Below, piece by piece: positions 1-64,000 of a DNA stretch of 64,000 nucleotides. The notes under the pieces are model-generated. The model ran no database searches, was not told the origin of the DNA, and saw only the letters and a program-made list of their open reading frames with translations. The stretch spans positions 1,364,001 to 1,428,000 of the forward strand of contig NZ_CP020821.1 in assembly GCF_002105755.1 (NCBI RefSeq), in the 5' to 3' direction. Position numbers and translations under genes: made by a program. The stretch is from Mycobacterium colombiense CECT 3035. GTDB taxonomy: Bacteria > Actinomycetota > Actinomycetes > Mycobacteriales > Mycobacteriaceae. The stretch's first letter is position 1, and every line of letters starts with the position of its first letter.

Positions 1-1
1 A

Positions 2-484
2 ACGTTGCGTGGAAACCCGATCAACACTGTCGGCGAGCTGCCTGCCGTCGGATCCAAAGCCCCGGCCTTCAGTCTGGTCGGCGGCGATCTGGCTCCGGTG
101 AGCAGTGACCAATTCGGCGGTAAGCCGTTGGTGCTCAACATCTTTCCGTCCATCGACACGCCGGTGTGCGCCGCCAGCGTGCGCACCTTCAACGAGCGCG
201 CCGCCGGCGGCGGGGCGACCGTGGTGAATGTCTCGAAGGACCTGCCGTTCGCGCAGGCGCGATTCTGTGGCGCCGAGGGCATCGAGAACGTCAAGAGCGG
301 TTCGGCGTTCCGCGACAGCTTCGGTGAGGACTACGGGGTCACCATCACCGACGGCCCGATGGCCGGACTGCTGGCGCGGGCCATCGTGGTGATCGGCGCC
401 GACGGCAACGTCGCCTACACCGAGCTGGTGCCCGAAATCGCCCAGGAGCCCAACTACGACGCGGCGCTGGCGGCGGCGGGCTGA
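2..484 (+). CDS. tpx: Thiol peroxidase Tpx (5' end cut by window edge)
   Basis: Atypical 2-Cys peroxiredoxin that reduces hydrogen peroxide and lipid hydroperoxides, recycled by thioredoxin. The frame is open to the left edge and reads T-L-R-G-N, which matches residues 5-9 of the mycobacterial protein, so about four codons and the true start lie outside. The peroxidatic Cys sits in DTPVC (family Cys60) and the resolving Cys in RFCGAEG (family Cys93). The third Cys of the M. tuberculosis protein (Cys80, in VLCVSKD) is Asn here (VVNVSKD). The C-terminal half, with the [14 protein letters not shown] block, is intact. It is convergent with the nitronate monooxygenase gene 19 bp downstream. Confidence 0.96.
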
Positions 485-503
485 CCTCGGCGCCCGCCTC
501 GGG

Positions 504-1471
504 CTAGGCCCGCTCGGGCCCGGCCCGGCCCACCCGTTTCGAGGTGGCCGCGAGCACCTCGCGGCAGCCTCGCCACATCTCGTTAATGATGTCGGCGGCC
601 GGGGCAGATCCTGGATGCGCCCGGCCACCTGACCGGTGTTGGCGACGCTGGCGTCCAGGTCGCCGTCGAAATACAGGCGCTGCACCCGCTGTAGTGCCGC
701 GGCGCCCGCTTCGGCGGACGTCGCGGCGTCGAGCCGCTCGGCGGCCGCGGTGCGGATGACGCGCATCATCCGCGTGCCGTCGAGGGGGAGCAGCACCGTG
801 CCGGTCTCGTCGGCGTCGACGACCGCTTGCTTGAGGTTGCCGTGCACCGGCGAATCCGCCGAGGCCAGCAGCCGCGTGCCCATCTGCACCGCTTCGGCGC
901 CGAGAACAAACGCGGCCGCCATCGACCGCGCGTCGCAGATCCCGCCGGCCGCCACGATCGGGATGTCGACGTGGGCCGCCACCAGCGGCAGCAGCACCAT
1001 GGTCGACGCGCCGAACCGGTTCTTGAATCCGCCTCCCTCGACGCCCTCGACCACCAGCCCGTCCACCCCGGCGTCGACGGCCTTCTTCGCCGCGGCCAGC
1101 GTGCCCACCACGTGGAACACGGTGATGCCGGCGTCGTGCAGGCGTTCGGTGAACACCGATGGGCTGCCGGCCGAGGTGGTGACGAACCGAATGTCGTTGG
1201 CGACGAGCAGATCCAGCATCGCCGGGTCGCGGTTGAACAGCAACGCGATGTTCGCGCCGACGGCACCGCCGGTCAGCTCGCGCACCCGTCGCAGATCGGC
1301 CTTGCCCTGGTCCGAGGTGGTCTCGATGATGCCCAGGGCACCGGCGTTCGAGACCGCGGCGGCCAGTTGGGCGCCGGCGATGTAGGTCATCGGCGCCTGG
1401 ATGATCGGGATGTCGATGCGCGCGAGCTCGCAGACCCGGTTGGGTGCGGGGCTCGGGCCACCGGCGGTCAT
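504..1471 (-). pseudogene. Nitronate monooxygenase (2-nitropropane dioxygenase family), frameshifted near C-terminus
   Basis: FMN-dependent TIM-barrel oxidoreductase of the NPD family, which oxidises alkyl nitronates. Translation from ATG at 1471 gives PIIQAPMTYIAG at the N-terminus, GLVVEGVEGGG and IVAAGGICDARSM in the FMN/phosphate-binding part and EAVQMGTRLLAS near the end, all typical. About 288 codons in, around 597-606, one base appears to be missing. The expected tail (P-A-A-D-I-I-N-E-M-W-R, ending at the stop at 504-506) is in the next frame. The span of 968 bp is one short of a codon multiple. Unshifted, the frame stays open antisense through tpx to the window edge. The start overlaps the NYN gene stop as ATGA, so the two are probably co-translated. 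Either a sequencing error or a real late frameshift. Confidence 0.85.
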
Positions 1472-1848
1472 CGGCCCCGCGGATCGATGAGGTCGCGGAA
1501 GCCCTCCGACCGGTGGACCGACGCGCCGAGGCTGCGCACTCGCTCGGTCAACGCCCGATCGGACGTCACGACGCGAATGTCGTGCGGCGCAGCGTCGGCC
1601 GCGACCAGCCGGACGATTTCGTCGTCGGCCGAATTCGCGGCCGCCCTGGGCGCGTGCGCAATCTCGACCACCGATGACGCGATGGCCGTCGACGGCGGCC
1701 GTTCAAAAACCACTGTCACCGTTTCTCCTTGACCCGACGCCCATCGATCCAGGCTTTCCACCAATGTGACCATCGCACCGTTGCGGTCTTTCCACCAGCC
1801 GTCGGGACGACTTCCGATCACATTCATGCCGTCGACGATCCAGCGCAC
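1468..1848 (-). CDS. NYN-domain (YacP-like) putative ribonuclease
   Basis: Small protein of 126 aa starting V-R-W-I-V-D-G-M-N-V-I-G, the typical N-terminus of the NYN/PIN-like nuclease fold in which the early Asp binds metal. Further acidic residues (SADDEIVRL, VTSDRALTERV) fit the remaining metal-site positions, and FRDLIDP is near the C-terminus. GTG at 1848 was chosen because it begins exactly at the family motif; an ATG 11 codons upstream is possible. A much longer frame extends upstream, but that part is antisense to the neighbouring gene and is a shadow. It overlaps the nitronate monooxygenase start by 4 bp (ATGA). Substrate unknown. Confidence 0.8.
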   Translation of the reverse strand: MRWIVDGMNVIGSRPDGWWKDRNGAMVTLVESLDRWASGQGETVTVVFERPPSTAIASSVVEIAHAPRAAANSADDEIVRLVAADAAPHDIRVVTSDRALTERVRSLGASVHRSEGFRDLIDPRGR

Positions 1849-1926
1849 AACCCACACCGTAAACGACCTGGCGCGAGCCATTGATTTTCGTTCGAGAAGC
1901 CATCCGTGGTTGATACGGTCACCGTC

Positions 1927-3111
1927 ATGACCTCGATCGCCGACACCGAAGACAGGGTGATCGCGCTGGCCCGCGGTATGCGGGACCTGGTGCGCGCCGA
2001 AGCCGCCGAATCCGAGCGGATGCGCACCCTGACCCCGGCGATCGTCGACGCGATGTGGGCCGGCGGCCTGATGTCCGCGTTCAACCCGGTGGCCGCCGGC
2101 GGTGTCGAGCCGTCGTTCACCGAGATGATCGAAACCTGGATCGAAATGGCTTGGCAGGACGGGTCCTTCGGCTGGGTGGGCATCGCCAATCTGCCGTCGT
2201 CCTTCGCCGCGGCGGCCTACCTGCCCGACGAGGGCTTCGCCGAAGTGTTTACCGCGCACGACAACCGGGTCACCATGGGCGGCCAGTTCTTTCCCAACGG
2301 GCAAGGCGCCGCCGTCGACGGCGGCTACCGGGTGACCGGCGCGTGGAACTTCGGCTCGGGCACCGGTCACGCGCAATACGTTGCGGCCGGCTTCCTGCCG
2401 ACGGACAACGGCGAGATGCGCTGGGTCAGTGAGGGTTTCCCGGAGATGCGGGTCGCCGTGATCCCACGCGAGGAGATCAGCTTCAACGACGGCTGGTTCG
2501 TGCAAGGGCTGAAGGGCACCGGCTCCTACGACTACAGCGCTTCGGACCTGTTCGTGCCCGAGAGCCGCACGTTCGAGCTGTTCGCGCGGCAGCCCTACCG
2601 GGGGACCTCGCCGGCCACCCGGATGGGGCTGATGCCCGTGACCGCCGCCGGGCACGCCTCGTGGGCGCTGGGCGTGGCCAGGAGCATGCTCGACGACGTC
2701 CAGGAGTTGGCCGCGACGAAGTTCCGGATGAGTGACATGGCGGCCCTGGCCAGCCGGCCCACCTTCCAGAAGGGGTTGGCGCATCACCGCGCGGCCTGGC
2801 GTGCGGCCCGGCTCCTGGTGCTCGACGCCTTCACCACCGCCGAGGCGGCGGTGGCGGCGGGGCGCGACCTCACGCCGGCGCTTCGCGCCGACATGCGCGT
2901 GGCCGCCGTCTACGCCACCGATGTGGCGCGCGGCTGCGCCGAGTGGGCCCACCTGGTCGCCGGGACCAGCTCGATCCGCGAGGGCAGCCGGCTCGAGCGT
3001 GCCTTCCGGGACATCTACACCGGAACACAGCACGCCTTCATCAGCGAGAAGGTCGCCATCGACGTCGCCCAGATCTGGCTGGGCATCATCGACGACCAGC
3101 CCGGCTTGTGA
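1927..3111 (+). CDS. Acyl-CoA dehydrogenase-fold flavoprotein (HsaA/flavin monooxygenase-like)
   Basis: Protein of 394 aa with the acyl-CoA dehydrogenase fold: an N-terminal helical part, a middle beta domain with GGYRVTGAWNFGSGTGHAQYVAAG (the G-x-W-x-F-x-SG block that contacts flavin in the HsaA/HpaH-like oxygenase branch) and a C-terminal four-helix domain ending in R-D-I-Y-T-G-T-Q-H-A. That arrangement suggests an FMNH2-using monooxygenase component or a desaturase rather than a classical beta-oxidation enzyme. ATG at 1927 is preferred to a GTG at 1906, since M-T-S-I-A-D-T-E-D fits the family start. It is transcribed away from the NYN gene. Substrate is not identifiable. Confidence 0.85.
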   Translation: MTSIADTEDRVIALARGMRDLVRAEAAESERMRTLTPAIVDAMWAGGLMSAFNPVAAGGVEPSFTEMIETWIEMAWQDGSFGWVGIANLPSSFAAAAYLPDEGFAEVFTAHDNRVTMGGQFFPNGQGAAVDGGYRVTGAWNFGSGTGHAQYVAAGFLPTDNGEMRWVSEGFPEMRVAVIPREEISFNDGWFVQGLKGTGSYDYSASDLFVPESRTFELFARQPYRGTSPATRMGLMPVTAAGHASWALGVARSMLDDVQELAATKFRMSDMAALASRPTFQKGLAHHRAAWRAARLLVLDAFTTAEAAVAAGRDLTPALRADMRVAAVYATDVARGCAEWAHLVAGTSSIREGSRLERAFRDIYTGTQHAFISEKVAIDVAQIWLGIIDDQPGL

Positions 3112-3146
3112 GTCGCTGAACCACAGCCGCATCGGCTCCACCGAGC

Positions 3147-3231
3147 GAGCACAACGCGCAAAACCCCGTAATCGTCGGTTATCCCGACTATCGCCTACAA
3201 GCGCGACACCGCTGCGGGCGCGCCGTAACTT
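3147..3231 (+). promoter_or_regulatory. Shared promoter/upstream element, copy A (drives papA-P1)
   Basis: First of four related elements in the locus. It begins GAGCACAACGCGC, continues through an ATCGTCGGTTATCCCGACTA block, then ACAAGCGCGACAC, and ends in a TAACTT -10 box at 3226-3231. A -35-like GCGACA lies at 3203-3208 with a 17-bp spacer. The conserved part extends about 55 bp upstream of the -35, more than a promoter alone needs, so an activator or repressor site is inferred. It lies 117 bp before the papA start. Confidence 0.7.
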
Positions 3232-3347
3232 CGGTTTCACCGAAAACCGAATACGCCGACCGGCCGCAGCGTGAAATCCCTTCCGCGATAGCACTTTGCG
3301 GGCTCGGCGCCGCGCAAGATCGGCATTGCAGAGAACAGGATTCAGAC

Positions 3348-4799
3348 ATGGTCACGCTGGGCAAGATCACCGGATGGCAGCCACCGGCCGGTTCAGTCAC
3401 CACCTGGATGGCCTCACCCGCGGCGCGGGCAGCGGCACGGAACGCTCCGCGAAGCGATCCGCCGCCGAGCTACCAGCGGGCCCGGCACCTGCGCACCGCC
3501 TACGATGCCGCGGCAACGGGCAGGCAGCTTCCGCGGCTGATGGTGGTGGCGTGGGATGTCCCCGGCGTGTGCGACGTCGCGGCCATGACGGCGACGATCA
3601 ATACGCACGTCCGCCGGCATGACACCTACCACGATGCGTTCGAATTCGCCGACGGCGTCGTCGTCCGCCGGACCATCGACGACCCAGGGGTCATCGACTT
3701 CGCCCCAATGGAATTCGGGTACCTGACACCGGAGGAAATCCGCGAGCACGCGTTGACGACGACACCGGGCACGCTCGAGTGGGACTGCTTCACGTTCGGC
3801 ATCGTCCAGCACACCGACCACTTCTCCTTCTACGCCAGCGTCGACCATCTCCACATCGACGGCATGTCCGCCGGCCTGATCTTCTTCGACATCCATTTGA
3901 CGTACCAGGCCATCGCGAACGGAGCCGCGGGGCCGGCCATTTTTCCGCAGACCGCCAGCTATCACGGCTACACCCGACGCCAGCACGACAAGCTGGCGGG
4001 GCTGACCCTGGCGTCCCCCGAGGTCGAGGCCTGGGTCGAGTTCGCCCGCGACACCGCGGGCGAGTGGCCGAGCTTCCCGCTTCCCCTGGGCGCGAACGAG
4101 GTCGACACCGCGGGCGACTTCGTGACCGTCGACCTGCTGGACGCCGCCCAGACGGAGTCGTTCGATACCGCCTGCCACGCGGCAGGGGCCCGGTTCAGCG
4201 GGGGAGTCCTGGCGTGCGCCGCGTTGACCGAGCACGAGTTGACGGGCGACGACACGTTTCACGGTTTCACGCCGTACGACACGCGGACGCCGGCACTGGA
4301 CTCGATGACCGTGGGCTGGTTCGCCAGCCTCATCCCGGTCACCGTGCCGACCGTCGCCGGCTCCTTCCCGGAGGCGGCGCGGGCCGCCCAGGAATCCTTC
4401 GACGGCGCCAGGCATCTCGCCGCCGTCCCGCTCGACCGGGCCATCGAGTTGGCCGACCCGCGTGGAGTGTGGATCCAGCCGCCCACCGCCCGCGCGATGA
4501 TGGTGTCGTTCATCGACTTCCGCGCCGTGCCCGCCGCGGACCTGCTGGACGCCAACAACTTCGGAACCTACGCCGACAACCTGTCGCACGGCGGGATCAA
4601 CCTGTGGATCAACCGCCACGCCGACAAGACCACGGCCACCATCTCGTTCCCGGACAACGCCGAGGCGCGCGCGTCGGTGCAGCACTACCTCGAGGCGCTG
4701 ATCCGGTCGTTCGCCCGGGCAGTCAAGACCACCTCCGACTGGGTGGATGCGGTTGCCGCGCATGCGAACTGCGGCCACCGCACAGCCATCAACGCCTAA
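3348..4799 (+). CDS. PapA-family acyltransferase (condensation-domain fold)
   Basis: Protein of 483 aa resembling the mycobacterial polyketide-associated PapA acyltransferases, which transfer acyl chains onto trehalose or other lipid cores. The catalytic H-x3-D-G motif is VDHLHIDGMS, with His167 and Asp171; the preceding residue is Asp where the classical motif has a second His. The N-terminal W-Q-P-P-A-G and Y-Q-R-A-R-H-L-R stretches are typical of the PapA1/A2/A3 branch. ATG at 3348 follows AGGA by 8 bases. It is followed 22 bp later by P1 with no separate promoter element. Acyl donor and acceptor are unknown, and no PKS gene is in the window. Confidence 0.88.
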   Translation: MVTLGKITGWQPPAGSVTTWMASPAARAAARNAPRSDPPPSYQRARHLRTAYDAAATGRQLPRLMVVAWDVPGVCDVAAMTATINTHVRRHDTYHDAFEFADGVVVRRTIDDPGVIDFAPMEFGYLTPEEIREHALTTTPGTLEWDCFTFGIVQHTDHFSFYASVDHLHIDGMSAGLIFFDIHLTYQAIANGAAGPAIFPQTASYHGYTRRQHDKLAGLTLASPEVEAWVEFARDTAGEWPSFPLPLGANEVDTAGDFVTVDLLDAAQTESFDTACHAAGARFSGGVLACAALTEHELTGDDTFHGFTPYDTRTPALDSMTVGWFASLIPVTVPTVAGSFPEAARAAQESFDGARHLAAVPLDRAIELADPRGVWIQPPTARAMMVSFIDFRAVPAADLLDANNFGTYADNLSHGGINLWINRHADKTTATISFPDNAEARASVQHYLEALIRSFARAVKTTSDWVDAVAAHANCGHRTAINA

Positions 4800-4821
4800 C
4801 ACCGAAGGGAGACCGAGGAAC

Positions 4822-6170
4822 ATGGACAACGTACTCGACCTGGTCGACGACACCTTCTTCCGCGTCGAGCGGGCGGCCGGCGTCACCAACGTGATTCAGT
4901 GCATCTGGGTGTACGACCGGGCCGTCGACATCGACGGCCTGCGCCGGTTCCACCGCCACCTCCAGCGCGGCCGGTTGTCGCGGCGCATCGAACGCTCGCC
5001 CCTGCCGTTCGGGCGCCACCGCTGGGTCGCGCCCGCCGATCAGCCGGCGATCGAGTTCGTCGAAACCGCCCGGCCGCGCGCGGAATTCGACGACTGGTGC
5101 GATGAGCAGTCCAACACCCGGCTGGACGCCGAAAGCGGACCGGGATGGCACCTCGCGGTGCTGCCGTTCACCGATGGCGGCGCCGGGATCAGCGTGATCG
5201 CCTCGCACTGCCTCACCGACGCCGTCGGCCTGTGCCAGGCCCTGGCCGCCGCGGCCGCCGGTGACGACAGCGCGGTCGACTGGCCCGCCGCCGGGTCCCG
5301 CGGGCGCTGGCGGGCGCTGCGCGACGACGCCCGCCAAACCGCGCGCGACATCCCCGCGATCGGGCGCGCCGCCGTCGCCGCCGCACGTTTCCTTCGCGAC
5401 GGCGCCCCGCCGCACCGGCTGCCGCGACGCCGCCCCTCGCCGCCGCCGTCGACGAGAACATCACGCTCCCGGCGGCGACCTTCTTCGTCGACGCCGGCGA
5501 CTGGGACGCCCGCGCCCACTGTCTGGGCGGAACCGGCAACGGGTTGTTCGTCGCGTTGGCGGCCCGCCTCGCCCAGCGGGTCGGGCGCGTGGGAGCGGAC
5601 GGTTCGGTTGCGGTGACGATGGCCGTCAACGAGCGCACCGACGGCGACACCCGCGCCAACGCCATCACCAACGTCGACTTCACGGTGGACCCCGGCCCGG
5701 CGGCCATGGACCTGAGCGGGATTCGCGCCGCGACCAAGCGGGCGCTGGTCCGCTCGCAGCACGAGCCCGACGCACGATGGACCCTGCTGCCGCTGATGCC
5801 GCTGATACCCGAACGACTCGGCAAGCGATGGGTCGGTGCCGCCACCAACAGCGCGGCCACCGTCGGCTCGTCCAACATCGGCGCGGTCGACCCCGCCACG
5901 AATCGCCCGGACGGCAGCGACGCCGATCACTTCGCCATCCGGTCGCTGAGTGCGCGCATGACCACCGGCGTCATGCGCCAGCTCGGCGGCCTGCTGTCCC
6001 TGCTCTCGGGAAGGGTGAACGGACGGGTTTTCGTCTCGGTGGTCTGCTACAACCCGGCCGGCGTCAACTCCGGCCACGCCCTGCGGCAATGCATTTCGAG
6101 CGTGCTGGACGAATTCTCACTCGCGTCGACCCTGGGCTGGCCGTGCGCCGATCCGGTCCGCGGGCGGTGA
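4822..6170 (+). pseudogene. Condensation-fold acyltransferase-like paralogue P1, frameshifted
   Basis: First of five tandem paralogues of about 450 aa related to the WS/DGAT-PapA superfamily. The first half reads from ATG 4822 (MDNVLDLVDDTFF) to about 5395. The second half (DENITLPAATFF, NERTDGDTRANAI, to the TGA at 6168-6170) is in another frame. A one-base deletion near the CCCC run at 5405-5408 explains this: the span is one base short of a codon multiple, and the repaired length of 449 aa matches the siblings. The active-site motif is SHCLTDAVG (His129, Asp133), where the siblings have DG, so it may also be degenerate. It follows papA by 22 bp. If the shift is an assembly error the gene is intact. 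Confidence 0.82.
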
Positions 6171-6255
6171 GCACAATGCGCACAATCAAGCCGATCGCCG
6201 CTAATTCCGACTAACGCCCACAAGCGTGACACCGCGGCCGTCCCCACCCTACGTT
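6169..6255 (+). promoter_or_regulatory. Shared promoter/upstream element, copy B (drives P2)
   Basis: Begins GAGCACAATGCGCA, with the initial GA being the last two bases of the P1 stop codon. It continues ATCGCCGCTAATTCCGACTA, then ACAAGCGTGACAC, and ends in a TACGTT -10 box at 6250-6255. The -35-like GTGACA is at 6226-6231 with an 18-bp spacer, one longer than the other copies. It lies 70 bp before P2. Confidence 0.68.
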
Positions 6256-6324
6256 GAATCTCAATCGAACCACCCAATGCCGTTCGCCCCCATGGCAACT
6301 GGCTCAGGCAAAGGACTCTGCGAC

Positions 6325-7698
6325 ATGGACAACGTTCTCGATTTGGTCGACCAGACCTTCTTTCGCCTCGGGGCGGCGGCCGGCGTCGGTCAGAACGTCT
6401 GGGTGTACAACCGCGAGGTCGACCTCGATGGTCTGCGCCGCTTTCATCGCCATCTGCAGCAGGGCCGGCTGGCACGTCGCATCGAACGCTCACCGCTGCG
6501 GTTCGGCCGGCATCGCTGGGTCGCGCCGAGCGATCGCGACGGGCTCGAGATCGCGGCGCCCCGTCCGCGCGCGGAGTTCGACGCCTGGCTGGGCGAGCAG
6601 GCCGGCATCCCCCTGGACGCCGAGCGGGGGCCCGGATGGCACCTCGCGGTGCTCCCGTTCACCGACGGCGGCGCCGGGGTGAGCTTCGTCGTCACGCATT
6701 GCCTCACCGACGGCATCGGAGGGTGCCTGGCCCTCGTGGAAGCGGCGTGCGGCTACGACCACCCGATGGACGTGCCCGCCGCCGGGTCGCGCCCGCGGGG
6801 GCGGGCACTGCGCGAAGACGCCCGCCAGACCGCACGCGACCTCCCCGCCATCCGGCGAGCCGTGAGTGCCGCGGTCGGCGCGGCGCGATCGGCGCGGCGC
6901 GACCGCCGCGCCGCCGGATCGGTGACCCGGCCCCTTTCTCAGGCCCGTCCCGCGCTGTCGATCGCCGGAGCCGACGACATCGTCACGATTCCGACGGCGG
7001 CCTTCTTTCTGGACGCGGACGAGTGGGACGCGCGCGCAGCCTCACTCGGCGGGACCAGCAACACGCTGCTCGCGGGAGTGGCGGCCCGGCTCGCCCAACG
7101 GGTGGGACGAATCGGCCCGGACGGTTCGGTCGCCCTGGCGCTCCCCGTCAGCGAGCGAACCGCCGACGACACCCGCGCCAACGCCGTCACGATGGTCGAC
7201 ATCAGCGTCGACCCGGCACCCGCGGCGACGGACCTGCGCGACATCCGCGCCACGACCAAGCAGGCGCTGATCCGCCACCGGGAGGTGCCCGACGAGCGCC
7301 GCACATTGCTGCCGCTGGTGCCCCTGCTGCCCGAGCGGCTGATCAAGAAAATGGTCGGCGTGGCCACGGGCGGCGCGACGAACGTCGTGGTCGCCTCCAA
7401 CATCGGCGCGGCCCCGCCGGCGGCCAACCGGCCGGACGGCACCGACGCCGACTACGTCGCGCTGCTGTCTCGCTACCCGGGCCTGACCCGGGCGATGATG
7501 GACCAGCTCGGCGGCCTGATGGTGGTGCACTCCGCGACGGTGCACCGCCAGGTCTTCATCTCGGTGCTCGCCTATCAGCCGGGCCGGCTGACTTCGAATG
7601 ACGGTTTGCGACAGCACGTTTCGAGCGCCCTGGACGACTTCTCGCTCACCGCCACCACCGGCTGGAGCGCGATGAACCGGTCGCCGGCGGCGCGGTAG
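6325..7698 (+). CDS. Condensation-fold acyltransferase-like paralogue P2
   Basis: Protein of 457 aa in the tandem family. It starts MDNVLDLVDQTFFRLG, reminiscent of the L-D-x-x-F-F opening of wax ester/diacylglycerol acyltransferases. It has the H-x3-D-G motif as THCLTDGIGG (His125, Asp129), then VSERTADDTRANAVT in the second half, where the fold's latch region is expected. Its N-terminal region is four residues shorter than the siblings', between the opening and the QNVWVYNR block. ATG 6325 has an AAAGGA site 10 bases upstream. It is a single-gene unit between elements B and C. Acyltransfer is inferred from the fold and motif only. Confidence 0.8.
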   Translation: MDNVLDLVDQTFFRLGAAAGVGQNVWVYNREVDLDGLRRFHRHLQQGRLARRIERSPLRFGRHRWVAPSDRDGLEIAAPRPRAEFDAWLGEQAGIPLDAERGPGWHLAVLPFTDGGAGVSFVVTHCLTDGIGGCLALVEAACGYDHPMDVPAAGSRPRGRALREDARQTARDLPAIRRAVSAAVGAARSARRDRRAAGSVTRPLSQARPALSIAGADDIVTIPTAAFFLDADEWDARAASLGGTSNTLLAGVAARLAQRVGRIGPDGSVALALPVSERTADDTRANAVTMVDISVDPAPAATDLRDIRATTKQALIRHREVPDERRTLLPLVPLLPERLIKKMVGVATGGATNVVVASNIGAAPPAANRPDGTDADYVALLSRYPGLTRAMMDQLGGLMVVHSATVHRQVFISVLAYQPGRLTSNDGLRQHVSSALDDFSLTATTGWSAMNRSPAAR

Positions 7699-7728
7699 AC
7701 GGCGCCGAAAGCCGCCGATTCCGCGGGT

Positions 7729-7813
7729 GAGCACAATGCGCGAAACCGGGGAATCGCGGCTAAGCCCCACTATCAAGCACAAGCGCGACGGGCGGCGCCC
7801 GGCGCCATACGGT
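7729..7813 (+). promoter_or_regulatory. Shared promoter/upstream element, copy C (drives P3-P4-P5)
   Basis: Begins GAGCACAATGCGCGAAACC, keeps ATCGCGGCTAAGCCCCACTA and CACAAGCGCGAC, and ends in a TACGGT -10 box at 7808-7813. The -35-like GCGACG is at 7785-7790 with a 17-bp spacer. The distance from the first G to the -10 is 79 bp, as in copies A and D. It lies 74 bp before the P3 start. Confidence 0.68.
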
Positions 7814-7887
7814 GAATCCAAGCGAGGCAAAAGCACTTCGTCCCACCGAATCCGGCAGCGCGACAGGCGAAAAGGAGCTGAAGAACG

Positions 7888-9243
7888 ATGGGCAACGTAC
7901 TCGACCTGTATGACCAGGCCTACTTCGACTTCGAGCGGGCGGCCGGAGCCACCTGCGCGTTGCAGTGCGTGTGGGTGTACGACCGCGGGATCGACATCGA
8001 CGGCCTGCGTTCGTTCCACCACCGGCTGCGGCGGGGACGGTTGGCGAGGCGCATGGAACGCTCGCCCCTGCCATTCGCCCGGCATCGCTGGGTCGCGGCC
8101 GGCAACCAGGCCGACCTTGAGATCGCCGAAACGCCGCGCGCACGCGAGGATTTCGACACCTGGCTGGCCGAGCAGGCCGACACCCCGCTGGACGCCGAGC
8201 ACGGGCCCGGATGGCACCTGGCGGTGCTGCCGTTCACCGACGGCGGCGCCGGGGTGAGCCTGGTCGTCTCGCACTGCCTCATCGACGGCGTCGGCTTGTG
8301 CGAGGCGCTGACGGAAGCCGCTACCGGACAACATCACCCGGACGACTGGCCGGCGGCCGCGTCGCGCCCGCGGTGGCAGGCCCTGCGCGAAGACGCCCGC
8401 CAGACCGCGCGCGACCTTCCCGCCATCGGCCGCGCCGTCGTCGCCGCAGCGCGATTCGCTCGACGCGACCCCGCCGCGGCGCCGATGGCCACGCCGGCCG
8501 CGCCGTGCTGCGGACCCGGCGAAAAAGCCACTCTGTCAACGGCAACCATCTTTCTCGATGCCGATCAGTGGGACGCCCGCGCGCGGGCGCTCGGAGGAAC
8601 CAGCAACACCCTGCTCGCGGCGGTGGCGGCCCGCCTCGCCCAGCGGGTGGGGCGGCTCACCGCGGACGGGCGGGCCACTCCGTCGATTCCGGTCAACGAG
8701 CGCACCGCCGGCGACACCCGCGCCAACGCCATCACCAACGTCGACATCACTGTCGACCCCGCACTCGCGGACACGGACCTGCGGGAAATCCGGGCGGCAA
8801 CCAAGCAGGCGCTGATCCGGCACCGCGACGTGCCCGACGAGCGGTGGGCCCTGCTGCCCCTGGTTCCGCTGCTGCCTCGGCGGTTGGTCAGGCGACTGGT
8901 CGGCGTGGCCACCGGCGGTACCACCAACGTCGTGTCGTCCAACCTGGGCGTCCTGCACGCCGCCGCCGTCCGGCCGGACGGCACCGAAGCCGACCACTTC
9001 GCCATGAAGTCCCTCTATCCGGGCGTGACCACCGCGATAATGCGCCGCACCGGCGGGGTTTTGGCGTTGCTGTCCGGAAGGGTGCACCGACAGATCTTCG
9101 TCTCGGTGCTTGCGCATCAGCCGGGCCGCCCCAACTCGAACAACATTCTGCGGCATGACATCTCGACCGTTCTGAGCGACTTCTCGCTCACCGCCTCGAT
9201 CGGCTGGCCGGGCCCCGTGCCGGCGGCCGACCTGGCGGCGTAG
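7888..9243 (+). CDS. Condensation-fold acyltransferase-like paralogue P3
   Basis: Protein of 451 aa in the same family, starting MGNVLDLYDQAYFDFERAAG. The catalytic motif is SHCLIDGVGLCEAL, with His129 and Asp133. The second half has ATIFLDADQWDARA, GGTSNTLLAAVAARLAQRVG and PVNERTAGDTRANAI, as in the siblings. AAAGGAG lies 12 bases before the ATG. It is the first gene of a three-gene unit with P4 and P5 (29- and 31-bp gaps). An Ala/Pro-rich linker at about residues 190-210 joins the two halves. It could be a WS/DGAT-like or a PapA-like enzyme; the substrate is unknown. Confidence 0.82.
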   Translation: MGNVLDLYDQAYFDFERAAGATCALQCVWVYDRGIDIDGLRSFHHRLRRGRLARRMERSPLPFARHRWVAAGNQADLEIAETPRAREDFDTWLAEQADTPLDAEHGPGWHLAVLPFTDGGAGVSLVVSHCLIDGVGLCEALTEAATGQHHPDDWPAAASRPRWQALREDARQTARDLPAIGRAVVAAARFARRDPAAAPMATPAAPCCGPGEKATLSTATIFLDADQWDARARALGGTSNTLLAAVAARLAQRVGRLTADGRATPSIPVNERTAGDTRANAITNVDITVDPALADTDLREIRAATKQALIRHRDVPDERWALLPLVPLLPRRLVRRLVGVATGGTTNVVSSNLGVLHAAAVRPDGTEADHFAMKSLYPGVTTAIMRRTGGVLALLSGRVHRQIFVSVLAHQPGRPNSNNILRHDISTVLSDFSLTASIGWPGPVPAADLAA

Positions 9244-9272
9244 GCCAGCGAGGAAGAAAGGACCCCACGACA

Positions 9273-10634
9273 ATGAGCAACGTACTCGACCTGTTCGACC
9301 AGACGGTGTTCCTGGGCGAGCGAGCGACCGGCGCCACCAACCTGCTGCAGTGCGTGTGGATCTACCAGCGCGCGATCGACATCGACGGCCTGCGCCGGTT
9401 CCATCGCCACCTGGCGCAGGGGCGGTTGTCCCGCCGCATCGAGCCGTCGCCCCTGCCGTTCGGGCGCCATCGCTGGGTCGCACCGAAGGGGCAGTCCGAC
9501 CTGGAGATCGTCGCGGCGCCGCGCTCGCGGGAGGACCTCGACGCCTGGCTGGGCGAGCAAGCCGACACCCCGCTCGACGCCGAGAACGGACCCGGCTGGC
9601 ACCTCGCGGTGCTGCCGTTCACCGACGGCGGCGCGGCGGTGAGCCTGGTCATCTCGCACTGCCTCACCGACGGCGTGGGGCTGTGCGAGGCGTTGGCGGA
9701 CGCGGCGGCCGGACGCCGCGACCCGATCACCTGGCCCGCGGCCGGGTCGCGCGGGTGGTGGCGGGCCGTGCGCGAGGACGCCCACCAAACCGTGCGCGAC
9801 GTCCCGGGTATCGGGCGCGCGGTCGTGGCCGCGGCGCGCAGGGCGCGGCGTCCCAGCGCCGGCGCCGCGGCACCGCTCGCGGAGCCGCCTGTCCTCTCCG
9901 GCAGCGCCGACGAGCGCGTCACCCTGCCGACGGCGACGATCTTCGTCGACGCCGACGAATGGGACGCTCGCGCGGAGTCACTGGGCGGGACCGGCAACAC
10001 GCTGCTCGCGGGACTGGCGGCGCAGCTGGCCCTTCGGGTGGGACGCATCGCGGCGGACGGCTCGGTCGCCGTGACCATGCCCGTCAACGAACGCGCCGCC
10101 GCCGACACGCGCGCCAACGCCATCATCAATGTCGACTTCGCCGTCGACCCCGCACCCGCCACGACGGATCTGGGCGAGATCCGGGCCACCATCAAGCAGG
10201 CGCTGATCCGCTCGCACGACGAGACGAACGCGCGGTGGGAGCTGCTGCACCTTGCTCCGCTGTTGCCGCAGTGGCTGGTCAGGCGGTGCGTGGGCGTTTC
10301 GGCTAACGGCGCGGCCAGCGTCATCTCGTCCAACCTCGGTGCGGTCGACCCGGCCTCGCGCCGGCCGGACGGAACCGCCGCCGACCACTTCGTCATGAAG
10401 CCGCTCGCCCCGGGCGTGACCAGGGGGGTCATGCACCGGCTCGGCGGCTTGCTGGTGTTGCTGTCGGGGAGAACGAATGGGCGCGTCTTCGTTTCGGTCC
10501 TGGCGTATCAGCCGGGCGGTTCCAACTCGAATTCCGCTTTGGCGCAGACCCTTTCGAGCACACTGAGCGACTTCGCGCTCACCGCCACGCTCGGTTGGCC
10601 GGACCCGGTGCCGGTTGCCGGCCTGACGGCGTAG
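9273..10634 (+). CDS. Condensation-fold acyltransferase-like paralogue P4
   Basis: Protein of 453 aa, starting MSNVLDLFDQTVFLGERATG. The motif SHCLTDGVGLCEAL has His129 and Asp133, the same positions as P1, P3 and P5. The linker after V-V-A-A-A-R-R-A-R-R is Ala/Pro-rich and variable, followed by the conserved TLPTATIFVDADEWDARAESLGG block (read as two adjoining pieces) and PVNERAAADTRANAI. A GAAAGGA ribosome site lies upstream of the ATG. No promoter element separates it from P3 or P5, so it is expected to be co-transcribed with them. It is closest in sequence style to P5 (both carry GERAT, TNLLQCVWIY and RRDPITWPAAG). Confidence 0.83.
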   Translation: MSNVLDLFDQTVFLGERATGATNLLQCVWIYQRAIDIDGLRRFHRHLAQGRLSRRIEPSPLPFGRHRWVAPKGQSDLEIVAAPRSREDLDAWLGEQADTPLDAENGPGWHLAVLPFTDGGAAVSLVISHCLTDGVGLCEALADAAAGRRDPITWPAAGSRGWWRAVREDAHQTVRDVPGIGRAVVAAARRARRPSAGAAAPLAEPPVLSGSADERVTLPTATIFVDADEWDARAESLGGTGNTLLAGLAAQLALRVGRIAADGSVAVTMPVNERAAADTRANAIINVDFAVDPAPATTDLGEIRATIKQALIRSHDETNARWELLHLAPLLPQWLVRRCVGVSANGAASVISSNLGAVDPASRRPDGTAADHFVMKPLAPGVTRGVMHRLGGLLVLLSGRTNGRVFVSVLAYQPGGSNSNSALAQTLSSTLSDFALTATLGWPDPVPVAGLTA

Positions 10635-10665
10635 GCAACCGAGGCAGACAAGGATCGTGAGAAAA

Positions 10666-12042
10666 ATGGACAACGTCATCGACCTCGTCGACCAGAGCGC
10701 GTTTCTGGGCGAGCGGGCGACCGCAACCACCAACCTGCTGCAGTGCGTGTGGATCTACCACCACGCGATCGACATCGACGGCCTTCGGCAGTTCCACCGG
10801 CATCTACAGCGGGGACGGCTGTCCCGCCGCATCGAGCGGTCAGCCTTGCCGTTCGGCCGCCATCGCTGGGTCTCACCCGGCACCCAGTCCGACCTGGAGA
10901 TCGTCGAAAGCCCCCGCCCACGCGAAGAATTCGAGGCCTGGCTCACCGAGCAGGCCGGCACCCCGCTGGATTCCGAGCAGGGTCCCGGCTGGCACCTCGC
11001 GGTGCTGCCGTTCACCGACGGCGGCGCGGGCGTGAGCTTTGTCATCTCGCACAGCCTCATCGACGGCGTCGGATTGTGCGAGGCGCTGGCGGACGCGGCC
11101 AGCGGCCGCCGCGACCCGATCACCTGGCCCGCCGCCGGGACGCGCCCGCGTTGGCGAGCGCTGCGCGAGGACGTCGGCCAGACCGCGCGCGACGTCCCCG
11201 GCATCGGCCGCGCCGTCGTGGCGGGGGCACGATTCGCCCGCCGCAACCGCCGCGGCTCCGGCGCCGAGGCGCCCAGCGCGCCGCGCGCGCCGTTCGCCGG
11301 ACCTGACGCACGCGTCGATCTCCCGAAGGTGACGTTCTTCGTCGACGCCGGCGAGTGGGATGTCCGCGCGCGGGCGCTCGACGGAACCGGCAACGCGCTC
11401 CTCGCGGGATTCGCGGGCCGCCTTGCCCAACGGATGGGACGGGTCGCCGCGGACGGCGCGGCCACGGTGGCGATACCGGTCAACGAGCGCACCGACGGCG
11501 ATACTCGCGCCAACGCGATCACCAGTGTCGACATCACGATCGACCCCGCGGGCGCGGCGGCGGATCTGCGCGAGATCCGGGCCGCGATCAAGCAAGCGCT
11601 GATCCGCCATCAGGAGGTCCCCGACGAGCGATTGGCGCTGCTGCCACTGGCCCCGCTGATGCCGCGGTGGCTGGTCCGGCGCATGGCCGGCGTGGCCCTC
11701 GGCGGCGCCACCACCAGCGGATCGTCCAACCTCGGTGCCGTCAGCCCGGCCGCCAACCGGCCGGATGGCACGGATGCCGACCACTTTGCCGTCAGGTTGC
11801 TCGCCCCGGGGGTCACCAAGGCGACGGTGCACCGGACCGGTGGACTGCTGGGCCTGCTCTCGGGACGGGCCCACGGACGGGTCTTCGTCTCGGTCGTCGC
11901 GTATGAGCTGGGCCGCCCCAATTCGGATGACGCGTTACGGCAGCATATTTCGAGCGTTCTGGAGGACTTCTCGCTCACCGCGACGATCGGCTGGCCGTGC
12001 CCGGCGCGAGCACAATGCGCAGAACCGCAAGATCGCCGGTAA
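10666..12042 (+). CDS. Condensation-fold acyltransferase-like paralogue P5
   Basis: Last of the five paralogues, 458 aa, starting MDNVIDLVDQSAFLGERATA. The active-site motif is SHSLIDGVG, with His129 and Asp133; the Cys following His in the siblings is Ser here. AAGGA lies 10 bases upstream of ATG 10666, and a GTG three codons earlier is an alternative. The C-terminus reads A-R-A-Q-C-A-E-P-Q-D-R-R, unlike any sibling, because the last codons run through the first block of promoter element D. The ancestral stop was probably lost or moved. Function is inferred as acyl transfer. Confidence 0.82.
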   Translation: MDNVIDLVDQSAFLGERATATTNLLQCVWIYHHAIDIDGLRQFHRHLQRGRLSRRIERSALPFGRHRWVSPGTQSDLEIVESPRPREEFEAWLTEQAGTPLDSEQGPGWHLAVLPFTDGGAGVSFVISHSLIDGVGLCEALADAASGRRDPITWPAAGTRPRWRALREDVGQTARDVPGIGRAVVAGARFARRNRRGSGAEAPSAPRAPFAGPDARVDLPKVTFFVDAGEWDVRARALDGTGNALLAGFAGRLAQRMGRVAADGAATVAIPVNERTDGDTRANAITSVDITIDPAGAAADLREIRAAIKQALIRHQEVPDERLALLPLAPLMPRWLVRRMAGVALGGATTSGSSNLGAVSPAANRPDGTDADHFAVRLLAPGVTKATVHRTGGLLGLLSGRAHGRVFVSVVAYELGRPNSDDALRQHISSVLEDFSLTATIGWPCPARAQCAEPQDRR

Positions 12043-12092
12043 CGGCGACTATCGCTGACAAGCGCGACACGGGTGTCGCGGCGCCATAGATT
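12008..12092 (+). promoter_or_regulatory. Shared promoter/upstream element, copy D (drives mmpL)
   Basis: Begins GAGCACAATGCGCAGAACC inside the P5 coding end, then has ATCGCCGGTAACGGCGACTA, ACAAGCGCGACAC and a TAGATT -10 box at 12087-12092. The -35-like GCGACA is at 12064-12069 with a 17-bp spacer. Aligned base for base with copy A it agrees at about 63 of 85 positions, with no gap. It lies 33 bp before the mmpL ATG. Confidence 0.7.
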
Positions 12093-12125
12093 CGGTGTCG
12101 ACGATCGTCGACGAAGGGTTTCACC

Positions 12126-14972
12126 ATGATCAAACGTCCAGGCGCGCTTGACATCTCGGCACCTTCCGGCGTGTTCGCGGCGTTGGGTCGCTGCTCCGTG
12201 CGCGCGCCCTGGCTCATCATCGCCGCGTGGGTCGCCGCGGTAGCCGTGCTGACCGTTGCCTTCCCGGCGTTGACGAAGGTGGTCGAAGGCCAGACGGTAC
12301 AGCCGCTGCCGCCGCAGGCCATGGCCGCAACGGAGCAGATGGCCAAGGACTTCGGTGAATCCGGGCAGAACATCCTGATTGTCGTGCTCACCGACGGCCG
12401 GGGCCTGCAACCGGCCGACGAGGACGCCTACCGCGAGCTGGCCGCCACATTTCGCGGCGAGACCAAAGACGTGGCCGGCGTGCAGGACATCGTCGCCACA
12501 CCCGCGCTGCGGTCGTTGATGGTCAGCGCGGACCACAAAGCGTTCTACCTCGCGGTGATCCTGCGGGCCCCCGTCGGTTCGCCCGAGTCGTCGCAGGCCT
12601 ACCAGCGCATCACGGAGATCGCCAAGCGCGCCACCGCGGGCACGCCCTTGGCCGCACAGGTGACGGGACAGGGTGCGATGGCGGGCGACCTGGCGATCGT
12701 CACCGCTCACGACATGCAGACGATCGAGACGGTCACCGCATTGTTCGTCCTGATCATCCTGCTGGTGATCTACCGGCGACCCGTGACCGTGCTGCTGCCG
12801 TTGATCACCATCGGCGTTTCGGTCGCGTCGGCCCAGGGCCTGGTGTCCGGACTCGTTCAGCTCGGGCTCGGGGTGTCCTCGATGACGATCGCCTTGATGA
12901 CGGCGATGATCTTCGGCGCCGGTACCGACTACGCCGTCTTCTTGATCAGCCGCTACCACGAGTGCCTCCGCTCCGGCATCGACTCCGACCTGGCCGTGCA
13001 AAAGGCACTGAGCTCGATCGGTGAGGTGATCGCCGCGTCGGCGGCCACCGTTGCCGTCACCTTCTTCGGCATGGTGTTCACCCGCCTACCCGCGTTCACG
13101 AGTATCGGCCCGGCGCTGGCGGTTTCGATCGGGGTCGCGTTCCTTGCCGCGATAACGCTGCTGCCCGCCGTGCTCGTTCTCGCCGGCCGGCGCGGATGGG
13201 TCACGCCGCGTGCGGCGCTCACCGGCCGCCTGTGGCAGCGCTCTGCCGTTGCGCTGGTGCGTCGGCCCAAAGCGCATCTGCTGGGGAGCCTCGCGGTGTT
13301 GCTCACGCTGGCCGGATGCGCGGCGTTCCTGCGGCCCACGTTCGACGACCGGCTGCAACTGCCGCGGTCGGCACCGAGCAATGCCGGCTTTTCGACGATG
13401 GCGCAACACTTTTCGGAAAGTATGTTGCTGCCGCAGTACATCTACGTCCGGTCGCCGCGCGACCTGCGGACGCCGCGGGCGCTGGCCGACCTGGACCAGA
13501 TGGCTCAGCGCGTCGCTCAGCTGCCCAATATCGCTGCGGTGCGCGGCATCACCCGACCCGGCGGCCAGCCGTTGGATCAGGCCAAGATCAGCTTTCAAGC
13601 CGGGGAGGTCGGCGGCAAGCTCGAAGACGCCTCGACACAGATCAACGACAGGACGAGTGACCTCGACGCGCTGACCAACGGCGCAGACCAACTGGCGACG
13701 GCCCTCGCGCGGGTGCGCGATGAAATCCGCGGCGCCAGTGGGCCGATGACCAGCGTCACCGCGACACTGAACCAGGTGCAGCAGCAGCTCGCCACCGCGG
13801 CGAGCGCCCTGGACAACGTCCGTGGGCTCACGAACGGGTCCGTCTCGGCACTCGCCAACAGCGTCGTCGCGGCGGCGGGCCCGATGTTCGACGGTTTGAC
13901 CAAGCAGTCGGCGGTTCCGGGCGTGCAGGCGGCCGTGCAAAGTCTGAGCGCTCAATTGGCAACGGCGACTGGCGGTCTGCGGGCGCTGCGTGGCAACGTC
14001 GCCGGCATGCAGCGCACGATCGCGGGAATGCAGGCAGCGGCCGATCAGCTCGCCGATGGCAGCCGGCGGCTGGCCGACGGCGTCCGGACACTCGTCGACA
14101 AGGTCAAGCAGATGGGCCTGGGCATGAACCAGGCGGCCGACCTGCTGCTGTCGGTGAAGCGTGACGCCACCGCGCCCTCGATGTCGGGCATGTACATCCC
14201 GCCCCAGGTGCTCACCTCGGACGAATTCAAGAACGCCGCGAAGCTGTTCTTCTCGCCCGACGGCCATTCGGTGCGCTATCTGGTCGAATCGAGATTCACC
14301 CCGTTCAGTCCGCCCGCGATGGACCAGGTTTCCTCGATTCTGGACACGGCGCGCGGCGCCCAGCCCAACACCGCGCTGGCGGACGCATCGATCTCCATGG
14401 TCGGGCTCAACGGGATGTACAGCACGCTGCGCGACTACTACGACGACGACTTCGGGCTGATCGTCGTCATGACGCTGCTCATCGTCTTCGCAATCCTGGT
14501 CATCTTGCTCCGCGCGATCGTGGCGCCGCTGTATCTGATTGTCTCCGTGGCGATCTCGTACCTGTCGGCGGTGGGGATGGGCGTCGCCTTCTTCCAGTTC
14601 CTGCTGCATCAGGCGATGTCGTGGAACGTGCAGGCCACCGCCTTCATCGTGCTGGTCGCCGTCGGGGCGGACTATAACCTGCTGCTGATCACGCGAATTC
14701 GCGAAGAGTCGCGCACGGGCATCCGCTCCGGCATCGTCCGGGCGGTCCGTTCCACGGGTGGTGTCATCACCTCGGCAGGCATAATCTTCGCCGCCTCGAT
14801 GTTCGGCCTGCTGTTCGGCAGCCTGGCCACCATGGTGCAGACGGGCCTGGTCATCGGCGTGGGCCTGTTGATCGACACCTTTGTGGTTCGCACCGTCACC
14901 GTGCCGGCCATGGCGGCGCTGGTCGGCAAGGCCAACTGGTGGCCGGCCAAGAGGATCAACACCGGCCGCTAG
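12126..14972 (+). CDS. MmpL-family RND lipid transporter
   Basis: Inner-membrane, proton-driven exporter of 948 aa with the usual duplicated layout. TM1 (APWLIIAAWVAAVAVLTVAF) is followed by a periplasmic porter domain and five helices, then a central loop with helical coiled-coil character (about residues 490-690), and a second six-helix set. The proton-relay Asp-Tyr pairs are present: GAGTDYAVFLISRY (Asp268-Tyr269) and VGADYNLLLITR (Asp849-Tyr850). There is no MmpS partner in the window. Element D gives it its own promoter of the same type as the acyltransferase units upstream, so co-regulation and export of their lipid product are inferred. The stop nearly abuts the convergent response regulator (2-bp gap). 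Confidence 0.92.
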   Translation: MIKRPGALDISAPSGVFAALGRCSVRAPWLIIAAWVAAVAVLTVAFPALTKVVEGQTVQPLPPQAMAATEQMAKDFGESGQNILIVVLTDGRGLQPADEDAYRELAATFRGETKDVAGVQDIVATPALRSLMVSADHKAFYLAVILRAPVGSPESSQAYQRITEIAKRATAGTPLAAQVTGQGAMAGDLAIVTAHDMQTIETVTALFVLIILLVIYRRPVTVLLPLITIGVSVASAQGLVSGLVQLGLGVSSMTIALMTAMIFGAGTDYAVFLISRYHECLRSGIDSDLAVQKALSSIGEVIAASAATVAVTFFGMVFTRLPAFTSIGPALAVSIGVAFLAAITLLPAVLVLAGRRGWVTPRAALTGRLWQRSAVALVRRPKAHLLGSLAVLLTLAGCAAFLRPTFDDRLQLPRSAPSNAGFSTMAQHFSESMLLPQYIYVRSPRDLRTPRALADLDQMAQRVAQLPNIAAVRGITRPGGQPLDQAKISFQAGEVGGKLEDASTQINDRTSDLDALTNGADQLATALARVRDEIRGASGPMTSVTATLNQVQQQLATAASALDNVRGLTNGSVSALANSVVAAAGPMFDGLTKQSAVPGVQAAVQSLSAQLATATGGLRALRGNVAGMQRTIAGMQAAADQLADGSRRLADGVRTLVDKVKQMGLGMNQAADLLLSVKRDATAPSMSGMYIPPQVLTSDEFKNAAKLFFSPDGHSVRYLVESRFTPFSPPAMDQVSSILDTARGAQPNTALADASISMVGLNGMYSTLRDYYDDDFGLIVVMTLLIVFAILVILLRAIVAPLYLIVSVAISYLSAVGMGVAFFQFLLHQAMSWNVQATAFIVLVAVGADYNLLLITRIREESRTGIRSGIVRAVRSTGGVITSAGIIFAASMFGLLFGSLATMVQTGLVIGVGLLIDTFVVRTVTVPAMAALVGKANWWPAKRINTGR

Positions 14973-14974
14973 GC

Positions 14975-15658
14975 TCAGCGCGGCGGCCCGGCCGGCCGCT
15001 TGGCGGCGGCCGCGAACTCTTGCTCGGGTCGTCCGGTCGTCCCGTACCGCAGGCCGACGGTGACGTCGCGGGCGGTGGCCAGCGCCGCCAGATAGCGTTG
15101 CGCGGTCGCCCGAGATATTCCGATCGCGGCGGAGACCTCGGCCGCCGACATCGGCCGCTGGGACGTTCGTAATGCCTGCAGCACAAGCTGTTTGGTCGAT
15201 GAGGCCGCGATGGTGGCGGTTGGCGGGGGAGCGACCCTGGGCCGCAGCGCGTCGAGTGCCGCGTCCACGTCGCCGGCGGTCAGGTTGGGGCCGGCCAACA
15301 CCTTGCGGTAGCGCGCGTAGCCGGCGAGCCGCGCGGCCAGCTCCGGGGGTGCGAACGGCTTGACGAGGTAGCTCAGCGCCCCGGCGGACAGCGCGGCCCG
15401 GATCGTCGCCGCCTCGGTGGCCGCGCTCAGCACCATGCTGTCGCCGTCACGTTCGCGGACAAAGTCGACTCCCGACCCGTCAGGCAGGTAGACGTCGACC
15501 AGGGCCAGGTCGACGGGATCGGCCTTGCGCGCGGCCTCGAGCGTGTTCGCCGTGCCGCTCACCGCGAAACCGGGAAGCGTGTTGACCACCTCGGCGTGTA
15601 GATTCGCCACGCGGAAGTCGTCGTCAATCACCAGCACCGTCAGCTCTGGGTCGCCCAT
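14975..15658 (-). CDS. CitB/DcuR-type response regulator
   Basis: Protein of 227 aa with an N-terminal receiver domain (VLVIDDDFRVANLH acidic pocket, phospho-acceptor Asp55 in LALVDVYLPDG, Thr/Ala switch SAATEAATIRAAL, Lys in YLVKPF) and a C-terminal helix-turn-helix (MSAAEVSAAIGISRATAQRYL). This architecture belongs to the CitB/DpiA/DcuR family, which usually controls carboxylate transport. ATG 15658 lies 19 bp inside the kinase gene, so the pair is translationally coupled. It is a candidate regulator of the neighbouring acyltransferase/mmpL elements, by position only. Confidence 0.9.
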   Translation of the reverse strand: MGDPELTVLVIDDDFRVANLHAEVVNTLPGFAVSGTANTLEAARKADPVDLALVDVYLPDGSGVDFVRERDGDSMVLSAATEAATIRAALSAGALSYLVKPFAPPELAARLAGYARYRKVLAGPNLTAGDVDAALDALRPRVAPPPTATIAASSTKQLVLQALRTSQRPMSAAEVSAAIGISRATAQRYLAALATARDVTVGLRYGTTGRPEQEFAAAAKRPAGPPR

Positions 15659-17325
15659 TGCTCCTCCTCCACCATCACGCCCGGCAGCCGGGCGATGAAT
15701 TCCGCACCGCGCAGCCGCAGCTCGGCGTCGCCGGCGCTGGCCAGCCACAGGTCACCGCCCAGCGCGCGAGAAATCTGGCGCGACAACGCAAGCCCGATGC
15801 CGCGGCCGCCCGGTATCCCCGAGTCGGGCTTGGTCGTGGTGCCCTCGGTGAAGAGGTGATCGACGAAATCGGGTGCCACGCCGCCGCCGCTGTCGGCGAC
15901 GGTGATGTGCAGCGTCGAACCATTCTGCAGCAGTTCGACTTCCACTTCCTTCACGTCGTTGCCACCCGTCCGGGCCGCATCGATCGCGTTGTCGAGCAAG
16001 TTGCCCAGCACGGTGGTGACATCGACGGGCAGCCCGAGACGGCCGGACACCCAGGTGTTTTCACCGATCGTCATCGTCACCCCGGCCTCGCGGGCCGCCG
16101 CGGCCTTGGCCGCCAGAAATGCTTGCAGGTAGGCATCGCGGATGGCCTCGATGCCGGGCAGCGCGGATCCCAGCGGGCCCGACCCGAGAATTTCTTCCAG
16201 GTATTGCAATCCCTCGTCCACATGACCGCCCTGCAACAGCCCGTTCAGCAGGTGCAGGCGGTTGGCGAATTCGTGGCGTTGTGCGCGCAGCACCGTGCTC
16301 ATCACCTGCACCGCGTCGAGTTGCCGCGTGAGGGATTCCACGTCCGTTCGGTCCCGCACCACCAAAACCGTTCCCAGCGCCCGCCCTTCGCGCGATACCG
16401 GCCGGGCCGAGACGACGATGATGCGCTCGCCCACGCTGGCCAACACCGGGGTCGAATCGGCGGCCTCGAACACGTCGAGAACCCGTGGGGTCAGGCCGAT
16501 CTGGTCGACCGGCCGCCCCGTCTTGTTGGAGATCTCCAGGAGCCGGCATGCCTCGTCGTTGACGAACGTGGTGTAGCCGGACGTGTCCGCCGCGAGAACG
16601 CCTTCGCCGATTCCCTGCAGCACCGCCGCCTGCGTTCGCACCAGCCCGGTGATCTCCGCCGGCCGCAGACCCAGTGTCAGCCCCCGCCAGCGCCGGGCCA
16701 ATACCGCCGAGCCGGCGACAGCGATGACCAGCAGGGCACCGGCCATCGCGGCCAATACGCGGAGGTTCCTCGAGAACTGCTCGTCGAATGCCTTGGTGGA
16801 CAGGCCGACGATGACCACCCCCAGCACCCGGTCGGAACCCGATTCGAACACCGGGATTTTCGCCACGATCGCGCGTCCCATATAGGTGTCGTCATGTGAT
16901 GTCACCTCGTGCCCGGCCAGCGGAGCCGCGATGTCGGCGGCAACGTGGGCTGCCAACCTGTCGCGCTGGGGGCACGCGACCCTGATGCCGCTCGCATTGG
17001 CGATGACGACGAACAACACGTGGGTGCGTTGTTCGACCCGGGATGCCACGCCCTGAATCGGACCCGTGGCGAGTTCGTCCACCAGCTCGGGGGTCGGGCT
17101 CAACGGGCCGCTGTCGTAGCGCGCGATGTTGGCGATCACCGTGGGGGAGGAGGCGACCACGCGGGCCATATCGGTGGCGTGGACGTGATATTGGCTGTCC
17201 AGGCGCGCCCGGTTGAATGCGGCGAAGAGCCCGAAAGCGACGATCAACGTCAGCGTCACGATGACGAGCTGCAGCAGCATCACCTGGGTGGCGAGTCGCA
17301 AGTCGATGCGACCCCTGGGGGCCAT
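15640..17325 (-). CDS. CitA/DcuS-type sensor histidine kinase
   Basis: Membrane kinase of 561 aa. It has TM1 at about residues 14-36, an extracytoplasmic sCache/PAS-like sensor (about 40-190, with VIGLSTKAFDEQF-like end VVIVGLSTKAFDEQF), TM2 at about 192-214, a cytoplasmic PAS (about 225-330) and a SpoOB-type phospho-acceptor helix with His351 in LRAQRHEFANRLHLLNGLLQ. The ATPase domain has DNAIDAA (N box), DSGGGV (G1) and GGRGIGLAL (G2). The set is typical of sensors for citrate, malate or similar anions. It is co-transcribed with the response regulator. The start faces the epimerase gene across an 79-bp divergent region. Confidence 0.92.
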   Translation of the reverse strand: MAPRGRIDLRLATQVMLLQLVIVTLTLIVAFGLFAAFNRARLDSQYHVHATDMARVVASSPTVIANIARYDSGPLSPTPELVDELATGPIQGVASRVEQRTHVLFVVIANASGIRVACPQRDRLAAHVAADIAAPLAGHEVTSHDDTYMGRAIVAKIPVFESGSDRVLGVVIVGLSTKAFDEQFSRNLRVLAAMAGALLVIAVAGSAVLARRWRGLTLGLRPAEITGLVRTQAAVLQGIGEGVLAADTSGYTTFVNDEACRLLEISNKTGRPVDQIGLTPRVLDVFEAADSTPVLASVGERIIVVSARPVSREGRALGTVLVVRDRTDVESLTRQLDAVQVMSTVLRAQRHEFANRLHLLNGLLQGGHVDEGLQYLEEILGSGPLGSALPGIEAIRDAYLQAFLAAKAAAAREAGVTMTIGENTWVSGRLGLPVDVTTVLGNLLDNAIDAARTGGNDVKEVEVELLQNGSTLHITVADSGGGVAPDFVDHLFTEGTTTKPDSGIPGGRGIGLALSRQISRALGGDLWLASAGDAELRLRGAEFIARLPGVMVEEEQWATQS

Positions 17326-17345
17326 GGACAGACACTACCGCGCAG

Positions 17346-17397
17346 GTGAGCAGAATGCGCGAAAGCATGATCATCTCCGTCGCGATGTCGCTACCAT
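17346..17397 (+). promoter_or_regulatory. Partial copy of the locus element plus TACCAT -10 box
   Basis: GGTGAGCAGAATGCGCGAAA at 17346-17365 matches the first block of element C at 19 of 20 bases. The middle blocks and GCGAC -35 are absent. A TACCAT hexamer at 17392-17397 lies seven bases before the epimerase ATG, which would make that transcript leaderless. The site lies in the divergent region between the sensor kinase and the epimerase and could act on either. Confidence 0.5.
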
Positions 17398-17404
17398 TGC
17401 GCGC

Positions 17405-18307
17405 ATGCGCGGCTCAAAAATCCTGATCACCGGCCCGACCGGTCAGATCGCCACCCCCATCGCCCGGGCGCTTGCCGCCGACAACGAGGTCTGGGGAATC
17501 GCCCGGTTCACCGATCCCGTCGCGCGAGAAGGTCTCGAGAAGGCCGGGATTCGTTGCGAGAAGGTGAATCTGGCGGCCGGCGACTTCGCGGCGCTGCCAA
17601 CGGATTTCGACTATGTCCTGAACCTGGCGGTGGCCAAGAGCGGAAGCTGGGACAAGGACCTGGCGGCCAACGCGGAGTCGGTCGGCCTGCTGATGGCCCA
17701 CTGCCGCAACGCGAAGGCCTTCCTGCACTGCTCGTCGGCCGCCGTATACGACCCGCCCGACGACGACCCCCGCAGCGAGCGATCCGCGCTGGGCGACAAC
17801 CACAAGCCGTTGTTCCCGACCTACTCCATCTCCAAGATCGCCGGCGAGGTCGTCGCCCGGTCGGTGGCGCGCGTCCTCGGAGTGCCCACCACGATCGCAA
17901 GGCTCAACGTCCCCTACGGCGACAATGGCGGGTGGCCGTTCTATCACATGGAGATGATGTTGGGCGGCATCCCGATTCCCGTTCCACCCGGCGAACCCGC
18001 CCGCTACAACCCCATTCACGAGGACGACATCATCGCGACCATCCCCAAGCTGCTCGAGGTCGCGTCCGTCCCGGCGACCACGGTCAACTGGTGCGGCGAC
18101 CAGACGGTCAGCCTGCAGGAGTGGTGCGACTACCTCGGCTCGCTCGTCGGCAGGGAGCCGATCTTCGAGGCGAGCGAACAGGCGCTGCGCGGCAATCCCA
18201 CCACCATCGACCGGATGCACGAACTGATCGGCGGCACCTCGGTCGACTGGCGCGACGGAATCCGCCGCATGGCGGCCAAATTCCATCCCGAGCTCGTCGG
18301 CGTCTAG
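17405..18307 (+). CDS. NAD(P)-dependent epimerase/dehydratase (extended SDR)
   Basis: Protein of 300 aa with the N-terminal nucleotide-binding motif ILITGPTGQIATPIA, central HCSSAAVYD and active-site Y-S-I-S-K (Tyr/Lys pair), which mark an extended short-chain dehydrogenase such as sugar-nucleotide epimerases. The C-terminal part (RYNPIHEDDIIATIPKLLE) is typical of substrate-binding domains. It starts with ATG 17405, only seven bases after a plausible -10 box. It is first in a likely three-gene operon with the AraC regulator (14-bp gap) and the VOC protein. Substrate is not identifiable. Confidence 0.85.
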   Translation: MRGSKILITGPTGQIATPIARALAADNEVWGIARFTDPVAREGLEKAGIRCEKVNLAAGDFAALPTDFDYVLNLAVAKSGSWDKDLAANAESVGLLMAHCRNAKAFLHCSSAAVYDPPDDDPRSERSALGDNHKPLFPTYSISKIAGEVVARSVARVLGVPTTIARLNVPYGDNGGWPFYHMEMMLGGIPIPVPPGEPARYNPIHEDDIIATIPKLLEVASVPATTVNWCGDQTVSLQEWCDYLGSLVGREPIFEASEQALRGNPTTIDRMHELIGGTSVDWRDGIRRMAAKFHPELVGV

Positions 18308-18321
18308 GGCCGGCGTCGCGA

Positions 18322-18774
18322 GTGGCCATCAGTTCCGAGGCGGCGGCGCAGCGCCTGCGCACGCTGGTCCTGTTGCGCCGCGTCCGCGACCGCATCGACC
18401 GGGACCACACGCAGCCACTGGACGTCGAGGCCCTCGCGAGGGGGGTGCACATGTCCGCCGGCCACCTCAGCCGCGAGTTCCGGAAGGCCTACGGCGAATC
18501 GCCCTACTCCTACTTGATGACTCGACGCATCGAGCGAGCGATGGCGCTGTTGCGCCGAGGCGATGTGAGCGTCACCGAGGTGTGCTTCGCGGTCGGGTGC
18601 TCGTCCTTGGGCACCTTCAGCACGCGGTTCACCGAACTGGTCGGCGTGCCGCCCAGCACCTACCGGCGCCGAGCGGCCGGTGCGCTGGCGGGCATGCCGC
18701 CGTGCGTGGCCAAGCAGGTGACGAGACCGATCAGGAATCGAGAAGCATCCGCCGTCGGACCGCACCTAGCCTGA
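18322..18774 (+). CDS. AraC-family transcriptional regulator (DNA-binding domain only)
   Basis: Protein of 150 aa from a GTG start. It consists essentially of the AraC/XylS double helix-turn-helix: LDVEALARGVHMSAGHLSREF is the first HTH, and VTEVCFAVGCSSLGTFSTRFTELVGVPPSTYRR holds the second HTH and family signature. There is no ligand-binding domain, so it may respond through its partner genes or be constitutively active. The short spacing to the next gene (4 bp) indicates co-transcription with the VOC protein, a pairing seen often in actinobacteria. Confidence 0.9.
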   Translation: MAISSEAAAQRLRTLVLLRRVRDRIDRDHTQPLDVEALARGVHMSAGHLSREFRKAYGESPYSYLMTRRIERAMALLRRGDVSVTEVCFAVGCSSLGTFSTRFTELVGVPPSTYRRRAAGALAGMPPCVAKQVTRPIRNREASAVGPHLA

Positions 18775-18778
18775 CCGC

Positions 18779-19189
18779 ATGAACATCACCATTCACTCGA
18801 GCTTCCTTCCCCACCAGGACCCGGAAGCGTCGCTCGCCTTCTACCGCGACGTCCTCGGGTTCGAGGTCCGCCTCGACGTCGGCAAGGGCACGATGCGCTG
18901 GATCACGGTGGGTCCGCCGAACCAGCCCGACACGTCCATCGTGCTGAACCCGCCCGCCGCCAACCCGGGCCTCACCGACGACGAGCGCCGCACCATCGCC
19001 GAGATGATGGCCAAGGGCAGCTACGCCACACTGCTGCTGGCCACCAAGGACCTCGACGGCACCTTCGAACTGCTGCAGGCCGGCGACGTCGACATCGTCC
19101 AGGAGCCCACCGACCAGCCGTACGGGCTTCGCGACTGCGCCGTACGCGATCCCGCGGGAAACCTCATCCGCATCCAGCAACTGCCCTGA
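18779..19189 (+). CDS. VOC-family (glyoxalase/bleomycin-resistance fold) protein
   Basis: Protein of 136 aa made of paired beta-alpha-beta-beta-beta units. ASLAFYRDVLGFEVRLD is the classic opening of the vicinal oxygen chelate fold, and CAVRDPAGNLIRIQQ the classic end. A His (HSSFLPHQD), the Glu/Asp of the second unit and the final DPAGN strand could form the metal site. It follows the AraC gene by 4 bp. The enzyme activity cannot be assigned; glyoxalase, dioxygenase or antibiotic-binding roles are all possible. Confidence 0.85.
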   Translation: MNITIHSSFLPHQDPEASLAFYRDVLGFEVRLDVGKGTMRWITVGPPNQPDTSIVLNPPAANPGLTDDERRTIAEMMAKGSYATLLLATKDLDGTFELLQAGDVDIVQEPTDQPYGLRDCAVRDPAGNLIRIQQLP

Positions 19190-19220
19190 GCCGGTCGTGC
19201 TTGACCATCCGTGTGCACAA

Positions 19221-19240
19221 TGCTAAGCAAGTGCTCAGCA
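19221..19240. promoter_or_regulatory. Double TGCTnAGCA operator-like site before aldehyde dehydrogenase
   Basis: Two nine-base units, TGCTAAGCA and TGCTCAGCA, are separated by AG. Each is itself a TGCT-n-AGCA palindrome, so the whole reads both as a direct and as an inverted repeat. It sits 52 bp before the aldehyde dehydrogenase ATG, downstream of a TTGACC hexamer at 19201-19206, where a repressor would block RNA polymerase. The form suggests a TetR-family dimer-pair site; the regulator is unknown. Confidence 0.5.
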
Positions 19241-19292
19241 CTGAGCGCATTGGGCGCTGAGGCGCCACGACCGGCAATACGAAAGGGATCAG

Positions 19293-20747
19293 ATGACGGT
19301 GCAGGCGGTATTGGACGACATTCGCAAGCGCCCCGGAACGGGTGACGTCATCTCGGTCATCGATCCCGCGACCGAGGAGACGATCACCGAATTCACCGAC
19401 TGCGGGCAAGAAGCGGTCAACGAGGCCGCGGCCACCGCGAAGGCGACCTTCGAGTCGGGGGTCTGGTCGGACCTGCCGGGCCGCGAGCGGGCCAAGATCC
19501 TGTGGCGGATCGGCGAGCTGATCGACGAACACGCCGAGGAGTTCGCTCAACTCGACTCCCTCAACACCGGCATGCCGCTGATGCAGGCCCAGCTGCAGAT
19601 GTCGACCTGTTCGGAGTTCTTCCGCTACTACGCCGGTTGGTGTTCGAAGATCAACGGCGTCGCCTACGACGTGAAGACGGACGGCATCGCGACCGACAAC
19701 TACGTCAACATGCACGCCTACACGCTCAAGGAGCCGTACAGCGTGGTGGGCCTGATCTTCCCGTGGAACGGCCCCATCTTCAACGCCAGCGCGAAGCTCG
19801 CACCGGCCCTGGCCGCCGGCGGCAGCCTGCTCGTCAAGCCGGCCGAGGAGACGCCGCTGTCGGCTCTGCTGCTGGACCAGCTGATCCACGAGGCCGGCGT
19901 GCCCGAGGGCGTGGTCAACCTGCTGACCGGTTACGGCCACACCGCGGGTGCGGCGATCACCGCGCACCCCGACGTCCAGAAGGTCGCCTTCACCGGTTCG
20001 ACCGAGGTCGGCAAGGAGATCGTGCGGGCCTCGGCGGACAACCTCAAGAAGGTCACGCTCGAACTCGGCGGCAAATCGCCGGTGCTGATCTTCGACGACG
20101 CCAACCTGGACAACGCCATCATGATGGCGTCGCTGGGCATCTTCGTGCACTCCGGCCAGGGTTGCGTGTGCGGGTCGCGCATCTTCGCCCAGCGCGGCGT
20201 CTACGACCGGGTCGTGGAAGGCATTGCGATGATGGCGAATTCGTTCAAGCTGGGCGCCCCCAGCGAGGAAGGCTGCGTCAGCGGCCCGCTGATCAGCGAG
20301 AAGCAGCTGAACCGCGTCATGGGCTTCATCGACGAGGGCAAGAGGGACGGCGTCGAGGTGGTCACCGGCGGCCACCGCCTGGACCGCAAGGGCTACTTCG
20401 TCCACCCGACGGTGCTCACCAACGTCGACACCAGCATGCGGCTGTACCAGCAGGAGATCTTCGGTCCGGTGGTCACCATCCTGCCGTTCGACGACGAGGA
20501 CGAGGCCGTGGCTCTGGCCAACGACACCACCTACGGCCTGGCGGCCACCGCCTGGACGGAAAACCTGGGCCGGGCCCACCGCATCATGAGGCGGCTGCAG
20601 GCCGGCAGCGTTCAGGTCAACTGCCAGTTGGTCTTCGACCACGACGTGCCGTTCGGCGGTTACAAGCAGTCCGGCTGGGGACACGAGTTCGGCAAAGAGG
20701 GCCTGGAGATCTACCTGAAGACGAAGTCGGTGTGGGCCCAGCTCTAA
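19293..20747 (+). CDS. NAD(P)-dependent aldehyde dehydrogenase
   Basis: Protein of 484 aa that oxidises an aldehyde to the acid. It has the ALDH family signatures: Glu257 in LELGGKSP activates water, and Cys291 in SGQGCVCGSR is the nucleophile. FPWNGPIFNASAKLAPALAAG and FTGSTEVGKEI form the cofactor site. The C-terminal VPFGGYKQSGWGHEFGKEGLEIYLKTKSV is intact. AAAGGG precedes ATG 19293 by six bases. It is a single-gene unit ended by a strong hairpin terminator, and the double TGCTnAGCA site upstream suggests substrate-inducible repression. The physiological aldehyde is unknown. Confidence 0.93.
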   Translation: MTVQAVLDDIRKRPGTGDVISVIDPATEETITEFTDCGQEAVNEAAATAKATFESGVWSDLPGRERAKILWRIGELIDEHAEEFAQLDSLNTGMPLMQAQLQMSTCSEFFRYYAGWCSKINGVAYDVKTDGIATDNYVNMHAYTLKEPYSVVGLIFPWNGPIFNASAKLAPALAAGGSLLVKPAEETPLSALLLDQLIHEAGVPEGVVNLLTGYGHTAGAAITAHPDVQKVAFTGSTEVGKEIVRASADNLKKVTLELGGKSPVLIFDDANLDNAIMMASLGIFVHSGQGCVCGSRIFAQRGVYDRVVEGIAMMANSFKLGAPSEEGCVSGPLISEKQLNRVMGFIDEGKRDGVEVVTGGHRLDRKGYFVHPTVLTNVDTSMRLYQQEIFGPVVTILPFDDEDEAVALANDTTYGLAATAWTENLGRAHRIMRRLQAGSVQVNCQLVFDHDVPFGGYKQSGWGHEFGKEGLEIYLKTKSVWAQL

Positions 20748-20760
20748 GGTGCGTATAACG

Positions 20761-20795
20761 AAAAGTCCCGGGCCCCAACGGGGTCCGGGACTTTT
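20761..20795. terminator. Bidirectional hairpin terminator
   Basis: An inverted repeat with 16-base arms, AAAAGTCCCGGGCCCC and GGGGTCCGGGACTTTT, has one mismatch and an AAC loop. The A-run on one side and T-run on the other make it a usable intrinsic terminator on both strands. It lies between the convergent aldehyde dehydrogenase and small membrane protein genes. Confidence 0.9.
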
Positions 20796-20814
20796 CGATG
20801 TCGGCCCGAAGGCG

Positions 20815-21069
20815 TCAAGATCTCTTGTTGTAGCGGGTGAGGAACCCGACGGAGGCCACCGCGGCGGCGGTCCCGATCACGCCCCACAGCACCACCTGGA
20901 ACGCCATCGCGCCGAAGAACCAGCCGAATGTCATCCCGAGGTAAAGCATCCAGATCAGCCGGTAGACGCTCCAGATCGCGAGCAGGCCAGTGCTGATCCC
21001 GATGTACAGGCTCCGTTGGCGATCGACACGGTTGATCTGCTCCTGGATGCTGGTCGGCACGATGTTCAT
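20815..21069 (-). CDS. Small 2-TM membrane protein
   Basis: Protein of 84 aa with two predicted transmembrane helices, at about residues 21-45 (LYIGISTGLLAIWSVYRLIWMLYL) and 49-76 (WFFGAMAFQVVLWGVIGTAAAVASVGF). A short charged N-terminus (IQEQINRVDRQRS) and a basic tail (RYNKRS) flank them. GGAAGA lies upstream of the ATG. It resembles the 2TM-domain class of small bacterial membrane proteins, but no function can be stated. It shares the terminator with the convergent aldehyde dehydrogenase gene. Confidence 0.7.
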   Translation of the reverse strand: MNIVPTSIQEQINRVDRQRSLYIGISTGLLAIWSVYRLIWMLYLGMTFGWFFGAMAFQVVLWGVIGTAAAVASVGFLTRYNKRS

Positions 21070-21237
21070 CTGCTGTCTTCCTTTCGTGGGGCGCCGCCTC
21101 CGTGGCGGCGTCGTTGCGGTAAGTACAGACCCGCGAACCGGCTACCGATCCCAATCACGGCCGCCGATTCCGGGCCGCCGGCCCCGCGGGCGCTCTACCC
21201 TGCACAACGGGGGCCCGCTCGACCGGAGGTGCGCTCG

Positions 21238-21906
21238 ATGAACGCGATGTGGCGACTTGTCCTGGTATCGGTCGCGGCGGGCGTCGCTTTCGTCGAGCCC
21301 GGCGTCGCGGCCGCCGATCCGCCCGCCACCCAGGTGATCACGGTGATGGCCGTCGGACCCGGCGGCGAAGCGATCAACGGCTACCGGGTGGCATCCGGGC
21401 CGGGCAACGTCGGTCAGGCCAGCGACTGCTCGGAACCGTCACCGTCGGCGGTCGCCGACGATGTCTACTACTGTTCGCCGAGCGCGGCAGGTGCCGGTAC
21501 CTGCTGGCCCTCGACACCGGGATCGCTTCTGTGCGTGGACAATCCGTGGGACATGCAGATGCACCGGGTGATGTTCGACGGTCAGCTCCCGCCCGTGCAC
21601 CCCAACGCCACCCCGGATCCGTTCGCGCTCGCCCTCGACGACGGCACCCGCTGCCTACTGCGCAACGGCGGCGCGTGGGGTGGGCGAGCCGACGGGTACA
21701 CCGGGGTGTACGGATGCGGCGGCGCCGGCAGCGACCTTGCCGTGCTGTGGCTGCCCAGCCAGGGCGCCGGATCGTGCATCGACCGCTCGGCGTCGGCGTG
21801 GACCGTCAAGGTCGGTCGCCTCGGCGCTCCGGACGCCGTCCTGCCACCGCCCGCGACCCGCACCGTGACACAGGCCTGGTTCGCCGGGGGCAGGGCTGGG
21901 CAGTAG
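21238..21906 (+). CDS. Secreted hypothetical protein with six or more cysteines
   Basis: Protein of 222 aa with a clear Sec signal peptide (MNAMWRLVLVSVAAGVAFVEPGVAAA, cleavage expected after A-A-A/D). The mature part is rich in Gly, Pro and Cys (SDCSEPSPSA, VYYCSPSAAGAGTCWPS, LLCVDNPWDMQMHRV, TRCLLRNGG, GVYGCGGAG, GSCIDRS), so disulfide bonds in the periplasm or outside are likely. GGAGG lies nine bases before ATG 21238. The family was not recognised. It is not clearly linked to the methyltransferase gene 30 bp downstream, although the gap permits co-transcription. Confidence 0.75.
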   Translation: MNAMWRLVLVSVAAGVAFVEPGVAAADPPATQVITVMAVGPGGEAINGYRVASGPGNVGQASDCSEPSPSAVADDVYYCSPSAAGAGTCWPSTPGSLLCVDNPWDMQMHRVMFDGQLPPVHPNATPDPFALALDDGTRCLLRNGGAWGGRADGYTGVYGCGGAGSDLAVLWLPSQGAGSCIDRSASAWTVKVGRLGAPDAVLPPPATRTVTQAWFAGGRAGQ

Positions 21907-21936
21907 GGCCACGACGGTACTGCTATAACGCAACCT

Positions 21937-22779
21937 ATGTCTGGTCCAGCGCACACCATTACCCATGTCTCCGATACGGCCCGGTGGACGGCCCTGCACC
22001 GGGCGACCGAAACGGCCCGTCCCGATGCGCTATTCAGCGACCCGCTCGCCGAGCGACTCGCCGGTGAACAGGGCCGCGCGATCGTCGACAACGTTCGATG
22101 GGCGGATCGCAGCGGATGGTGGCTGGTCGCACGCACCAAGCTCATCGACGATGCCCTCGCCGACGCACTCGCGCACGGCTGTGACCGTGTCCTGAATCTG
22201 GCTGCCGGCCTGGATACCCGGCCCTACCGCTTAGATCTCCCGTCCGATCTCACCTGGATCGAAGCCGATTTACCCAAGCTGCTCGCGGAGAAGACGCAAA
22301 TACTCGCCGATCAGACTCCGCGCTGCCGGCTCACTCGCATAGCGGTTGACCTTGCCGACCCGCACGCCCGAGACGCCTTCTTCACCGAAGCGCTGGACGG
22401 CGCGGCGACGGCCTTTGTGCTGACCGAGGGTCTGTCGATGTACCTGGAGACCTCCGACATCGCGGCGCTGTCGGGTGCGATCAAGCGACCCGAGGTCGCC
22501 TGGTGGATGCTCGATTTCGCGTTCCCCGGCCTGCGGAAGCGGATCAACAAGAATATGGCCGGGATTGCGGCAAACGCCCCGTTCAAGTTCGCGCCCGAGA
22601 ACGGGCTGGCCTTCTTCGAAGACCTCGGCTGGCGAGCTGTCGAAGCGGAAACGGTGCTGGTGGCAGCCCACCGGCTGCGCCGCTTACCGATATGGATGCG
22701 CCCACTCGCCTGGCGGCAGCCGGACTTGCGCCGTCCTGGCAACAAGCCCTCCAGTGCGGTCGCCCTGCTCACGCACTGA
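21937..22779 (+). CDS. Class I SAM-dependent methyltransferase (LCM-like family)
   Basis: Protein of 280 aa of the mycobacterial leucine-carboxyl-methyltransferase-like family. VLNLAAGLDTRPYRLDL is the SAM-binding motif I variant. WIEADLP carries the acidic residue that holds the ribose. TAFVLTEGLSMYLE is the conserved post-II block. Members of this family are abundant in mycobacteria, and their substrates are mostly unknown. It is convergent with the GH16 gene, 15 bp downstream. A second, longer family relative is at 60.8-61.7 kb. Confidence 0.85.
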   Translation: MSGPAHTITHVSDTARWTALHRATETARPDALFSDPLAERLAGEQGRAIVDNVRWADRSGWWLVARTKLIDDALADALAHGCDRVLNLAAGLDTRPYRLDLPSDLTWIEADLPKLLAEKTQILADQTPRCRLTRIAVDLADPHARDAFFTEALDGAATAFVLTEGLSMYLETSDIAALSGAIKRPEVAWWMLDFAFPGLRKRINKNMAGIAANAPFKFAPENGLAFFEDLGWRAVEAETVLVAAHRLRRLPIWMRPLAWRQPDLRRPGNKPSSAVALLTH

Positions 22780-22794
22780 GGCGCCCGCACCCGC

Positions 22795-23643
22795 CTACCA
22801 GACGCGTATCCAGTCGATGAGCATGTCGGCGGGGTAGCTGCCCGGGCCGGGGTCTTCGCCACCCGAACCGGCGACCGCGAGGTTGAACACCGGATAGACC
22901 GTGTAACCCGCGCCGTTGAACGGCCAATCGGGCAGCGAACTCGCCGGCACGTCGAAGTAGGGCGCAGCGCCGTCGGTGTAGTCCTTCCAGAAGCGGATGC
23001 CCGCCTCGTCCCACTGCGTGCGCCAGGTGTGCCAGGCGCTGTCCACCGCGATGTTGTGGGTCTTCCATTCGCCGCCGTTGGCCTTGGCGTGGACGGTGGT
23101 CGCCGAGGGCCATTTGCCGTTGCCGTACCACTCCATCACGTCGATCTCGCCCTGATCGTCGTTGCCGAGCCAATACGCCGGCCAGGCTCCCGGGGTCAGG
23201 CAGTTCAGTTTGATCCGGGCTTCCCAGGTGTGGCCGACGCCGCCGCGCCACAGGCTTTGCACCTTGCCGCTGTAGTACGTGGGACCGTCCTTGGCCGCGC
23301 GCAGCACCAGGTTGGAATTGCCGTCGACGAACACGTTGCGGCGATCGTCGCGATACTGCCCGATGTGCTCGGGCAGCTCCCAAAAGGTCGGGTCCTTGAT
23401 CGTCTCGCGGGCTTTGGCGATCGCCCACTTCGACGCGTCGGGGGCGGAGCCGGCCGGACCATCGAATTCGTCCGAGAAGATGTAGCTCCCGGATTGGCCG
23501 CTGGGCGCCGCGGGCGGCGGTATCCGGCCGGCAGGTTCGTCCTGCCGGGGCGGGTAGGCCCAGGCTCTCGAGGCCGGCAGCGTGGCTGCCAGCACGCCGA
23601 TCCCGGTTGTCAAAATCATGCGGCGGCGGTCGATCTCCGGCAT
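22795..23643 (-). CDS. Tat-exported glycoside hydrolase family 16 protein
   Basis: Protein of 282 aa resembling the M. tuberculosis beta-1,3-glucanase-like protein Rv0315. The N-terminus MPEIDRRRMILTTG followed by a hydrophobic stretch and A-W-A is a twin-arginine signal. The GH16 catalytic motif E-I-D-V-M-E is present in QGEIDVMEWYGNG, with nucleophile and acid/base glutamates intact. Other conserved blocks are FSDEFDGPAG and YPVFNLAVAGSGG. A TTG two codons earlier could also serve as start and would match the Rv0315 N-terminus. It probably acts outside the cytoplasmic membrane on beta-glucan; the true substrate is uncertain. Confidence 0.9.
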   Translation of the reverse strand: MPEIDRRRMILTTGIGVLAATLPASRAWAYPPRQDEPAGRIPPPAAPSGQSGSYIFSDEFDGPAGSAPDASKWAIAKARETIKDPTFWELPEHIGQYRDDRRNVFVDGNSNLVLRAAKDGPTYYSGKVQSLWRGGVGHTWEARIKLNCLTPGAWPAYWLGNDDQGEIDVMEWYGNGKWPSATTVHAKANGGEWKTHNIAVDSAWHTWRTQWDEAGIRFWKDYTDGAAPYFDVPASSLPDWPFNGAGYTVYPVFNLAVAGSGGEDPGPGSYPADMLIDWIRVW

Positions 23644-23901
23644 AAGCAAGGGACCCTAGCAGCCGACCGTGCATGACGCTCAAACGGGAATTCTGTCGGT
23701 GCCCGTCGCTATGGTTCTGATCGCGGTCGTACCAGCACGGACGGCAGCACGGCAGTGGCAACGGATTACGTTCGCAAATTCACGGCCAATTCTCACCTTG
23801 ACGGGTGGTTTGGTCTCAGGATTCGGCGGGCATTCTGGAATCACGATCCGATAACCACACTGTTGTAGCTTTTGCGGGTGGTACTGAGAGGAGTGACGAT
23901 C

Positions 23902-24108
23902 GTGGCGAATACACAAGAAGGCACGGTTATCTTCCTTCAATCCCATCCAGCATGGGCCGCCGCCCAACGACGCGAACGCGAACGCAATGAGGCAATGCGC
24001 CGTCATCCGTCGTTCCGCGCCCGCCAGCGCGCCGCAGCCGCTGGTAACCCGGTGGTTCCGATGGTCCGCAACTTCAAGCTGTACTCCAGCGGCAATACCC
24101 CCGCCTGA
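23902..24108 (+). CDS. Small hypothetical protein (68 aa)
   Basis: Short frame from GTG 23902, preceded at good spacing by GAGAGGAG. The product is basic and Ala/Arg-rich in the middle (RRERERNEAMRRHPSFRARQRAAAA), with a mixed N-terminus (ANTQEGTVIFLQSHPAW). No domain was recognised. It stands alone between the divergent GH16 gene and a gene-poor stretch. The ribosome site is the main reason for believing it. Confidence 0.45.
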   Translation: MANTQEGTVIFLQSHPAWAAAQRRERERNEAMRRHPSFRARQRAAAAGNPVVPMVRNFKLYSSGNTPA

Positions 24109-24509
24109 ATTCGCCGTCCCATTGGCGCGATCCCGTTCGCATCCGGATCCCGGAATGCCGGCCGCGGAGCAAACGATTAATCCGACCGCATCGGCCGGAA
24201 CTCTCAAGTTGTAGTTGAGGTATTTACCGACCGTTTCCGGCCTTACTACCGTGCGTAGTAGACATTGGTGGGGAACCGCAATATGGACGGACGGGATGCG
24301 GCGAGACCGCACCGTTCGCAAACTGCAGCCGTTGCCTTCGCCGGCTCGGTTTGGCGCCCCAAGTACTCGATCATTTCGGCAGGGGACGTTTTCGTGGCTC
24401 GCCGCCGTGACATCGGGGCGGGGCGATCCTCGGCCGTCGCGAGCATGCGGGTGAGGCGCGAAGCGGCCACCCCTTTGGACGCCGTTTGAGTACCGCTTAA
24501 CGCGTCACG
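24109..24509. other. Gene-poor stretch with a small palindrome and a doubtful ORF
   Basis: No recognisable gene is present. At 24244-24260 there is a perfect inverted repeat, TACTAC-CGTGC-GTAGTA, of operator type. Just downstream, an open frame from ATG 24283 to 24489 (68 aa, starting MDGRDAARP) has no domain and only a weak ribosome site, and an antisense frame of similar length overlaps it. The base composition is less GC-rich at the left side than in the neighbours. Confidence 0.4.
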
Positions 24510-25151
24510 TCAGTCGCGCCCGGAGGTCGCGGCACCGATATCGAGCGCACCGCCGCCCGCTGGATCGTCGACCTCGACGATCGGGTCGTCAACGTCATCG
24601 AATTCCAGCCGCAGCGCCCGCGACATGATCGCGTGCATCACGTACATGGTCGTGGTGTAGGTGAATTCGAGGATCTCGGTGTCGGTGAAGACCTCACGCA
24701 ACCGAGTGAACAACCGCTCGGGCACTCGGCCATGCTGTCCCGCAAGGCAATCGGCATAGGCCAGCAACAGCCGCTCGGTCTGGTCGAAACACTCGGCGGT
24801 CTGCCAGGACGGTATGGCCGCGATCTTCTCCTCGGACAGTCCCGCGGAACGGCAGGCCTTGCAGTGTTGGGAGAAGACAAACTGGCTGCCGACCACCCAG
24901 CCCGCCCGGATCTGGCCCAACTCTCGATGGTCGGCCCGGATGGAGACCTCTTCGCGGTAAAGGCGGAAGCCGCGCACCGCATGGCGCAGCGCGGCGGGGG
25001 ATTGGGCCATCACCGTCCACCAGTTGCCGGGAGTGCCGCCGACGGCGCCCGGCTCCGCCACGGGATCGCGCTCGCCGAACATGAAGTCGTACATCTTCAG
25101 CGTGAATTCGTCGCTGACTTCACCCCGCGGTATCGGATCAAGACGCGGCAT
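24510..25151 (-). CDS. AhpD-like / carboxymuconolactone decarboxylase-fold protein
   Basis: Protein of 213 aa with the all-helical AhpD/CMD fold. The redox motif is QHCKACRSAGLSEEKIAAI, with Cys97 and Cys100 in the C-x-x-C arrangement that cycles between thiol and disulfide in AhpD. The upstream EVSIRADHRELGQIRAGWVVGSQF helix and the C-terminal EILEFTYTTTMYVMHAIMSRAL helix fit the fold. ATG 25151 starts at M-P-R-L-D-P-I-P-R-G; the longer upstream frame is a shadow. Peroxidase-linked reductase activity is possible, but gamma-carboxymuconolactone-like chemistry cannot be excluded. Confidence 0.85.
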   Translation of the reverse strand: MPRLDPIPRGEVSDEFTLKMYDFMFGERDPVAEPGAVGGTPGNWWTVMAQSPAALRHAVRGFRLYREEVSIRADHRELGQIRAGWVVGSQFVFSQHCKACRSAGLSEEKIAAIPSWQTAECFDQTERLLLAYADCLAGQHGRVPERLFTRLREVFTDTEILEFTYTTTMYVMHAIMSRALRLEFDDVDDPIVEVDDPAGGGALDIGAATSGRD

Positions 25152-25353
25152 CGCGTCTCCTCTCGGCTGGCGGCCGACCTGGCATGACCGCAGATTGCTT
25201 TCGATCCTAGGTTCCGCGGGTGTCGTAACCCAGTTCACGGCGGCTCGGCGGCCGTTGGGCGATAGCCGCCAGTCCCGGCGACCATGCCGCACCGCACACG
25301 ACCATGGACCGGCTCGCGAATCCGCTGCTAGCGCATGCGCCGTCGCGAGCCGG

Positions 25354-26046
25354 TCAGAGCTTGCTCGCGACGAAGTCCGCCGCTTGGTTGGCCATGCCGG
25401 CGTCGATGTAGGCGCCGGCCAGATGCTGGGGCCAGTTTTCCTTCCAGGTGTTCGGGTCGGCCGGGTTGCAGATCGGATCGGCGCCGTGGCACAGCTCGAT
25501 GGTCCGGTCGTTGTAGGTCGGGTTGAAGTTGGTGATCGGACCCACCCACTGGCTGCCGTTGCCGAACAGTGCGACGGCGGCGATGTGCTGATCGACGCCC
25601 GGCGGCAGCGGGCTGTCGAAACCGAACGCACCGATCGGCGCGGCCAGCACGACGTCGGTGACCGCCGCGCCCAGCGAGTAGCCGCCCAGCACCAGCCGGG
25701 TGTCGGGGCAGTTGTTGACCATGTCCTGGACGTGGTGGCTCATGTCGTTGGCGCCCTGGGCGACCTCGGTGTCGGCCGGATACTGCACCGCGTAGGTGCC
25801 GACGGTCCTGTTCACCTTGCTGCGCACGTCGCTGATGAACGCGTTGCCCAGCACGCCCGGACCGGGTGATTCGTTGCGGCCGCGGGCGAACACGATTTGC
25901 ACCGGCGGGCAGTTCGCGGCCCCGGCCGGCGGCGCGGCCCCCGGCGTCCCGGGCGGAAGCAGCGCGGCGGGCAACATCAGGGCGGCCGCGGCCATCACCG
26001 CGGCGAGGCCGACAACAGCAAATTTGCGGATAGGCAAGGCGCGCAC
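25354..26046 (-). CDS. Cutinase-like serine esterase (CULP), exported
   Basis: Protein of 230 aa of the mycobacterial cutinase-like family, alpha/beta hydrolases that act as esterases or phospholipases at the cell envelope. A hydrophobic signal or anchor (FAVVGLAAVMAAAALMLP) is followed by a Pro/Ala-rich linker. The nucleophile is Ser124 in GGYSLG, the Asp lies in CHGADPICNP (with the conserved disulfide cysteines), and the His in the HLAGAYIDAG region. The start is GTG 26046. A second member of the family is at 48.1-48.8 kb. Confidence 0.9.
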   Translation of the reverse strand: MRALPIRKFAVVGLAAVMAAAALMLPAALLPPGTPGAAPPAGAANCPPVQIVFARGRNESPGPGVLGNAFISDVRSKVNRTVGTYAVQYPADTEVAQGANDMSHHVQDMVNNCPDTRLVLGGYSLGAAVTDVVLAAPIGAFGFDSPLPPGVDQHIAAVALFGNGSQWVGPITNFNPTYNDRTIELCHGADPICNPADPNTWKENWPQHLAGAYIDAGMANQAADFVASKL

Positions 26047-26161
26047 CAGATGATGGTAGAGCGAACCCGCCCGGTCCGCTGGCCAGCCGTGATACAGATC
26101 GCGGATGATCGCTCAGCGCGAACAACGACCACGATGTCGGCGGTCCGGATCGAGACGATAG

Positions 26162-26833
<672 letters not shown>

Positions 26834-26845
26834 CGGAGCGGCGGT

Positions 26846-27922
26846 CTATCGGCCAGGACCGGTGACAACGCATTCGCAATCGAAGTCGGTCTGCAGGCCC
26901 ACCGGCAACGCGTCGCCGCGGAAGATTCCCGCCCCGGCGGTGGTGTTCGACAAGGCGTCTGCCGCCAGGATCATCGCCGCACCGGTCCACGTGGTGCGCT
27001 CTTCGGGCCACCGCTTGCCGTCCGCGAAAACCAGTCCCGTCCAATACGATCCGTCGTCTTCGCGCAGATGCTGCATCGCGGCGAACTGGCGGCGAGCGTC
27101 CGCGTGCCGCCCGATGGCGTCCAGCGCCATCACCAGCTCGCAGGTTTCGGCGCCGGTCACCCAGGGACGATCGCCGACACACCGGATGCCCAGGCCGTCG
27201 ACCACGAATGCGTCCCAGCGCTGCTTGATGCGCGCGGCCGCCGCCGGACCCCGCAGGGCGCTACCGAGGATGGGGTAGTACCAATCCATCGAGTAGCGGT
27301 CCTTTTCGGTGAACGCCTCCGGGTGGGCGGAGATGGCGTGGCCCAGCCGGCCCAGCGCCAACTCCCACTCCGGCTGCGGATCCTCGACCAGGGCGGCCAG
27401 GGCAAGCGCGCAGCGGATGCTGTGGAAGATGCTCGAACACCCGGTCAGCAGAGCTTCCGGCAGCACGCCGGCTTCGCTTCGCGCCCAGCCGATCTCGCCG
27501 TTGCCGAATTGCATGTCGATGACGAAGTCGATCGCCTTGCGCACCACCGGCCACATCTCGGCCGCGAACGTCTGGTCGCCGGTGACCAGGACGTGGTGCC
27601 ACACGCCGGCGCCGATGTAGGCGCAGAAGTTGCTGTCGCTGTTGGCGTCTTCGATGACGCCCGCGCGGAATTGGATGGGCCACGAGCCATCGGGGCGCTG
27701 GGTGCGGCGGCTCCAGGCGAAGGCGGCCCGCGCCGGCTCCAGCAGCCCGGCGGTGGTGAGCGCCATCGCGCACTCGATGTGGTCCCACGGATCGGTATGG
27801 CCGCCCTCGAACCAGGGGATGGCACCCGATGGTTCCTGTTCGGCGGCGATGGAAAGCGCGGTCTGTCGGCATTGTTCGGGAGTCAGAACCCCCGGAACTG
27901 CGGGTAGGTTAGACCGATGCAA
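26846..27922 (-). CDS. Alpha/alpha-barrel protein (prenyltransferase/six-hairpin glycosidase-like)
   Basis: Protein of 358 aa composed of helical hairpins. Trp/Asp-rich blocks such as GAIPWFEGGHTDPWDHIECAMAL, RRTQRPDGSWPIQF, DRPWVTGAETCELVMALD and REDDGSYWTGLVF recur, a pattern found in alpha/alpha-barrels of prenyltransferase/squalene-cyclase or six-hairpin glycosidase type. It starts with TTG 27922 and overlaps the upstream methyltransferase end by 14 bp, so translational coupling is likely. It is the last gene of the GT4-methyltransferase-barrel operon. The catalytic role is unknown; glycan trimming or lipid-linked substrate binding are both possible. Confidence 0.7.
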   Translation of the reverse strand: MHRSNLPAVPGVLTPEQCRQTALSIAAEQEPSGAIPWFEGGHTDPWDHIECAMALTTAGLLEPARAAFAWSRRTQRPDGSWPIQFRAGVIEDANSDSNFCAYIGAGVWHHVLVTGDQTFAAEMWPVVRKAIDFVIDMQFGNGEIGWARSEAGVLPEALLTGCSSIFHSIRCALALAALVEDPQPEWELALGRLGHAISAHPEAFTEKDRYSMDWYYPILGSALRGPAAAARIKQRWDAFVVDGLGIRCVGDRPWVTGAETCELVMALDAIGRHADARRQFAAMQHLREDDGSYWTGLVFADGKRWPEERTTWTGAAMILAADALSNTTAGAGIFRGDALPVGLQTDFDCECVVTGPGR

Positions 27923-28667
27923 CTGAATACCCTTCAGTCGCTTCGCTTTTCGCCTCCTGCGGTTTGACGAAGTACATCGCTACGCTCTTGCCCACCAGCG
28001 GATTGAGCAGCGACTCCGCCAGCTGGGTGATCTTCGGGCGCTGCATCAGGTCCCACACCAGTAGTTTGTGGTAGGCGGTCACCGCGCGGTGGTCGGTGTT
28101 CTCTACGCCCACAGCGCATTTGAGCCACCAGAACGGGGAGTGCAGCGCGTGGGCGTGGTGGGTGTGGGTCAGTTCCAGTCCGCCGCCGGAGATCTTGCCG
28201 CGCAGCTCGCTGGCCCGGTAGATGCGGACATGGCCACCCTCGTTGGCGTGGTACTCGTCGGACAGCCACCAGCACACCTGCTCAGGCAGCCACCGCGGCA
28301 CGCTGACCGCCAGCGTGCCACCGACTTTGAGCACCCTGATCAGCTCCGCGATCGCCGCATCGTCATGGGGGATGTGCTCCAAGATCTCCGACGCGATGAC
28401 GCAGTCGAACGTCTGGTCGGCGTAGGGCAGCTTCAGCGCGTCGCCGACGACCACCGTCGCCGAGGCGCCGGCGGGCGCCTCGCCGGTTTCGGCCATCGCG
28501 CGCAGAATGCTGTCCACCGAGCGCAATTCGGCCTCGTCGCGGTCGAAGGCGACGACGTCCGCGCCGCGCCGATACGCTTCGAACGCGTGCCGGCCGGCAC
28601 CGCACCCCACGTCGATGACCTTGGTCGACGGCCCGATACCGAGCCGGTCGAAATCGACTGTCAGCAT
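27909..28667 (-). CDS. Class I SAM-dependent methyltransferase (UbiE/Methyltransf_11 type)
   Basis: Protein of 252 aa with VIDVGCGAGRHAFEAYRRG (motif I), VVAFDRDEAEL (ribose-binding Asp), FDCVIASEILEHIP (motif post-II) and VLKVGGTLAVSVP (motif III). The C-terminal half holds a Trp/His-rich lid (HTHHAHALHSPFWWLKCAVG). The ATG at 28667 overlaps the GT4 stop by 7 bp, and its own end overlaps the barrel gene by 14 bp: a tightly coupled three-gene operon. It probably methylates a sugar or lipid made by the GT4 enzyme. Confidence 0.87.
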   Translation of the reverse strand: MLTVDFDRLGIGPSTKVIDVGCGAGRHAFEAYRRGADVVAFDRDEAELRSVDSILRAMAETGEAPAGASATVVVGDALKLPYADQTFDCVIASEILEHIPHDDAAIAELIRVLKVGGTLAVSVPRWLPEQVCWWLSDEYHANEGGHVRIYRASELRGKISGGGLELTHTHHAHALHSPFWWLKCAVGVENTDHRAVTAYHKLLVWDLMQRPKITQLAESLLNPLVGKSVAMYFVKPQEAKSEATEGYSVASV

Positions 28668-29911
28668 GGCGCCCCGTTCTGCGCGCTGCGGGCGATCGCC
28701 CGCTCGTACACCCGAACGGTTTGCGCGGCCACGGCTTCCCAGCTGAAGACGTTGACGGCACGGGTGCGGCCCGCCTTGCCGAGGCTGCGGCGCTTTTCCG
28801 GGGAGTCCAGGAGTGCGCCGAGCGCGTGGGTCAGCGCATCCACGTCTGCGGGCGGCACCAATTCGGCGCAAGCACCGTCGGTGCCAAGGACTTCCGGCAG
28901 CGCGCCGACCCGACTGGCGACGATCGGGGTGCCGCTGGCCATGGCCTCCACCGCGGGCAGCGAAAACCCTTCGTAGAGCGAGGGGATGCAGGCGACCTCC
29001 GCGGACGCGAACAGGGCGGCCAGCTCGGCATCGGACAGCCCGCTGGTGATGTGCACGATGTCGGAGATCCCGAGTTCGGCGATGAGCTTGTGGGTGGGGC
29101 CATTGGGCTCGACCTTGGCGACCAACCGCAACTCGAGATCGCGGACGGTGCGCAGCCGGGCGACCGCCTGCAGCAGGGTGCGCACGCCCTTCAGCGGGGT
29201 ATCGGCGCTGGCGATCGCGATGATGCGACCGGGCTCGCGGGGGCCGGATCCGGGTTTGAACAGTTCGGTGTTCACGCCCAGCGGCACCACGTGAAGTTGC
29301 TCCGGTGCCACGCCGAAGTCGGCGATGATGTCCGACGCCGACGACGACGAGACGGTCAACAGGTCGGCGATGTGCCGGGCCACCTCTTGCTGCATGTCCA
29401 AGAACCCATACCAGCGGCGCACCAACGGCTTTCGCCACCATCGCGCGGCGGCCAGATCCAGCACCCGATCGCGGGTGATCGGGTGGTGCACGGTGGCCAC
29501 CACGGGAAGCCCCGCCTGGGCGATGCTGAGCAGTCCGGTGCCCAGGCTCTGGTTGTCGTGCACGACGTCGAAATCGGCTGTCCGCTGGGCAAGTAACCGC
29601 GCGGCCCGCATCGTGAACGTTCGCGGTTCGGGAAAGCCCGCGGTCCATGTGGTGAGCAGTTCCAAGAGGTCGATGGAGTCACGAATCTCGCTCGGCCGCG
29701 GTACCCGGAAGGGATCGGGTTCCCGGTAAAGATCGAGGCTGGGCACCTCGGTGAGGCGGACCCGCGGATCGAGCAGGTCGGGATACGGCTGTCCGGAAAA
29801 CACCTCGACGTCGTGACCGAGCTCCACCAGACCGTGGCTGAGATGGCGCACGTAGACGCCCTGTCCGCCGCAATGGGTCTTACTACGGTAGGACAGCAGG
29901 GCAATTCGCAT
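28661..29911 (-). CDS. Family 4 glycosyltransferase (GT-B fold)
   Basis: Protein of 416 aa with the retaining GT4 layout. The N-terminal domain opens MRIALLSYRSKTHCGGQGVYVRHLSHGL, where the Gly-rich loop contacts the acceptor. The C-terminal domain has the donor-binding E-x7-E motif in SLYEGFSLPAVEAMASGTPIVAS, as well as VNTELFKPG. ATG 29911 is chosen over a TTG two codons upstream because of a GAAGAG site at correct spacing. It is first in the operon with a methyltransferase and a barrel protein. It probably transfers a hexose to a lipid or polysaccharide acceptor in the cytoplasm; donor unknown. Confidence 0.9.
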   Translation of the reverse strand: MRIALLSYRSKTHCGGQGVYVRHLSHGLVELGHDVEVFSGQPYPDLLDPRVRLTEVPSLDLYREPDPFRVPRPSEIRDSIDLLELLTTWTAGFPEPRTFTMRAARLLAQRTADFDVVHDNQSLGTGLLSIAQAGLPVVATVHHPITRDRVLDLAAARWWRKPLVRRWYGFLDMQQEVARHIADLLTVSSSSASDIIADFGVAPEQLHVVPLGVNTELFKPGSGPREPGRIIAIASADTPLKGVRTLLQAVARLRTVRDLELRLVAKVEPNGPTHKLIAELGISDIVHITSGLSDAELAALFASAEVACIPSLYEGFSLPAVEAMASGTPIVASRVGALPEVLGTDGACAELVPPADVDALTHALGALLDSPEKRRSLGKAGRTRAVNVFSWEAVAAQTVRVYERAIARSAQNGAPC

Positions 29912-30232
29912 ACTCAACTCTTCTTTGCTGGAAAATGACCGCGGAATGGCGCCGAATCCATCGCGATCAACGGACTCCCGAACTCCGTGACAGCAAACTG
30001 GACATGTGTCCAGACTATAGTTCGATCACCTAATCGAGCGCAACGAGCCGGAGATCCGCCGTCCCGCGCGTAGGCGGCCCCCTGGATGTCCGACACGCAA
30101 AGATCATGCCACCCGTCGATGTCCGCCATCTTTCCGGCCGGTCGGTCCCGACCGGCCGGGCGCCGCAGGTGACCTGCGCTGACCGGCGAAGATCGGCCGA
30201 AGGAAGGCCCGCGTTTTTGTTACCATCGCGCG
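29912..30232. other. Divergent intergenic region with a perfect GC-rich hairpin
   Basis: It separates the GT4 operon from the DUF1906 gene and should hold both promoters. At 30134-30159 lies a perfect 12-base inverted repeat (CCGGCCGGTCGG / CCGACCGGCCGG) with a TC loop. There is no T-run after either arm, so it is not a standard terminator. No convincing gene is present. Confidence 0.55.
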
Positions 30233-31033
30233 GTGCGGGATTCGGGCGGACGCGGCGATCGGCGATCGCCTTCGCGGCGCGACCTCTTCAAATATGCGGG
30301 CGCCTATGCCGTGGCGCCGGCACTGCTGACCCTGGGTGCGGGCGCCGCGGCCCCGAAGGCGTCGGCGGCCGGGATGAGGCTGATCGATTTCGCCGAGCGC
30401 CGGATCGCTCCCGACGAGATCAAGGCGGCCGGCTACGACGGCGTGGTGAATTATGTGTCGCAGTCGCGGCCGGGCGCCAACTTCGAGGCCAAGCCGCTGA
30501 CCCGGGACTACGCCGACGCGCTGCGCGCCGCGGGCCTGCATATCGTCAGCAACTTCCAGTACGGCAAGCCCGGCTGGCCCGACCCGTCGGATTTCACCCG
30601 GGGCTATGACGGCGGCGTGGCCGACGCCCACACGGCCATGCAGTTGCACTCCGCGGCGGGCGGCCCGAACTCGGCGCCCATCTTCTTCAGCGTCGATGAC
30701 GCCATCGACGCCAACGCGTGGAATAGCGCTGCGGTCCAATGGTTTCGCGGGATCAACTCGGTGTTGGGCGTGGGCCGTACCGGCATCTACGGAGACGCCC
30801 AGGTATGTGGATGGGCGATCAGGGACGGCGTCATCGGGCACTCCAGCACCCCCGGGCACCTGTGGGCGTGGCAGACCAGGGCATGGTCGAACGGCGACCG
30901 CGAACCCGCCGCGGTCCTCTACCAGACGGTCGTCAACAGCCCGAGCAATCCGGGGCCGCTGCTGGGCGGCATCAATGTCGATGTCGACGATGTGCTCGCT
31001 GCCGACTTCGGGCAGTGGGATCTCGATCGCTGA
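30233..31033 (+). CDS. Tat-exported DUF1906 (glycoside-hydrolase-like) protein
   Basis: Protein of 266 aa resembling M. tuberculosis Rv2525c. The twin-arginine signal SPSRRDLFKYAGAYAVAPALL is followed by A-S-A-A. The mature domain has a TIM-barrel-like DUF1906 pattern: MRLIDFAERRIAPDEIKAAGYDGVVNYVS at the start, APIFFSVDDAID in the middle (acidic residues at the strand end) and INVDVDDVLAADFGQWD at the end. Such proteins are thought to act on cell-wall glycans, but activity is unproven. GTG 30233 is the start. A strong hairpin terminator follows. Confidence 0.88.
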   Translation: MRDSGGRGDRRSPSRRDLFKYAGAYAVAPALLTLGAGAAAPKASAAGMRLIDFAERRIAPDEIKAAGYDGVVNYVSQSRPGANFEAKPLTRDYADALRAAGLHIVSNFQYGKPGWPDPSDFTRGYDGGVADAHTAMQLHSAAGGPNSAPIFFSVDDAIDANAWNSAAVQWFRGINSVLGVGRTGIYGDAQVCGWAIRDGVIGHSSTPGHLWAWQTRAWSNGDREPAAVLYQTVVNSPSNPGPLLGGINVDVDDVLAADFGQWDLDR

Positions 31034-31049
31034 CCCGGACGTGAAAGAA

Positions 31050-31084
31050 CGGCACCCCGCGAGCCGGTCGCTCGCGGGGTGCCG
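31050..31084. terminator. Bidirectional hairpin terminator
   Basis: A perfect 15-base stem (CGGCACCCCGCGAGC with its complement) has a five-base loop and is followed by C-TTT on the plus strand and by GTTCTTTC on the minus strand. It lies between the convergent DUF1906 and katG genes and can serve both. Confidence 0.88.
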
Positions 31085-31104
31085 CTTTCGATCAAGACCC
31101 TTTC

Positions 31105-33381
<2,277 letters not shown>

Positions 33382-33822
33382 CTAGGAACCCGTGGTCGAG
33401 CAATCGGCGCACAGGCCCCAGTAGATGACTTCGGCCTCGTCGAGAACGAAGCCATCAAGAACGTTGTCGTCGTCCGAGGGCGTGAGGCAGGGGGCGTCGC
33501 CGACGGCGCAGTCGATGTCGGCGATGATCCCGCAGGACCGGCAGACGATGTGGTGGTGGTTGTCGCCGACGCGAGACTCGTAGCGCGCCACCATCCCGAG
33601 CGGCTGGATGCGACGCACCAGACCGACGGCGGTCAGCGCATTGAGTACGTCGTAGACGGCTTGGCGCGAGACGTCGGGCAGGCCGACGCGGACCGCCGAG
33701 AAGATCGTCTCGGTGTCGGCGTGCGGATTGGCGTCCACGACTTCCAGCACGGCGACCCTGGGCCGGGTCACCCGCAGATCGGCCCTCCGCAACCTGTCCG
33801 CGTAATCGGCCGTCGATGACAC
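33382..33822 (-). CDS. furA: Ferric uptake family regulator FurA
   Basis: Protein of 146 aa of the FurA type that represses katG and itself. The DNA-binding helix block DLRVTRPRVAVLEVV ... VSRQAVYDVLNAL comes first. The metal-binding part DNHHHIVCRSCG and the C-terminal CADCS cysteine pair follow. GTG 33822 (V-S-S-T-A-D-Y-A-D) is preferred to an upstream GTG at 33840, because it matches the M. tuberculosis start and falls exactly where transcription should begin from the promoter upstream, giving a leaderless message. It precedes katG by 36 bp. Confidence 0.95.
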   Translation of the reverse strand: MSSTADYADRLRRADLRVTRPRVAVLEVVDANPHADTETIFSAVRVGLPDVSRQAVYDVLNALTAVGLVRRIQPLGMVARYESRVGDNHHHIVCRSCGIIADIDCAVGDAPCLTPSDDDNVLDGFVLDEAEVIYWGLCADCSTTGS

Positions 33823-33829
33823 GCCACCA

Positions 33830-33858
33830 ATATGACGCACTTATTTGGAACGAGTCAA
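33830..33858 (-). promoter_or_regulatory. furA promoter, probably leaderless
   Basis: On the minus strand a TTGACT -35 (33853-33858), 17-bp spacer and TCATAT -10 (33830-33835) end seven bases before GTG 33822. The -35 lies inside the perfect palindrome AGTC-TT-GACT, within an AT-rich patch matching the position of the autoregulatory FurA site known in M. tuberculosis. Confidence 0.75.
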
Positions 33859-33912
33859 GACTTTATTGTGAAGTGGGGCACAACTGCGGGTGACAAATGA
33901 GCTGCGTCACGG

Positions 33913-35199
33913 TCAGGTCGGCTTCAGCGCGCTGCCCTTGCGCCAATCGTCCCAGCTGAGTGTCCAGTCGCCGTTCTGCGCCAGCGTCAACGGAGGCCCG
34001 CCGCTGTTGCGCACCTCGACCACGTCGCCGGGCACCGAAAAGTCGAAGAACCATTTCGCGTTGTCGGCATTGAGGTTCAGGCAGCCGTGCGAGGTGTCGC
34101 GGTGCCCCTGGGCCCAGACCGTCGCGTCGAGCTCGTGCAGATAGATGCCGTCCGAGCTGATCTTGGTGGCCCAGTTGATGGTCTCGCGGTAGCCGAGCCT
34201 CGAGTTCTTCGGCAGACCGAACGTCGAGGAGTCCATGATGACGGGATTGCCCTTGTCCAGGACGGTGTAGACGCCGGATGGGGTCCACAGCGAGATGGTT
34301 CTGCCGCCGACGTCCTCGGTGCCGCCCATTCCCATGCTGGTGGGCATCGTGCGCTGCAGGACTCCGTTGCTGAACACGCTGACCTGGTGGGTGGCGTCGT
34401 CGGCGATCGATACGTGCGCATCGCCGACACGGAACGACACCTTGGTGTCGTCCTGCCCGAACAGGCCGTCGCCCAAGGCGATTCCGTAGATCTTCGCCTC
34501 GGCCGTGACGTTGGTGCCCGGGGCGTAATAGCGCTCGGGCCGCCAGTGCGCGTTCTGGCCGTCGACCCAGTACCAGGAACCCTCGACTTTCGGGGTGGTG
34601 GTCACCGACAGCTGCCGCTCGGCGGTGGCGCGATCGGCGATCTTCTCGTCGAAGTGCGCCACGATCACCGTTCCGACGCCGTAGGTGCCGCCGTCGTGCA
34701 GCGCGGCTTCCGACGTGGTGGTGAACGACACCTTGGTCTGGTTGGACGGCTTGAGCGTGGAGAACGACGAAACCTGCTTGGCCGCAACGCCACTGACGCC
34801 GCTGCTGGTGACCGTCAGCGTGTAGGTCCGCCCGTAGCCCAGCGGGGCGGTGGGCTTCCACACCGTGTTGTCCGGGGTCATGACGCCCTCGATCGTTTTG
34901 CCGCTCTCGTTGACCATGTCGACGCCCGTGAGGGTCCCGTTGTCGGCTTTGACCATGACCGGGGCGACGGGGTCGACGTCGTGAGCGTCGGCGCCGGGGG
35001 TGATCGTGATCTGTGCCGGGCCTGCGGTTTTCGCGGGGGCGCCGCGCTGACCGCAGTCGCCGGTCGGGCAATGGGAGGCCGCCGTGAGATGTATCGCGCC
35101 GACCAGGGCGACGATCACGAACACCGCAAACAAGAATCGGCGGGGCCGGCTGACGCCGAGGATCCGGCCGACGAACTGATCGCTGGACTTGGACGTCAT
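33913..35199 (-). CDS. L,D-transpeptidase (YkuD domain, Ig-like modules)
   Basis: Envelope enzyme of 428 aa that forms 3-3 peptidoglycan cross-links. A membrane anchor (FLFAVFVIVALVGAIHL, about residues 23-40) is followed by two Ig-like domains (about 60-145 and 150-265), and the C-terminal YkuD domain. The catalytic motif HRDTSHGCLNL has His371 and the nucleophile Cys373. The layout matches the mycobacterial Ldt family (LdtMt2-like); the exact orthologue cannot be fixed. No lipobox Cys is in the usual place, though C-P-T-G-D-C follows the anchor. Carbapenems inhibit this class. Confidence 0.9.
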   Translation of the reverse strand: MTSKSSDQFVGRILGVSRPRRFLFAVFVIVALVGAIHLTAASHCPTGDCGQRGAPAKTAGPAQITITPGADAHDVDPVAPVMVKADNGTLTGVDMVNESGKTIEGVMTPDNTVWKPTAPLGYGRTYTLTVTSSGVSGVAAKQVSSFSTLKPSNQTKVSFTTTSEAALHDGGTYGVGTVIVAHFDEKIADRATAERQLSVTTTPKVEGSWYWVDGQNAHWRPERYYAPGTNVTAEAKIYGIALGDGLFGQDDTKVSFRVGDAHVSIADDATHQVSVFSNGVLQRTMPTSMGMGGTEDVGGRTISLWTPSGVYTVLDKGNPVIMDSSTFGLPKNSRLGYRETINWATKISSDGIYLHELDATVWAQGHRDTSHGCLNLNADNAKWFFDFSVPGDVVEVRNSGGPPLTLAQNGDWTLSWDDWRKGSALKPT

Positions 35200-35364
35200 G
35201 AAGTTGCCGAAACCCTGCCTTCTGTTGCGCGCAGGCCGCGAACTTCTGCCCGGCGGTTCGATGTTGTAGATGAGGTATCCCGCGACGTGCGGGTTTTAAA
35301 CCGCCGCGCGGTTGGGCGTGGTCACTGACGCCGCCGCCGGCCGCCGGCGAGAGATCATGGCCTC

Positions 35365-36186
35365 ATGGCCGATGGGGAACTGGACAGCCTCTACGAGGCG
35401 CCGCCGAAGGAGTTCACCGCGGAGCGCGCCAGATTGGCCGCCGCGGCCAAGCAGCGCGGCGATACCGCGGCCGCGAAACGGATTTCCGCCGCCAACAAAC
35501 CGACGACGGCGGCCTGGATCATCAACCGGCTCGCCCTGCGGCATGCCGACACCCGGCAGCGGCTGACGGACCTCGGGGAACGACTGCGCGACGCGCACGC
35601 GGCGATGGACGGTGGGCGGATCCGGGACCTGTCGGCCGAGCAACGCAACCTCATCGACGACCTCACCCGCACGGCGCTGCGGGAGGCCGACCTGACGCGA
35701 CCGTCGGCGACCGTGCGCGAAGACCTGACCAGCACGCTGCAGGCCGCGATCGCCGATCCGCAGATCGGCGATCGACTGGGCAGATTGACCCGTCCCGAGC
35801 AGTGGTCGGGTTTCGGCGCCTTCGGCGGTGCGGTGCCGGAATCGATGGACGCCGCCGGCGAACCGGCGAAGCCGCGGCGCGCGCCCGCGCGGAAACGGCC
35901 CGCGAAGCGGCCGGCGCGCGACAAGGCGCAGGACCGACGGCGCGAGAAACTCGACGCGGCCGTCGCCACCGCAGAGCGCGCCAAGGCCGAGGCCGGCGAC
36001 CTGGTGGCCGAGCGACGGGCCCGGCGGGACGCCGCCCGGCAGCGCCGTGACGATGCCGCCCGGGCGCTGCGCGCGGCCGAGCGGGAACTCAGTGCCGCCG
36101 AAAAGGACTACGACACGGCGCGGGACGCCGGCCGGACCGCCGCGGACGCTGTGCGGGAGGCCAAAGCCCGGTTGCGGCGGGCGTGA
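35365..36186 (+). CDS. Hypothetical coiled-coil protein with basic Lys/Arg/Pro/Ala stretch
   Basis: Protein of 273 aa with no recognised enzyme domain. The N-terminal half (KEFTAERARLAAAAKQRGDTAAAKRISAANKPTTAAWIINRLAL) is helical and conserved-looking. The centre holds a basic Pro/Ala/Lys/Arg segment (about residues 170-195) that could bind nucleic acid. The C-terminal 80 residues form a charged heptad-like coiled coil (RRARRDAARQRRDDAARALRAAERELSAAEKDY). ATG 35365 is the start. It overlaps a spurious upstream extension of the next gene only. Function unknown. Confidence 0.7.
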   Translation: MADGELDSLYEAPPKEFTAERARLAAAAKQRGDTAAAKRISAANKPTTAAWIINRLALRHADTRQRLTDLGERLRDAHAAMDGGRIRDLSAEQRNLIDDLTRTALREADLTRPSATVREDLTSTLQAAIADPQIGDRLGRLTRPEQWSGFGAFGGAVPESMDAAGEPAKPRRAPARKRPAKRPARDKAQDRRREKLDAAVATAERAKAEAGDLVAERRARRDAARQRRDDAARALRAAERELSAAEKDYDTARDAGRTAADAVREAKARLRRA

Positions 36187-36233
36187 GCCGGGCGCGGCGT
36201 TTCCCCGCGCCGCGCAGGGGTATCAGCTCAGCC

Positions 36234-37739
36234 GTGACTTCTTTGTGGATGACCGAACGCAGCGAACAGCCTTGGGCCCCAAGCCGGCTTGATCAGGGAC
36301 CGTTGTCCGCCGATGTCATCGTCGTGGGCGCGGGCATCACCGGCCTGATGACGGCGGTGCTGCTGGCCCGCGCCGGCAAGGATGTGCTGGTGCTGGAGGC
36401 GCGCACCGTGGGGGCGTGCGCCACCGGAAACACCACCGCGAAAATCAGCCTGCTGCAGGGCAGCCAGCTCTCCAAGGTGTTGCCACGGCACGGCCGGGAC
36501 GTCGCGCGCGCGTACGTCGACGGCAACCGCGAAGGACAGGAGTGGGTGCTGGGCCACTGCGAGGCGCGCGGCGTGGCGGTGCAGCGCGAGGACGCCTACA
36601 CCTACGCCCAATCCGTGCGGGGCGTCCCGTCGGCGCGCGCCGAGCTCGCGGCGTGTCAGGCGGTCGGGCTGCCGGTGACGTGGGACGACGACGCCGAGGT
36701 GCCGTTCGCCTATCACGGCGGTGTGCGGCTGGCCGATCAGGCCCAGTTCGACCCCATGCCCTTCCTCGACTCGCTGGCCGTCGAGCTGTTGGGGCACGGC
36801 GGACGGCTGGTCGAGCACACCCGCGTGCGGCGGGTCTCCTGGCGCGGCAAGGGGGTGCGTGTGCATGTCACTGACGCCGCCCAGCGGGACGTCGAACTGC
36901 AGGCGCCCCAACTGGTGCTCGCCACCGGGATCCCGATCCTGGATCGCGGCGGGTATTTCGCGCGGGTGAAGCCGAGCCGGTCCTACTGTCTGGCGTTCAA
37001 GGTGCCGGGCAACATCACCCGGCCGATGATGATCTCCACCGACTCGCCGACACGGTCGGTGCGGTACGCGCCGGTCGCGGACGGGGAGCGGCTGATCGTG
37101 GGCGGGGCCGGCCATACCGTGGGCCGTGAGAAGAGCCCGTCCGAGGCGCTGGACGAGCTGTCGACGTGGACGCGCAAGCACTATCCGGGGGCCGTGCAGA
37201 CCCACTTCTGGTCGGCGCAGGACTACACACCCATCGACCATCTGCCGTACGTCGGCCCCATCCTGCCGAACACCGAAAGCATCTTCGTCGCAACGGGTTT
37301 CAACAAGTGGGGGATGACCAACGGCCCCGCCGCGGCGTTGGCGCTGTCCAGCCGCATCCTGGGCGGGCGGATGGACTGGGCCCGCGCGTTCGCCAGCTGG
37401 AGTCCGCACGAGCTGACGGGACTGGCGACGGCCCTGCAAGCCAACCTCGAAGTCGGCTTCAACCTGACGAAGGGCTGGATCACCCCGGCGATACGGACGC
37501 ACCGCCGCAGCCCGGTCGACGGCGAAGGCGGTGTGGTGAGCGGCCCACCGTGGCACCTGGAGGCCCGCTGCCGCGTCGACGGGACCGAGCACCGCGTCTC
37601 CCCGGTGTGCCCGCACCTGGGTGGGATCGTGAACTGGAACGACGCCGACAACGCGTGGGAGTGTCCGCTGCACGGGTCGCGGTTCGCGCCCGACGGCACC
37701 TTGCTCGAGGGCCCGGCCACCCGCGACCTGACCGCGTAG
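36234..37739 (+). CDS. FAD-dependent oxidoreductase with C-terminal Rieske [2Fe-2S] domain
   Basis: Protein of 501 aa. The DAO-type FAD domain begins with ADVIVVGAGITGLMTAVLLARAG (G-x-G-x-x-G) and E-A in VLVLEARTVG, and ends with the GFNKWGMTNGPAAAL block. The last 80 residues are a Rieske domain with the cluster ligands in CPHLGGIVNWN and CPLHGSRF. Such fusions may pass electrons from a substrate through FAD to the cluster. GTG 36234 is chosen, while ATG 36249 is also possible. The reaction is unknown. Confidence 0.87.
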   Translation: MTSLWMTERSEQPWAPSRLDQGPLSADVIVVGAGITGLMTAVLLARAGKDVLVLEARTVGACATGNTTAKISLLQGSQLSKVLPRHGRDVARAYVDGNREGQEWVLGHCEARGVAVQREDAYTYAQSVRGVPSARAELAACQAVGLPVTWDDDAEVPFAYHGGVRLADQAQFDPMPFLDSLAVELLGHGGRLVEHTRVRRVSWRGKGVRVHVTDAAQRDVELQAPQLVLATGIPILDRGGYFARVKPSRSYCLAFKVPGNITRPMMISTDSPTRSVRYAPVADGERLIVGGAGHTVGREKSPSEALDELSTWTRKHYPGAVQTHFWSAQDYTPIDHLPYVGPILPNTESIFVATGFNKWGMTNGPAAALALSSRILGGRMDWARAFASWSPHELTGLATALQANLEVGFNLTKGWITPAIRTHRRSPVDGEGGVVSGPPWHLEARCRVDGTEHRVSPVCPHLGGIVNWNDADNAWECPLHGSRFAPDGTLLEGPATRDLTA

Positions 37740-37747
37740 CGCCGCAG

Positions 37748-38791
37748 TCAGCCCGCCTTCTCAAACACCAGCCAGCGCAACTCGATTGGGGAGTCGTCAC
37801 GTTGGACGTCGAACACATCGAGGCCGCCTGCCCAGCCCTCGAACCAGCCCGTGGGCGGCCAGGAGTCCGGCGGTAACTGGGCCTTCTCGTATTCGTAGGC
37901 CGAGTCGTCGGCGATCGGTTCGAGGGGCAGCCCGGCGGCCGCGGCGGCCACCTCGTCGCGCGTGAAGATCATGCTGTTGCACTGCTGACTGAATTGCACC
38001 GCGACGTCGTCGGGAACGTAGCCGTCGCGGGGCAGGAAGGTGTTGAAAACCAACCGCCCGCCGCGGGCCAGGCAATCGGTGGCGAGTTCGAACATGCCGC
38101 GCAACTCGTGCGGCGTGCGGAAGTCGGACACCACCTCCGAGACCACCATCAGCTGATACTGATCGCGTACGCCCTCCATCGCGGTGAAGATGTCGCTTTG
38201 AATGACGTTGACGCTCAACGATTCACCAGCGGCTTCGGCGACAATCACCTCGGCGAACTTGGCTGTCATCTCGACCGCGTCGACGGGGTGCCCGCGCCGG
38301 GCCAGGGCCAGCGCGTTGCGCCCGGTGCCGGCGCCGACATCCAGCACCCGGTAGGCCGACGGGTCGGCCGCCTCGGCCGCCAGTGCCAGCACGCGCGCAT
38401 CCGGTTCGGTGCCGAACAGCGGCGGTGGGCGGATCTGCGTCCACTGTTCGTAGTCGGCCTCGACCGTGCGCCAATCGGCTTGGACCCGGAAATTCACGCC
38501 CGTCCCGAATGGAGCCTCATAGGAGATGAGGACCTCGGAACGGGGCGAGGCCTTGAAGGCCTTCGCCAACTCGGCTTGCAGCGCGGCCCGCAACTGCGCG
38601 GACTGCTCGGGGGGACACCAGACGCCGAGGGTCGCGCAGACGTTGTTGCACAGCTGGACGTACTCGTCGATCAGGCCCGGCACCGCAGGCACCCGGATGT
38701 GGCCCTCGGCCGACAACCGCCGATACAGCCGCCTGATCATCGCCTCGCGCAGCATCGACGGGTCGAACGACGCATTCGGCGGATCCTGCAC
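37748..38791 (-). CDS. Class I SAM-dependent methyltransferase
   Basis: Protein of 347 aa. About 130 N-terminal residues precede the methyltransferase fold, starting VLDVGAGTGRNALALARRG (motif I), VDAVEMTAKF (acidic motif II), and YQLMVVSEVVSDF and LARGGRLVFNTFL (later motifs). It starts with GTG 38791. The GT1 gene lies directly upstream on the same strand (52-bp gap), so the two may be one unit for decorating a glycosylated metabolite. It is convergent with the FAD-Rieske gene (8-bp gap). Substrate unknown. Confidence 0.83.
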   Translation of the reverse strand: MQDPPNASFDPSMLREAMIRRLYRRLSAEGHIRVPAVPGLIDEYVQLCNNVCATLGVWCPPEQSAQLRAALQAELAKAFKASPRSEVLISYEAPFGTGVNFRVQADWRTVEADYEQWTQIRPPPLFGTEPDARVLALAAEAADPSAYRVLDVGAGTGRNALALARRGHPVDAVEMTAKFAEVIVAEAAGESLSVNVIQSDIFTAMEGVRDQYQLMVVSEVVSDFRTPHELRGMFELATDCLARGGRLVFNTFLPRDGYVPDDVAVQFSQQCNSMIFTRDEVAAAAAGLPLEPIADDSAYEYEKAQLPPDSWPPTGWFEGWAGGLDVFDVQRDDSPIELRWLVFEKAG

Positions 38792-38843
38792 CAGAACCTT
38801 TTACACGACCGGCCGGCTTTGCACCACCGCTGGGCGCAAGCGG

Positions 38844-40010
38844 CTATGCCCGCCGGGCGGCGGATTCGAGAAGGTCGGCCGCCGCGGCGACGCTTTCGGC
38901 GGGCGCAATCATCTGCGTGGCCACCTCCCGGGCACGGGTGAGGTAGTGCGCGGAACGCACCGAGCGCAGGTCGGCGACCAGCGAGTCCAGGGTGGAGGCC
39001 GAGAATGCCCGGCCCACGCCGACTTCCAGTCGGCTGACCGCGTCCGCCCAGATCGGCTGATCGAGCCAGAGCCACAGGATCAACATCGGCACCCCCGCCC
39101 GCATGCCCGCGGCGGTGGTGCCGGCGCCGCCATGGTGGACGATCGCGCGGCACGCCGGAAAGACGGCGGCGTGATTCACTGCCTCCACGATCTTCACGTG
39201 GTCGGCGGGCGGGATGTGGGTGAAATCGTTTGGGCCACTGCAAATCAACGCCCGCTCACCGATCTGCGTGCAGGCCGCGCTGATCACCGCGACCGTCTCG
39301 GCGGGCGAGGTGACCGGCGTGCTGCCGAATCCGAAATAGATCGGCGGCGTCCCGTCGGCGATCCAGGACAACACCTCGTCGTCCGCATCGCCCGGCAATC
39401 CGAGGGTCAGCGAACCGACGAAAGGCCGTCGGTAGCCCGGCCCGGCCCATTGCTTTGCCAGTTCGGGTGCCCACAACTCGTCATACGTCTGAATCTCGAG
39501 CGGCGGTGGCGTCGCCGCGTGGTCGGACAGACCGAGCGCCCGGCGCTGGGCCGCTTCGGCCGCGCCGGTGACTTCGGACTGCAGCCGGCCGAGTTCCAGG
39601 GTCTCTGCGGGGAAGAAGTGCAGCGCCGCCAGCGGTATGCCGAGATGCTCCCCGACGTTGGCGGCAAGCCGCTGCTCGTTCATCCCGGCCACCAGCAGGT
39701 CGGCCCCGGCCGCCACCGAGGTCAGCGTCTCGCTCTTGCCGGTCCACACCGTGGTGACGCGCTCGATGAGTTGCGGCAGCGCGCTCACCGGATTCGCGAC
39801 GTTGCGGACGAAGTTGGTCGCCATGGTGACCTGCTCGCGGCTGTCGGGGCCGTACGCGACCGCGGACAGCCCCGCCGACTCGGCCATGCCGAGCTTGTCG
39901 GGCGGCACGGCGATCACGACGTCGTGCCCTCGGCCGTGCAACTCCCGTGCGACGGCGACGCAGGGCTCGACGTCGCCGCGGCTGCCGTAGGCGGCCAGCA
40001 CCATTTTCAT
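38844..40010 (-). CDS. Family 1 glycosyltransferase (UGT/sterol-glycolipid type)
   Basis: Protein of 388 aa in the GT-B fold. It opens MKMVLAAYGSRGDVEPCVAVARELHGRGHDV, the SRGDVxP block typical of this family. The donor motif IVHHGGAGTTAAGMRAGVPMLIL lies in the C-terminal domain and is followed by D-Q in WLDQPIWADAV. Relatives in mycobacteria include the glycopeptidolipid and Rv1524/Rv1526c-like glycosyltransferases. It may act on a lipid or hydrophobic small molecule. The methyltransferase gene downstream is a candidate partner. Confidence 0.88.
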   Translation of the reverse strand: MKMVLAAYGSRGDVEPCVAVARELHGRGHDVVIAVPPDKLGMAESAGLSAVAYGPDSREQVTMATNFVRNVANPVSALPQLIERVTTVWTGKSETLTSVAAGADLLVAGMNEQRLAANVGEHLGIPLAALHFFPAETLELGRLQSEVTGAAEAAQRRALGLSDHAATPPPLEIQTYDELWAPELAKQWAGPGYRRPFVGSLTLGLPGDADDEVLSWIADGTPPIYFGFGSTPVTSPAETVAVISAACTQIGERALICSGPNDFTHIPPADHVKIVEAVNHAAVFPACRAIVHHGGAGTTAAGMRAGVPMLILWLWLDQPIWADAVSRLEVGVGRAFSASTLDSLVADLRSVRSAHYLTRAREVATQMIAPAESVAAAADLLESAARRA

Positions 40011-40462
40011 CTAAAGACCTCACTCGGGGGGACGCCACAAATCCAAGCAGAAGCGGCGGCGCCAGACCCGCTGGGCGCACCCCCGACCCCTGAACAGGGC
40101 TTTTGCGGACGCCGGGTATACGAGCAGCCGCCGCCCGGACCGATCCCGTGCGTTGAGAGCCCGCTGAGAGTGATTTGCGCAATACGCGCCGAACCCTTGT
40201 GAGTTTCGGCCGTCATGTGCAGGTAACCTATCGTTAACCATCGGCAACAATTTCGCTGTATTCGTTGACGTGGGGGCACCTGCAGATGCGCGAGACCGGT
40301 CCGCTAGCACTGGGGACGGTCTTATTCGGCCGCCCTCGTTCGCGGCACTGGCAGCACCGGAGGGAATGCGATTTGTTTGCTGCTCTGTTGGCTATCCCCA
40401 TACGACGCGCATCGATGCCGTCGATGCCCTCGCGGCCCTGAAAGCGATCGGAGGAGAACGGC
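40011..40462. other. Long intergenic region before the PPE gene
   Basis: No gene is recognised. The left part is GC-rich. An AT-richer patch at about 40200-40265 holds GGTAACCTATCGTTAACC, a loose repeat of GTTAAC-type half-sites, and ATTCGTTGACG. It separates divergent genes (GT1 on minus, PPE on plus), so both promoters are expected here. Short frames are present, but none has a ribosome site or domain. Confidence 0.5.
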
Positions 40463-41839
40463 ATGGACTTCGCAGTACTGCCGCCGGAGGTTAACTCCGC
40501 GCGCATGTACGCCGGTCCGGGCTCGGGTCCGATGCTGGCCGCCGCGATGGCGTGGGACGAAGTGGCCGCCGCGCTGCAAACGACCGCGAACTCCTATCAG
40601 GCCGAGATCACGGCCCTGACGTCGGGCCCGTGGGTCGGCCCCTCGTCGGCGGCCATGGTCGCGGCAATCACCCCCTATCTGGAGTGGATGAGGACCGCCG
40701 GCGCCCAGGCCGAAGAAACCGCCAACCAGGCCAGGACGGCGGCCTTCGCGTACGAGACGGCGTTCGCCGAGACGGTGCCGCCCCCGGTGGTCACGGCCAA
40801 CCGGACCCAGCTGGCGGCGCTCGTCGCGACCAACGTCCTCGGCCAGAACACGCCCGCGATCGCCGCGACCGAGGCGGAGTACGGCGAGATGTGGGCTCGA
40901 GACACCGCGGCCATGTTCGGTTACGCGGGTACGACGGCCTCCGCGACGCGATTGACGCCGTTTTCCCAACCCGACCCGACCAGCAATTCCGGCGCCGGCC
41001 AATCCGAAGCGGTGGCCCAGGCCGGCACCGCCGCGGGTAGCACTCGTAACACCGTGCAACAGTCGTTCTCGGCGGTACCCAACCTGTTGTCGAACGCGGC
41101 GCTGAGCCCGGCCGCCATAAGCCCGACGTCGGCGACGGACCTGCTGGGCCTGGAGAGCGACCTCATCGCGATCTTCCTCGACGCGCCGGCCAGCGTCGCC
41201 GGCCTGGGCATCGACGCGCCGGGCACCTTGGTCGCGCTGCCCTTCGACGTGGCCGGTGCGCTGACCGGTTTCCACACCGACGACATCGTCAGCGGCTGGG
41301 CCGGCGTGCAGGCCTGGCCGGGCACCGGCGCCGTGCCGCCATCGCCGTTCCCGGTCATCACGAACCCGGCGGGCGGATTCGGCACGTTGGCGTCCGCCGG
41401 GCTGGGGCAGGCCAGCACGGTCGGCGGCCTGTCGGTCCCGCCCGGCTGGACGGCGGCCGCCCCCGCGATTCGCCCGGCCGCCTTGGTGCTGCCGGCCACC
41501 ACCGCGGGCGCCGCCGCGCCGGCCGCCGCCGCGGCGGCTTCCACCGGCACCGGCAGCTTGTTCGGCGAGATGGCCACGGCCAGCATGGCCGGGCGCGCGA
41601 TGGCTGGTACCGGTGGCGCCCTGGGCCGCGAGCGGGCCCGGGCCGGTGAGATCGAGAAGGCAACGCGCTCGGCGCCGAAGGAGCCGACGACCGTGCCGAC
41701 GGAACCACCCCAGGTCGCCGCGGGCGGCCCGATCACCAGCATCGCCGCCGAGTTGCGCGAACTGGCTTCGCTGCGCGACGCCGGAATCTTGACGCAGCAG
41801 GAATTCGAAGAGCAGAAAAAGCGCCTGCTGCCTGGCTGA
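40463..41839 (+). CDS. PPE-family protein (SVP subgroup) with C-terminal SHOCT domain
   Basis: Protein of 458 aa. The N-terminal 170 residues are the helical PPE domain (MDFAVLPPEVNSARMY; the W-x-G turn in SGPWVGPSSAAM; EYGEMWARDTAAM). The SVP signature GLSVPPGW lies at about residue 325. The middle part is rich in Ala, Gly and Pro. The last 35 residues, ITSIAAELRELASLRDAGILTQQEFEEQKKRLL (described by its L-G-I-x-T-x-x-E-F pattern), form a SHOCT oligomerisation domain, unusual on a PPE protein. GAGGAG precedes the ATG. There is no PE partner or ESX gene nearby. Probably surface-exposed or secreted via type VII. Confidence 0.92.
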   Translation: MDFAVLPPEVNSARMYAGPGSGPMLAAAMAWDEVAAALQTTANSYQAEITALTSGPWVGPSSAAMVAAITPYLEWMRTAGAQAEETANQARTAAFAYETAFAETVPPPVVTANRTQLAALVATNVLGQNTPAIAATEAEYGEMWARDTAAMFGYAGTTASATRLTPFSQPDPTSNSGAGQSEAVAQAGTAAGSTRNTVQQSFSAVPNLLSNAALSPAAISPTSATDLLGLESDLIAIFLDAPASVAGLGIDAPGTLVALPFDVAGALTGFHTDDIVSGWAGVQAWPGTGAVPPSPFPVITNPAGGFGTLASAGLGQASTVGGLSVPPGWTAAAPAIRPAALVLPATTAGAAAPAAAAAASTGTGSLFGEMATASMAGRAMAGTGGALGRERARAGEIEKATRSAPKEPTTVPTEPPQVAAGGPITSIAAELRELASLRDAGILTQQEFEEQKKRLLPG

Positions 41840-41920
41840 TCGGATCATTAGGACGACCGCGGTGCCGCGCGGGTGCTAACGTTTGCTGGCCATCGACCGT
41901 CGACGGGACCCCGTTCGCTC

Positions 41921-42718
41921 ATGCTCACATTTCGGTTCGCCCCGGCGGCCCGTGCCGCGGCTATCGGCGCATGCATCGATTTGGCCACCGCGGCGCTCGT
42001 CGCGGGGTGCGGGGGCGGCCCGACGGCGACCACCTCCGCCACCACCTCGTTGACCACAGTCGTTGCGGCACAGACTAATTCACCCGCCCAGGGAAACGGT
42101 ACCGCGGCGCCGACCGGCCCCCGCATGTACGGCAACCCGGCGGCCGCGGCCCGGTATTGGGTGGCGCAATCGCTCGAGGACAACTGCGGACTCGTGTCGA
42201 TCGCCGACGTGGTGGGCGAGGTCACCGGCAACGCACCCACCGAGCGGCAGATGCTGGACCTGGCAGAGTCGATGCCGTCGGGGGCCAACCCCGGACCGAT
42301 TTACGCGCCGCGGAACGACCCGAGCCACTCCGGGCCGAACAGCGGCATCTCGATGTCCGACCTGGTGATCCTGCTCGACCACTTCGGTATCAAATCCGAG
42401 ATGACCGACACGTCCGACCGGGACCAGAACGGGCTCGCGCTCCTCGAGCAATACCTGGCCAAGGACCGCAAGATCATCGCCTTCGTGAACTCCTCGGTCA
42501 TCTTGAACGCCGACGACCAGCGCACCAAGGCCGACCACTTCCTGGTCGTGACGGGCATCGACACCGGCACCGGCACCGGCACCGGCACCGGCACCGGGAT
42601 CGTGCACCTCAACGATCCCGGTATCGATCACGCCGACGAACAGGTCGGCTTCGCCACGTTCATGGCCGCCTGGCAGACCAGCGATCAGTCGATCGTGGTG
42701 ACCGCGGCGCCCGGCTGA
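41921..42718 (+). CDS. Putative lipoprotein with C39-like papain-fold domain
   Basis: Protein of 265 aa from ATG 41921. LVAGCGGG is a lipobox, with Cys30 as the lipid anchor. A Thr/Ser/Ala-rich linker leads to a domain resembling C39/papain-fold peptidases: Cys89 in SLEDNCGLVSIADVV, His206 in KADHFLVVTGID, and Asn/Asp in HLNDPGID could form the triad. A run of six Thr-Gly pairs lies between the His strand and the Asn block. The N-terminal hydrophobic region contains an Asp (CIDLAT), which weakens the signal prediction. It may cleave or bind peptides outside the membrane. Confidence 0.72.
   Translation: MLTFRFAPAARAAAIGACIDLATAALVAGCGGGPTATTSATTSLTTVVAAQTNSPAQGNGTAAPTGPRMYGNPAAAARYWVAQSLEDNCGLVSIADVVGEVTGNAPTERQMLDLAESMPSGANPGPIYAPRNDPSHSGPNSGISMSDLVILLDHFGIKSEMTDTSDRDQNGLALLEQYLAKDRKIIAFVNSSVILNADDQRTKADHFLVVTGIDTGTGTGTGTGTGIVHLNDPGIDHADEQVGFATFMAAWQTSDQSIVVTAAPG
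42563..42592 (+). repeat. ACCGGC hexanucleotide repeat, five copies
   Basis: Five perfect tandem copies of ACCGGC, with a sixth imperfect copy (ACCGGG), lie inside the lipoprotein gene and encode alternating Thr-Gly. The unit is a multiple of three, so copy-number changes alter loop length without breaking the frame. Confidence 0.9.
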
Positions 42719-42780
42719 TCCCTGGTGACGCCAGGTCATTTCGGGCACAGTGGGCAGTGAGACTTCAGTAAAGGCGCGTG

Positions 42781-43623
42781 ATGGACAACTCGACCGCCCA
42801 TACCTCCGGTGCCGCGCCCATGCGGGTGCAGGCGTTGCTTCGCTATCCGGTCAAGTCGATGCTCGGCGAAACCCTCGATCGCCTGCTGGTCGACGAACGC
42901 GGCGCCGAGGGCGACCGGCGGCTGGCGCTCCTCGACGGCGAGACCGGGCACGTGGCCAGCGCCAAGAATCCGCGGCTGTGGCGTGATCTGTTGACGTGCA
43001 CCGCGCATGCCGATGCCGAGGGTGTGCGCATCAGCCTGCCCGACGGGACCGACGTGGCCGCCGACGATCCCGGCGTCGATGAGCTGATCTCGCGGCTGAC
43101 CGGCCGCCCGGTCCGGCTGGTCCGCCAACGCCCCGACGGCGCGACACTGGTGCGCCCCGACCCAGAGCAGTTGCTGGAACTCGGTCTGGACGCCGAGGTC
43201 GACGGGCGCATCCTGCGGATCGCCGCGGCCACCCCGGGCGAGTCGTTCACCGACGAAGCCCCGTTGCATGCGATCACGACGGCCACCCTCGACCACATCG
43301 GCGTGGAGGCGCTGCGTTACCGCCCGAATCTGGTGATCGCGACGCCGCCGGACTATCCGCCCTATGCCGAAAACGACTGGGTGGGTGGCGAAATCGCCGT
43401 CGGGGAGGCGTGGCTGCGCGTCCTGACGGCGACGTCGCGCTGCGTCGTCCCCACGCTCGAGCACGGTCCGTTGCCGCGAGCCCCGCAGGCGCTTCGCGTT
43501 CCGGCGGCCGAAAACCGTTTGAACACAGGCGGTCACGGCGCACAACCCTGCGCGGGGGCCTACCTCGCGGTGGTGACCGAGGGCGTCATCCGCGTCGGTG
43601 ACCGCGTCACCGTGGGGCCTTAA
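42781..43623 (+). CDS. MOSC-domain protein (molybdenum cofactor-binding family)
   Basis: Protein of 280 aa with the MOSC N-terminal beta-barrel (VQALLRYPVKSMLGETLDRLLVDERGAEGDRRLALLD) and a C-terminal MOSC domain. The conserved Cys is in ATSRCVVPTLEHG, the position that binds molybdenum in mARC/YcbX-type reductases, and NTGGHGAQPCAGAYLAV and GVIRVGDRVTV close the domain. Such enzymes reduce N-hydroxylated compounds or transfer sulfur. ATG 42781 is preferred to the GTG one codon before. It is convergent with the small genes downstream. Confidence 0.88.
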   Translation: MDNSTAHTSGAAPMRVQALLRYPVKSMLGETLDRLLVDERGAEGDRRLALLDGETGHVASAKNPRLWRDLLTCTAHADAEGVRISLPDGTDVAADDPGVDELISRLTGRPVRLVRQRPDGATLVRPDPEQLLELGLDAEVDGRILRIAAATPGESFTDEAPLHAITTATLDHIGVEALRYRPNLVIATPPDYPPYAENDWVGGEIAVGEAWLRVLTATSRCVVPTLEHGPLPRAPQALRVPAAENRLNTGGHGAQPCAGAYLAVVTEGVIRVGDRVTVGP

Positions 43624-43641
43624 CGGCCGCCCGGCGACTCG

Positions 43642-43893
43642 TCAGCCGCCCAAGTTACGCAGCGCCGTGTCGAGTTCTTCGGCCTGCTCGGTCACCTCAC
43701 GGTCGGAGAGCTCCGGGTGTCCGACTCGCTGCTCCAATTCCCGGCGCGTCGCGACCTGCAGGGCCCCGCGGTATTCGGTGGAGTCCAGATCAGCCGGTGT
43801 GACGACCGCGGCGCGCCCCTCGATCACCACCAGCGTCGCGTCGGCGTCCGGGCTGGCGAGGAGCCGTCGCACGTCCTCGGCGGTGATCGTCAT
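43642..43893 (-). CDS. Small hypothetical protein (83 aa)
   Basis: Short soluble protein from ATG 43893 with TITAEDVRRLLASPDADATLVVIEGRAAVVTPADL at the start and an acidic helical end (LSDREVTEQAEELDTALRNLGG). No domain was recognised. The start overlaps the DUF3072 stop by 4 bp (ATGA), so the pair is translationally coupled. Confidence 0.7.
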   Translation of the reverse strand: MTITAEDVRRLLASPDADATLVVIEGRAAVVTPADLDSTEYRGALQVATRRELEQRVGHPELSDREVTEQAEELDTALRNLGG

Positions 43894-44108
43894 GCCCCGC
43901 CGCCCCGCCCGGTTCGCTGTTGCAGCTCGTCGATCAGGCGGGAGGCCTGGGCCTTGGTGAGGTTGTCCGGGATCTCTTGGCCCGCCTCCTGCGCCAGCGT
44001 GTTCAGGTAGCTGCGCTGCGGCCCGGTCATGGGTTCGTCGCCGGTCACCCACTGCGACTGGTCCTTCTCCGGGTTCTCCTGTGGCGCCTGCGCGGCATCG
44101 TCGACCAT
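43890..44108 (-). CDS. DUF3072-like small protein
   Basis: Protein of 72 aa from ATG 44108. The core, DEPMTGPQRSYLNTLAQEAGQEIPDNLTKAQASRLIDELQQRTG, is the DUF3072 pattern, a short helical domain of unknown function common in actinobacteria and reminiscent of SAP-like DNA-associated folds. It is coupled to the downstream 83-aa gene by an ATGA overlap. An upstream extension of the frame is possible but lacks a ribosome site. Confidence 0.78.
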   Translation of the reverse strand: MVDDAAQAPQENPEKDQSQWVTGDEPMTGPQRSYLNTLAQEAGQEIPDNLTKAQASRLIDELQQRTGRGGGA

Positions 44109-44172
44109 GCATGTGGCTATGCCCGCAACCGGGCCGGCGTAATCAGGAAGTGGCGTCGACGGTTTCGGCACG

Positions 44173-44421
44173 TTATCCGCCCGCCCCGATCATCTTCATC
44201 ACCAGCAGCACCGCCACCGCGACGAAAGCGACGACGAAGATGCAGACGGCGACCACGGTCAGCACCGAGCTCGGGGTGAATCGCCGGGTATTCGGCGGTT
44301 GCGGCTCGGACAGCCCGGAGGTTTGGGGCGCGGCCGGGGGAGTGCTGCCCGGTGCGGCGCCTCCCCCTGGCTCCAGCCCGGGTATCTGCGTCGGGTCAGG
44401 ATCTGGAGGTTGCGCGGTCAT
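44173..44421 (-). CDS. Small tail-anchored membrane protein (DUF6480-like)
   Basis: Protein of 82 aa with a Pro/Gly-rich N-terminal part (TAQPPDPDPTQIPGLEPGGGAAPGSTPP), a Ser/Glu/Pro linker and a single C-terminal transmembrane helix (VLTVVAVCIFVVAFVAVAVLLVMKM). The D-P-D-P and G-L-E-P-G-G-G motifs fit the DUF6480 family of actinobacterial small membrane proteins. Function unknown. It lies 64 bp upstream of the DUF3072 gene on the same strand. Confidence 0.75.
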   Translation of the reverse strand: MTAQPPDPDPTQIPGLEPGGGAAPGSTPPAAPQTSGLSEPQPPNTRRFTPSSVLTVVAVCIFVVAFVAVAVLLVMKMIGAGG

Positions 44422-44701
44422 GGGTGCCTCCGGCCCTGTTGCCGTGGGCGGAGCCGTAAGCGTTCGGCCGGGCCGCCACCGGCGTGCGAGTGTTCTCGTG
44501 GTTCGGCAACGGGTCTCATCGCGTGCTCCCTCCGTCGGGGCATGGCGGTACCCGCCTGGACGCCCCCCAAACGGCCGGTGCGCCCGCGGCTTGGGCGGCG
44601 GGCCGGCCCGGCCGTCGCGATGCCTCGAGACGTCGGGCGTTTAGGGGATGAAACGGGTTGTCCGCCAACACGTTCCGGATGCAAACGCGCTGACGGCTGC
44701 G

Positions 44702-44956
44702 TCAGTTCCCGGAGTTGGGCGTCGGGCTCTGTGCGGATTCCCACTTCGCCTCGAGGGACCGTGTCACCCGGGTGCCGGCCGCCAGATCGAGTTGAAAGGT
44801 CTCACCGCCGTCGGTCTCGAAGGTGATGAGATACCCCGCGTCGCTGGGATCCTTGAAGACGACTTTGTAGGGCTGTTCACCCGAGCCGCGGTCCACGGCG
44901 ATGATGTCGCCAGGGGAGACGTCGTCGATCAGCTCGTTGCCGGAGACTTTGGACAT
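44702..44956 (-). CDS. Small hypothetical protein (84 aa)
   Basis: Protein of 84 aa with a predicted beta-rich core (PGDIIAVDRGSGEQPYKVVFKDPSDAGYLITFETDGGETFQLDLAAGTRVTRSL), resembling a small barrel such as a KOW- or PilZ-like unit, though no family could be assigned. It starts at ATG 44956. About 280 bp downstream carry no convincing gene. Confidence 0.65.
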   Translation of the reverse strand: MSKVSGNELIDDVSPGDIIAVDRGSGEQPYKVVFKDPSDAGYLITFETDGGETFQLDLAAGTRVTRSLEAKWESAQSPTPNSGN

Positions 44957-45021
44957 ACGCCCGACGTTAGCCGAAAAGACGCGGTGGGCGTCGGGCCGGC
45001 CTTCGCGGTGACCGAGCTCAC

Positions 45022-46038
45022 CTAGGGCTGCAGGAAGGCCTTGATGGCACGGCGCTCATCCATGGCCCGATAGGCCTCGGCGACCTGCTCGAGCGGCAGG
45101 CGCAGGTCAAACACCTTGCCGGGGTTGATCTTTCCGTCAAGCACCGACTCGATCAGGGAGGGCAGGAAGTGCCGGACCGGGGCGGGCCCGCCGCGCAGCC
45201 CGACCTGGGTGCTGAACAGTTGCTCTCCGGTGATGGCGACATCGTGGGGGACGCCCACGAACCCGACGAAGGCGCCCGGGCGGGCGGATTGGATGGCTTG
45301 TTGCATGGCCTGCCCGGTCCCCACGCATTCCAGCACCGCGTCGGCGCCGACGCCTTCGGTCATCTCCTTGATGACGGCGACCCCGTCGTCGCCGCGTTCG
45401 GTGACGATGTCGGTGGCGCCGAATTCACGGGCCAGCTTCTGCCGCGGCTCGTGGCGGCTCATCGCGATGATCCGCTCGGCGCCCTTTTCGCGGGCGGCCA
45501 GCACCGCGCACAGCCCCACCGCGCCGTCACCCACCACCGCCACCGTCATGCCCGTGGCGACATTGGCCGCCTCGGCGGCGAACCACCCGGTGCCCATCAC
45601 GTCCGACAGGGTCAGCAGGTCGGGGATCAATTCCTCGTCGGGTTGGGCGGGCAGCGCCACCAGGCTGCCGTCGGCCCAGGGGATGCGCACGGCCTCCGCT
45701 TGGCAGCCGCCCATCAGCACGCGGTTTACGCACGAACTCTGAACGCCGTTGCGGCAATTCGGACAGGTGCCATCGGAGGCGTAGAAGGATCCGATGACGA
45801 ACTGGCCGGGCTTGACCGAGGTGACGTCGCTGCCGACGGCTTCGACGACACCGCAGTACTCATGACCGAACGGCTTGGGCTCGGGAACGGGGTTGATGCC
45901 GCGGTAGTCCCACAGATCCGAGCCGCACACGCAGGTCGCCGTGGTGCGGACGATCGCGTCGGTGGGGTCGACGATCCCGGGTTCCGGCAGATCTTCGAAT
46001 CGGACATCGCCGGCGCCGTAGATCACAGCTCCTCGCAT
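45022..46038 (-). CDS. Zinc-dependent alcohol dehydrogenase (MDR family)
   Basis: Protein of 338 aa. The catalytic zinc ligands are Cys in TATCVCGSDLWDY and His/Glu in FGHEYCGVVEAVG. The structural zinc is expected at DGTCPNCRNGVQSSCVN. The NAD(P)-binding motif is VAVVGDGAVGLCAVLAA. The overall form matches medium-chain, threonine/alcohol dehydrogenase-like enzymes of actinobacteria. The substrate is unknown. A thioredoxin-fold gene follows upstream on the same strand (58-bp gap). Confidence 0.92.
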   Translation of the reverse strand: MRGAVIYGAGDVRFEDLPEPGIVDPTDAIVRTTATCVCGSDLWDYRGINPVPEPKPFGHEYCGVVEAVGSDVTSVKPGQFVIGSFYASDGTCPNCRNGVQSSCVNRVLMGGCQAEAVRIPWADGSLVALPAQPDEELIPDLLTLSDVMGTGWFAAEAANVATGMTVAVVGDGAVGLCAVLAAREKGAERIIAMSRHEPRQKLAREFGATDIVTERGDDGVAVIKEMTEGVGADAVLECVGTGQAMQQAIQSARPGAFVGFVGVPHDVAITGEQLFSTQVGLRGGPAPVRHFLPSLIESVLDGKINPGKVFDLRLPLEQVAEAYRAMDERRAIKAFLQP

Positions 46039-46096
46039 AACGTCTCCCTCTCGCCGCAGTAGGAAGCCCGGCTACCCGAAATCGTTCGACCGCGGC

Positions 46097-46645
46097 TCAA
46101 CGCCATTTGATGCCGCACCCGATGGACGGGCGCTGGTCGGGATTCACCGGTCGCCCGGCCAAGACCGCGTCGACGGCGGCGCGCACGTCCGAGGCCGTGA
46201 CCGGAAGGCCGTTTTTCGGCCGGGAGTCGTCAAGCTGGCCGCGGTAGACCAGCCGGCGTTCGCCGTCGAACACAAAGGTGTCGGGGGTGCAGGCGGCCGA
46301 GTAGGCGCGGGCAACGTCTTGGGTTTCGTCGTACAGGTACGGGAACGTCCAGCCGTGGCTGCGGGCCTCCACGACCATCTGATCGGGCCCGTCCTGCGGG
46401 TAGGTGACCACGTCATTGCTCGAAATGCCCACCATCGCAACGCCTTGCTCGGCGAGGTCACGACCGAGCGCGGCGAGCCCGGCGGCGACGTGCTTCACGT
46501 ACGGGCAGTGATTGCAGATGAACGTGACGACCAGGGCGGGGCCGGTCAGATCGTCGCGGCTGAGCGTGCGGCCGGTGGCCGGCTCGGGCAGCGTGAAGGC
46601 CGGGGCGACGGTACCGAGGGCGAGCATGGTGGACTCGATGGCCAT
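46097..46645 (-). CDS. Thioredoxin-fold peroxiredoxin/ResA-like protein
   Basis: Protein of 182 aa of the AhpC/TSA-Redoxin superfamily. Cys44 and Cys47 lie in FICNHCPYVKHV, a C-x-x-C in the thioredoxin position, with the N-terminal APAFTLPEPATGRTLSRDDL typical of peroxiredoxin-like proteins. The C-terminal half has CTPDTFVFDGERRLVYRGQLDDS. There is no signal peptide, so it is cytoplasmic. It is probably a thiol-disulfide reductase or peroxidase. Confidence 0.87.
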   Translation of the reverse strand: MAIESTMLALGTVAPAFTLPEPATGRTLSRDDLTGPALVVTFICNHCPYVKHVAAGLAALGRDLAEQGVAMVGISSNDVVTYPQDGPDQMVVEARSHGWTFPYLYDETQDVARAYSAACTPDTFVFDGERRLVYRGQLDDSRPKNGLPVTASDVRAAVDAVLAGRPVNPDQRPSIGCGIKWR

Positions 46646-46858
46646 GCCGGCCAGCGTATCGTCACATCGCCCGTCCGCGCATCACGCGACGCGAAGACCG
46701 CGGAAGATGTTGTAACAGGCCATAATTCAACCTTGATGCCGCAATTTTTGCGGCTGGCACCCCGTGGCCCGGGACATGTCCGTGTTTGATCGGCCCGGTT
46801 CGTGGAATCACACACCTGACACGCACGAACGTTTTTGGCCAACGCCTCAAGGAGAATG

Positions 46859-47416
46859 ATGAGTGAGCACCACAAGGCCGACGAAGCGCGTAGGGGCCTG
46901 ATCGACCCGGTCAAGGGCAAAGCCAAAGAGGTCGTCGGCGCGGTCACGGGCAACGATTCGCTGACCGCCGAGGGGCAACTCGAGCAGACCCAGGCGCATG
47001 AACGCAAAGAAGCGAATGCGACCGAGGCCGTGGCCGAAGCCCAGGCCAAACAGGCCCAAGAGGACGCGGCCGAAGTTCGCGCCGAAGGCGCCCAGCAGCG
47101 CCTTGCGGCGAACGCCCAGGCCGTGGCCGCCGAGGATTCGATCCAGGCCCAGGAGGCCGCCCAGAAGCGTGCGGCCGACCGCGCGGCGCATCAACAGGCG
47201 GTCGCCGCCAAGACCCAGGCCGAGGCGGACGCGCAGCGCGACATCCACCTCGCGAAGGCCGAAGAGCGCGCGGAGATCCGCGAGGCGTCCGAGGAGATCG
47301 TCGGCGCCGTCGCCGAGCACCAGAGCGCGGTCCAGGTGGCCCGTAACGAAGAGTCCGAGGCCGACCGGCTGCGGCGCCAGGCCCAGAACGTGACCGACGA
47401 AGCCGACCTGCCCTGA
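46859..47416 (+). CDS. CsbD-like protein with long Ala/Glu/Gln-rich coiled coil
   Basis: Protein of 185 aa. Residues about 12-42 (GLIDPVKGKAKEVVGAVTGNDSLTAEGQLEQTQ) match CsbD-like stress proteins. The remaining 140 residues are highly charged and Ala/Gln-rich (AVAEAQAKQAQEDAAEVRAEGAQQ and similar), predicted as a long helix or coiled coil. AAGGAG lies four bases before the second ATG (46859), which is preferred. The next gene, also a coiled-coil protein, follows after 27 bp. Confidence 0.75.
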   Translation: MSEHHKADEARRGLIDPVKGKAKEVVGAVTGNDSLTAEGQLEQTQAHERKEANATEAVAEAQAKQAQEDAAEVRAEGAQQRLAANAQAVAAEDSIQAQEAAQKRAADRAAHQQAVAAKTQAEADAQRDIHLAKAEERAEIREASEEIVGAVAEHQSAVQVARNEESEADRLRRQAQNVTDEADLP

Positions 47417-47443
47417 CGGCGGGCCTCACCCCAGGAGAAGCTG

Positions 47444-48118
47444 ATGAAAATTTCCGAAGTCCCGCTGGCGGTCCTGCGGTTTCACTACCAACTCGCCCGA
47501 TTCCCGCTGCAGCTGATCGAGGACCGGGTCGTCAACCGCATTCCCACGGAGGCGCCGGCGCGACTGCTGTACGAGCGTTCGCTGGGCATGCTCGACAGCA
47601 CCGTCGGCAATGCGCTCGGCGACGCGACGCTCGCCGAGCGGGGGGCCGCCCTGGTCGAACGCAGCGACACGCTGGGCCGCGCGGCTCAGCTGGACGCGCA
47701 GGCCGCGGTCCGGAAGGCACAGGCCGACGCCAAGCTCAGAAGCGCCCGCGACGAGGCGATCCAGGAGCGCGAGGAAGCGCAGAAGGCCACCCAGCAGGAA
47801 GTCAAGGAGGCCCGGATCGGCGCCGAGCAACGCAAACGCGCAGCCGCGCAAACGGCGCAGCAGCAGAGCGCCGCGGCCAAGCGGCGCGCCGACGAGACGG
47901 CCTCGCAGCGCAAGCAGACCGTCGAATCCGCCAAGCGCCAGGTGGAAGACAGGACTCATGCCGCCGAGAAGGCCGTGGCCAAGGCTGCCGCGGCCACAGT
48001 GGACGAGGCCGAGGACAAGCTCGGTGAGGCCGCCGAGCAGCGCGCCGAGGCGGATCGCGTGGCGCAGCTGGCCGAGGCCGAGAAGCGGCAGCGCCGGGAG
48101 GAGCGCGCTAACGACTGA
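47444..48118 (+). CDS. Hypothetical Ala/Glu-rich coiled-coil protein
   Basis: Protein of 224 aa. The N-terminal third (MKISEVPLAVLRFHYQLARFPLQLIEDRVVNRI) has amphipathic helices suited to membrane contact. From about residue 70 to the end the protein is a charged heptad-like helix (KLRSARDEAIQEREEAQKATQQEVKEAR). GGAGAAG lies before the ATG. It is probably co-transcribed with the CsbD-like gene 27 bp upstream and shares its composition, so the two may act together, for instance as an envelope-stress or phasin-like pair. Function unknown. Confidence 0.72.
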   Translation: MKISEVPLAVLRFHYQLARFPLQLIEDRVVNRIPTEAPARLLYERSLGMLDSTVGNALGDATLAERGAALVERSDTLGRAAQLDAQAAVRKAQADAKLRSARDEAIQEREEAQKATQQEVKEARIGAEQRKRAAAQTAQQQSAAAKRRADETASQRKQTVESAKRQVEDRTHAAEKAVAKAAAATVDEAEDKLGEAAEQRAEADRVAQLAEAEKRQRREERAND

Positions 48119-48125
48119 CGGGGTG

Positions 48126-48788
48126 TCAGACGCTCGGGGCGCCCTGGTTGATCTTGTTGGCCGCAAACGTGGCGGCCTGGGCCGTCATTCCGGCGTCGAT
48201 GTAGGACACGTGCGCCATGATGTTGCCGCCGCCGGAGCAGATCGGGTCGTCGGGCGCGCAAATGCTGGTGACCTTGGAGCCGTACGCCGGGTTGATCGTC
48301 GGTAGCGGCTGGCCGCCCCACAGCATGGTGGAAAACTGGCTGGTGGGCTCGCCGAACAGGGCAACGGCGGCGACGTGGTCGGCCACCGAGGTCGGCATCG
48401 CGTTGGTGGCCAGGTCGATCACCGTCGAGCCCTGGGAGTAGCCGCCGAGCACGATCTTGGAGTTCGGGCAGCTGGCGACGACGTCCTGGATGTGGGCGCT
48501 GGCGTCGTTGGCGCCGGCGTTTGCGCTGTTGTGGTAGTCGTCGTTGGCGGGATAGTTCACCGCATAGACGTCGACGGACTTACCGCCGAGCTGCGACGTG
48601 AGCGAGTCGACGAACGCCTGTCCTATGTTGCCCAGACCGGGCTCCTGGTGGGTGCCCCGGGCGAAAACCACCGAGACGTCCGAGCAGCCATCGGCGACGG
48701 CAGTGGGGGTTCCGAGGGGTGCACTCAACAGCGCCCACGTCGTCGCAACCGAGATACCAACCCAGCGGGCCAATTTACGTGCACTCAT
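48126..48788 (-). CDS. Cutinase-like serine esterase (CULP), secreted
   Basis: Protein of 220 aa. The signal peptide (MSARKLARWVGISVATTWALLSAPLGTPTAVA) ends before D-G-C. The nucleophile is Ser118 in GGYSQG. The catalytic Asp is in CAPDDPICSGGG and the His in MAHVSYIDAG; the cysteines for the conserved disulfides are present. ATG 48788 is chosen, the longer upstream frame being a shadow. Relatives hydrolyse lipids or esters in the mycobacterial envelope. It is shorter and more typical than the other member at 25.4 kb, which has a Pro-rich linker. Confidence 0.92.
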   Translation of the reverse strand: MSARKLARWVGISVATTWALLSAPLGTPTAVADGCSDVSVVFARGTHQEPGLGNIGQAFVDSLTSQLGGKSVDVYAVNYPANDDYHNSANAGANDASAHIQDVVASCPNSKIVLGGYSQGSTVIDLATNAMPTSVADHVAAVALFGEPTSQFSTMLWGGQPLPTINPAYGSKVTSICAPDDPICSGGGNIMAHVSYIDAGMTAQAATFAANKINQGAPSV

Positions 48789-48895
48789 GGGAGAAATCCT
48801 GTCATATCGCCGGTCGTGGCCGTGCCGGCGGTTGAGGCCGGGACGGCGGGCCGACACCCTCGCGGATGAATGGCGTTGCAGCACAACGTCACTGC

Positions 48896-49255
48896 CTATG
48901 GGCCGGGGATTCGGATCCGGATGGGGCCGGACCAGTCGCCGCCGGGGTCGACGGGCTTGCCGCGCTGCGTGATCTCCACGTCGCCCGACCTCGCGAGCCG
49001 GCGCGCGGCCGCGCGGGCGTCGTCCATCAGCTCGCGCCAACCGGAGCCGCCGACGGCGCGGGCGGCGTCCGACGGGCAGATGCTGCTATGGGGTCCACGA
49101 TGTTGTGCCAGCGCCCGGATCGACGACTCGAGTCGCTGTGACATCGGCCCGTCGCCGAGGGCTATCTCGGCGTCGTCGGCCCCGCGGCGCCGGCGGTCGA
49201 GCACGCGGCACAATTCGGCGCGCAATCGCTCACCCGCCCCACCAGTCGAGGTCAC
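48896..49255 (-). CDS. DUF3253 protein
   Basis: Protein of 119 aa from GTG 49255, whose GTGA overlaps the enoyl-CoA hydratase stop. The core reads SSICPSDAARAVGGSGWRELMDDARAAARRLARSGDVEITQRGKPVDP, matching the DUF3253 winged-helix-like domain, which often follows metabolic genes in actinobacteria. It may bind DNA, but no target is known. Translational coupling to the hydratase suggests a shared role. Confidence 0.8.
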   Translation of the reverse strand: MTSTGGAGERLRAELCRVLDRRRRGADDAEIALGDGPMSQRLESSIRALAQHRGPHSSICPSDAARAVGGSGWRELMDDARAAARRLARSGDVEITQRGKPVDPGGDWSGPIRIRIPGP

Positions 49256-50025
49256 CGGCCGCGCCACTGCGGTTTGCGCTTCTCGGCCCAGGCGCGCAAC
49301 CCCTCGGCGACGTCCTCGGTCGCGCCGGCCACCTTGCGCATGGTCTCGCCGAAGCGCACGGATTCGATCCAGCCCATGTCGGCGGTTCGCCACGCCACCT
49401 CCTTGGTCGCCCGCTGGGCCAGCGGTGCGGCCTCGGTGAGGGTGCGTGCCCAGGCCCGCGCTTCGACCTGCAGCTGGTCGGGCTCGACCAGCTTCCAGAC
49501 CAGTCCGATTTCCTTGGCCCGCTCGGCGCTCATGGGTTTGCCGGTCAACAGCAGCTCCATGGCGTTGGCCCAGCCGACCCGCTGCGGGAGCCGAATGGCC
49601 CCGACGATGGTGGGCACCCCGATCGACACCTCGGGGAAGCAGAACGTGGCCTCGGTGCTGGCGATGACGAAGTCGCAGAACAGCACGCCGGTCACCCCGT
49701 AGCCGATACAGGGACCGTGCACGGCGGCGATGGTCGGTTTGAACAATTCCATGCCGGACTCGAACGAGTTGATGGTCGGCTTCTCCCAGAAGGTGCCGCC
49801 GAAGGTGCCGACCGAGCCTTCGCCGTCCTTGAGGTCGCCGCCGGCGCAGAAGACGTCTCCGTTGGCCGTCAGGATCCCGACCCACGCGTCCAGATCGTCG
49901 CGGAAGCGATCCCAGGCGGCGTTGAGGTCCCGGCGCAGTGCACCATTGATGGCGTTGCGCGCCTCGGGGCGGTTCAGGGTGATGGTGGCAACGTGGTCTT
50001 GCAGCTCATAGGTGACCAGACTCAT
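49252..50025 (-). CDS. Enoyl-CoA hydratase/isomerase family protein
   Basis: Crotonase-fold enzyme of 257 aa. The oxyanion-hole motifs are DVFCAGGDLKDG and KPTIAAVHGPCIGYGVTGVLFCD; catalytic acidic residues are expected near FCFPEVSIGVPTIVGA (Glu in PEVSIG). The C-terminal helix region (ALRAWAEKRKPQW-like) is complete. It hydrates or isomerises an enoyl-CoA. The mycobacterial genome has many paralogues, so no specific ech number is given. The DUF3253 gene is coupled downstream. Confidence 0.9.
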   Translation of the reverse strand: MSLVTYELQDHVATITLNRPEARNAINGALRRDLNAAWDRFRDDLDAWVGILTANGDVFCAGGDLKDGEGSVGTFGGTFWEKPTINSFESGMELFKPTIAAVHGPCIGYGVTGVLFCDFVIASTEATFCFPEVSIGVPTIVGAIRLPQRVGWANAMELLLTGKPMSAERAKEIGLVWKLVEPDQLQVEARAWARTLTEAAPLAQRATKEVAWRTADMGWIESVRFGETMRKVAGATEDVAEGLRAWAEKRKPQWRGR

Positions 50026-50084
50026 GACTGCAGACTATTGCGCCGGGTTACACACCTCGCCACAAGCCGGAGACAAACCCGTTG

Positions 50085-51107
50085 TCATGGCGTGCGGTGG
50101 CGGCGAAAATCGTGGAATATCCCAAGGCGCCCAGCGGTTTTCGCCGGGAGGCGTTTGACGTCGTCGAAGTGTACGTGGACCCGCTCGAAGGCTTTCACCC
50201 GTTCGGCTTTGACCTTGTTGGTGTAGGTCCGCCGGTCGGCGAAGGTCAGGTCCGCGTCGTCGCTGAACGCGCCGAGCAGCGCGCGCGGGTAGAGCCGCTC
50301 CACCAAGACGACATTGATCTCCGCGCACATCACCAGGGCCACCGACGCGAGGAACAGGAATGCCAACGCCCCCAACACCAGCGCGAACACACTGTTGGTC
50401 GCGCTGGCCCTTTTCACGGTGTGCGCCACATAGCCGGCGCCGAACCACTGCAGCATCTGCCAAATGAACGCTGCGGCAACGGCTCCCGGCAACACCTCGC
50501 GATACGTGAGGGCCCGCGCGGTGGTCACCCGGAAGGCCACCAGGCAGATCAGGGCGTTGATCGCGACCGCGGCGAGGGCCAGACCGATCTTGCTGAAGAT
50601 GCCGAGGGCCCCGGTGGCGTGGCCCGCCGCGGCCAACAGGGTGGCGGCGACGGCGGCCGAGCCGAGCACCAACAGCAGCATCAGGCTGCGCAACCGGGAC
50701 CGGATCGGGTTGGGGCGCTTGTGCTTCGGTACCGCCCACACGGTGTCCATCGCGTTCTGCAGTGCCTGACCCACCCCGAGACCGCCGTAGAGCGCGCCGA
50801 GCAGGCCGACGATCACGCCCACCGTTCCTCCGCTGAGGCCCTCGGGGTGGTGCAGCTGGGCGCCGAGCACCGGAAACTGGCTCAACGTGCTGTGCAGCAC
50901 CTGGGCTTGCAGATCGGGCCGGCCGGCCAGTACCACCCCGAGACCGGTCGTCAACAGCAGCAGCATCGGGAACAGCGACACCAGCCCGTAGTACGTGATC
51001 AGGGCCGCCAGGTAGCCGCCCTGATCGTCGTTGTACTTGTAGACAACACCGACGATCACGCCGACGACCCGATTACGCCGCTGCAGCTCGTCCAGCCAAC
51101 CGACCAT
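50085..51107 (-). CDS. YihY/BrkB-family inner membrane protein
   Basis: Protein of 340 aa with about six transmembrane helices, including LAALITYYGLVSLFPMLLLLTT, VGVIVGLLGALYGGLGVGQAL and VFALVLGALAFLFLASVALVMCAEIN. The YihY signature region (Y-x-D-D-Q-G-G-Y-L-A-A-L-I-T-Y-Y near the start) and the CAEINVVL block are present. The family is widespread, its transport or other function unproven, although BrkB was named for serum resistance. The 60-residue C-terminal tail is hydrophilic and basic. Confidence 0.88.
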   Translation of the reverse strand: MVGWLDELQRRNRVVGVIVGVVYKYNDDQGGYLAALITYYGLVSLFPMLLLLTTGLGVVLAGRPDLQAQVLHSTLSQFPVLGAQLHHPEGLSGGTVGVIVGLLGALYGGLGVGQALQNAMDTVWAVPKHKRPNPIRSRLRSLMLLLVLGSAAVAATLLAAAGHATGALGIFSKIGLALAAVAINALICLVAFRVTTARALTYREVLPGAVAAAFIWQMLQWFGAGYVAHTVKRASATNSVFALVLGALAFLFLASVALVMCAEINVVLVERLYPRALLGAFSDDADLTFADRRTYTNKVKAERVKAFERVHVHFDDVKRLPAKTAGRLGIFHDFRRHRTP

Positions 51108-51180
51108 CGCCGATCACTTCCCCCACCAGCCGGCATCCAATTCGATGCACTCGGCACGTGATACCCGCATTCGGCTCCAG

Positions 51181-52218
51181 TCAACCTCGCGACGGCCGCA
51201 GATCGGGGCCGCGTCTCTCACGTTTGACGCTGTACAGCACCGCGTCGGCCGCCGCGTACAGCGAGGTGATGTCCGCGCTCTCACCGCTGCATGAGGCGGT
51301 GCCGACGCTGGTGCCCGGCGTGTGCTCGCGGACGCAGGCAACGAACTCCTCCGCTTGGGCACTCGACGGACGACGGTCGGCGATGCACACCGCGAACTCG
51401 TCGCCGCCAAATCTGGCCAGAACGGCAGTGGCGGGCGCGACTTGTCGCCAAAGGGCCGCGCAGCTGATCAGATGCTCGTCACCGGCGACGTGGCCCTGGG
51501 TGTCGTTGAGAGTTTTGAAGTTATCGATGTCCATCGCGATGACGGTGATTGTCGTTGCGGTCGAACGGGATCGCGCCAACAGGTCCGCGGTGGCGATTTC
51601 CCACCCTGCACGGTTGAGCAGGCCCGTGAGGGGATCGGTGCACGCCGCTGCGACGAGGGCGCGCGTCAGCAACCCGAATGATTCAGCCGCGCCGACGATC
51701 GCGATCACGAAAATGACATAGTCGATCCACAATTTCGGCGCGGGCGCGACCGCGAGGCCCGCAACCGACAGCCCGGTGAGCACAGCCACCATGGTCGCGC
51801 CGCGGCGTGGCGAGTAGAACGCTCGTAGGTACATCGCCAGGAACATCGGTCCGATCAGGCAGACGAACTCCGCAATGACCGCACGGTGGAACGCCATCAC
51901 GATGGGTGTGGCCACGATCGCCGCTACCGTCGCGGGCCCGGGTTTGTCGGGCCGGGCGGCCAGCCAGATTAGTGCCCCCAAACCGAGGCCGACCGCCACG
52001 ATTCCCCCGGTCGGATTCGACAGGATCAGCCCTGGACGGATCGGGAACAAGGTGAACACCACACCGTAGGCGTACAGGAATGTGGTGGCCCCGAAGAAGA
52101 TTCGCAGCATCCGCGCCTGTTGTGCACGGTAGAAGACCGTTCCGGCATCGGCGCGCAGCCGCAATCGATATCGGCGCGTGTCCCGACCGCCGTATGGACC
52201 ACCGAAACGATGACGCAT
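51181..52218 (-). CDS. Membrane GGDEF-domain protein (putative diguanylate cyclase)
   Basis: Protein of 345 aa. Four to six hydrophobic segments (LRIFFGATTFLYAYGVVFTLF, GGIVAVGLGLGALIWLAA, VAAIVATPIVMAF, LWIDYVIFVIAIVGAAESFGLL) form the N-terminal half. The C-terminal GGDEF domain has DPLTGLLNRAGW, AMDIDNFKTLNDTQGHVAGDEHL and an intact RFGGDEFAV active site, so c-di-GMP synthesis is plausible. The RxxD product-inhibition site expected five residues before GGDEF is absent. ATG 52218 is chosen. It is divergent from hrpA. No EAL domain. Confidence 0.88.
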   Translation of the reverse strand: MRHRFGGPYGGRDTRRYRLRLRADAGTVFYRAQQARMLRIFFGATTFLYAYGVVFTLFPIRPGLILSNPTGGIVAVGLGLGALIWLAARPDKPGPATVAAIVATPIVMAFHRAVIAEFVCLIGPMFLAMYLRAFYSPRRGATMVAVLTGLSVAGLAVAPAPKLWIDYVIFVIAIVGAAESFGLLTRALVAAACTDPLTGLLNRAGWEIATADLLARSRSTATTITVIAMDIDNFKTLNDTQGHVAGDEHLISCAALWRQVAPATAVLARFGGDEFAVCIADRRPSSAQAEEFVACVREHTPGTSVGTASCSGESADITSLYAAADAVLYSVKRERRGPDLRPSRG

Positions 52219-52336
52219 CCCGTCATATCTCCTCGTCACCCCCGTGATGGCGACGTGCGGCAAATTGCTGCATTGCCATTTTGACACCACGGCGACCTCC
52301 GCAGCATCACCGACGCCTCATGGCTGGCGGCGCCGG

Positions 52337-55300
52337 ATGACGCCTATCGTTGCAGCAGTGGCCGGACCGTCTGCAGCGCAGTTGCGCAACCAGCTCGACG
52401 GTGTGTCATTGCGCGACGCCGTCCGCCTCGGCCGGCGTCTGAAGAACCTCCGCGGCGCCTCGCCCGAGAAACTGCGGCAGCTCGCCGACCAGGTCGCGGC
52501 CGCGCGCGCGGTCGTGGCCGCCCGGCAAGCCGCCGTCCCCACCATCACCTACCCCGACCTGCCGGTCAGCGAGCGGCGCGACGAGATCGCCGAGGCGATA
52601 CGAGCGCATCAGGTGGTGGTGATCGCGGGGGAGACCGGGTCGGGGAAGACCACCCAGCTGCCCAAGATCTGCCTCGATGCCGGCCGCGGCATCCGCGGAA
52701 CCATCGGGCACACCCAGCCCCGCCGGCTGGCCGCCCGCACCGTCGCCCAGCGCATCGCCGACGAGCTGGGCAGCCCGCTCGGCGACACCGTCGGCTACAC
52801 CGTGCGCTTCACCGACCAGGTCAGCGACCGCACGCTGATCAAGCTGATGACCGACGGCATTCTGCTCGCCGAGATCCAGCGCGACCGCCGCCTGCTGCGC
52901 TACGACACGCTGATCCTGGACGAGGCGCACGAGCGCAGCCTCAACATCGACTTCCTGCTCGGGTACCTGCGGGAGTTGTTGCCGCGCCGCCCCGATCTGA
53001 AGGTGATCATCACGTCGGCGACGATCGAGCCGCTGCGCTTCGCGGCGCACTTCGACGACGCACCGATCATCGAGGTATCTGGGCGGACGTATCCGGTCGA
53101 GATCCGCTACCGGCCGCTGGAGGTCGCCGTGCCGTCGGCCGCCGATGACGACCCGGACGACCCGGACCACGAGATCGTGCGTACCGAAACCCGCGACGAG
53201 GTCGAGGCGATCGTCGACGCGATCGGTGAACTCGAAGCCGAGCCGCCGGGAGATATCCTGGTGTTCCTCTCCGGTGAGCGCGAAATCCGCGATACCGCAG
53301 AGGCATTGAGTGGACTCAAGCACACCGAGGTGCTCCCGCTGTACGCGCGGCTACCCACCGCCGAGCAGCAGAGGGTGTTCGCGCCGCACACGGGGCGCCG
53401 CGTCGTGCTGGCGACCAACGTCGCCGAAACGTCCTTGACGGTGCCGGGGATCCGCTACGTCATCGACCCCGGCAACGCCCGGAGTTCGCGCTACAGCCGG
53501 CGCCTGAAGGTGCAGCGGCTGCCGATCGAGCCCATCTCACAGGCGTCGGCCGCGCAGCGGGCCGGCCGATGCGGCCGGGTCGCGCCCGGCGTGTGCATCC
53601 GGCTCTATTCAGAGCAGGACTTCGCGGCGCGCCCGCGCTACACCGAACCCGAGATCCTGCGGACGAACCTCGCCGCCGTGCTGCTGCAGATGGCGGCCCT
53701 GCAGCTCGGCGACATCGAGCAGTTTCCCTTCCTCGATCCGCCGGACCGGCGCAGCGTGCGCGACGGCGTGCAACTGCTAGCCGAGCTCGGCGCGTTCGAC
53801 CAGCACGGCGCCATCACCGATCTCGGCCGCCGCCTCGCGCGGCTGCCGGTCGACCCGAGACTGGGCCGGATGGTCCTGCAGGCGCAGACCGAGGGGTGCG
53901 TGCGCGAGATGCTGGTGCTGGCCGCGGCGCTGACGATCCCGGATCCGCGGGAACGCCCGAGCGACCGCGAGGAGGCGGCCCGCGCAAAGCACGCCCGTTT
54001 CGCCGACGAGCACTCCGACTTCATGTCCTATCAGAACCTGTGGCACTATCTCCGCGAGCAACGGAAGTCATTGTCCGGCAATGCATTTCGCCGGATGTGC
54101 CGATCGGAGTTCCTGCATTACCTGCGCATCCGCGAATGGCAGGATCTGGTCGGGCAGCTGCGCAGCATCGCCCGCGACCTGGGCATCGTCGAAGAGGCCG
54201 CGTCCGGGGAACCGGCCGAGCCGGCGCGGGTGCACGCGGCGCTGCTGGCGGGGCTGTTGTCGCACGTGGGGATGCGCCGCGAGGACACCCGCGAATACCT
54301 GGGCGCCCGCAACTCGCACTTCGTGCTCGCGCCAGGGTCGGCGCTCGCCAAACGGCCGCCGCGCTGGGTCGTGGTGGCGGAGCTGGTCGAGACCAGCCGC
54401 CTGTACGGGCGCACCGCCGCCCGCATCCAGCCCGAGGCGGTGGAGCGGGTCGCCGGCGACCTGGTGCAGCGCACGCACAGCGAGCCGCATTGGGACGCCA
54501 AACGCGGCGAGGTGATGGCCTACGAGCGGGTGACGTTGTACGGGCTGCCGCTGGCCGTGCGCCGCCGCGTCGGATACGCGCGCATCGAGCCGGTGGTCGC
54601 GCGCGAGTTGTTCATCCGCCACGCGCTGGTGGAGGGCCAGTGGCACACCCGCCATCACTTCTTCGCCGACAACGCCCGGCTGCGGGCCGAGCTCGAGGAG
54701 CTCGAGGAGCGGGCCCGCCGCCGCGACCTGCTGGTCGGCGACGACGGCGTGTACGCGCTCTACGACGCCCGCATTCCCGCGGACGTCGTCTCCGCGCGGC
54801 ATTTCGACGCCTGGTGGAAGAAGCAGCGGCACAAGACACCTGACCTGTTGACGTTCACCCGTGCCGACCTGCTGCGCACCGACGAGACCGCCGACGCGGA
54901 CCGGCCGAGCACGTGGCGCGCCGGCGATGTCGCGTTGCCGTTGACCTACCGGTTCGAGCCGGGAGCCGCCGACGACGGCGTCACCGTGCACGTGCCGATG
55001 GACGTGCTGGCGCGCCTGGGTGGCGACGAGTTCGCCTGGCAGGTGCCGGCCCTGCGCGAGGAACTGGTGACCGCCTTGATCCGCTCACTGCCGAAAGAGT
55101 TGCGCCGCAACTTCGTTCCCGCACCCGACGCGGCCCGCGCGGTGCTGGCCGCGATCGATCCGGCCACCGAGCCGCTGCTGCCGGCGCTGCAACACGAGTT
55201 GCGCCGTCGCACCGGGGTTTTGGTGCCCGTCGACGCCTTCGATCTGGACAAGCTGCCCCCGCACCTGCGGGTGACCTTCGCGGTCGAGTCCGGCGACGGC

Positions 55301-56266
55301 GTCGAGGTGGCTCGCGGCAAGGACCTGTGGGCACTGCAGGAGCGGCTCACGGCGCCGGCCCGGCGGGCCGTCGCGCACGCCGTCGCGGGCGAGCTGGAGC
55401 GCGCGGGGTTGCGCGCCTGGCCCGAGGACCTCGACGAACTGCCGCGCGTCGTCGAACGCACGATTGACGGGCGCACCGTGCGGGGCTTTCCCGCGTTCGT
55501 CGACACGGGCGGCACCGTCGCGCTTCGCGTGTTCGCCACAGCGGCCGAGCAGGACAAGGCGATGGGGCCCGGCATCCGGCGGCTGGTACGGCTCGGCGTC
55601 GCCTCACCGGTGAAAGCCATTGCGCGCCAACTCGATGCACGGACCCGGCTGGCTCTGGGCGCCAACCCCGATGGCGATCTGCCCGCGCTGCTGGAGGACT
55701 GCGCCGACGCCGCGACCGACGCGCTCGTGTCGGCGCCGGTGTGGACGCGCGCGGAGTTCGCCGCCCTGCAACAGCGGGTGGGAACGTCTTTGCAAAAAAC
55801 AACCGCCGACATCGTGGGCCGTGTCGAGAGGGTGCTGGCCGCGGCTCAGGAGGTGCAGCTGCTGCTGCCCGCGAATCCGCCGCCCGCGCACACCGACGCG
55901 ATCGCCGACGTCCGTGCGCAACTGGATCGGCTGTTGCCGGCCGGTTTCGTCGCCGCTACCGGCGCCGCGCAGCTCGCCGATCTCACCCGCTATCTGCTCG
56001 CAATCCGTCGCCGCCTCGACGCGCTGCCTCGCGCGGCCGAGGCCGATCGGGAGCGCATGCAGCGGGTGCACGCTGTGCAGGAGGCCTTCGGCGAGCTGGT
56101 GCGGGAGCTGCCGCAACCGGCGAGGGCGTCCGTCGAAGTTCGCGATATCGCCCGGCAGATCGAGGAACTCAGGGTGAGCCTGTGGGCCCAGCAGCTCGGC
56201 ACGCCTCGCCCGGTCAGCGAGCAGCGGATCTACCGCGCCATCGACGCGGTGCGCGACCGTTGGTGA
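52337..56266 (+). CDS. hrpA: ATP-dependent RNA helicase HrpA
   Basis: DEAH-box helicase of 1309 aa. The Walker A motif GETGSGKTT begins at Gly98, the DEAH box is at Asp195 (ILDEAHERS), and SATI and the QRAGRCGR motif VI follow. The helicase-associated domain and a long C-terminal extension (from about residue 640), typical of HrpA, are complete. The protein acts on RNA or ribosomes; in bacteria HrpA is linked to mRNA processing and stalled-ribosome rescue. ATG 52337 is preferred, with a GTG nine codons downstream possible. Confidence 0.94.
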   Translation: MTPIVAAVAGPSAAQLRNQLDGVSLRDAVRLGRRLKNLRGASPEKLRQLADQVAAARAVVAARQAAVPTITYPDLPVSERRDEIAEAIRAHQVVVIAGETGSGKTTQLPKICLDAGRGIRGTIGHTQPRRLAARTVAQRIADELGSPLGDTVGYTVRFTDQVSDRTLIKLMTDGILLAEIQRDRRLLRYDTLILDEAHERSLNIDFLLGYLRELLPRRPDLKVIITSATIEPLRFAAHFDDAPIIEVSGRTYPVEIRYRPLEVAVPSAADDDPDDPDHEIVRTETRDEVEAIVDAIGELEAEPPGDILVFLSGEREIRDTAEALSGLKHTEVLPLYARLPTAEQQRVFAPHTGRRVVLATNVAETSLTVPGIRYVIDPGNARSSRYSRRLKVQRLPIEPISQASAAQRAGRCGRVAPGVCIRLYSEQDFAARPRYTEPEILRTNLAAVLLQMAALQLGDIEQFPFLDPPDRRSVRDGVQLLAELGAFDQHGAITDLGRRLARLPVDPRLGRMVLQAQTEGCVREMLVLAAALTIPDPRERPSDREEAARAKHARFADEHSDFMSYQNLWHYLREQRKSLSGNAFRRMCRSEFLHYLRIREWQDLVGQLRSIARDLGIVEEAASGEPAEPARVHAALLAGLLSHVGMRREDTREYLGARNSHFVLAPGSALAKRPPRWVVVAELVETSRLYGRTAARIQPEAVERVAGDLVQRTHSEPHWDAKRGEVMAYERVTLYGLPLAVRRRVGYARIEPVVARELFIRHALVEGQWHTRHHFFADNARLRAELEELEERARRRDLLVGDDGVYALYDARIPADVVSARHFDAWWKKQRHKTPDLLTFTRADLLRTDETADADRPSTWRAGDVALPLTYRFEPGAADDGVTVHVPMDVLARLGGDEFAWQVPALREELVTALIRSLPKELRRNFVPAPDAARAVLAAIDPATEPLLPALQHELRRRTGVLVPVDAFDLDKLPPHLRVTFAVESGDGVEVARGKDLWALQERLTAPARRAVAHAVAGELERAGLRAWPEDLDELPRVVERTIDGRTVRGFPAFVDTGGTVALRVFATAAEQDKAMGPGIRRLVRLGVASPVKAIARQLDARTRLALGANPDGDLPALLEDCADAATDALVSAPVWTRAEFAALQQRVGTSLQKTTADIVGRVERVLAAAQEVQLLLPANPPPAHTDAIADVRAQLDRLLPAGFVAATGAAQLADLTRYLLAIRRRLDALPRAAEADRERMQRVHAVQEAFGELVRELPQPARASVEVRDIARQIEELRVSLWAQQLGTPRPVSEQRIYRAIDAVRDRW

Positions 56267-56381
56267 TTGTTTTCCCCGCCACTTTCAACCTATAGCGCAT
56301 ACGGGGGCTTGCCGCAAGACCGGGGTGGTGATGCAAAATCGCTGTCCTCGACCGGAATTCAGGTGAAGCGGGGTTGACGAA

Positions 56382-57907
56382 GTGGACGTTTCGGGGGTAG
56401 CACACGACGGCGGCATCGAGCACGCGGTGCTCATCGCCGGGGCGGCCCGACCGGGCTGATGCTGGCGGGCGAGTTGGCTTTGGCGGGAGTCGACGCCGCC
56501 ATCGTGGAGCGGCGCACCAGTCAGGACCTGATCGGAGCGCGGGCCGGCGGCCTGCATTCCCGCACCATCGAAGTTCTGGATCAGCGTGGCATCGCCGATC
56601 GGTTCCTGTCGCGGGGCCAGGTGGCGCAGGTCGCCGGGTTCTCCCAGATCCGGCTGAACATCAGCGACTTTCCCACCCGGCACCCCTACGGACTTGCGCT
56701 GTGGCAGAACGAGATCGAACGCATCCTGGCCGAGTGGGTCGGCGAGCTCGGCGTGCCGGTCTACCGGGGCGGGCAGGTGTCAACGTTCGCCCAGGACGGC
56801 AGCGGCGTCGACGTCGGCCTGGCCGACGGTCGAACCATGCGGGGCGAGTATCTGGTCGGGTGCGACGGAGGGCGCAGCGTGATCCGCAAGACGGCCGGCA
56901 TCGAATTTCCCGGCTGGGACGCCACGACCAGCTATCTGCTCGCCGAGGTCGAAATGGACTTTCCGACCGGACAATCGCCGCAGTGGGGCATCCGGCACGA
57001 CGCGCTCGGCGTCCACGCCCTGTCCACCGCCGAGGAGGACGGGCCGGTTCGGGTGATGGTCACCGAGGCGCAGCTTGGACCGGGCACCGCACCCACGCTG
57101 CGCGAGCTGAGCCAGGCCCTCGTCGCCGTGTACGGGACCGACTACGGAATCCACAGCCCCAGTTGGATTTCCCGGTTCACCGACGCGGCGCGGCAGGCCG
57201 CCGCCTACCGCCGCGGGCGGGTCCTGCTCGCCGGGGACGCCGCGCATATCCACCACCCGGTGGGCGGGCAGGGCCTCAACACCGGCGTCCAGGATGCGGT
57301 GAATCTCGGCTGGAAGCTGGGCCAGGTGGTCAACAAGACATCGCCCGACAGCCTCCTGGACAGCTACCACACCGAACGGCACCCGGTTGCCCGGCGGGTG
57401 CTGCGCAACGCGTTGGCGCAGATGGCGCTCTTGCACCCCGACGAACGCACCCAGGCACTGCGCGACACCGTGTCCGACCTCCTCGCCATGGACGAACCCC
57501 GCACAAGCTTCGCCGCGATGATGTCCGGCCTGGACATTCATTACGACCTGGGCGAGGGGCATCCGCTGGTCGGCCGCCGCATGCCCGATCTGGACCTGGT
57601 CACCGCCGACGGTTCGCTGCGCGTGTTCGACCTGCTCCGGCCCGCCCGCCCGGTACTGCTCAATTTCGGCGAGGCCGGCGGCATCGACATCTCGCGATGG
57701 GCGGACCGGGTCCGCACCGTCGACGCGAAACACGTCGGCCGCTGCGCACTCCCGGTGCTCGGCACCGTGACGGTGCCGCCGGCGGTGTTGATCCGGCCGG
57801 ACGGACACGTCGCCTGGGCGGGCGACGGCACGGACCCCGCGCTACGCGACGCCCTCGCCATCTGGTTCGGGCCTGCCACCACGACGCAGACAGACCGAAA
57901 AGGGTGA
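56382..57907 (+). pseudogene. FAD-dependent aromatic monooxygenase (PHBH type), frameshifted in the FAD motif
   Basis: Group A flavin hydroxylase of 508 aa when repaired. The start is GTG 56382, reading E-H-A-V-L-I-A-G-A. The next expected bases for G-x-G-x-x-G lack one G in the run at 56444-56445, so the frame meets TGA after 25 codons. The rest (LMLAGELALAGVDAAIVERR, GEYLVGCDGGRSVIRKTAG, the second FAD motif GRVLLAGDAAHIHHPVGGQGLNTGVQD) is intact in the next frame up to 57907. The span is one short of a codon multiple. The C-terminal thioredoxin-like domain is complete. Relatives include rifampicin and pentachlorophenol monooxygenases. A one-base sequencing error is as likely as real inactivation. 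Confidence 0.87.
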
Positions 57908-57971
57908 CTTGTGCCGGCCTGCGCAGGGTGTAACGTGCGTGTTCGCTGTTCGAGAGCAGGAAGCACCGACC

Positions 57972-58949
57972 GTGACCATGGCAACCGACCAACCGCCGAC
58001 TCCGCCCATGAATTGGGCCGAGGCCCAACCGTTGCTCCGGCCGGTGCTGCGCCCGCAAAGCTACGTCAACGGCTTGGTCAACACCGGCGCTCAGCCCTGG
58101 GTCCGCCCGGTGTTCCCCTTCATCAACGAGATGGTGGTCGTCGACCTGCCCACCGTGCGGGCCGTGGTGTCGCCGGCGGAGACGAACGCGTGGGGCATCA
58201 CCGGCGATCAGGCGTTCGCGGTGGCCAGGGACAACCTTTCCGCGCGTCAGCAGGCCTTCGCGCCGGGGGAGAAGTTCCTGCTGAAGGACGCGGACGGGGG
58301 CACCTACGTCGATTCGATGATCCTGGCCGCCGGCTGGCTGGGTTCGCTGGCGGCCACCGGCGGGCACCGCCCACTGGTGTTCTTCCCCGGCGACGGCGTG
58401 TTGCTGCTGGGCACCGATGCGCCGGACGACGCCGAGGATCTCTTCGAGGCCGCCGAGCAGATGTACCTCGACGCCGACCAACCCATCTCACCGCAGGGTT
58501 ACACCATCGTGGGCAACGTCATCGCGCCGTTCGACCAGGCCGGCCCACACCCCCTGCGCGGGTTGGCGTTGCGGGCCCGAACCCTCTTGGCCACAAGGGA
58601 ATACAACCACCAGGCCGAATTCCTACGGGAGCACTATGAGCGCGAGTTGTTCCCGCAATACGTCGGCGAAGCGCAGATGATCGAGACGGCCTGGGGTCGG
58701 CGCACCAATGCGGTGTGGGGGCAGGGGATCCCGTGGGAGCTGCCGCAGACCGATTACGTGACGTTCGTGGCCGGCGACCCGTCGAATGTGACCGACAAGT
58801 TCACCGTGCCGTTCCCGACGGTGGTCGACGCGGTGGGCATCCTGCCCGTCGCGGGAATCAATCCGGTCCGCTACCGGGCCGAGGAATGGCCGGCGGCCGA
58901 GCTGCTGGCGACGCTGAAGGCGCACGCCATCGCCATACCGGGCGAATGA
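57972..58949 (+). CDS. Conserved hypothetical protein (325 aa)
   Basis: No family was recognised. The protein has no signal peptide or membrane segment. It opens with WAEAQPLLRPVLRPQSYVNGL, and the central part (HRPLVFFPGDGVLLLGTDAPDDAEDLFEAAEQMYLDADQPISPQGYTIVGNVI) looks like a compact mixed alpha/beta domain. The C-terminal DYVTFVAGDPSNVTDKFTVPFPTVVDAVGILPVAGINPVRYR is well formed. The start is GTG 57972, with ATG 57978 an alternative. It follows the flavin monooxygenase by 64 bp and could be its partner. Confidence 0.68.
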   Translation: MTMATDQPPTPPMNWAEAQPLLRPVLRPQSYVNGLVNTGAQPWVRPVFPFINEMVVVDLPTVRAVVSPAETNAWGITGDQAFAVARDNLSARQQAFAPGEKFLLKDADGGTYVDSMILAAGWLGSLAATGGHRPLVFFPGDGVLLLGTDAPDDAEDLFEAAEQMYLDADQPISPQGYTIVGNVIAPFDQAGPHPLRGLALRARTLLATREYNHQAEFLREHYERELFPQYVGEAQMIETAWGRRTNAVWGQGIPWELPQTDYVTFVAGDPSNVTDKFTVPFPTVVDAVGILPVAGINPVRYRAEEWPAAELLATLKAHAIAIPGE

Positions 58950-58953
58950 CCCG

Positions 58954-59124
58954 CTAGTCCGGCGGCTCGCTGGTGGTGCCGCGGACAGCGGCTTGTTCCC
59001 GATCGCTGCGGTTGCCGGGAACGCCTTCGGCTTCGCTCTCCTCGGTAACCTTCTCCTCGAGCTGATCGACGATGTTTTCCAGCTCCTGAGCGCGGCTCAG
59101 CGGGTCTTTGTCGGGTTTGGTCAT
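58954..59124 (-). CDS. Small hydrophilic hypothetical protein (56 aa)
   Basis: Acidic small protein from ATG 59124 with GGAAAG upstream. It reads TKPDKDPLSRAQELENIVDQLEEKVTEESEAEGVPGNRSDREQAAV, mostly helical and disordered. No domain was recognised. It faces zwf across a divergent region of 144 bp and converges on the hypothetical gene upstream. Confidence 0.5.
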   Translation of the reverse strand: MTKPDKDPLSRAQELENIVDQLEEKVTEESEAEGVPGNRSDREQAAVRGTTSEPPD

Positions 59125-59268
59125 ATCGCTTTCCATGGGCGTTGGGGGGACGGGCCCCGGCGCCGGGAACCCGCCGCTAACCCATACCCGATTGCGCGTT
59201 CGTTAACCAGATCAAGGGGCCGCCAAACGAACGAGACACAGCGCCGTGGCGATGGAAGTATCGCAAGA

Positions 59269-60768
59269 GTGGCTACCGAGAAACCTCAGACCATCGCCTA
59301 CCCCGCTGCCGACGCCCGTCCGCGTCGCCACCATGCCGATCCGCTCGACCCGCACGTCATCGTCCTTTTCGGGGCGACGGGCGATCTGGCGAAACGAAAG
59401 CTGATCCCCGGCCTGGCGTACCTGGACCAGTCCGAGTTGGCGCCCGATATCCAGATCGTCGCCACGTCGCTGGAAGACCTGAGTCAAGACGAATTCCGCG
59501 ATCTCGCCAAAAAGTCGGTCGATTCCTTCGGCACGCACAAACTCACGCCCGAACAGTGGTCGAACTTCGCCAACATCGTCACCTACGTCCCCCAGGGCGC
59601 CGGCCCCGAGGCGCTGGCCGAGGCGGTGGCGCAGGCCGAGGACAACCTGGGGCCCAACGTCCGGCGACTGCATTACCTGTCGGTGCCGCCCAAGGCGGCG
59701 CGCGCCGTCATCACCATGCTGAGCGACGCCAAGCTGGTCGAGCGCTCACGGGTGGTGATGGAGAAGCCGTTCGGCACCGACCTGGCCAGCGCGGTGGCGT
59801 TGAACGACTTCGTGCACGAAACCTTCGAGGAATCACAGATTTTCCGCATCGACCACTTCCTGGGCAAGGAAGCCGCGCAGAACATCCTGGCCTTCCGTTT
59901 TGCCAACGGGCTCTTCGAGCCGATCTGGAACCGCAACTTCATCGACCACATTCAGATCGACATCCCCGAGGCCCTGGGCCTGGACCAGCGGGCGAACTTC
60001 TACGAAGAGACCGGCGCCTATAAGGACATGGTGGTCACCCACCTGTTCCAGGTGATGGCGTTCGTGGTGATGGAACCGCCGACGGCGCTGGAACCGTTCG
60101 CTATCAGCGAGGAAAAGAACAAGGTGTTCCGGTCGATGCTGCCGGTCAAGCCGTCGAACGTGGTCCGTGGTCAATACAACGGCTACCGCGAAGAAGACGG
60201 GGTGGCACAGGATTCCGACACCGAGACGTTCATCGCGCTCAAGGTCGGCATCGACAACTGGCGATGGGCCGGGGTGCCCATCTACCTGCGCACCGGCAAG
60301 AAGATGGCCGAGGGGATCCGCATCATCTCGATCGCGTTCAAAGAGGCCCCGCGAACCATGTTCCCGCCCGGGTCCGGGGTGGGCACCCAGGGTCCCGATC
60401 ACCTCACCTTCGACCTCGCCGACAACTCGAAGGTCTCGCTGTCCTTCTACGGCAAGCGGCCCGGGCCCGGCATGAAGCTGGACAAGCTGTCCATGCAGTT
60501 CTCCTCGCAGGAGATCGACACCGTCGTGGACGTGCTGGAGGCCTACGAACGATTGATCCTCGACGCGATGCGGGGCGACCACACGCTGTTCAACACCGCG
60601 GAAGGCATCGAATCATTGTGGGAGCGTTCGGAAGACCTGCTCACCGATCCGCCGCCGGCCAAGCTGTATCAGCCCGGCACGTGGGGCCCCAACGCGATTC
60701 ACCAATTGATCGCACCGAACGCGTGGCGCCTGCCGTTCGAACGAGGGTGGCGCGAGGCCAGGCCATAG
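59269..60768 (+). CDS. zwf: Glucose-6-phosphate 1-dehydrogenase
   Basis: Enzyme of 499 aa that oxidises glucose-6-phosphate to the lactone and yields NADPH at the entry of the pentose phosphate pathway. The cofactor motif LFGATGDLAKRKLIPG starts near residue 33. The family signature RIDHFLGKE has the substrate-binding Asp195-His196 and Lys200. The later block RWAGVPIYLRTGKKM is typical. GTG 59269 is used because it leads directly into the compact N-terminus; the long frame upstream is a shadow. The gene stands alone, without opcA, tal or tkt next to it. Confidence 0.95.
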   Translation: MATEKPQTIAYPAADARPRRHHADPLDPHVIVLFGATGDLAKRKLIPGLAYLDQSELAPDIQIVATSLEDLSQDEFRDLAKKSVDSFGTHKLTPEQWSNFANIVTYVPQGAGPEALAEAVAQAEDNLGPNVRRLHYLSVPPKAARAVITMLSDAKLVERSRVVMEKPFGTDLASAVALNDFVHETFEESQIFRIDHFLGKEAAQNILAFRFANGLFEPIWNRNFIDHIQIDIPEALGLDQRANFYEETGAYKDMVVTHLFQVMAFVVMEPPTALEPFAISEEKNKVFRSMLPVKPSNVVRGQYNGYREEDGVAQDSDTETFIALKVGIDNWRWAGVPIYLRTGKKMAEGIRIISIAFKEAPRTMFPPGSGVGTQGPDHLTFDLADNSKVSLSFYGKRPGPGMKLDKLSMQFSSQEIDTVVDVLEAYERLILDAMRGDHTLFNTAEGIESLWERSEDLLTDPPPAKLYQPGTWGPNAIHQLIAPNAWRLPFERGWREARP

Positions 60769-60792
60769 CGTCGGCGCTGAAGTTCCTGGGGC

Positions 60793-61716
60793 TCAGCGCA
60801 ATTCGGCACTGAGATAACTGATTGCGTGACGGAATTCCTTGAGGATCTCGTTGTCCGGCAGCGCAAATCCGTAATCGGCGTAAACCTGTTCGGTGGGGTG
60901 GCGGGTGACGTTCCAGCCGGTGGCGCCCAGATGCTCAGCGGCGGGGCGGCGCTCCCCGAGCCAAATCAGCTCGGCGACATCGATGTCCAGTCCATGTCGC
61001 CGCCAGGTGCTGCGCATCGCCCGGGCCCGTTCGTCGGTGAAAACCGCCATGTCGGTGATGTTCTCGGTGGCCAGCCGGCTGCCCGGCGCGCTGAGCGCGG
61101 TGATGTTGTCCAACAGCCGGTCCTGGGCATCGGGCGGTAGGTACGGCAGCAGGCCCTCGGCGATCCACGCGGTGCGGGAGCCGGTGTCAAAGCCGCTGCC
61201 GTGCAGTGCGGTTGGCCAATCATCGCGGAGATCGATGGCGACGGTCCGGCGCTCGGCGGTCGGTTCCGCACCGATCTGGGCGAGCGTGGCGGTCTTGAAG
61301 GCGATCACTTCAGGCTGGTCGACCTCGAACACCACGGTGCCCGACGGCCACGGCAACCGATAGGCCCGTGCATCCAGTCCGGCGGCCAAGATGACAGCCT
61401 GCCGGATTCCGGCCGCGGAGGCGGCGCCGAAGAAATCGTCGAAAAACCTCGTCCGCGCCGCCATCTGCTCGCGCCGCTGCTGCAGCGTCATCGGCATGTC
61501 GTCGGTGTCGAGCGGGATCTGACCATCCAGCATGCGGGTGAAGAAGGGATGCCCGACCGCCCGCACCAACGGCTCGGCGAACCGGTCATCCAGTAGCGGG
61601 TCCGGGTCGCGCGACGCCAGCGCTCGGGAGGCCGCGACCATCGTCGCGGTCGCCCCCACGCTGGAGGCCAGGTCCCAGCTGTCGCCCTCGGTACGCGCCG
61701 AGCCGGATGATGACAT
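60793..61716 (-). CDS. Class I SAM-dependent methyltransferase (LCM-like, TIGR00027 family)
   Basis: Protein of 307 aa of the mycobacterial leucine-carboxyl-methyltransferase-like family. It has [32 protein letters not shown] at the start, [18 protein letters not shown] (SAM motif I variant), [13 protein letters not shown] (acidic ribose-binding residue) and [21 protein letters not shown] later. A shorter paralogue is at 21.9-22.8 kb. The methyl acceptor is unknown. It is convergent with zwf (24-bp gap). Confidence 0.88.
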
Positions 61717-61901
61717 TCGCTTTCCCCTTCCGAGATCTACCCGCCGCGGCGGCCAATTCGCCCTCGGGGCCGCTCACCACCGGCGACTGCACCACCGGTA
61801 CCGAAGGGTACTTTCTGGCTATGCCGCGCGCACCACGCACCCGTCGCGCGGGCATCTGACTCCGGTCCCGCCGCACGACGACCGCGAAAGCGAATCACTT
61901 C

Positions 61902-62783
61902 ATGGCACCGACCCTGCGCCCCCGGCGATCCGCCCTGTACCTGCCGGGCAACAAGCCTCGCGCCCTGGAGAAGGGCAAGTCGCTGCCGGCGGACGTGCTG
62001 ATATTCGACCTCGAGGATGCGGTCGGACCGGACGCGAAAGCCGATGCGAGGACGACGGTGTGCGACGCGATTTCGTCGGAGAGCTACCGGCCCCGTGAGG
62101 TCGTGGTGCGGATCAACGGGTTGGACACCGAATGGCACTCCGACGACCTGGCCGCCGTGGCCGAATCGACGGCCGACGGCGTGCTGGTGCCGAAAGTCGA
62201 GACGGGCCAACAGGTTCAAGCGCTCGCCGAGGCGCTCGACGACTTGGGAGCGCCGAAATCGTTGCAGCTGTGGGTGATGATCGAAACGCCCCGGGCCTTT
62301 CTGCGGGCCGAAGAGGTCGCGTCGGCCAGCGATCGCCTGGCCGGGTTGGTGGTGGGCACCAACGACCTGGTCAACGAGCTGCACGGCCTGCACGTCCCCG
62401 GCCGCGCGCCCGCGGTACCGGCCCTGGGCCTGGCCTTGTTGGGAGCGAGGGCGGCCGGCAAGGTGATCTTGGATGGCGTGTTCAACGACATCACCGACGA
62501 GGCCGCGTTCCGGGCCGAGGCCCAGCAGGGCCGCGAAATGGGATTCGACGGCAAGACCCTGATCCACCCGTCGCAGATCGCCCCCGCCAACGAGCTGTTC
62601 GGTCCGTCACACAAGGAACTGGAGGACGCCCGCAAGATCGTCTCGGCCTACGAGCAGGCGCAGGCGGCCGGCACCAGCGTGATCACGGTCGATGGCCGCA
62701 TGATCGAGAGCCTGCACGTCCGCGACGCCCAGCGAATCCTGACCCTGGCGGATTTGATCTCGACGATGGAATCCGCCTCCTAG
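61902..62783 (+). CDS. CitE-like lyase (HpcH/HpaI aldolase family)
   Basis: Protein of 293 aa related to the beta subunit of citrate lyase and to malyl/citramalyl-CoA lyases. RSALYLPGNKPRALEKGKSLPADVLIFDLEDAVG has the metal-binding Glu/Asp motif, VVVRINGLDTEWH the substrate Arg, VLVPKVETGQQV and LWVMIETPRAFL the second metal Glu, and GFDGKTLIHPSQI the conserved C-terminal motif. In mycobacteria, stand-alone CitE-like proteins cleave acyl-CoA substrates such as citramalyl-CoA. No CitF or CitD lies nearby. The start is ATG 61902. Confidence 0.9.
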   Translation: MAPTLRPRRSALYLPGNKPRALEKGKSLPADVLIFDLEDAVGPDAKADARTTVCDAISSESYRPREVVVRINGLDTEWHSDDLAAVAESTADGVLVPKVETGQQVQALAEALDDLGAPKSLQLWVMIETPRAFLRAEEVASASDRLAGLVVGTNDLVNELHGLHVPGRAPAVPALGLALLGARAAGKVILDGVFNDITDEAAFRAEAQQGREMGFDGKTLIHPSQIAPANELFGPSHKELEDARKIVSAYEQAQAAGTSVITVDGRMIESLHVRDAQRILTLADLISTMESAS

Positions 62784-62888
62784 GGGCGGTGGACAGATCG
62801 CGGGCCCGCGACGACGGCCCGCAGCGGGCGTCCGGTGCCGGACACACGGTAGGTTGAACGCGTTCGCGACGACTCGAGAGGAGATGAC

Positions 62889-64000
62889 GTGGGCCAGACC
62901 GCGGCCATGGCCGAGGCCGACCGCGCGTGGATGATCGACACGCTGCTCGCGCTGCTGCAGACCCCGAGCCCGTCGGGACGCACGGACGCGGTGATGCAGG
63001 TCATCGGCGACATTTTCGACGACTTCGGGGTGCCGTTCACCCTGACCCGGCGCGGCGCGCTGACGGCCGAACTGGCCGGTGAGTCCGCGACCACCGACCG
63101 GGCGCTGGTGGTCCACTCCGACACCATCGGCTGCATGGTCCGCGACCTCAAGGACAACGGCCGCCTCGAAATCGTTCCCGTCGGCACCTTTTCGGCGCGG
63201 TTCGCCGCGGGCGCCCGGGTGCGCATCTTCATCGACGACCCCGACGAGTTCATCACCGGCACGGTCATGCCGCTGAAGGCCAGTGGGCACGCGTTCGGCG
63301 ACGAGATCGACACCCAGCCCACGGACTGGGAGCACGTCGAGGTTCGCATCGACCGCAGGGTCTCAACGCGGGAGGACCTGGTTCGGCTGGGCCTGCAGGT
63401 CGGCGATTTCGTGGCCTTGATCACCAGCCCCGAGCTCACCGCCGACGGTTTCATCGTCTCCCGTCATCTGGACGGGAAGGCGGGCGTGGCGATCGCGCTC
63501 GCCCTGGCCAAGAACTTCTCCGAGAACAAAGTGGTGCTGCCGCACCGCACCACGATCATGGTCACCATCACCGAGGAGGTCGGCCACGGGGCCAGTCACG
63601 GCCTGCCCGCGGACGTCGCCGAGTTGGTATCGGTGGACAACGCGGTGTGCGCGCCCGGCCAGCATTCCCTCGAGGACGGTGTGACGATCCCGATGGCCGA
63701 CATGCACGGCCCGTTCGACTATCACCTGACCCGGAAGCTCTGCCGGCTCGCACAGGAGCAGGGAATTCCGTTCGCCCGCGACATTTTTCGCTACTACCGC
63801 TCCGATGCGGCCGCGGCCATCGAGGCCGGGGCCAACACCCGTGCGGCGCTGGTCGGCTTCGGGCTCGACGGCAGTCATGGCTGGGAACGCACGCACATTG
63901 ACTCGCTGGAGGCCGCCTACAACCTCCTGCACTGCTGGCTGCAGACACCGTTGACGTTCGCCAAATGGGACGCCAAGCCGACGGGCAGTCTGCGCGACTT
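62889..64000 (+). CDS. M42-family metallopeptidase (NAGGN-type), 3' end cut by window edge
   Basis: At least 370 residues from GTG 62889, with AGAGGAG nine bases before. The frame is open at the right edge. Metal ligands of M42/M20-type peptidases are visible: His in VVHSDTIGCM, Asp in RHLDGKAGVAIALA, the Glu-Glu in MVTITEEVGHGASHG, and the later D-N and H-G-W pairs. It resembles the peptidase annotated beside the N-acetylglutaminylglutamine amide (NAGGN) osmoprotectant genes. If so, asnO/ngg-type genes should lie just outside the window. Confidence 0.82.
   Translation, partial: MGQTAAMAEADRAWMIDTLLALLQTPSPSGRTDAVMQVIGDIFDDFGVPFTLTRRGALTAELAGESATTDRALVVHSDTIGCMVRDLKDNGRLEIVPVGTFSARFAAGARVRIFIDDPDEFITGTVMPLKASGHAFGDEIDTQPTDWEHVEVRIDRRVSTREDLVRLGLQVGDFVALITSPELTADGFIVSRHLDGKAGVAIALALAKNFSENKVVLPHRTTIMVTITEEVGHGASHGLPADVAELVSVDNAVCAPGQHSLEDGVTIPMADMHGPFDYHLTRKLCRLAQEQGIPFARDIFRYYRSDAAAAIEAGANTRAALVGFGLDGSHGWERTHIDSLEAAYNLLHCWLQTPLTFAKWDAKPTGSLRD

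Follow-up and report, generated by a model that had tools for sequence, protein, structure and literature searches.

The window, by which we mean the whole 64,000-nucleotide stretch of Mycobacterium colombiense CECT 3035 DNA analyzed here, carries near its start a lipid locus built around the tandem paralogues P1 to P5, and next to it the genes of a two-component system, citA and citB. The genes considered are as follows.

papA, 3348..4799, plus strand: condensation-domain acyltransferase, PapA2 being its closest relative of solved structure (6aef, E 1e-124)
P1, 4822..6170, plus strand: acyltransferase-like, with an interrupted reading frame (4822-5616, then 5544-6170 in another frame)
P2, 6325..7698, plus strand: acyltransferase-like, P4 paralogue
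P3, 7888..9243, plus strand: acyltransferase-like, P4 paralogue
P4, 9273..10634, plus strand: WS/DGAT-like acyltransferase (PF03007, E 1e-5), without a sequence relative in the PDB at E 0.001
P5, 10666..12042, plus strand: WS/DGAT-like acyltransferase, PF03007 slightly below the cut-off
mmpL, 12126..14972, plus strand: MMPL-family transporter
citB, 14975..15658, minus strand: CitB/DcuR-family response regulator, the proposed binder of the elements below
citA, 15640..17325, minus strand: CitA/DcuS-family sensor kinase (sCache_3_2 39-186, SPOB_a 335-379, HATPase_c 433-548)
AraC-HTH protein, 18322-18774: in the epimerase-AraC operon downstream of the half element

Four copies of one upstream element divide the locus into predicted transcription units, and a half copy lies beside citA.

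Element A, 3147..3231, plus strand: predicted operator-promoter of papA-P1; -10 TAACTT at 3226-3231; profile search E 5e-25
Element A units, plus strand: predicted binding units GAGCACAA at 3147-3154, GCGCAAAA at 3156-3163 and the distal GCCTACAA at 3193-3200
Element B, 6169..6255, plus strand: predicted operator-promoter of P2; -10 TACGTT at 6250-6255; the element and the P1 stop codon overlap
Element C, 7729..7813, plus strand: predicted operator-promoter of P3-P4-P5; -10 TACGGT at 7808-7813
Element D, 12008..12092, plus strand: predicted operator-promoter of mmpL; -10 TAGATT at 12087-12092; the P5 stop codon falls inside it
Half element, 17345..17413, plus strand: in the citA/epimerase intergenic region, directed away from citA

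The original prediction placed copies at 3147, 6169, 7729 and 12008, and all four are present there, well above chance. The TANNNT box expected 79-81 bases from the first base is found at 79 in A, C and D and at 81 in B, elements A and D agree without gaps at 63 of 85 bases (about 63 had been counted), and the short gaps given as 22-31 bp measure 22 (papA-P1), 29 (P3-P4) and 31 bp (P4-P5). Without gaps, copy B matches each of the other copies at no more than 28-29 of 85 bases, because it has one extra base early in its sequence. As to the -35 region, the claimed spacer stands, at 17, 18, 17 and 17 bp in A to D, but a free-standing hexamer does not: the proposed GCGACA of A and D, GTGACA of B and GCGACG of C merge with the third box of the regulator. 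A TANNNT -10 with a spacer of 17-18 bp fits a sigma-A-type promoter with a weak -35, and each element is predicted to be an operator fused to a promoter of this type. The operator part is made up of direct repeats, each about 8 bp long and arranged in tandem above the promoter, at profile positions 5-12, 14-21 and 51-58, with the consensus GAGCACAA, T, GCGCARAA for the pair and GCGCACAA then GCGnG for the third unit. If transcription is assumed to start 7 bases below the -10, the paired 8-bp repeats, one base apart, lie at approximately -91 to -75 and the third unit at -45 to -38.

Single short motifs occur in the window at chance level, for which reason the analysis relied on the full profile alone: GAGCACAANGCGC alone with up to 2 mismatches gives 16 matches against 13.8 expected, and ACAAGCGCGAC alone with up to 1 mismatch gives 5 against 3.0, neither being significant. 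A profile made from any three copies picks out the remaining one in the window, with E values from 7e-11 (C) to 2.7e-18 (D). A 43-row profile, obtained from alignment A5 (65 elements) by removing the window's own rows together with those from 18 closely related loci, detects each of the four copies, with E between 6.5e-14 and 7.6e-19; the next matches in the window are the half copy at E 2e-4 and then one at E 4.8. The blocks above the -35, on whose conservation in relatives the original prediction had staked itself, occupy the same positions in 12 genomes, with mean pairwise identities of 0.72-0.96 in the boxes and of 0.08-0.55 and 0.17-0.67 in the upstream flanks at A and D, respectively. 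Element A is kept at the equivalent place in 11 relatives.

Scanning the genome with the profile, as had been suggested, recovered five full copies and one half copy. The fifth full copy, at genome position 1123010-1123104, lies 244 kb upstream of copy A and precedes an unlinked alpha/beta-hydrolase gene; both it and the half copy had escaped the original prediction. The pattern GAGCANAANGCGC matches the genome 11 times, whereas its reversed control matches twice. Of the 11 matches, six fall outside the window, one being the fifth element; the five further ones were judged by eye to be chance and are absent from the profile search. The half element consists of the paired units GAGCAGAA T GCGCGAAA without the distal unit or the usual -10 spacing, and its E value depends on the search (0.03, 0.003 and, with the 43-row profile, 2e-4). 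Weak matches are found at the equivalent place in 8 relatives, and full elements sit at this place, beside citA, in other genera. The half element is a candidate autoregulatory site of citAB.

Domain content places the two proteins within the CitA/CitB families. The 257-residue CitB reading frame has PF00072 at 38-141 and HTH_IclR/HTH_11 at 187-224, a helix-turn-helix unlike the OmpR or LuxR types, and its best NCBIfam matches are DcuR and DpiA. CitA has the sCache, SPOB_a and HATPase domains of such sensor kinases; Pfam lists no PAS domain in it; residues 218-327 align to the DcuS structure 2w0n, which is the PAS domain of DcuS. CitB scores 98.5 bits against the DcuR equivalog model (cut-off 262), and CitA scores 269 against its best match, the DcuS/MalK family model (cut-off 520). 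With both scores below the curated cut-offs, neither protein is a DcuS or DcuR equivalog, and on this reading of its sequence CitB is a member of the family rather than DcuR itself.

The sensor pocket departs from that of most relatives. Citrate is bound by R66 and H69 in CitA of K. pneumoniae (PMC3353115), and the corresponding residues of the RxxHP motif in DcuS are R107 and H110 (PMC12772337). This motif is retained in most of the CitA orthologues examined. In the window the pocket reads GIRVACP, with Arg retained and His replaced by Cys; these residues were assigned through an outgroup CitA that was aligned to DcuS and 8bgb. All 13 distinct closest loci compared have another residue in place of the His, which the other CitA orthologues listed retain, and because of this replacement the signal sensed may have changed in this lineage.

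Element and regulator are inherited together. Among 148 sampled Mycobacterium genomes, profile R2 matches 41 of the 42 that encode a CitB orthologue (identity at least 59%, the next best matches being at most 45%) and 7 of the 106 that do not (p 4.6e-28). The single CitB-bearing genome without a match, G126, is 63% complete. Among the seven exceptions, G070 has a CitB 41-45% identical about 2 kb from its element, G008 has citA on a contig edge one gene from the element, and G045 and G134 have incomplete elements with the appearance of locus deletion scars. The complete genome G146, in which two full copies occur but no CitB exceeds 40% identity, counts against the link, as do G038 (a weak match) and G003 (72% complete), for which citAB offers no explanation. 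Among the loci of 68 relatives, an element at E 1e-5 or better is present in 13 of 13 with detected citAB and in 2 of 55 others (p 3e-12), the two being L035 and L040, which have no citAB within the stretch compared. Another protein inherited together with citAB could also give such a pattern. Linkage to mmpL was considered and rejected: of the 19 genomes in which mmpL has a match (identity at least 66%, four of the 19 partial, matches limited to E 1e-200), 17 carry the element, but 31 of the 48 element-bearing genomes have no such match.

Outside the genus, the DNA profile alone matched 15 genomes. In 8 the match lies directly between citA and a divergent gene, in one more it is about 3 kb from citAB, and 6 have no citAB nearby (G178, G233, G148, G219, G177 and G216). 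We then consider the citAB loci themselves, using a pattern of the core motif, for which the background is 3 matches in 97.8 kb. In a form relaxed after the sequences had been viewed, it finds the paired units at 22 of 23 citAB loci, either in the promoter region of the gene that precedes citA or in the interval separating citA from a divergent gene (18 of 19 with an upstream gene and all 4 divergent ones), compared with 2 of 20 stretches of equal length upstream of paralogous CitA genes (31-38% identity). The stricter pattern used earlier gives 21 of 23 and 1 of 20. The 23 are those of 46 outgroup citAB loci that were followed to the relevant promoter; four loci among the top 26, and another 19 citA genes, fall outside this set. 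Two extra matches in the orthologous stretches lie outside promoters (L266 and L202), and no R2 match below E 0.1 was found in the 20 paralogous stretches. An initial scan of 700 bp upstream of citA gave few matches even in the orthologous group, an unfair control because another gene intervenes there. Five of 10 scanned proteins of such target genes are CitMHS citrate transporters, and in L264, L266 and L282, where the gene preceding citA was scanned, it encodes a transporter.

Could another local regulator, chiefly the AraC-HTH protein, bind the elements instead? It had been named beside CitB as a possible binder; the half element precedes its operon, and the element is weakly associated with an AraC orthologue (29 of 60 genomes with one and 19 of 88 without, p 0.001). 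CitB, however, separates the genomes far better, 31 of the 60 AraC-bearing genomes lack the element, 19 of the 48 element-bearing genomes lack AraC, and in other genera the element adjoins citA or sits within the promoter region of the gene upstream of it. On co-inheritance we rejected AraC as the regulator, regarding this reading as very unlikely. Marginally less credit still is due to the idea that the copies are functionless leftovers of tandem duplication, or of a small mobile sequence, that persist through recent descent. P1 to P5 are indeed tandem paralogues, and copies A to D are closer to one another than to distant copies. Yet copies stand before unrelated genes at differing places in many genomes, 26 of 30 scattered copies are directed at a gene start at most 150 bp away, the spacings are nearly fixed, and the boxes are more conserved than both the upstream flanks and adjacent coding DNA. 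The element is moreover inherited with citAB, not with the paralogues or by recent descent, and window positions 3100-3350 have no plasmid match.

The length of the conserved stretch, some 85-100 bp, and its strong conservation might also suggest an RNA element, such as a riboswitch or leader. Almost every conserved position, however, is upstream of the -10 and would not be transcribed from it, and within window positions 1-20000 no Rfam family attains its gathering score, which leaves this reading with next to no probability. What the regulator does at the promoter is a separate question. CitB might act as a repressor, or the operator might be mixed, the proximal unit blocking the -35 and the upstream pair relieving the block; the third unit lies over the -35, a position common to repressors and activators, and that unit is missing from the half copy next to citA. 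Against this, a characterized relative activates, CitAB of Corynebacterium glutamicum being needed for expression of citH and tctCBA (PMC3353115), and the poor -35 hexamer favors a need for activation. Repression or a mixed operator is unlikely, if less so than the preceding alternatives.

We consider it highly probable that the elements are operator-promoters bound by the CitB/DcuR-family regulator encoded by citAB, which would switch the lipid units on together. The claim that the upstream blocks imply a binding site for a local regulator is supported by their conservation and by co-inheritance with CitB. The membrane sensor CitA would sense a ligand and phosphorylate CitB, which may then bind cooperatively at both the upstream pair and the promoter-proximal unit, and recruit RNA polymerase. 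As CitB would bind all their elements, a single signal would switch on papA-P1, P2, P3-P5 and mmpL together, along with the unlinked alpha/beta-hydrolase gene. The original prediction had seen a locus unusual in repeating its control region; the repeats are real, but they are not peculiar to this locus. Because the element belongs to a regulon in about one third of the sampled genus, we prefer to read the copies as several promoters of one regulon.

The ancestral targets would be transporters of citrate-type carboxylates and citAB itself, with envelope-lipid genes added to the regulon in mycobacteria and the pocket of the sensor changing afterwards in this lineage. Whether a citrate-uptake two-component system was in this way rewired within mycobacteria, its operator copied before genes of surface-lipid acylation and export and its pocket His later lost with the operator intact, we judge to be an even bet. 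If it was, an old metabolic regulator now switches surface lipid composition in response to a new small-molecule signal, and the locus offers a test case for the reassignment of a metabolic switch, in which the operator is kept, the targets change and the sensor pocket is altered. More broadly, the analysis names a predicted regulator for an envelope-lipid locus and predicts a regulon in 48 of the 148 sampled Mycobacterium genomes. The titles and abstract openings listed from the open PMC literature (per search, 2-15 of up to 1,279 matching papers), a scope outside which subscription papers and preprints fall, gave no account of the site or of a mycobacterial CitAB regulon.

Comparison with known systems places these predictions in context. 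CitAB of C. glutamicum is an actinobacterial pair of the same sensor and regulator families, with its citAB divergent from a citrate transporter gene; its CitB binds both target promoters, and the exact motif was unidentified in 2012 according to a review of that year (PMC3353115). The elements predict the DNA-binding site of actinobacterial CitB regulators. In L283, a 2.7-Mb genome of the family, citA is divergent from a CitMHS gene and a core motif with 2 mismatches is present. The C. glutamicum targets are citrate transporters, whereas here they would be acyltransferase and MmpL genes, with an altered sensor pocket. The CitB-family regulator MaeR of the Lactobacillus casei MaeKR system recognizes an operator of three direct repeats of 8 bp, with 1 bp between the first two and the third distal (PMC5457438), a layout common to both operators; its repeats, in a malate promoter, are the AT-rich TTATT(A/T)AA, unrelated in sequence to the units here. 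DcuSR of enterobacteria provides the best NCBIfam matches of sensor and regulator and shares RxxHP with most orthologues examined, but the scores fall below the curated cut-offs, as noted above. The mycobacterial sulfolipid and acyltrehalose loci are controlled by PhoP. Like those papA-mmpL loci, the present one clusters a PapA2-like acyltransferase with an MmpL transporter; it differs in having five tandem acyltransferase-like paralogues between the two and in its predicted CitAB-type control.

The four copies of the element lie where the original prediction had put them, with the offsets, spacers and A-D identity that it gave. They are non-random: each copy is recovered by a leave-one-out profile at no worse than E 7e-11, and all four score E 6.5e-14 or lower with a 43-element profile from which the rows of the window and of 18 closely related loci had been removed. 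Across the whole genome (5.58 Mb, one contig), R2, a broader DNA profile of 65 elements, scores five full elements at E 2.8e-17 to 1.5e-21 and a half copy at E 0.003, the rest being at E 0.048 and above. The features concerned are as follows (L and G numbers denote fetched loci or stretches and genomes, respectively).

Window 3147: copy A, before papA-P1
Window 6169: copy B, before P2
Window 7729: copy C, before P3-P5
Window 12008: copy D, before mmpL
Window 14975-15658, minus strand: citB, response regulator
Window 15640-17325, minus strand: citA, sensor kinase
Window 17345-17413: half copy beside citA
Genome 1123010-1123104 (L124:5012-5108): fifth full element, an R2 match 244 kb upstream of copy A

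An alpha/beta-hydrolase gene begins 47 bp below the fifth element, with a MarR-type gene and a methyltransferase-like gene after it. Because relatives of this hydrolase (53-65%) are found in the papA neighborhoods of L029, L038, L040, L093 and L136, the unlinked copy may act for the same pathway as the papA locus. That locus runs from an acyl-CoA dehydrogenase gene through papA, P1-P5 and mmpL on the plus strand to citB and citA on the minus strand, and then returns to the plus strand with genes for an epimerase and a short protein of AraC type. The nearest solved structure to PapA is PapA2. P1-P5 are tandem paralogues, with P2, P3 and P5 sharing 61-67% identity with P4, which is similar to WS/DGAT acyltransferases and has its closest named relatives in M. 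colombiense strains (87-88% identity), which suggests a mycobacterium of the avium complex. The reading frame of P1 (window 4822-6170) is interrupted, running 264 codons from its start to a stop at 5616 with the remainder in another frame; in five relatives P1 has 447-462 codons, and the interruption reflects either decay or sequence error. Element B overlaps the P1-frame stop codon (window 6168-6170), and element D overlaps the final P5 codons (window 12008-12042), where the P5 stop falls 34 bases from the start of the element, as it also does in L027, L028 and L036. Below the half element, at window 17405-18774, are the epimerase and the AraC-type HTH protein, the latter of just 150 codons.

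Information content resolves the element into the blocks TGAGCACAAT, GCGCARAA, ATCG, CG..T(A/T), GCGCACAAGCGnG and CnTAnnTT; the unit GMGCAnAA recurs in the opening two blocks and in the last box. On the script's scale, 57 of the 64 measurable rows place the first and third units 44-46 apart, and the seven at 34-36 are probably misplaced matches. The third unit stands 29 or 30 from the -10 in all 61 measurable rows. Among 12 genomes at position A, box identity is 0.75-0.95, versus 0.08-0.55 upstream and 0.37-0.80 downstream. At position D, also in 12 genomes, box identity is 0.72-0.96 and the contrast is weaker because the flanks, from 0.17 upstream, reach 0.67 upstream, mostly in P5 coding DNA, and 0.73 downstream.

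The element is a predicted promoter element common to many mycobacteria. At E 0.01, R1, the profile built from copies A-D, matched 60 of 148 genomes, some of the matches being weak; at E 0.001, R2 matched 48 of them, and a single genome could hold as many as 11 copies. In stretches L124-L143, 26 of 30 copies face a called same-strand gene start within 150 bp; those without one are in L128, L130, L137 and L142. First genes that could be classified encode alpha/beta hydrolases, MFS transporters (one of the metabolite/H+ symporter type), PapA, MmpL, a PE protein, an ABC ATPase and a D-Ala ligase-like protein, and several others encode short proteins without a Pfam match. In L125, L126, L133, L135 and L138, from other mycobacteria, the first gene called below the element is a short open reading frame of 78-105 codons, with no Pfam match among those scanned. 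Back-to-back elements lie between divergent genes at L136:9960-10165 and L127:4485-4719.

The distribution of the element was compared with that of CitB and, as controls, with those of the AraC protein and MmpL. Of the 148 genomes, 42 have a CitB orthologue, with identity of 59% or more and a gap to other matches, none of them above 45%; the element is present in 41 of these versus 7 of the 106 without one. Other CitB matches are not predictive, since some match at E 1e-10 occurs in 141/148 genomes. The AraC protein follows the element far less closely (29/60 genomes with an orthologue versus 19/88 without), and although 17 of 19 genomes with an mmpL orthologue carry the element, that orthologue is missing from 31 of the 48 element-bearing genomes. 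When single loci are counted, 68 of P type having been fetched, some as stretches only 3 kb long, elements reach E 1e-5 or better in all 13 with citAB detected, versus 2 of the other 55. The original prediction was thus largely right and, of the regulators it proposed, CitB fits; we predict with good confidence, from sequence comparison, that CitB reads the element.

This pattern has exceptions. G045 (L188) and G134 (L192) retain incomplete elements close to genes that in other genomes border the locus, while the fetched stretch showed no papA-to-citA block; both resemble deletion scars of that block and fit loss of the regulator together with its targets. In G008 (L190) citA lies one gene from the element at a contig edge, and in G070 (L187) a divergent citAB adjoins it. 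G146 (L185, L186), a complete genome, has two full elements without orthologous CitB, which may be relics or may be read by a different regulator. Further element-bearing genomes without orthologous CitB are G003, which is incomplete, and G038, a weak match.

Association with citAB extends beyond the genus. A search with the DNA profile alone, covering 121 genomes of the order including the genus itself, matched 15 genomes outside it at E 0.01, all weakly. When all 15 places were fetched, the match lay between citA and a divergent gene in eight (G214, G207, G151, G172, G228, G150, G252 and G211) and about 3 kb from citAB in one (G193); no citAB was found at the fetched place in six (G178, G233, G148, G219, G177 and G216). 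A family-level CitA search gave 46 loci in other genera at 39-66% identity (one split match uncounted), with paralogues at 31-38%. Of the 23 loci examined, 22 carry paired units, either in the promoter region belonging to the gene upstream of citA or in the interval that separates citA from a divergent gene, against a background of 0.03 matches per kb and 2/20 for equal lengths upstream of paralogous CitA genes. L283, among the 22, has two mismatches, and L273, the sole miss, retains the second unit along with a GCACTCAAGCG stretch. A stricter pattern used earlier gave 21/23 orthologous versus 1/20 paralogous loci. Several outgroup loci, such as L282, show a 9-bp period of units with a shorter gap before the last. 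Ten target-operon proteins scanned comprise five CitMHS citrate transporters, one MFS protein, one ABC ATPase, two NMT1-type binding proteins and one CoA-transferase.

The sensor itself may have diverged. The RxxHP of an outgroup CitA extracytoplasmic domain aligns to LRYSHP of DcuS and IRYAHP of 8bgb, and R66 and H69 of K. pneumoniae CitA (PMC3353115) and R107 and H110 of DcuS (PMC12772337) are reported as ligand residues. Placed through alignment to outgroup CitA sequences, residues 113-119 of the window's CitA read GIRVACP, with C replacing the pocket histidine. Among the loci compared, the 13 distinct ones closest to the window (itself, L027, L028, L033, L034, L036, L041, L045, L046, L048, L058, L060 and L196) have all replaced it, with C in one (the window), S in two and D in ten; it is kept in the other mycobacterial and outgroup sequences compared, which represent part of the element-bearing genomes. 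The residue and its surroundings suggest that the CitA signal may have changed. Elements accompany papA and, in part, mmpL at loci such as L093/L136, L131 and L078, where the histidine is intact, so recruitment of the targets probably preceded the change in the sensor.

The operator of MaeR, a CitB-family regulator of L. casei, is reported to have the same layout, a pair of units separated by one base and a third, distal unit, and mutation of the first two sites impairs binding most (PMC5457438). In C. glutamicum, according to a review (PMC3353115), CitAB is needed to express citrate-transport genes and CitB binds their promoters, its motif being unidentified when the review was written. Given this layout and precedent, we propose that phosphorylated CitB would activate from the promoter-proximal unit over the -35, assisted by the upstream unit pair. 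In the window, the half element next to citA occupies the place of a fuller element in other genera, which fits a candidate degenerate autoregulatory site. Such a mechanism would have close precedent within the regulator family; what would be new is the predicted transfer of a citrate-type system to the control of envelope-lipid genes.
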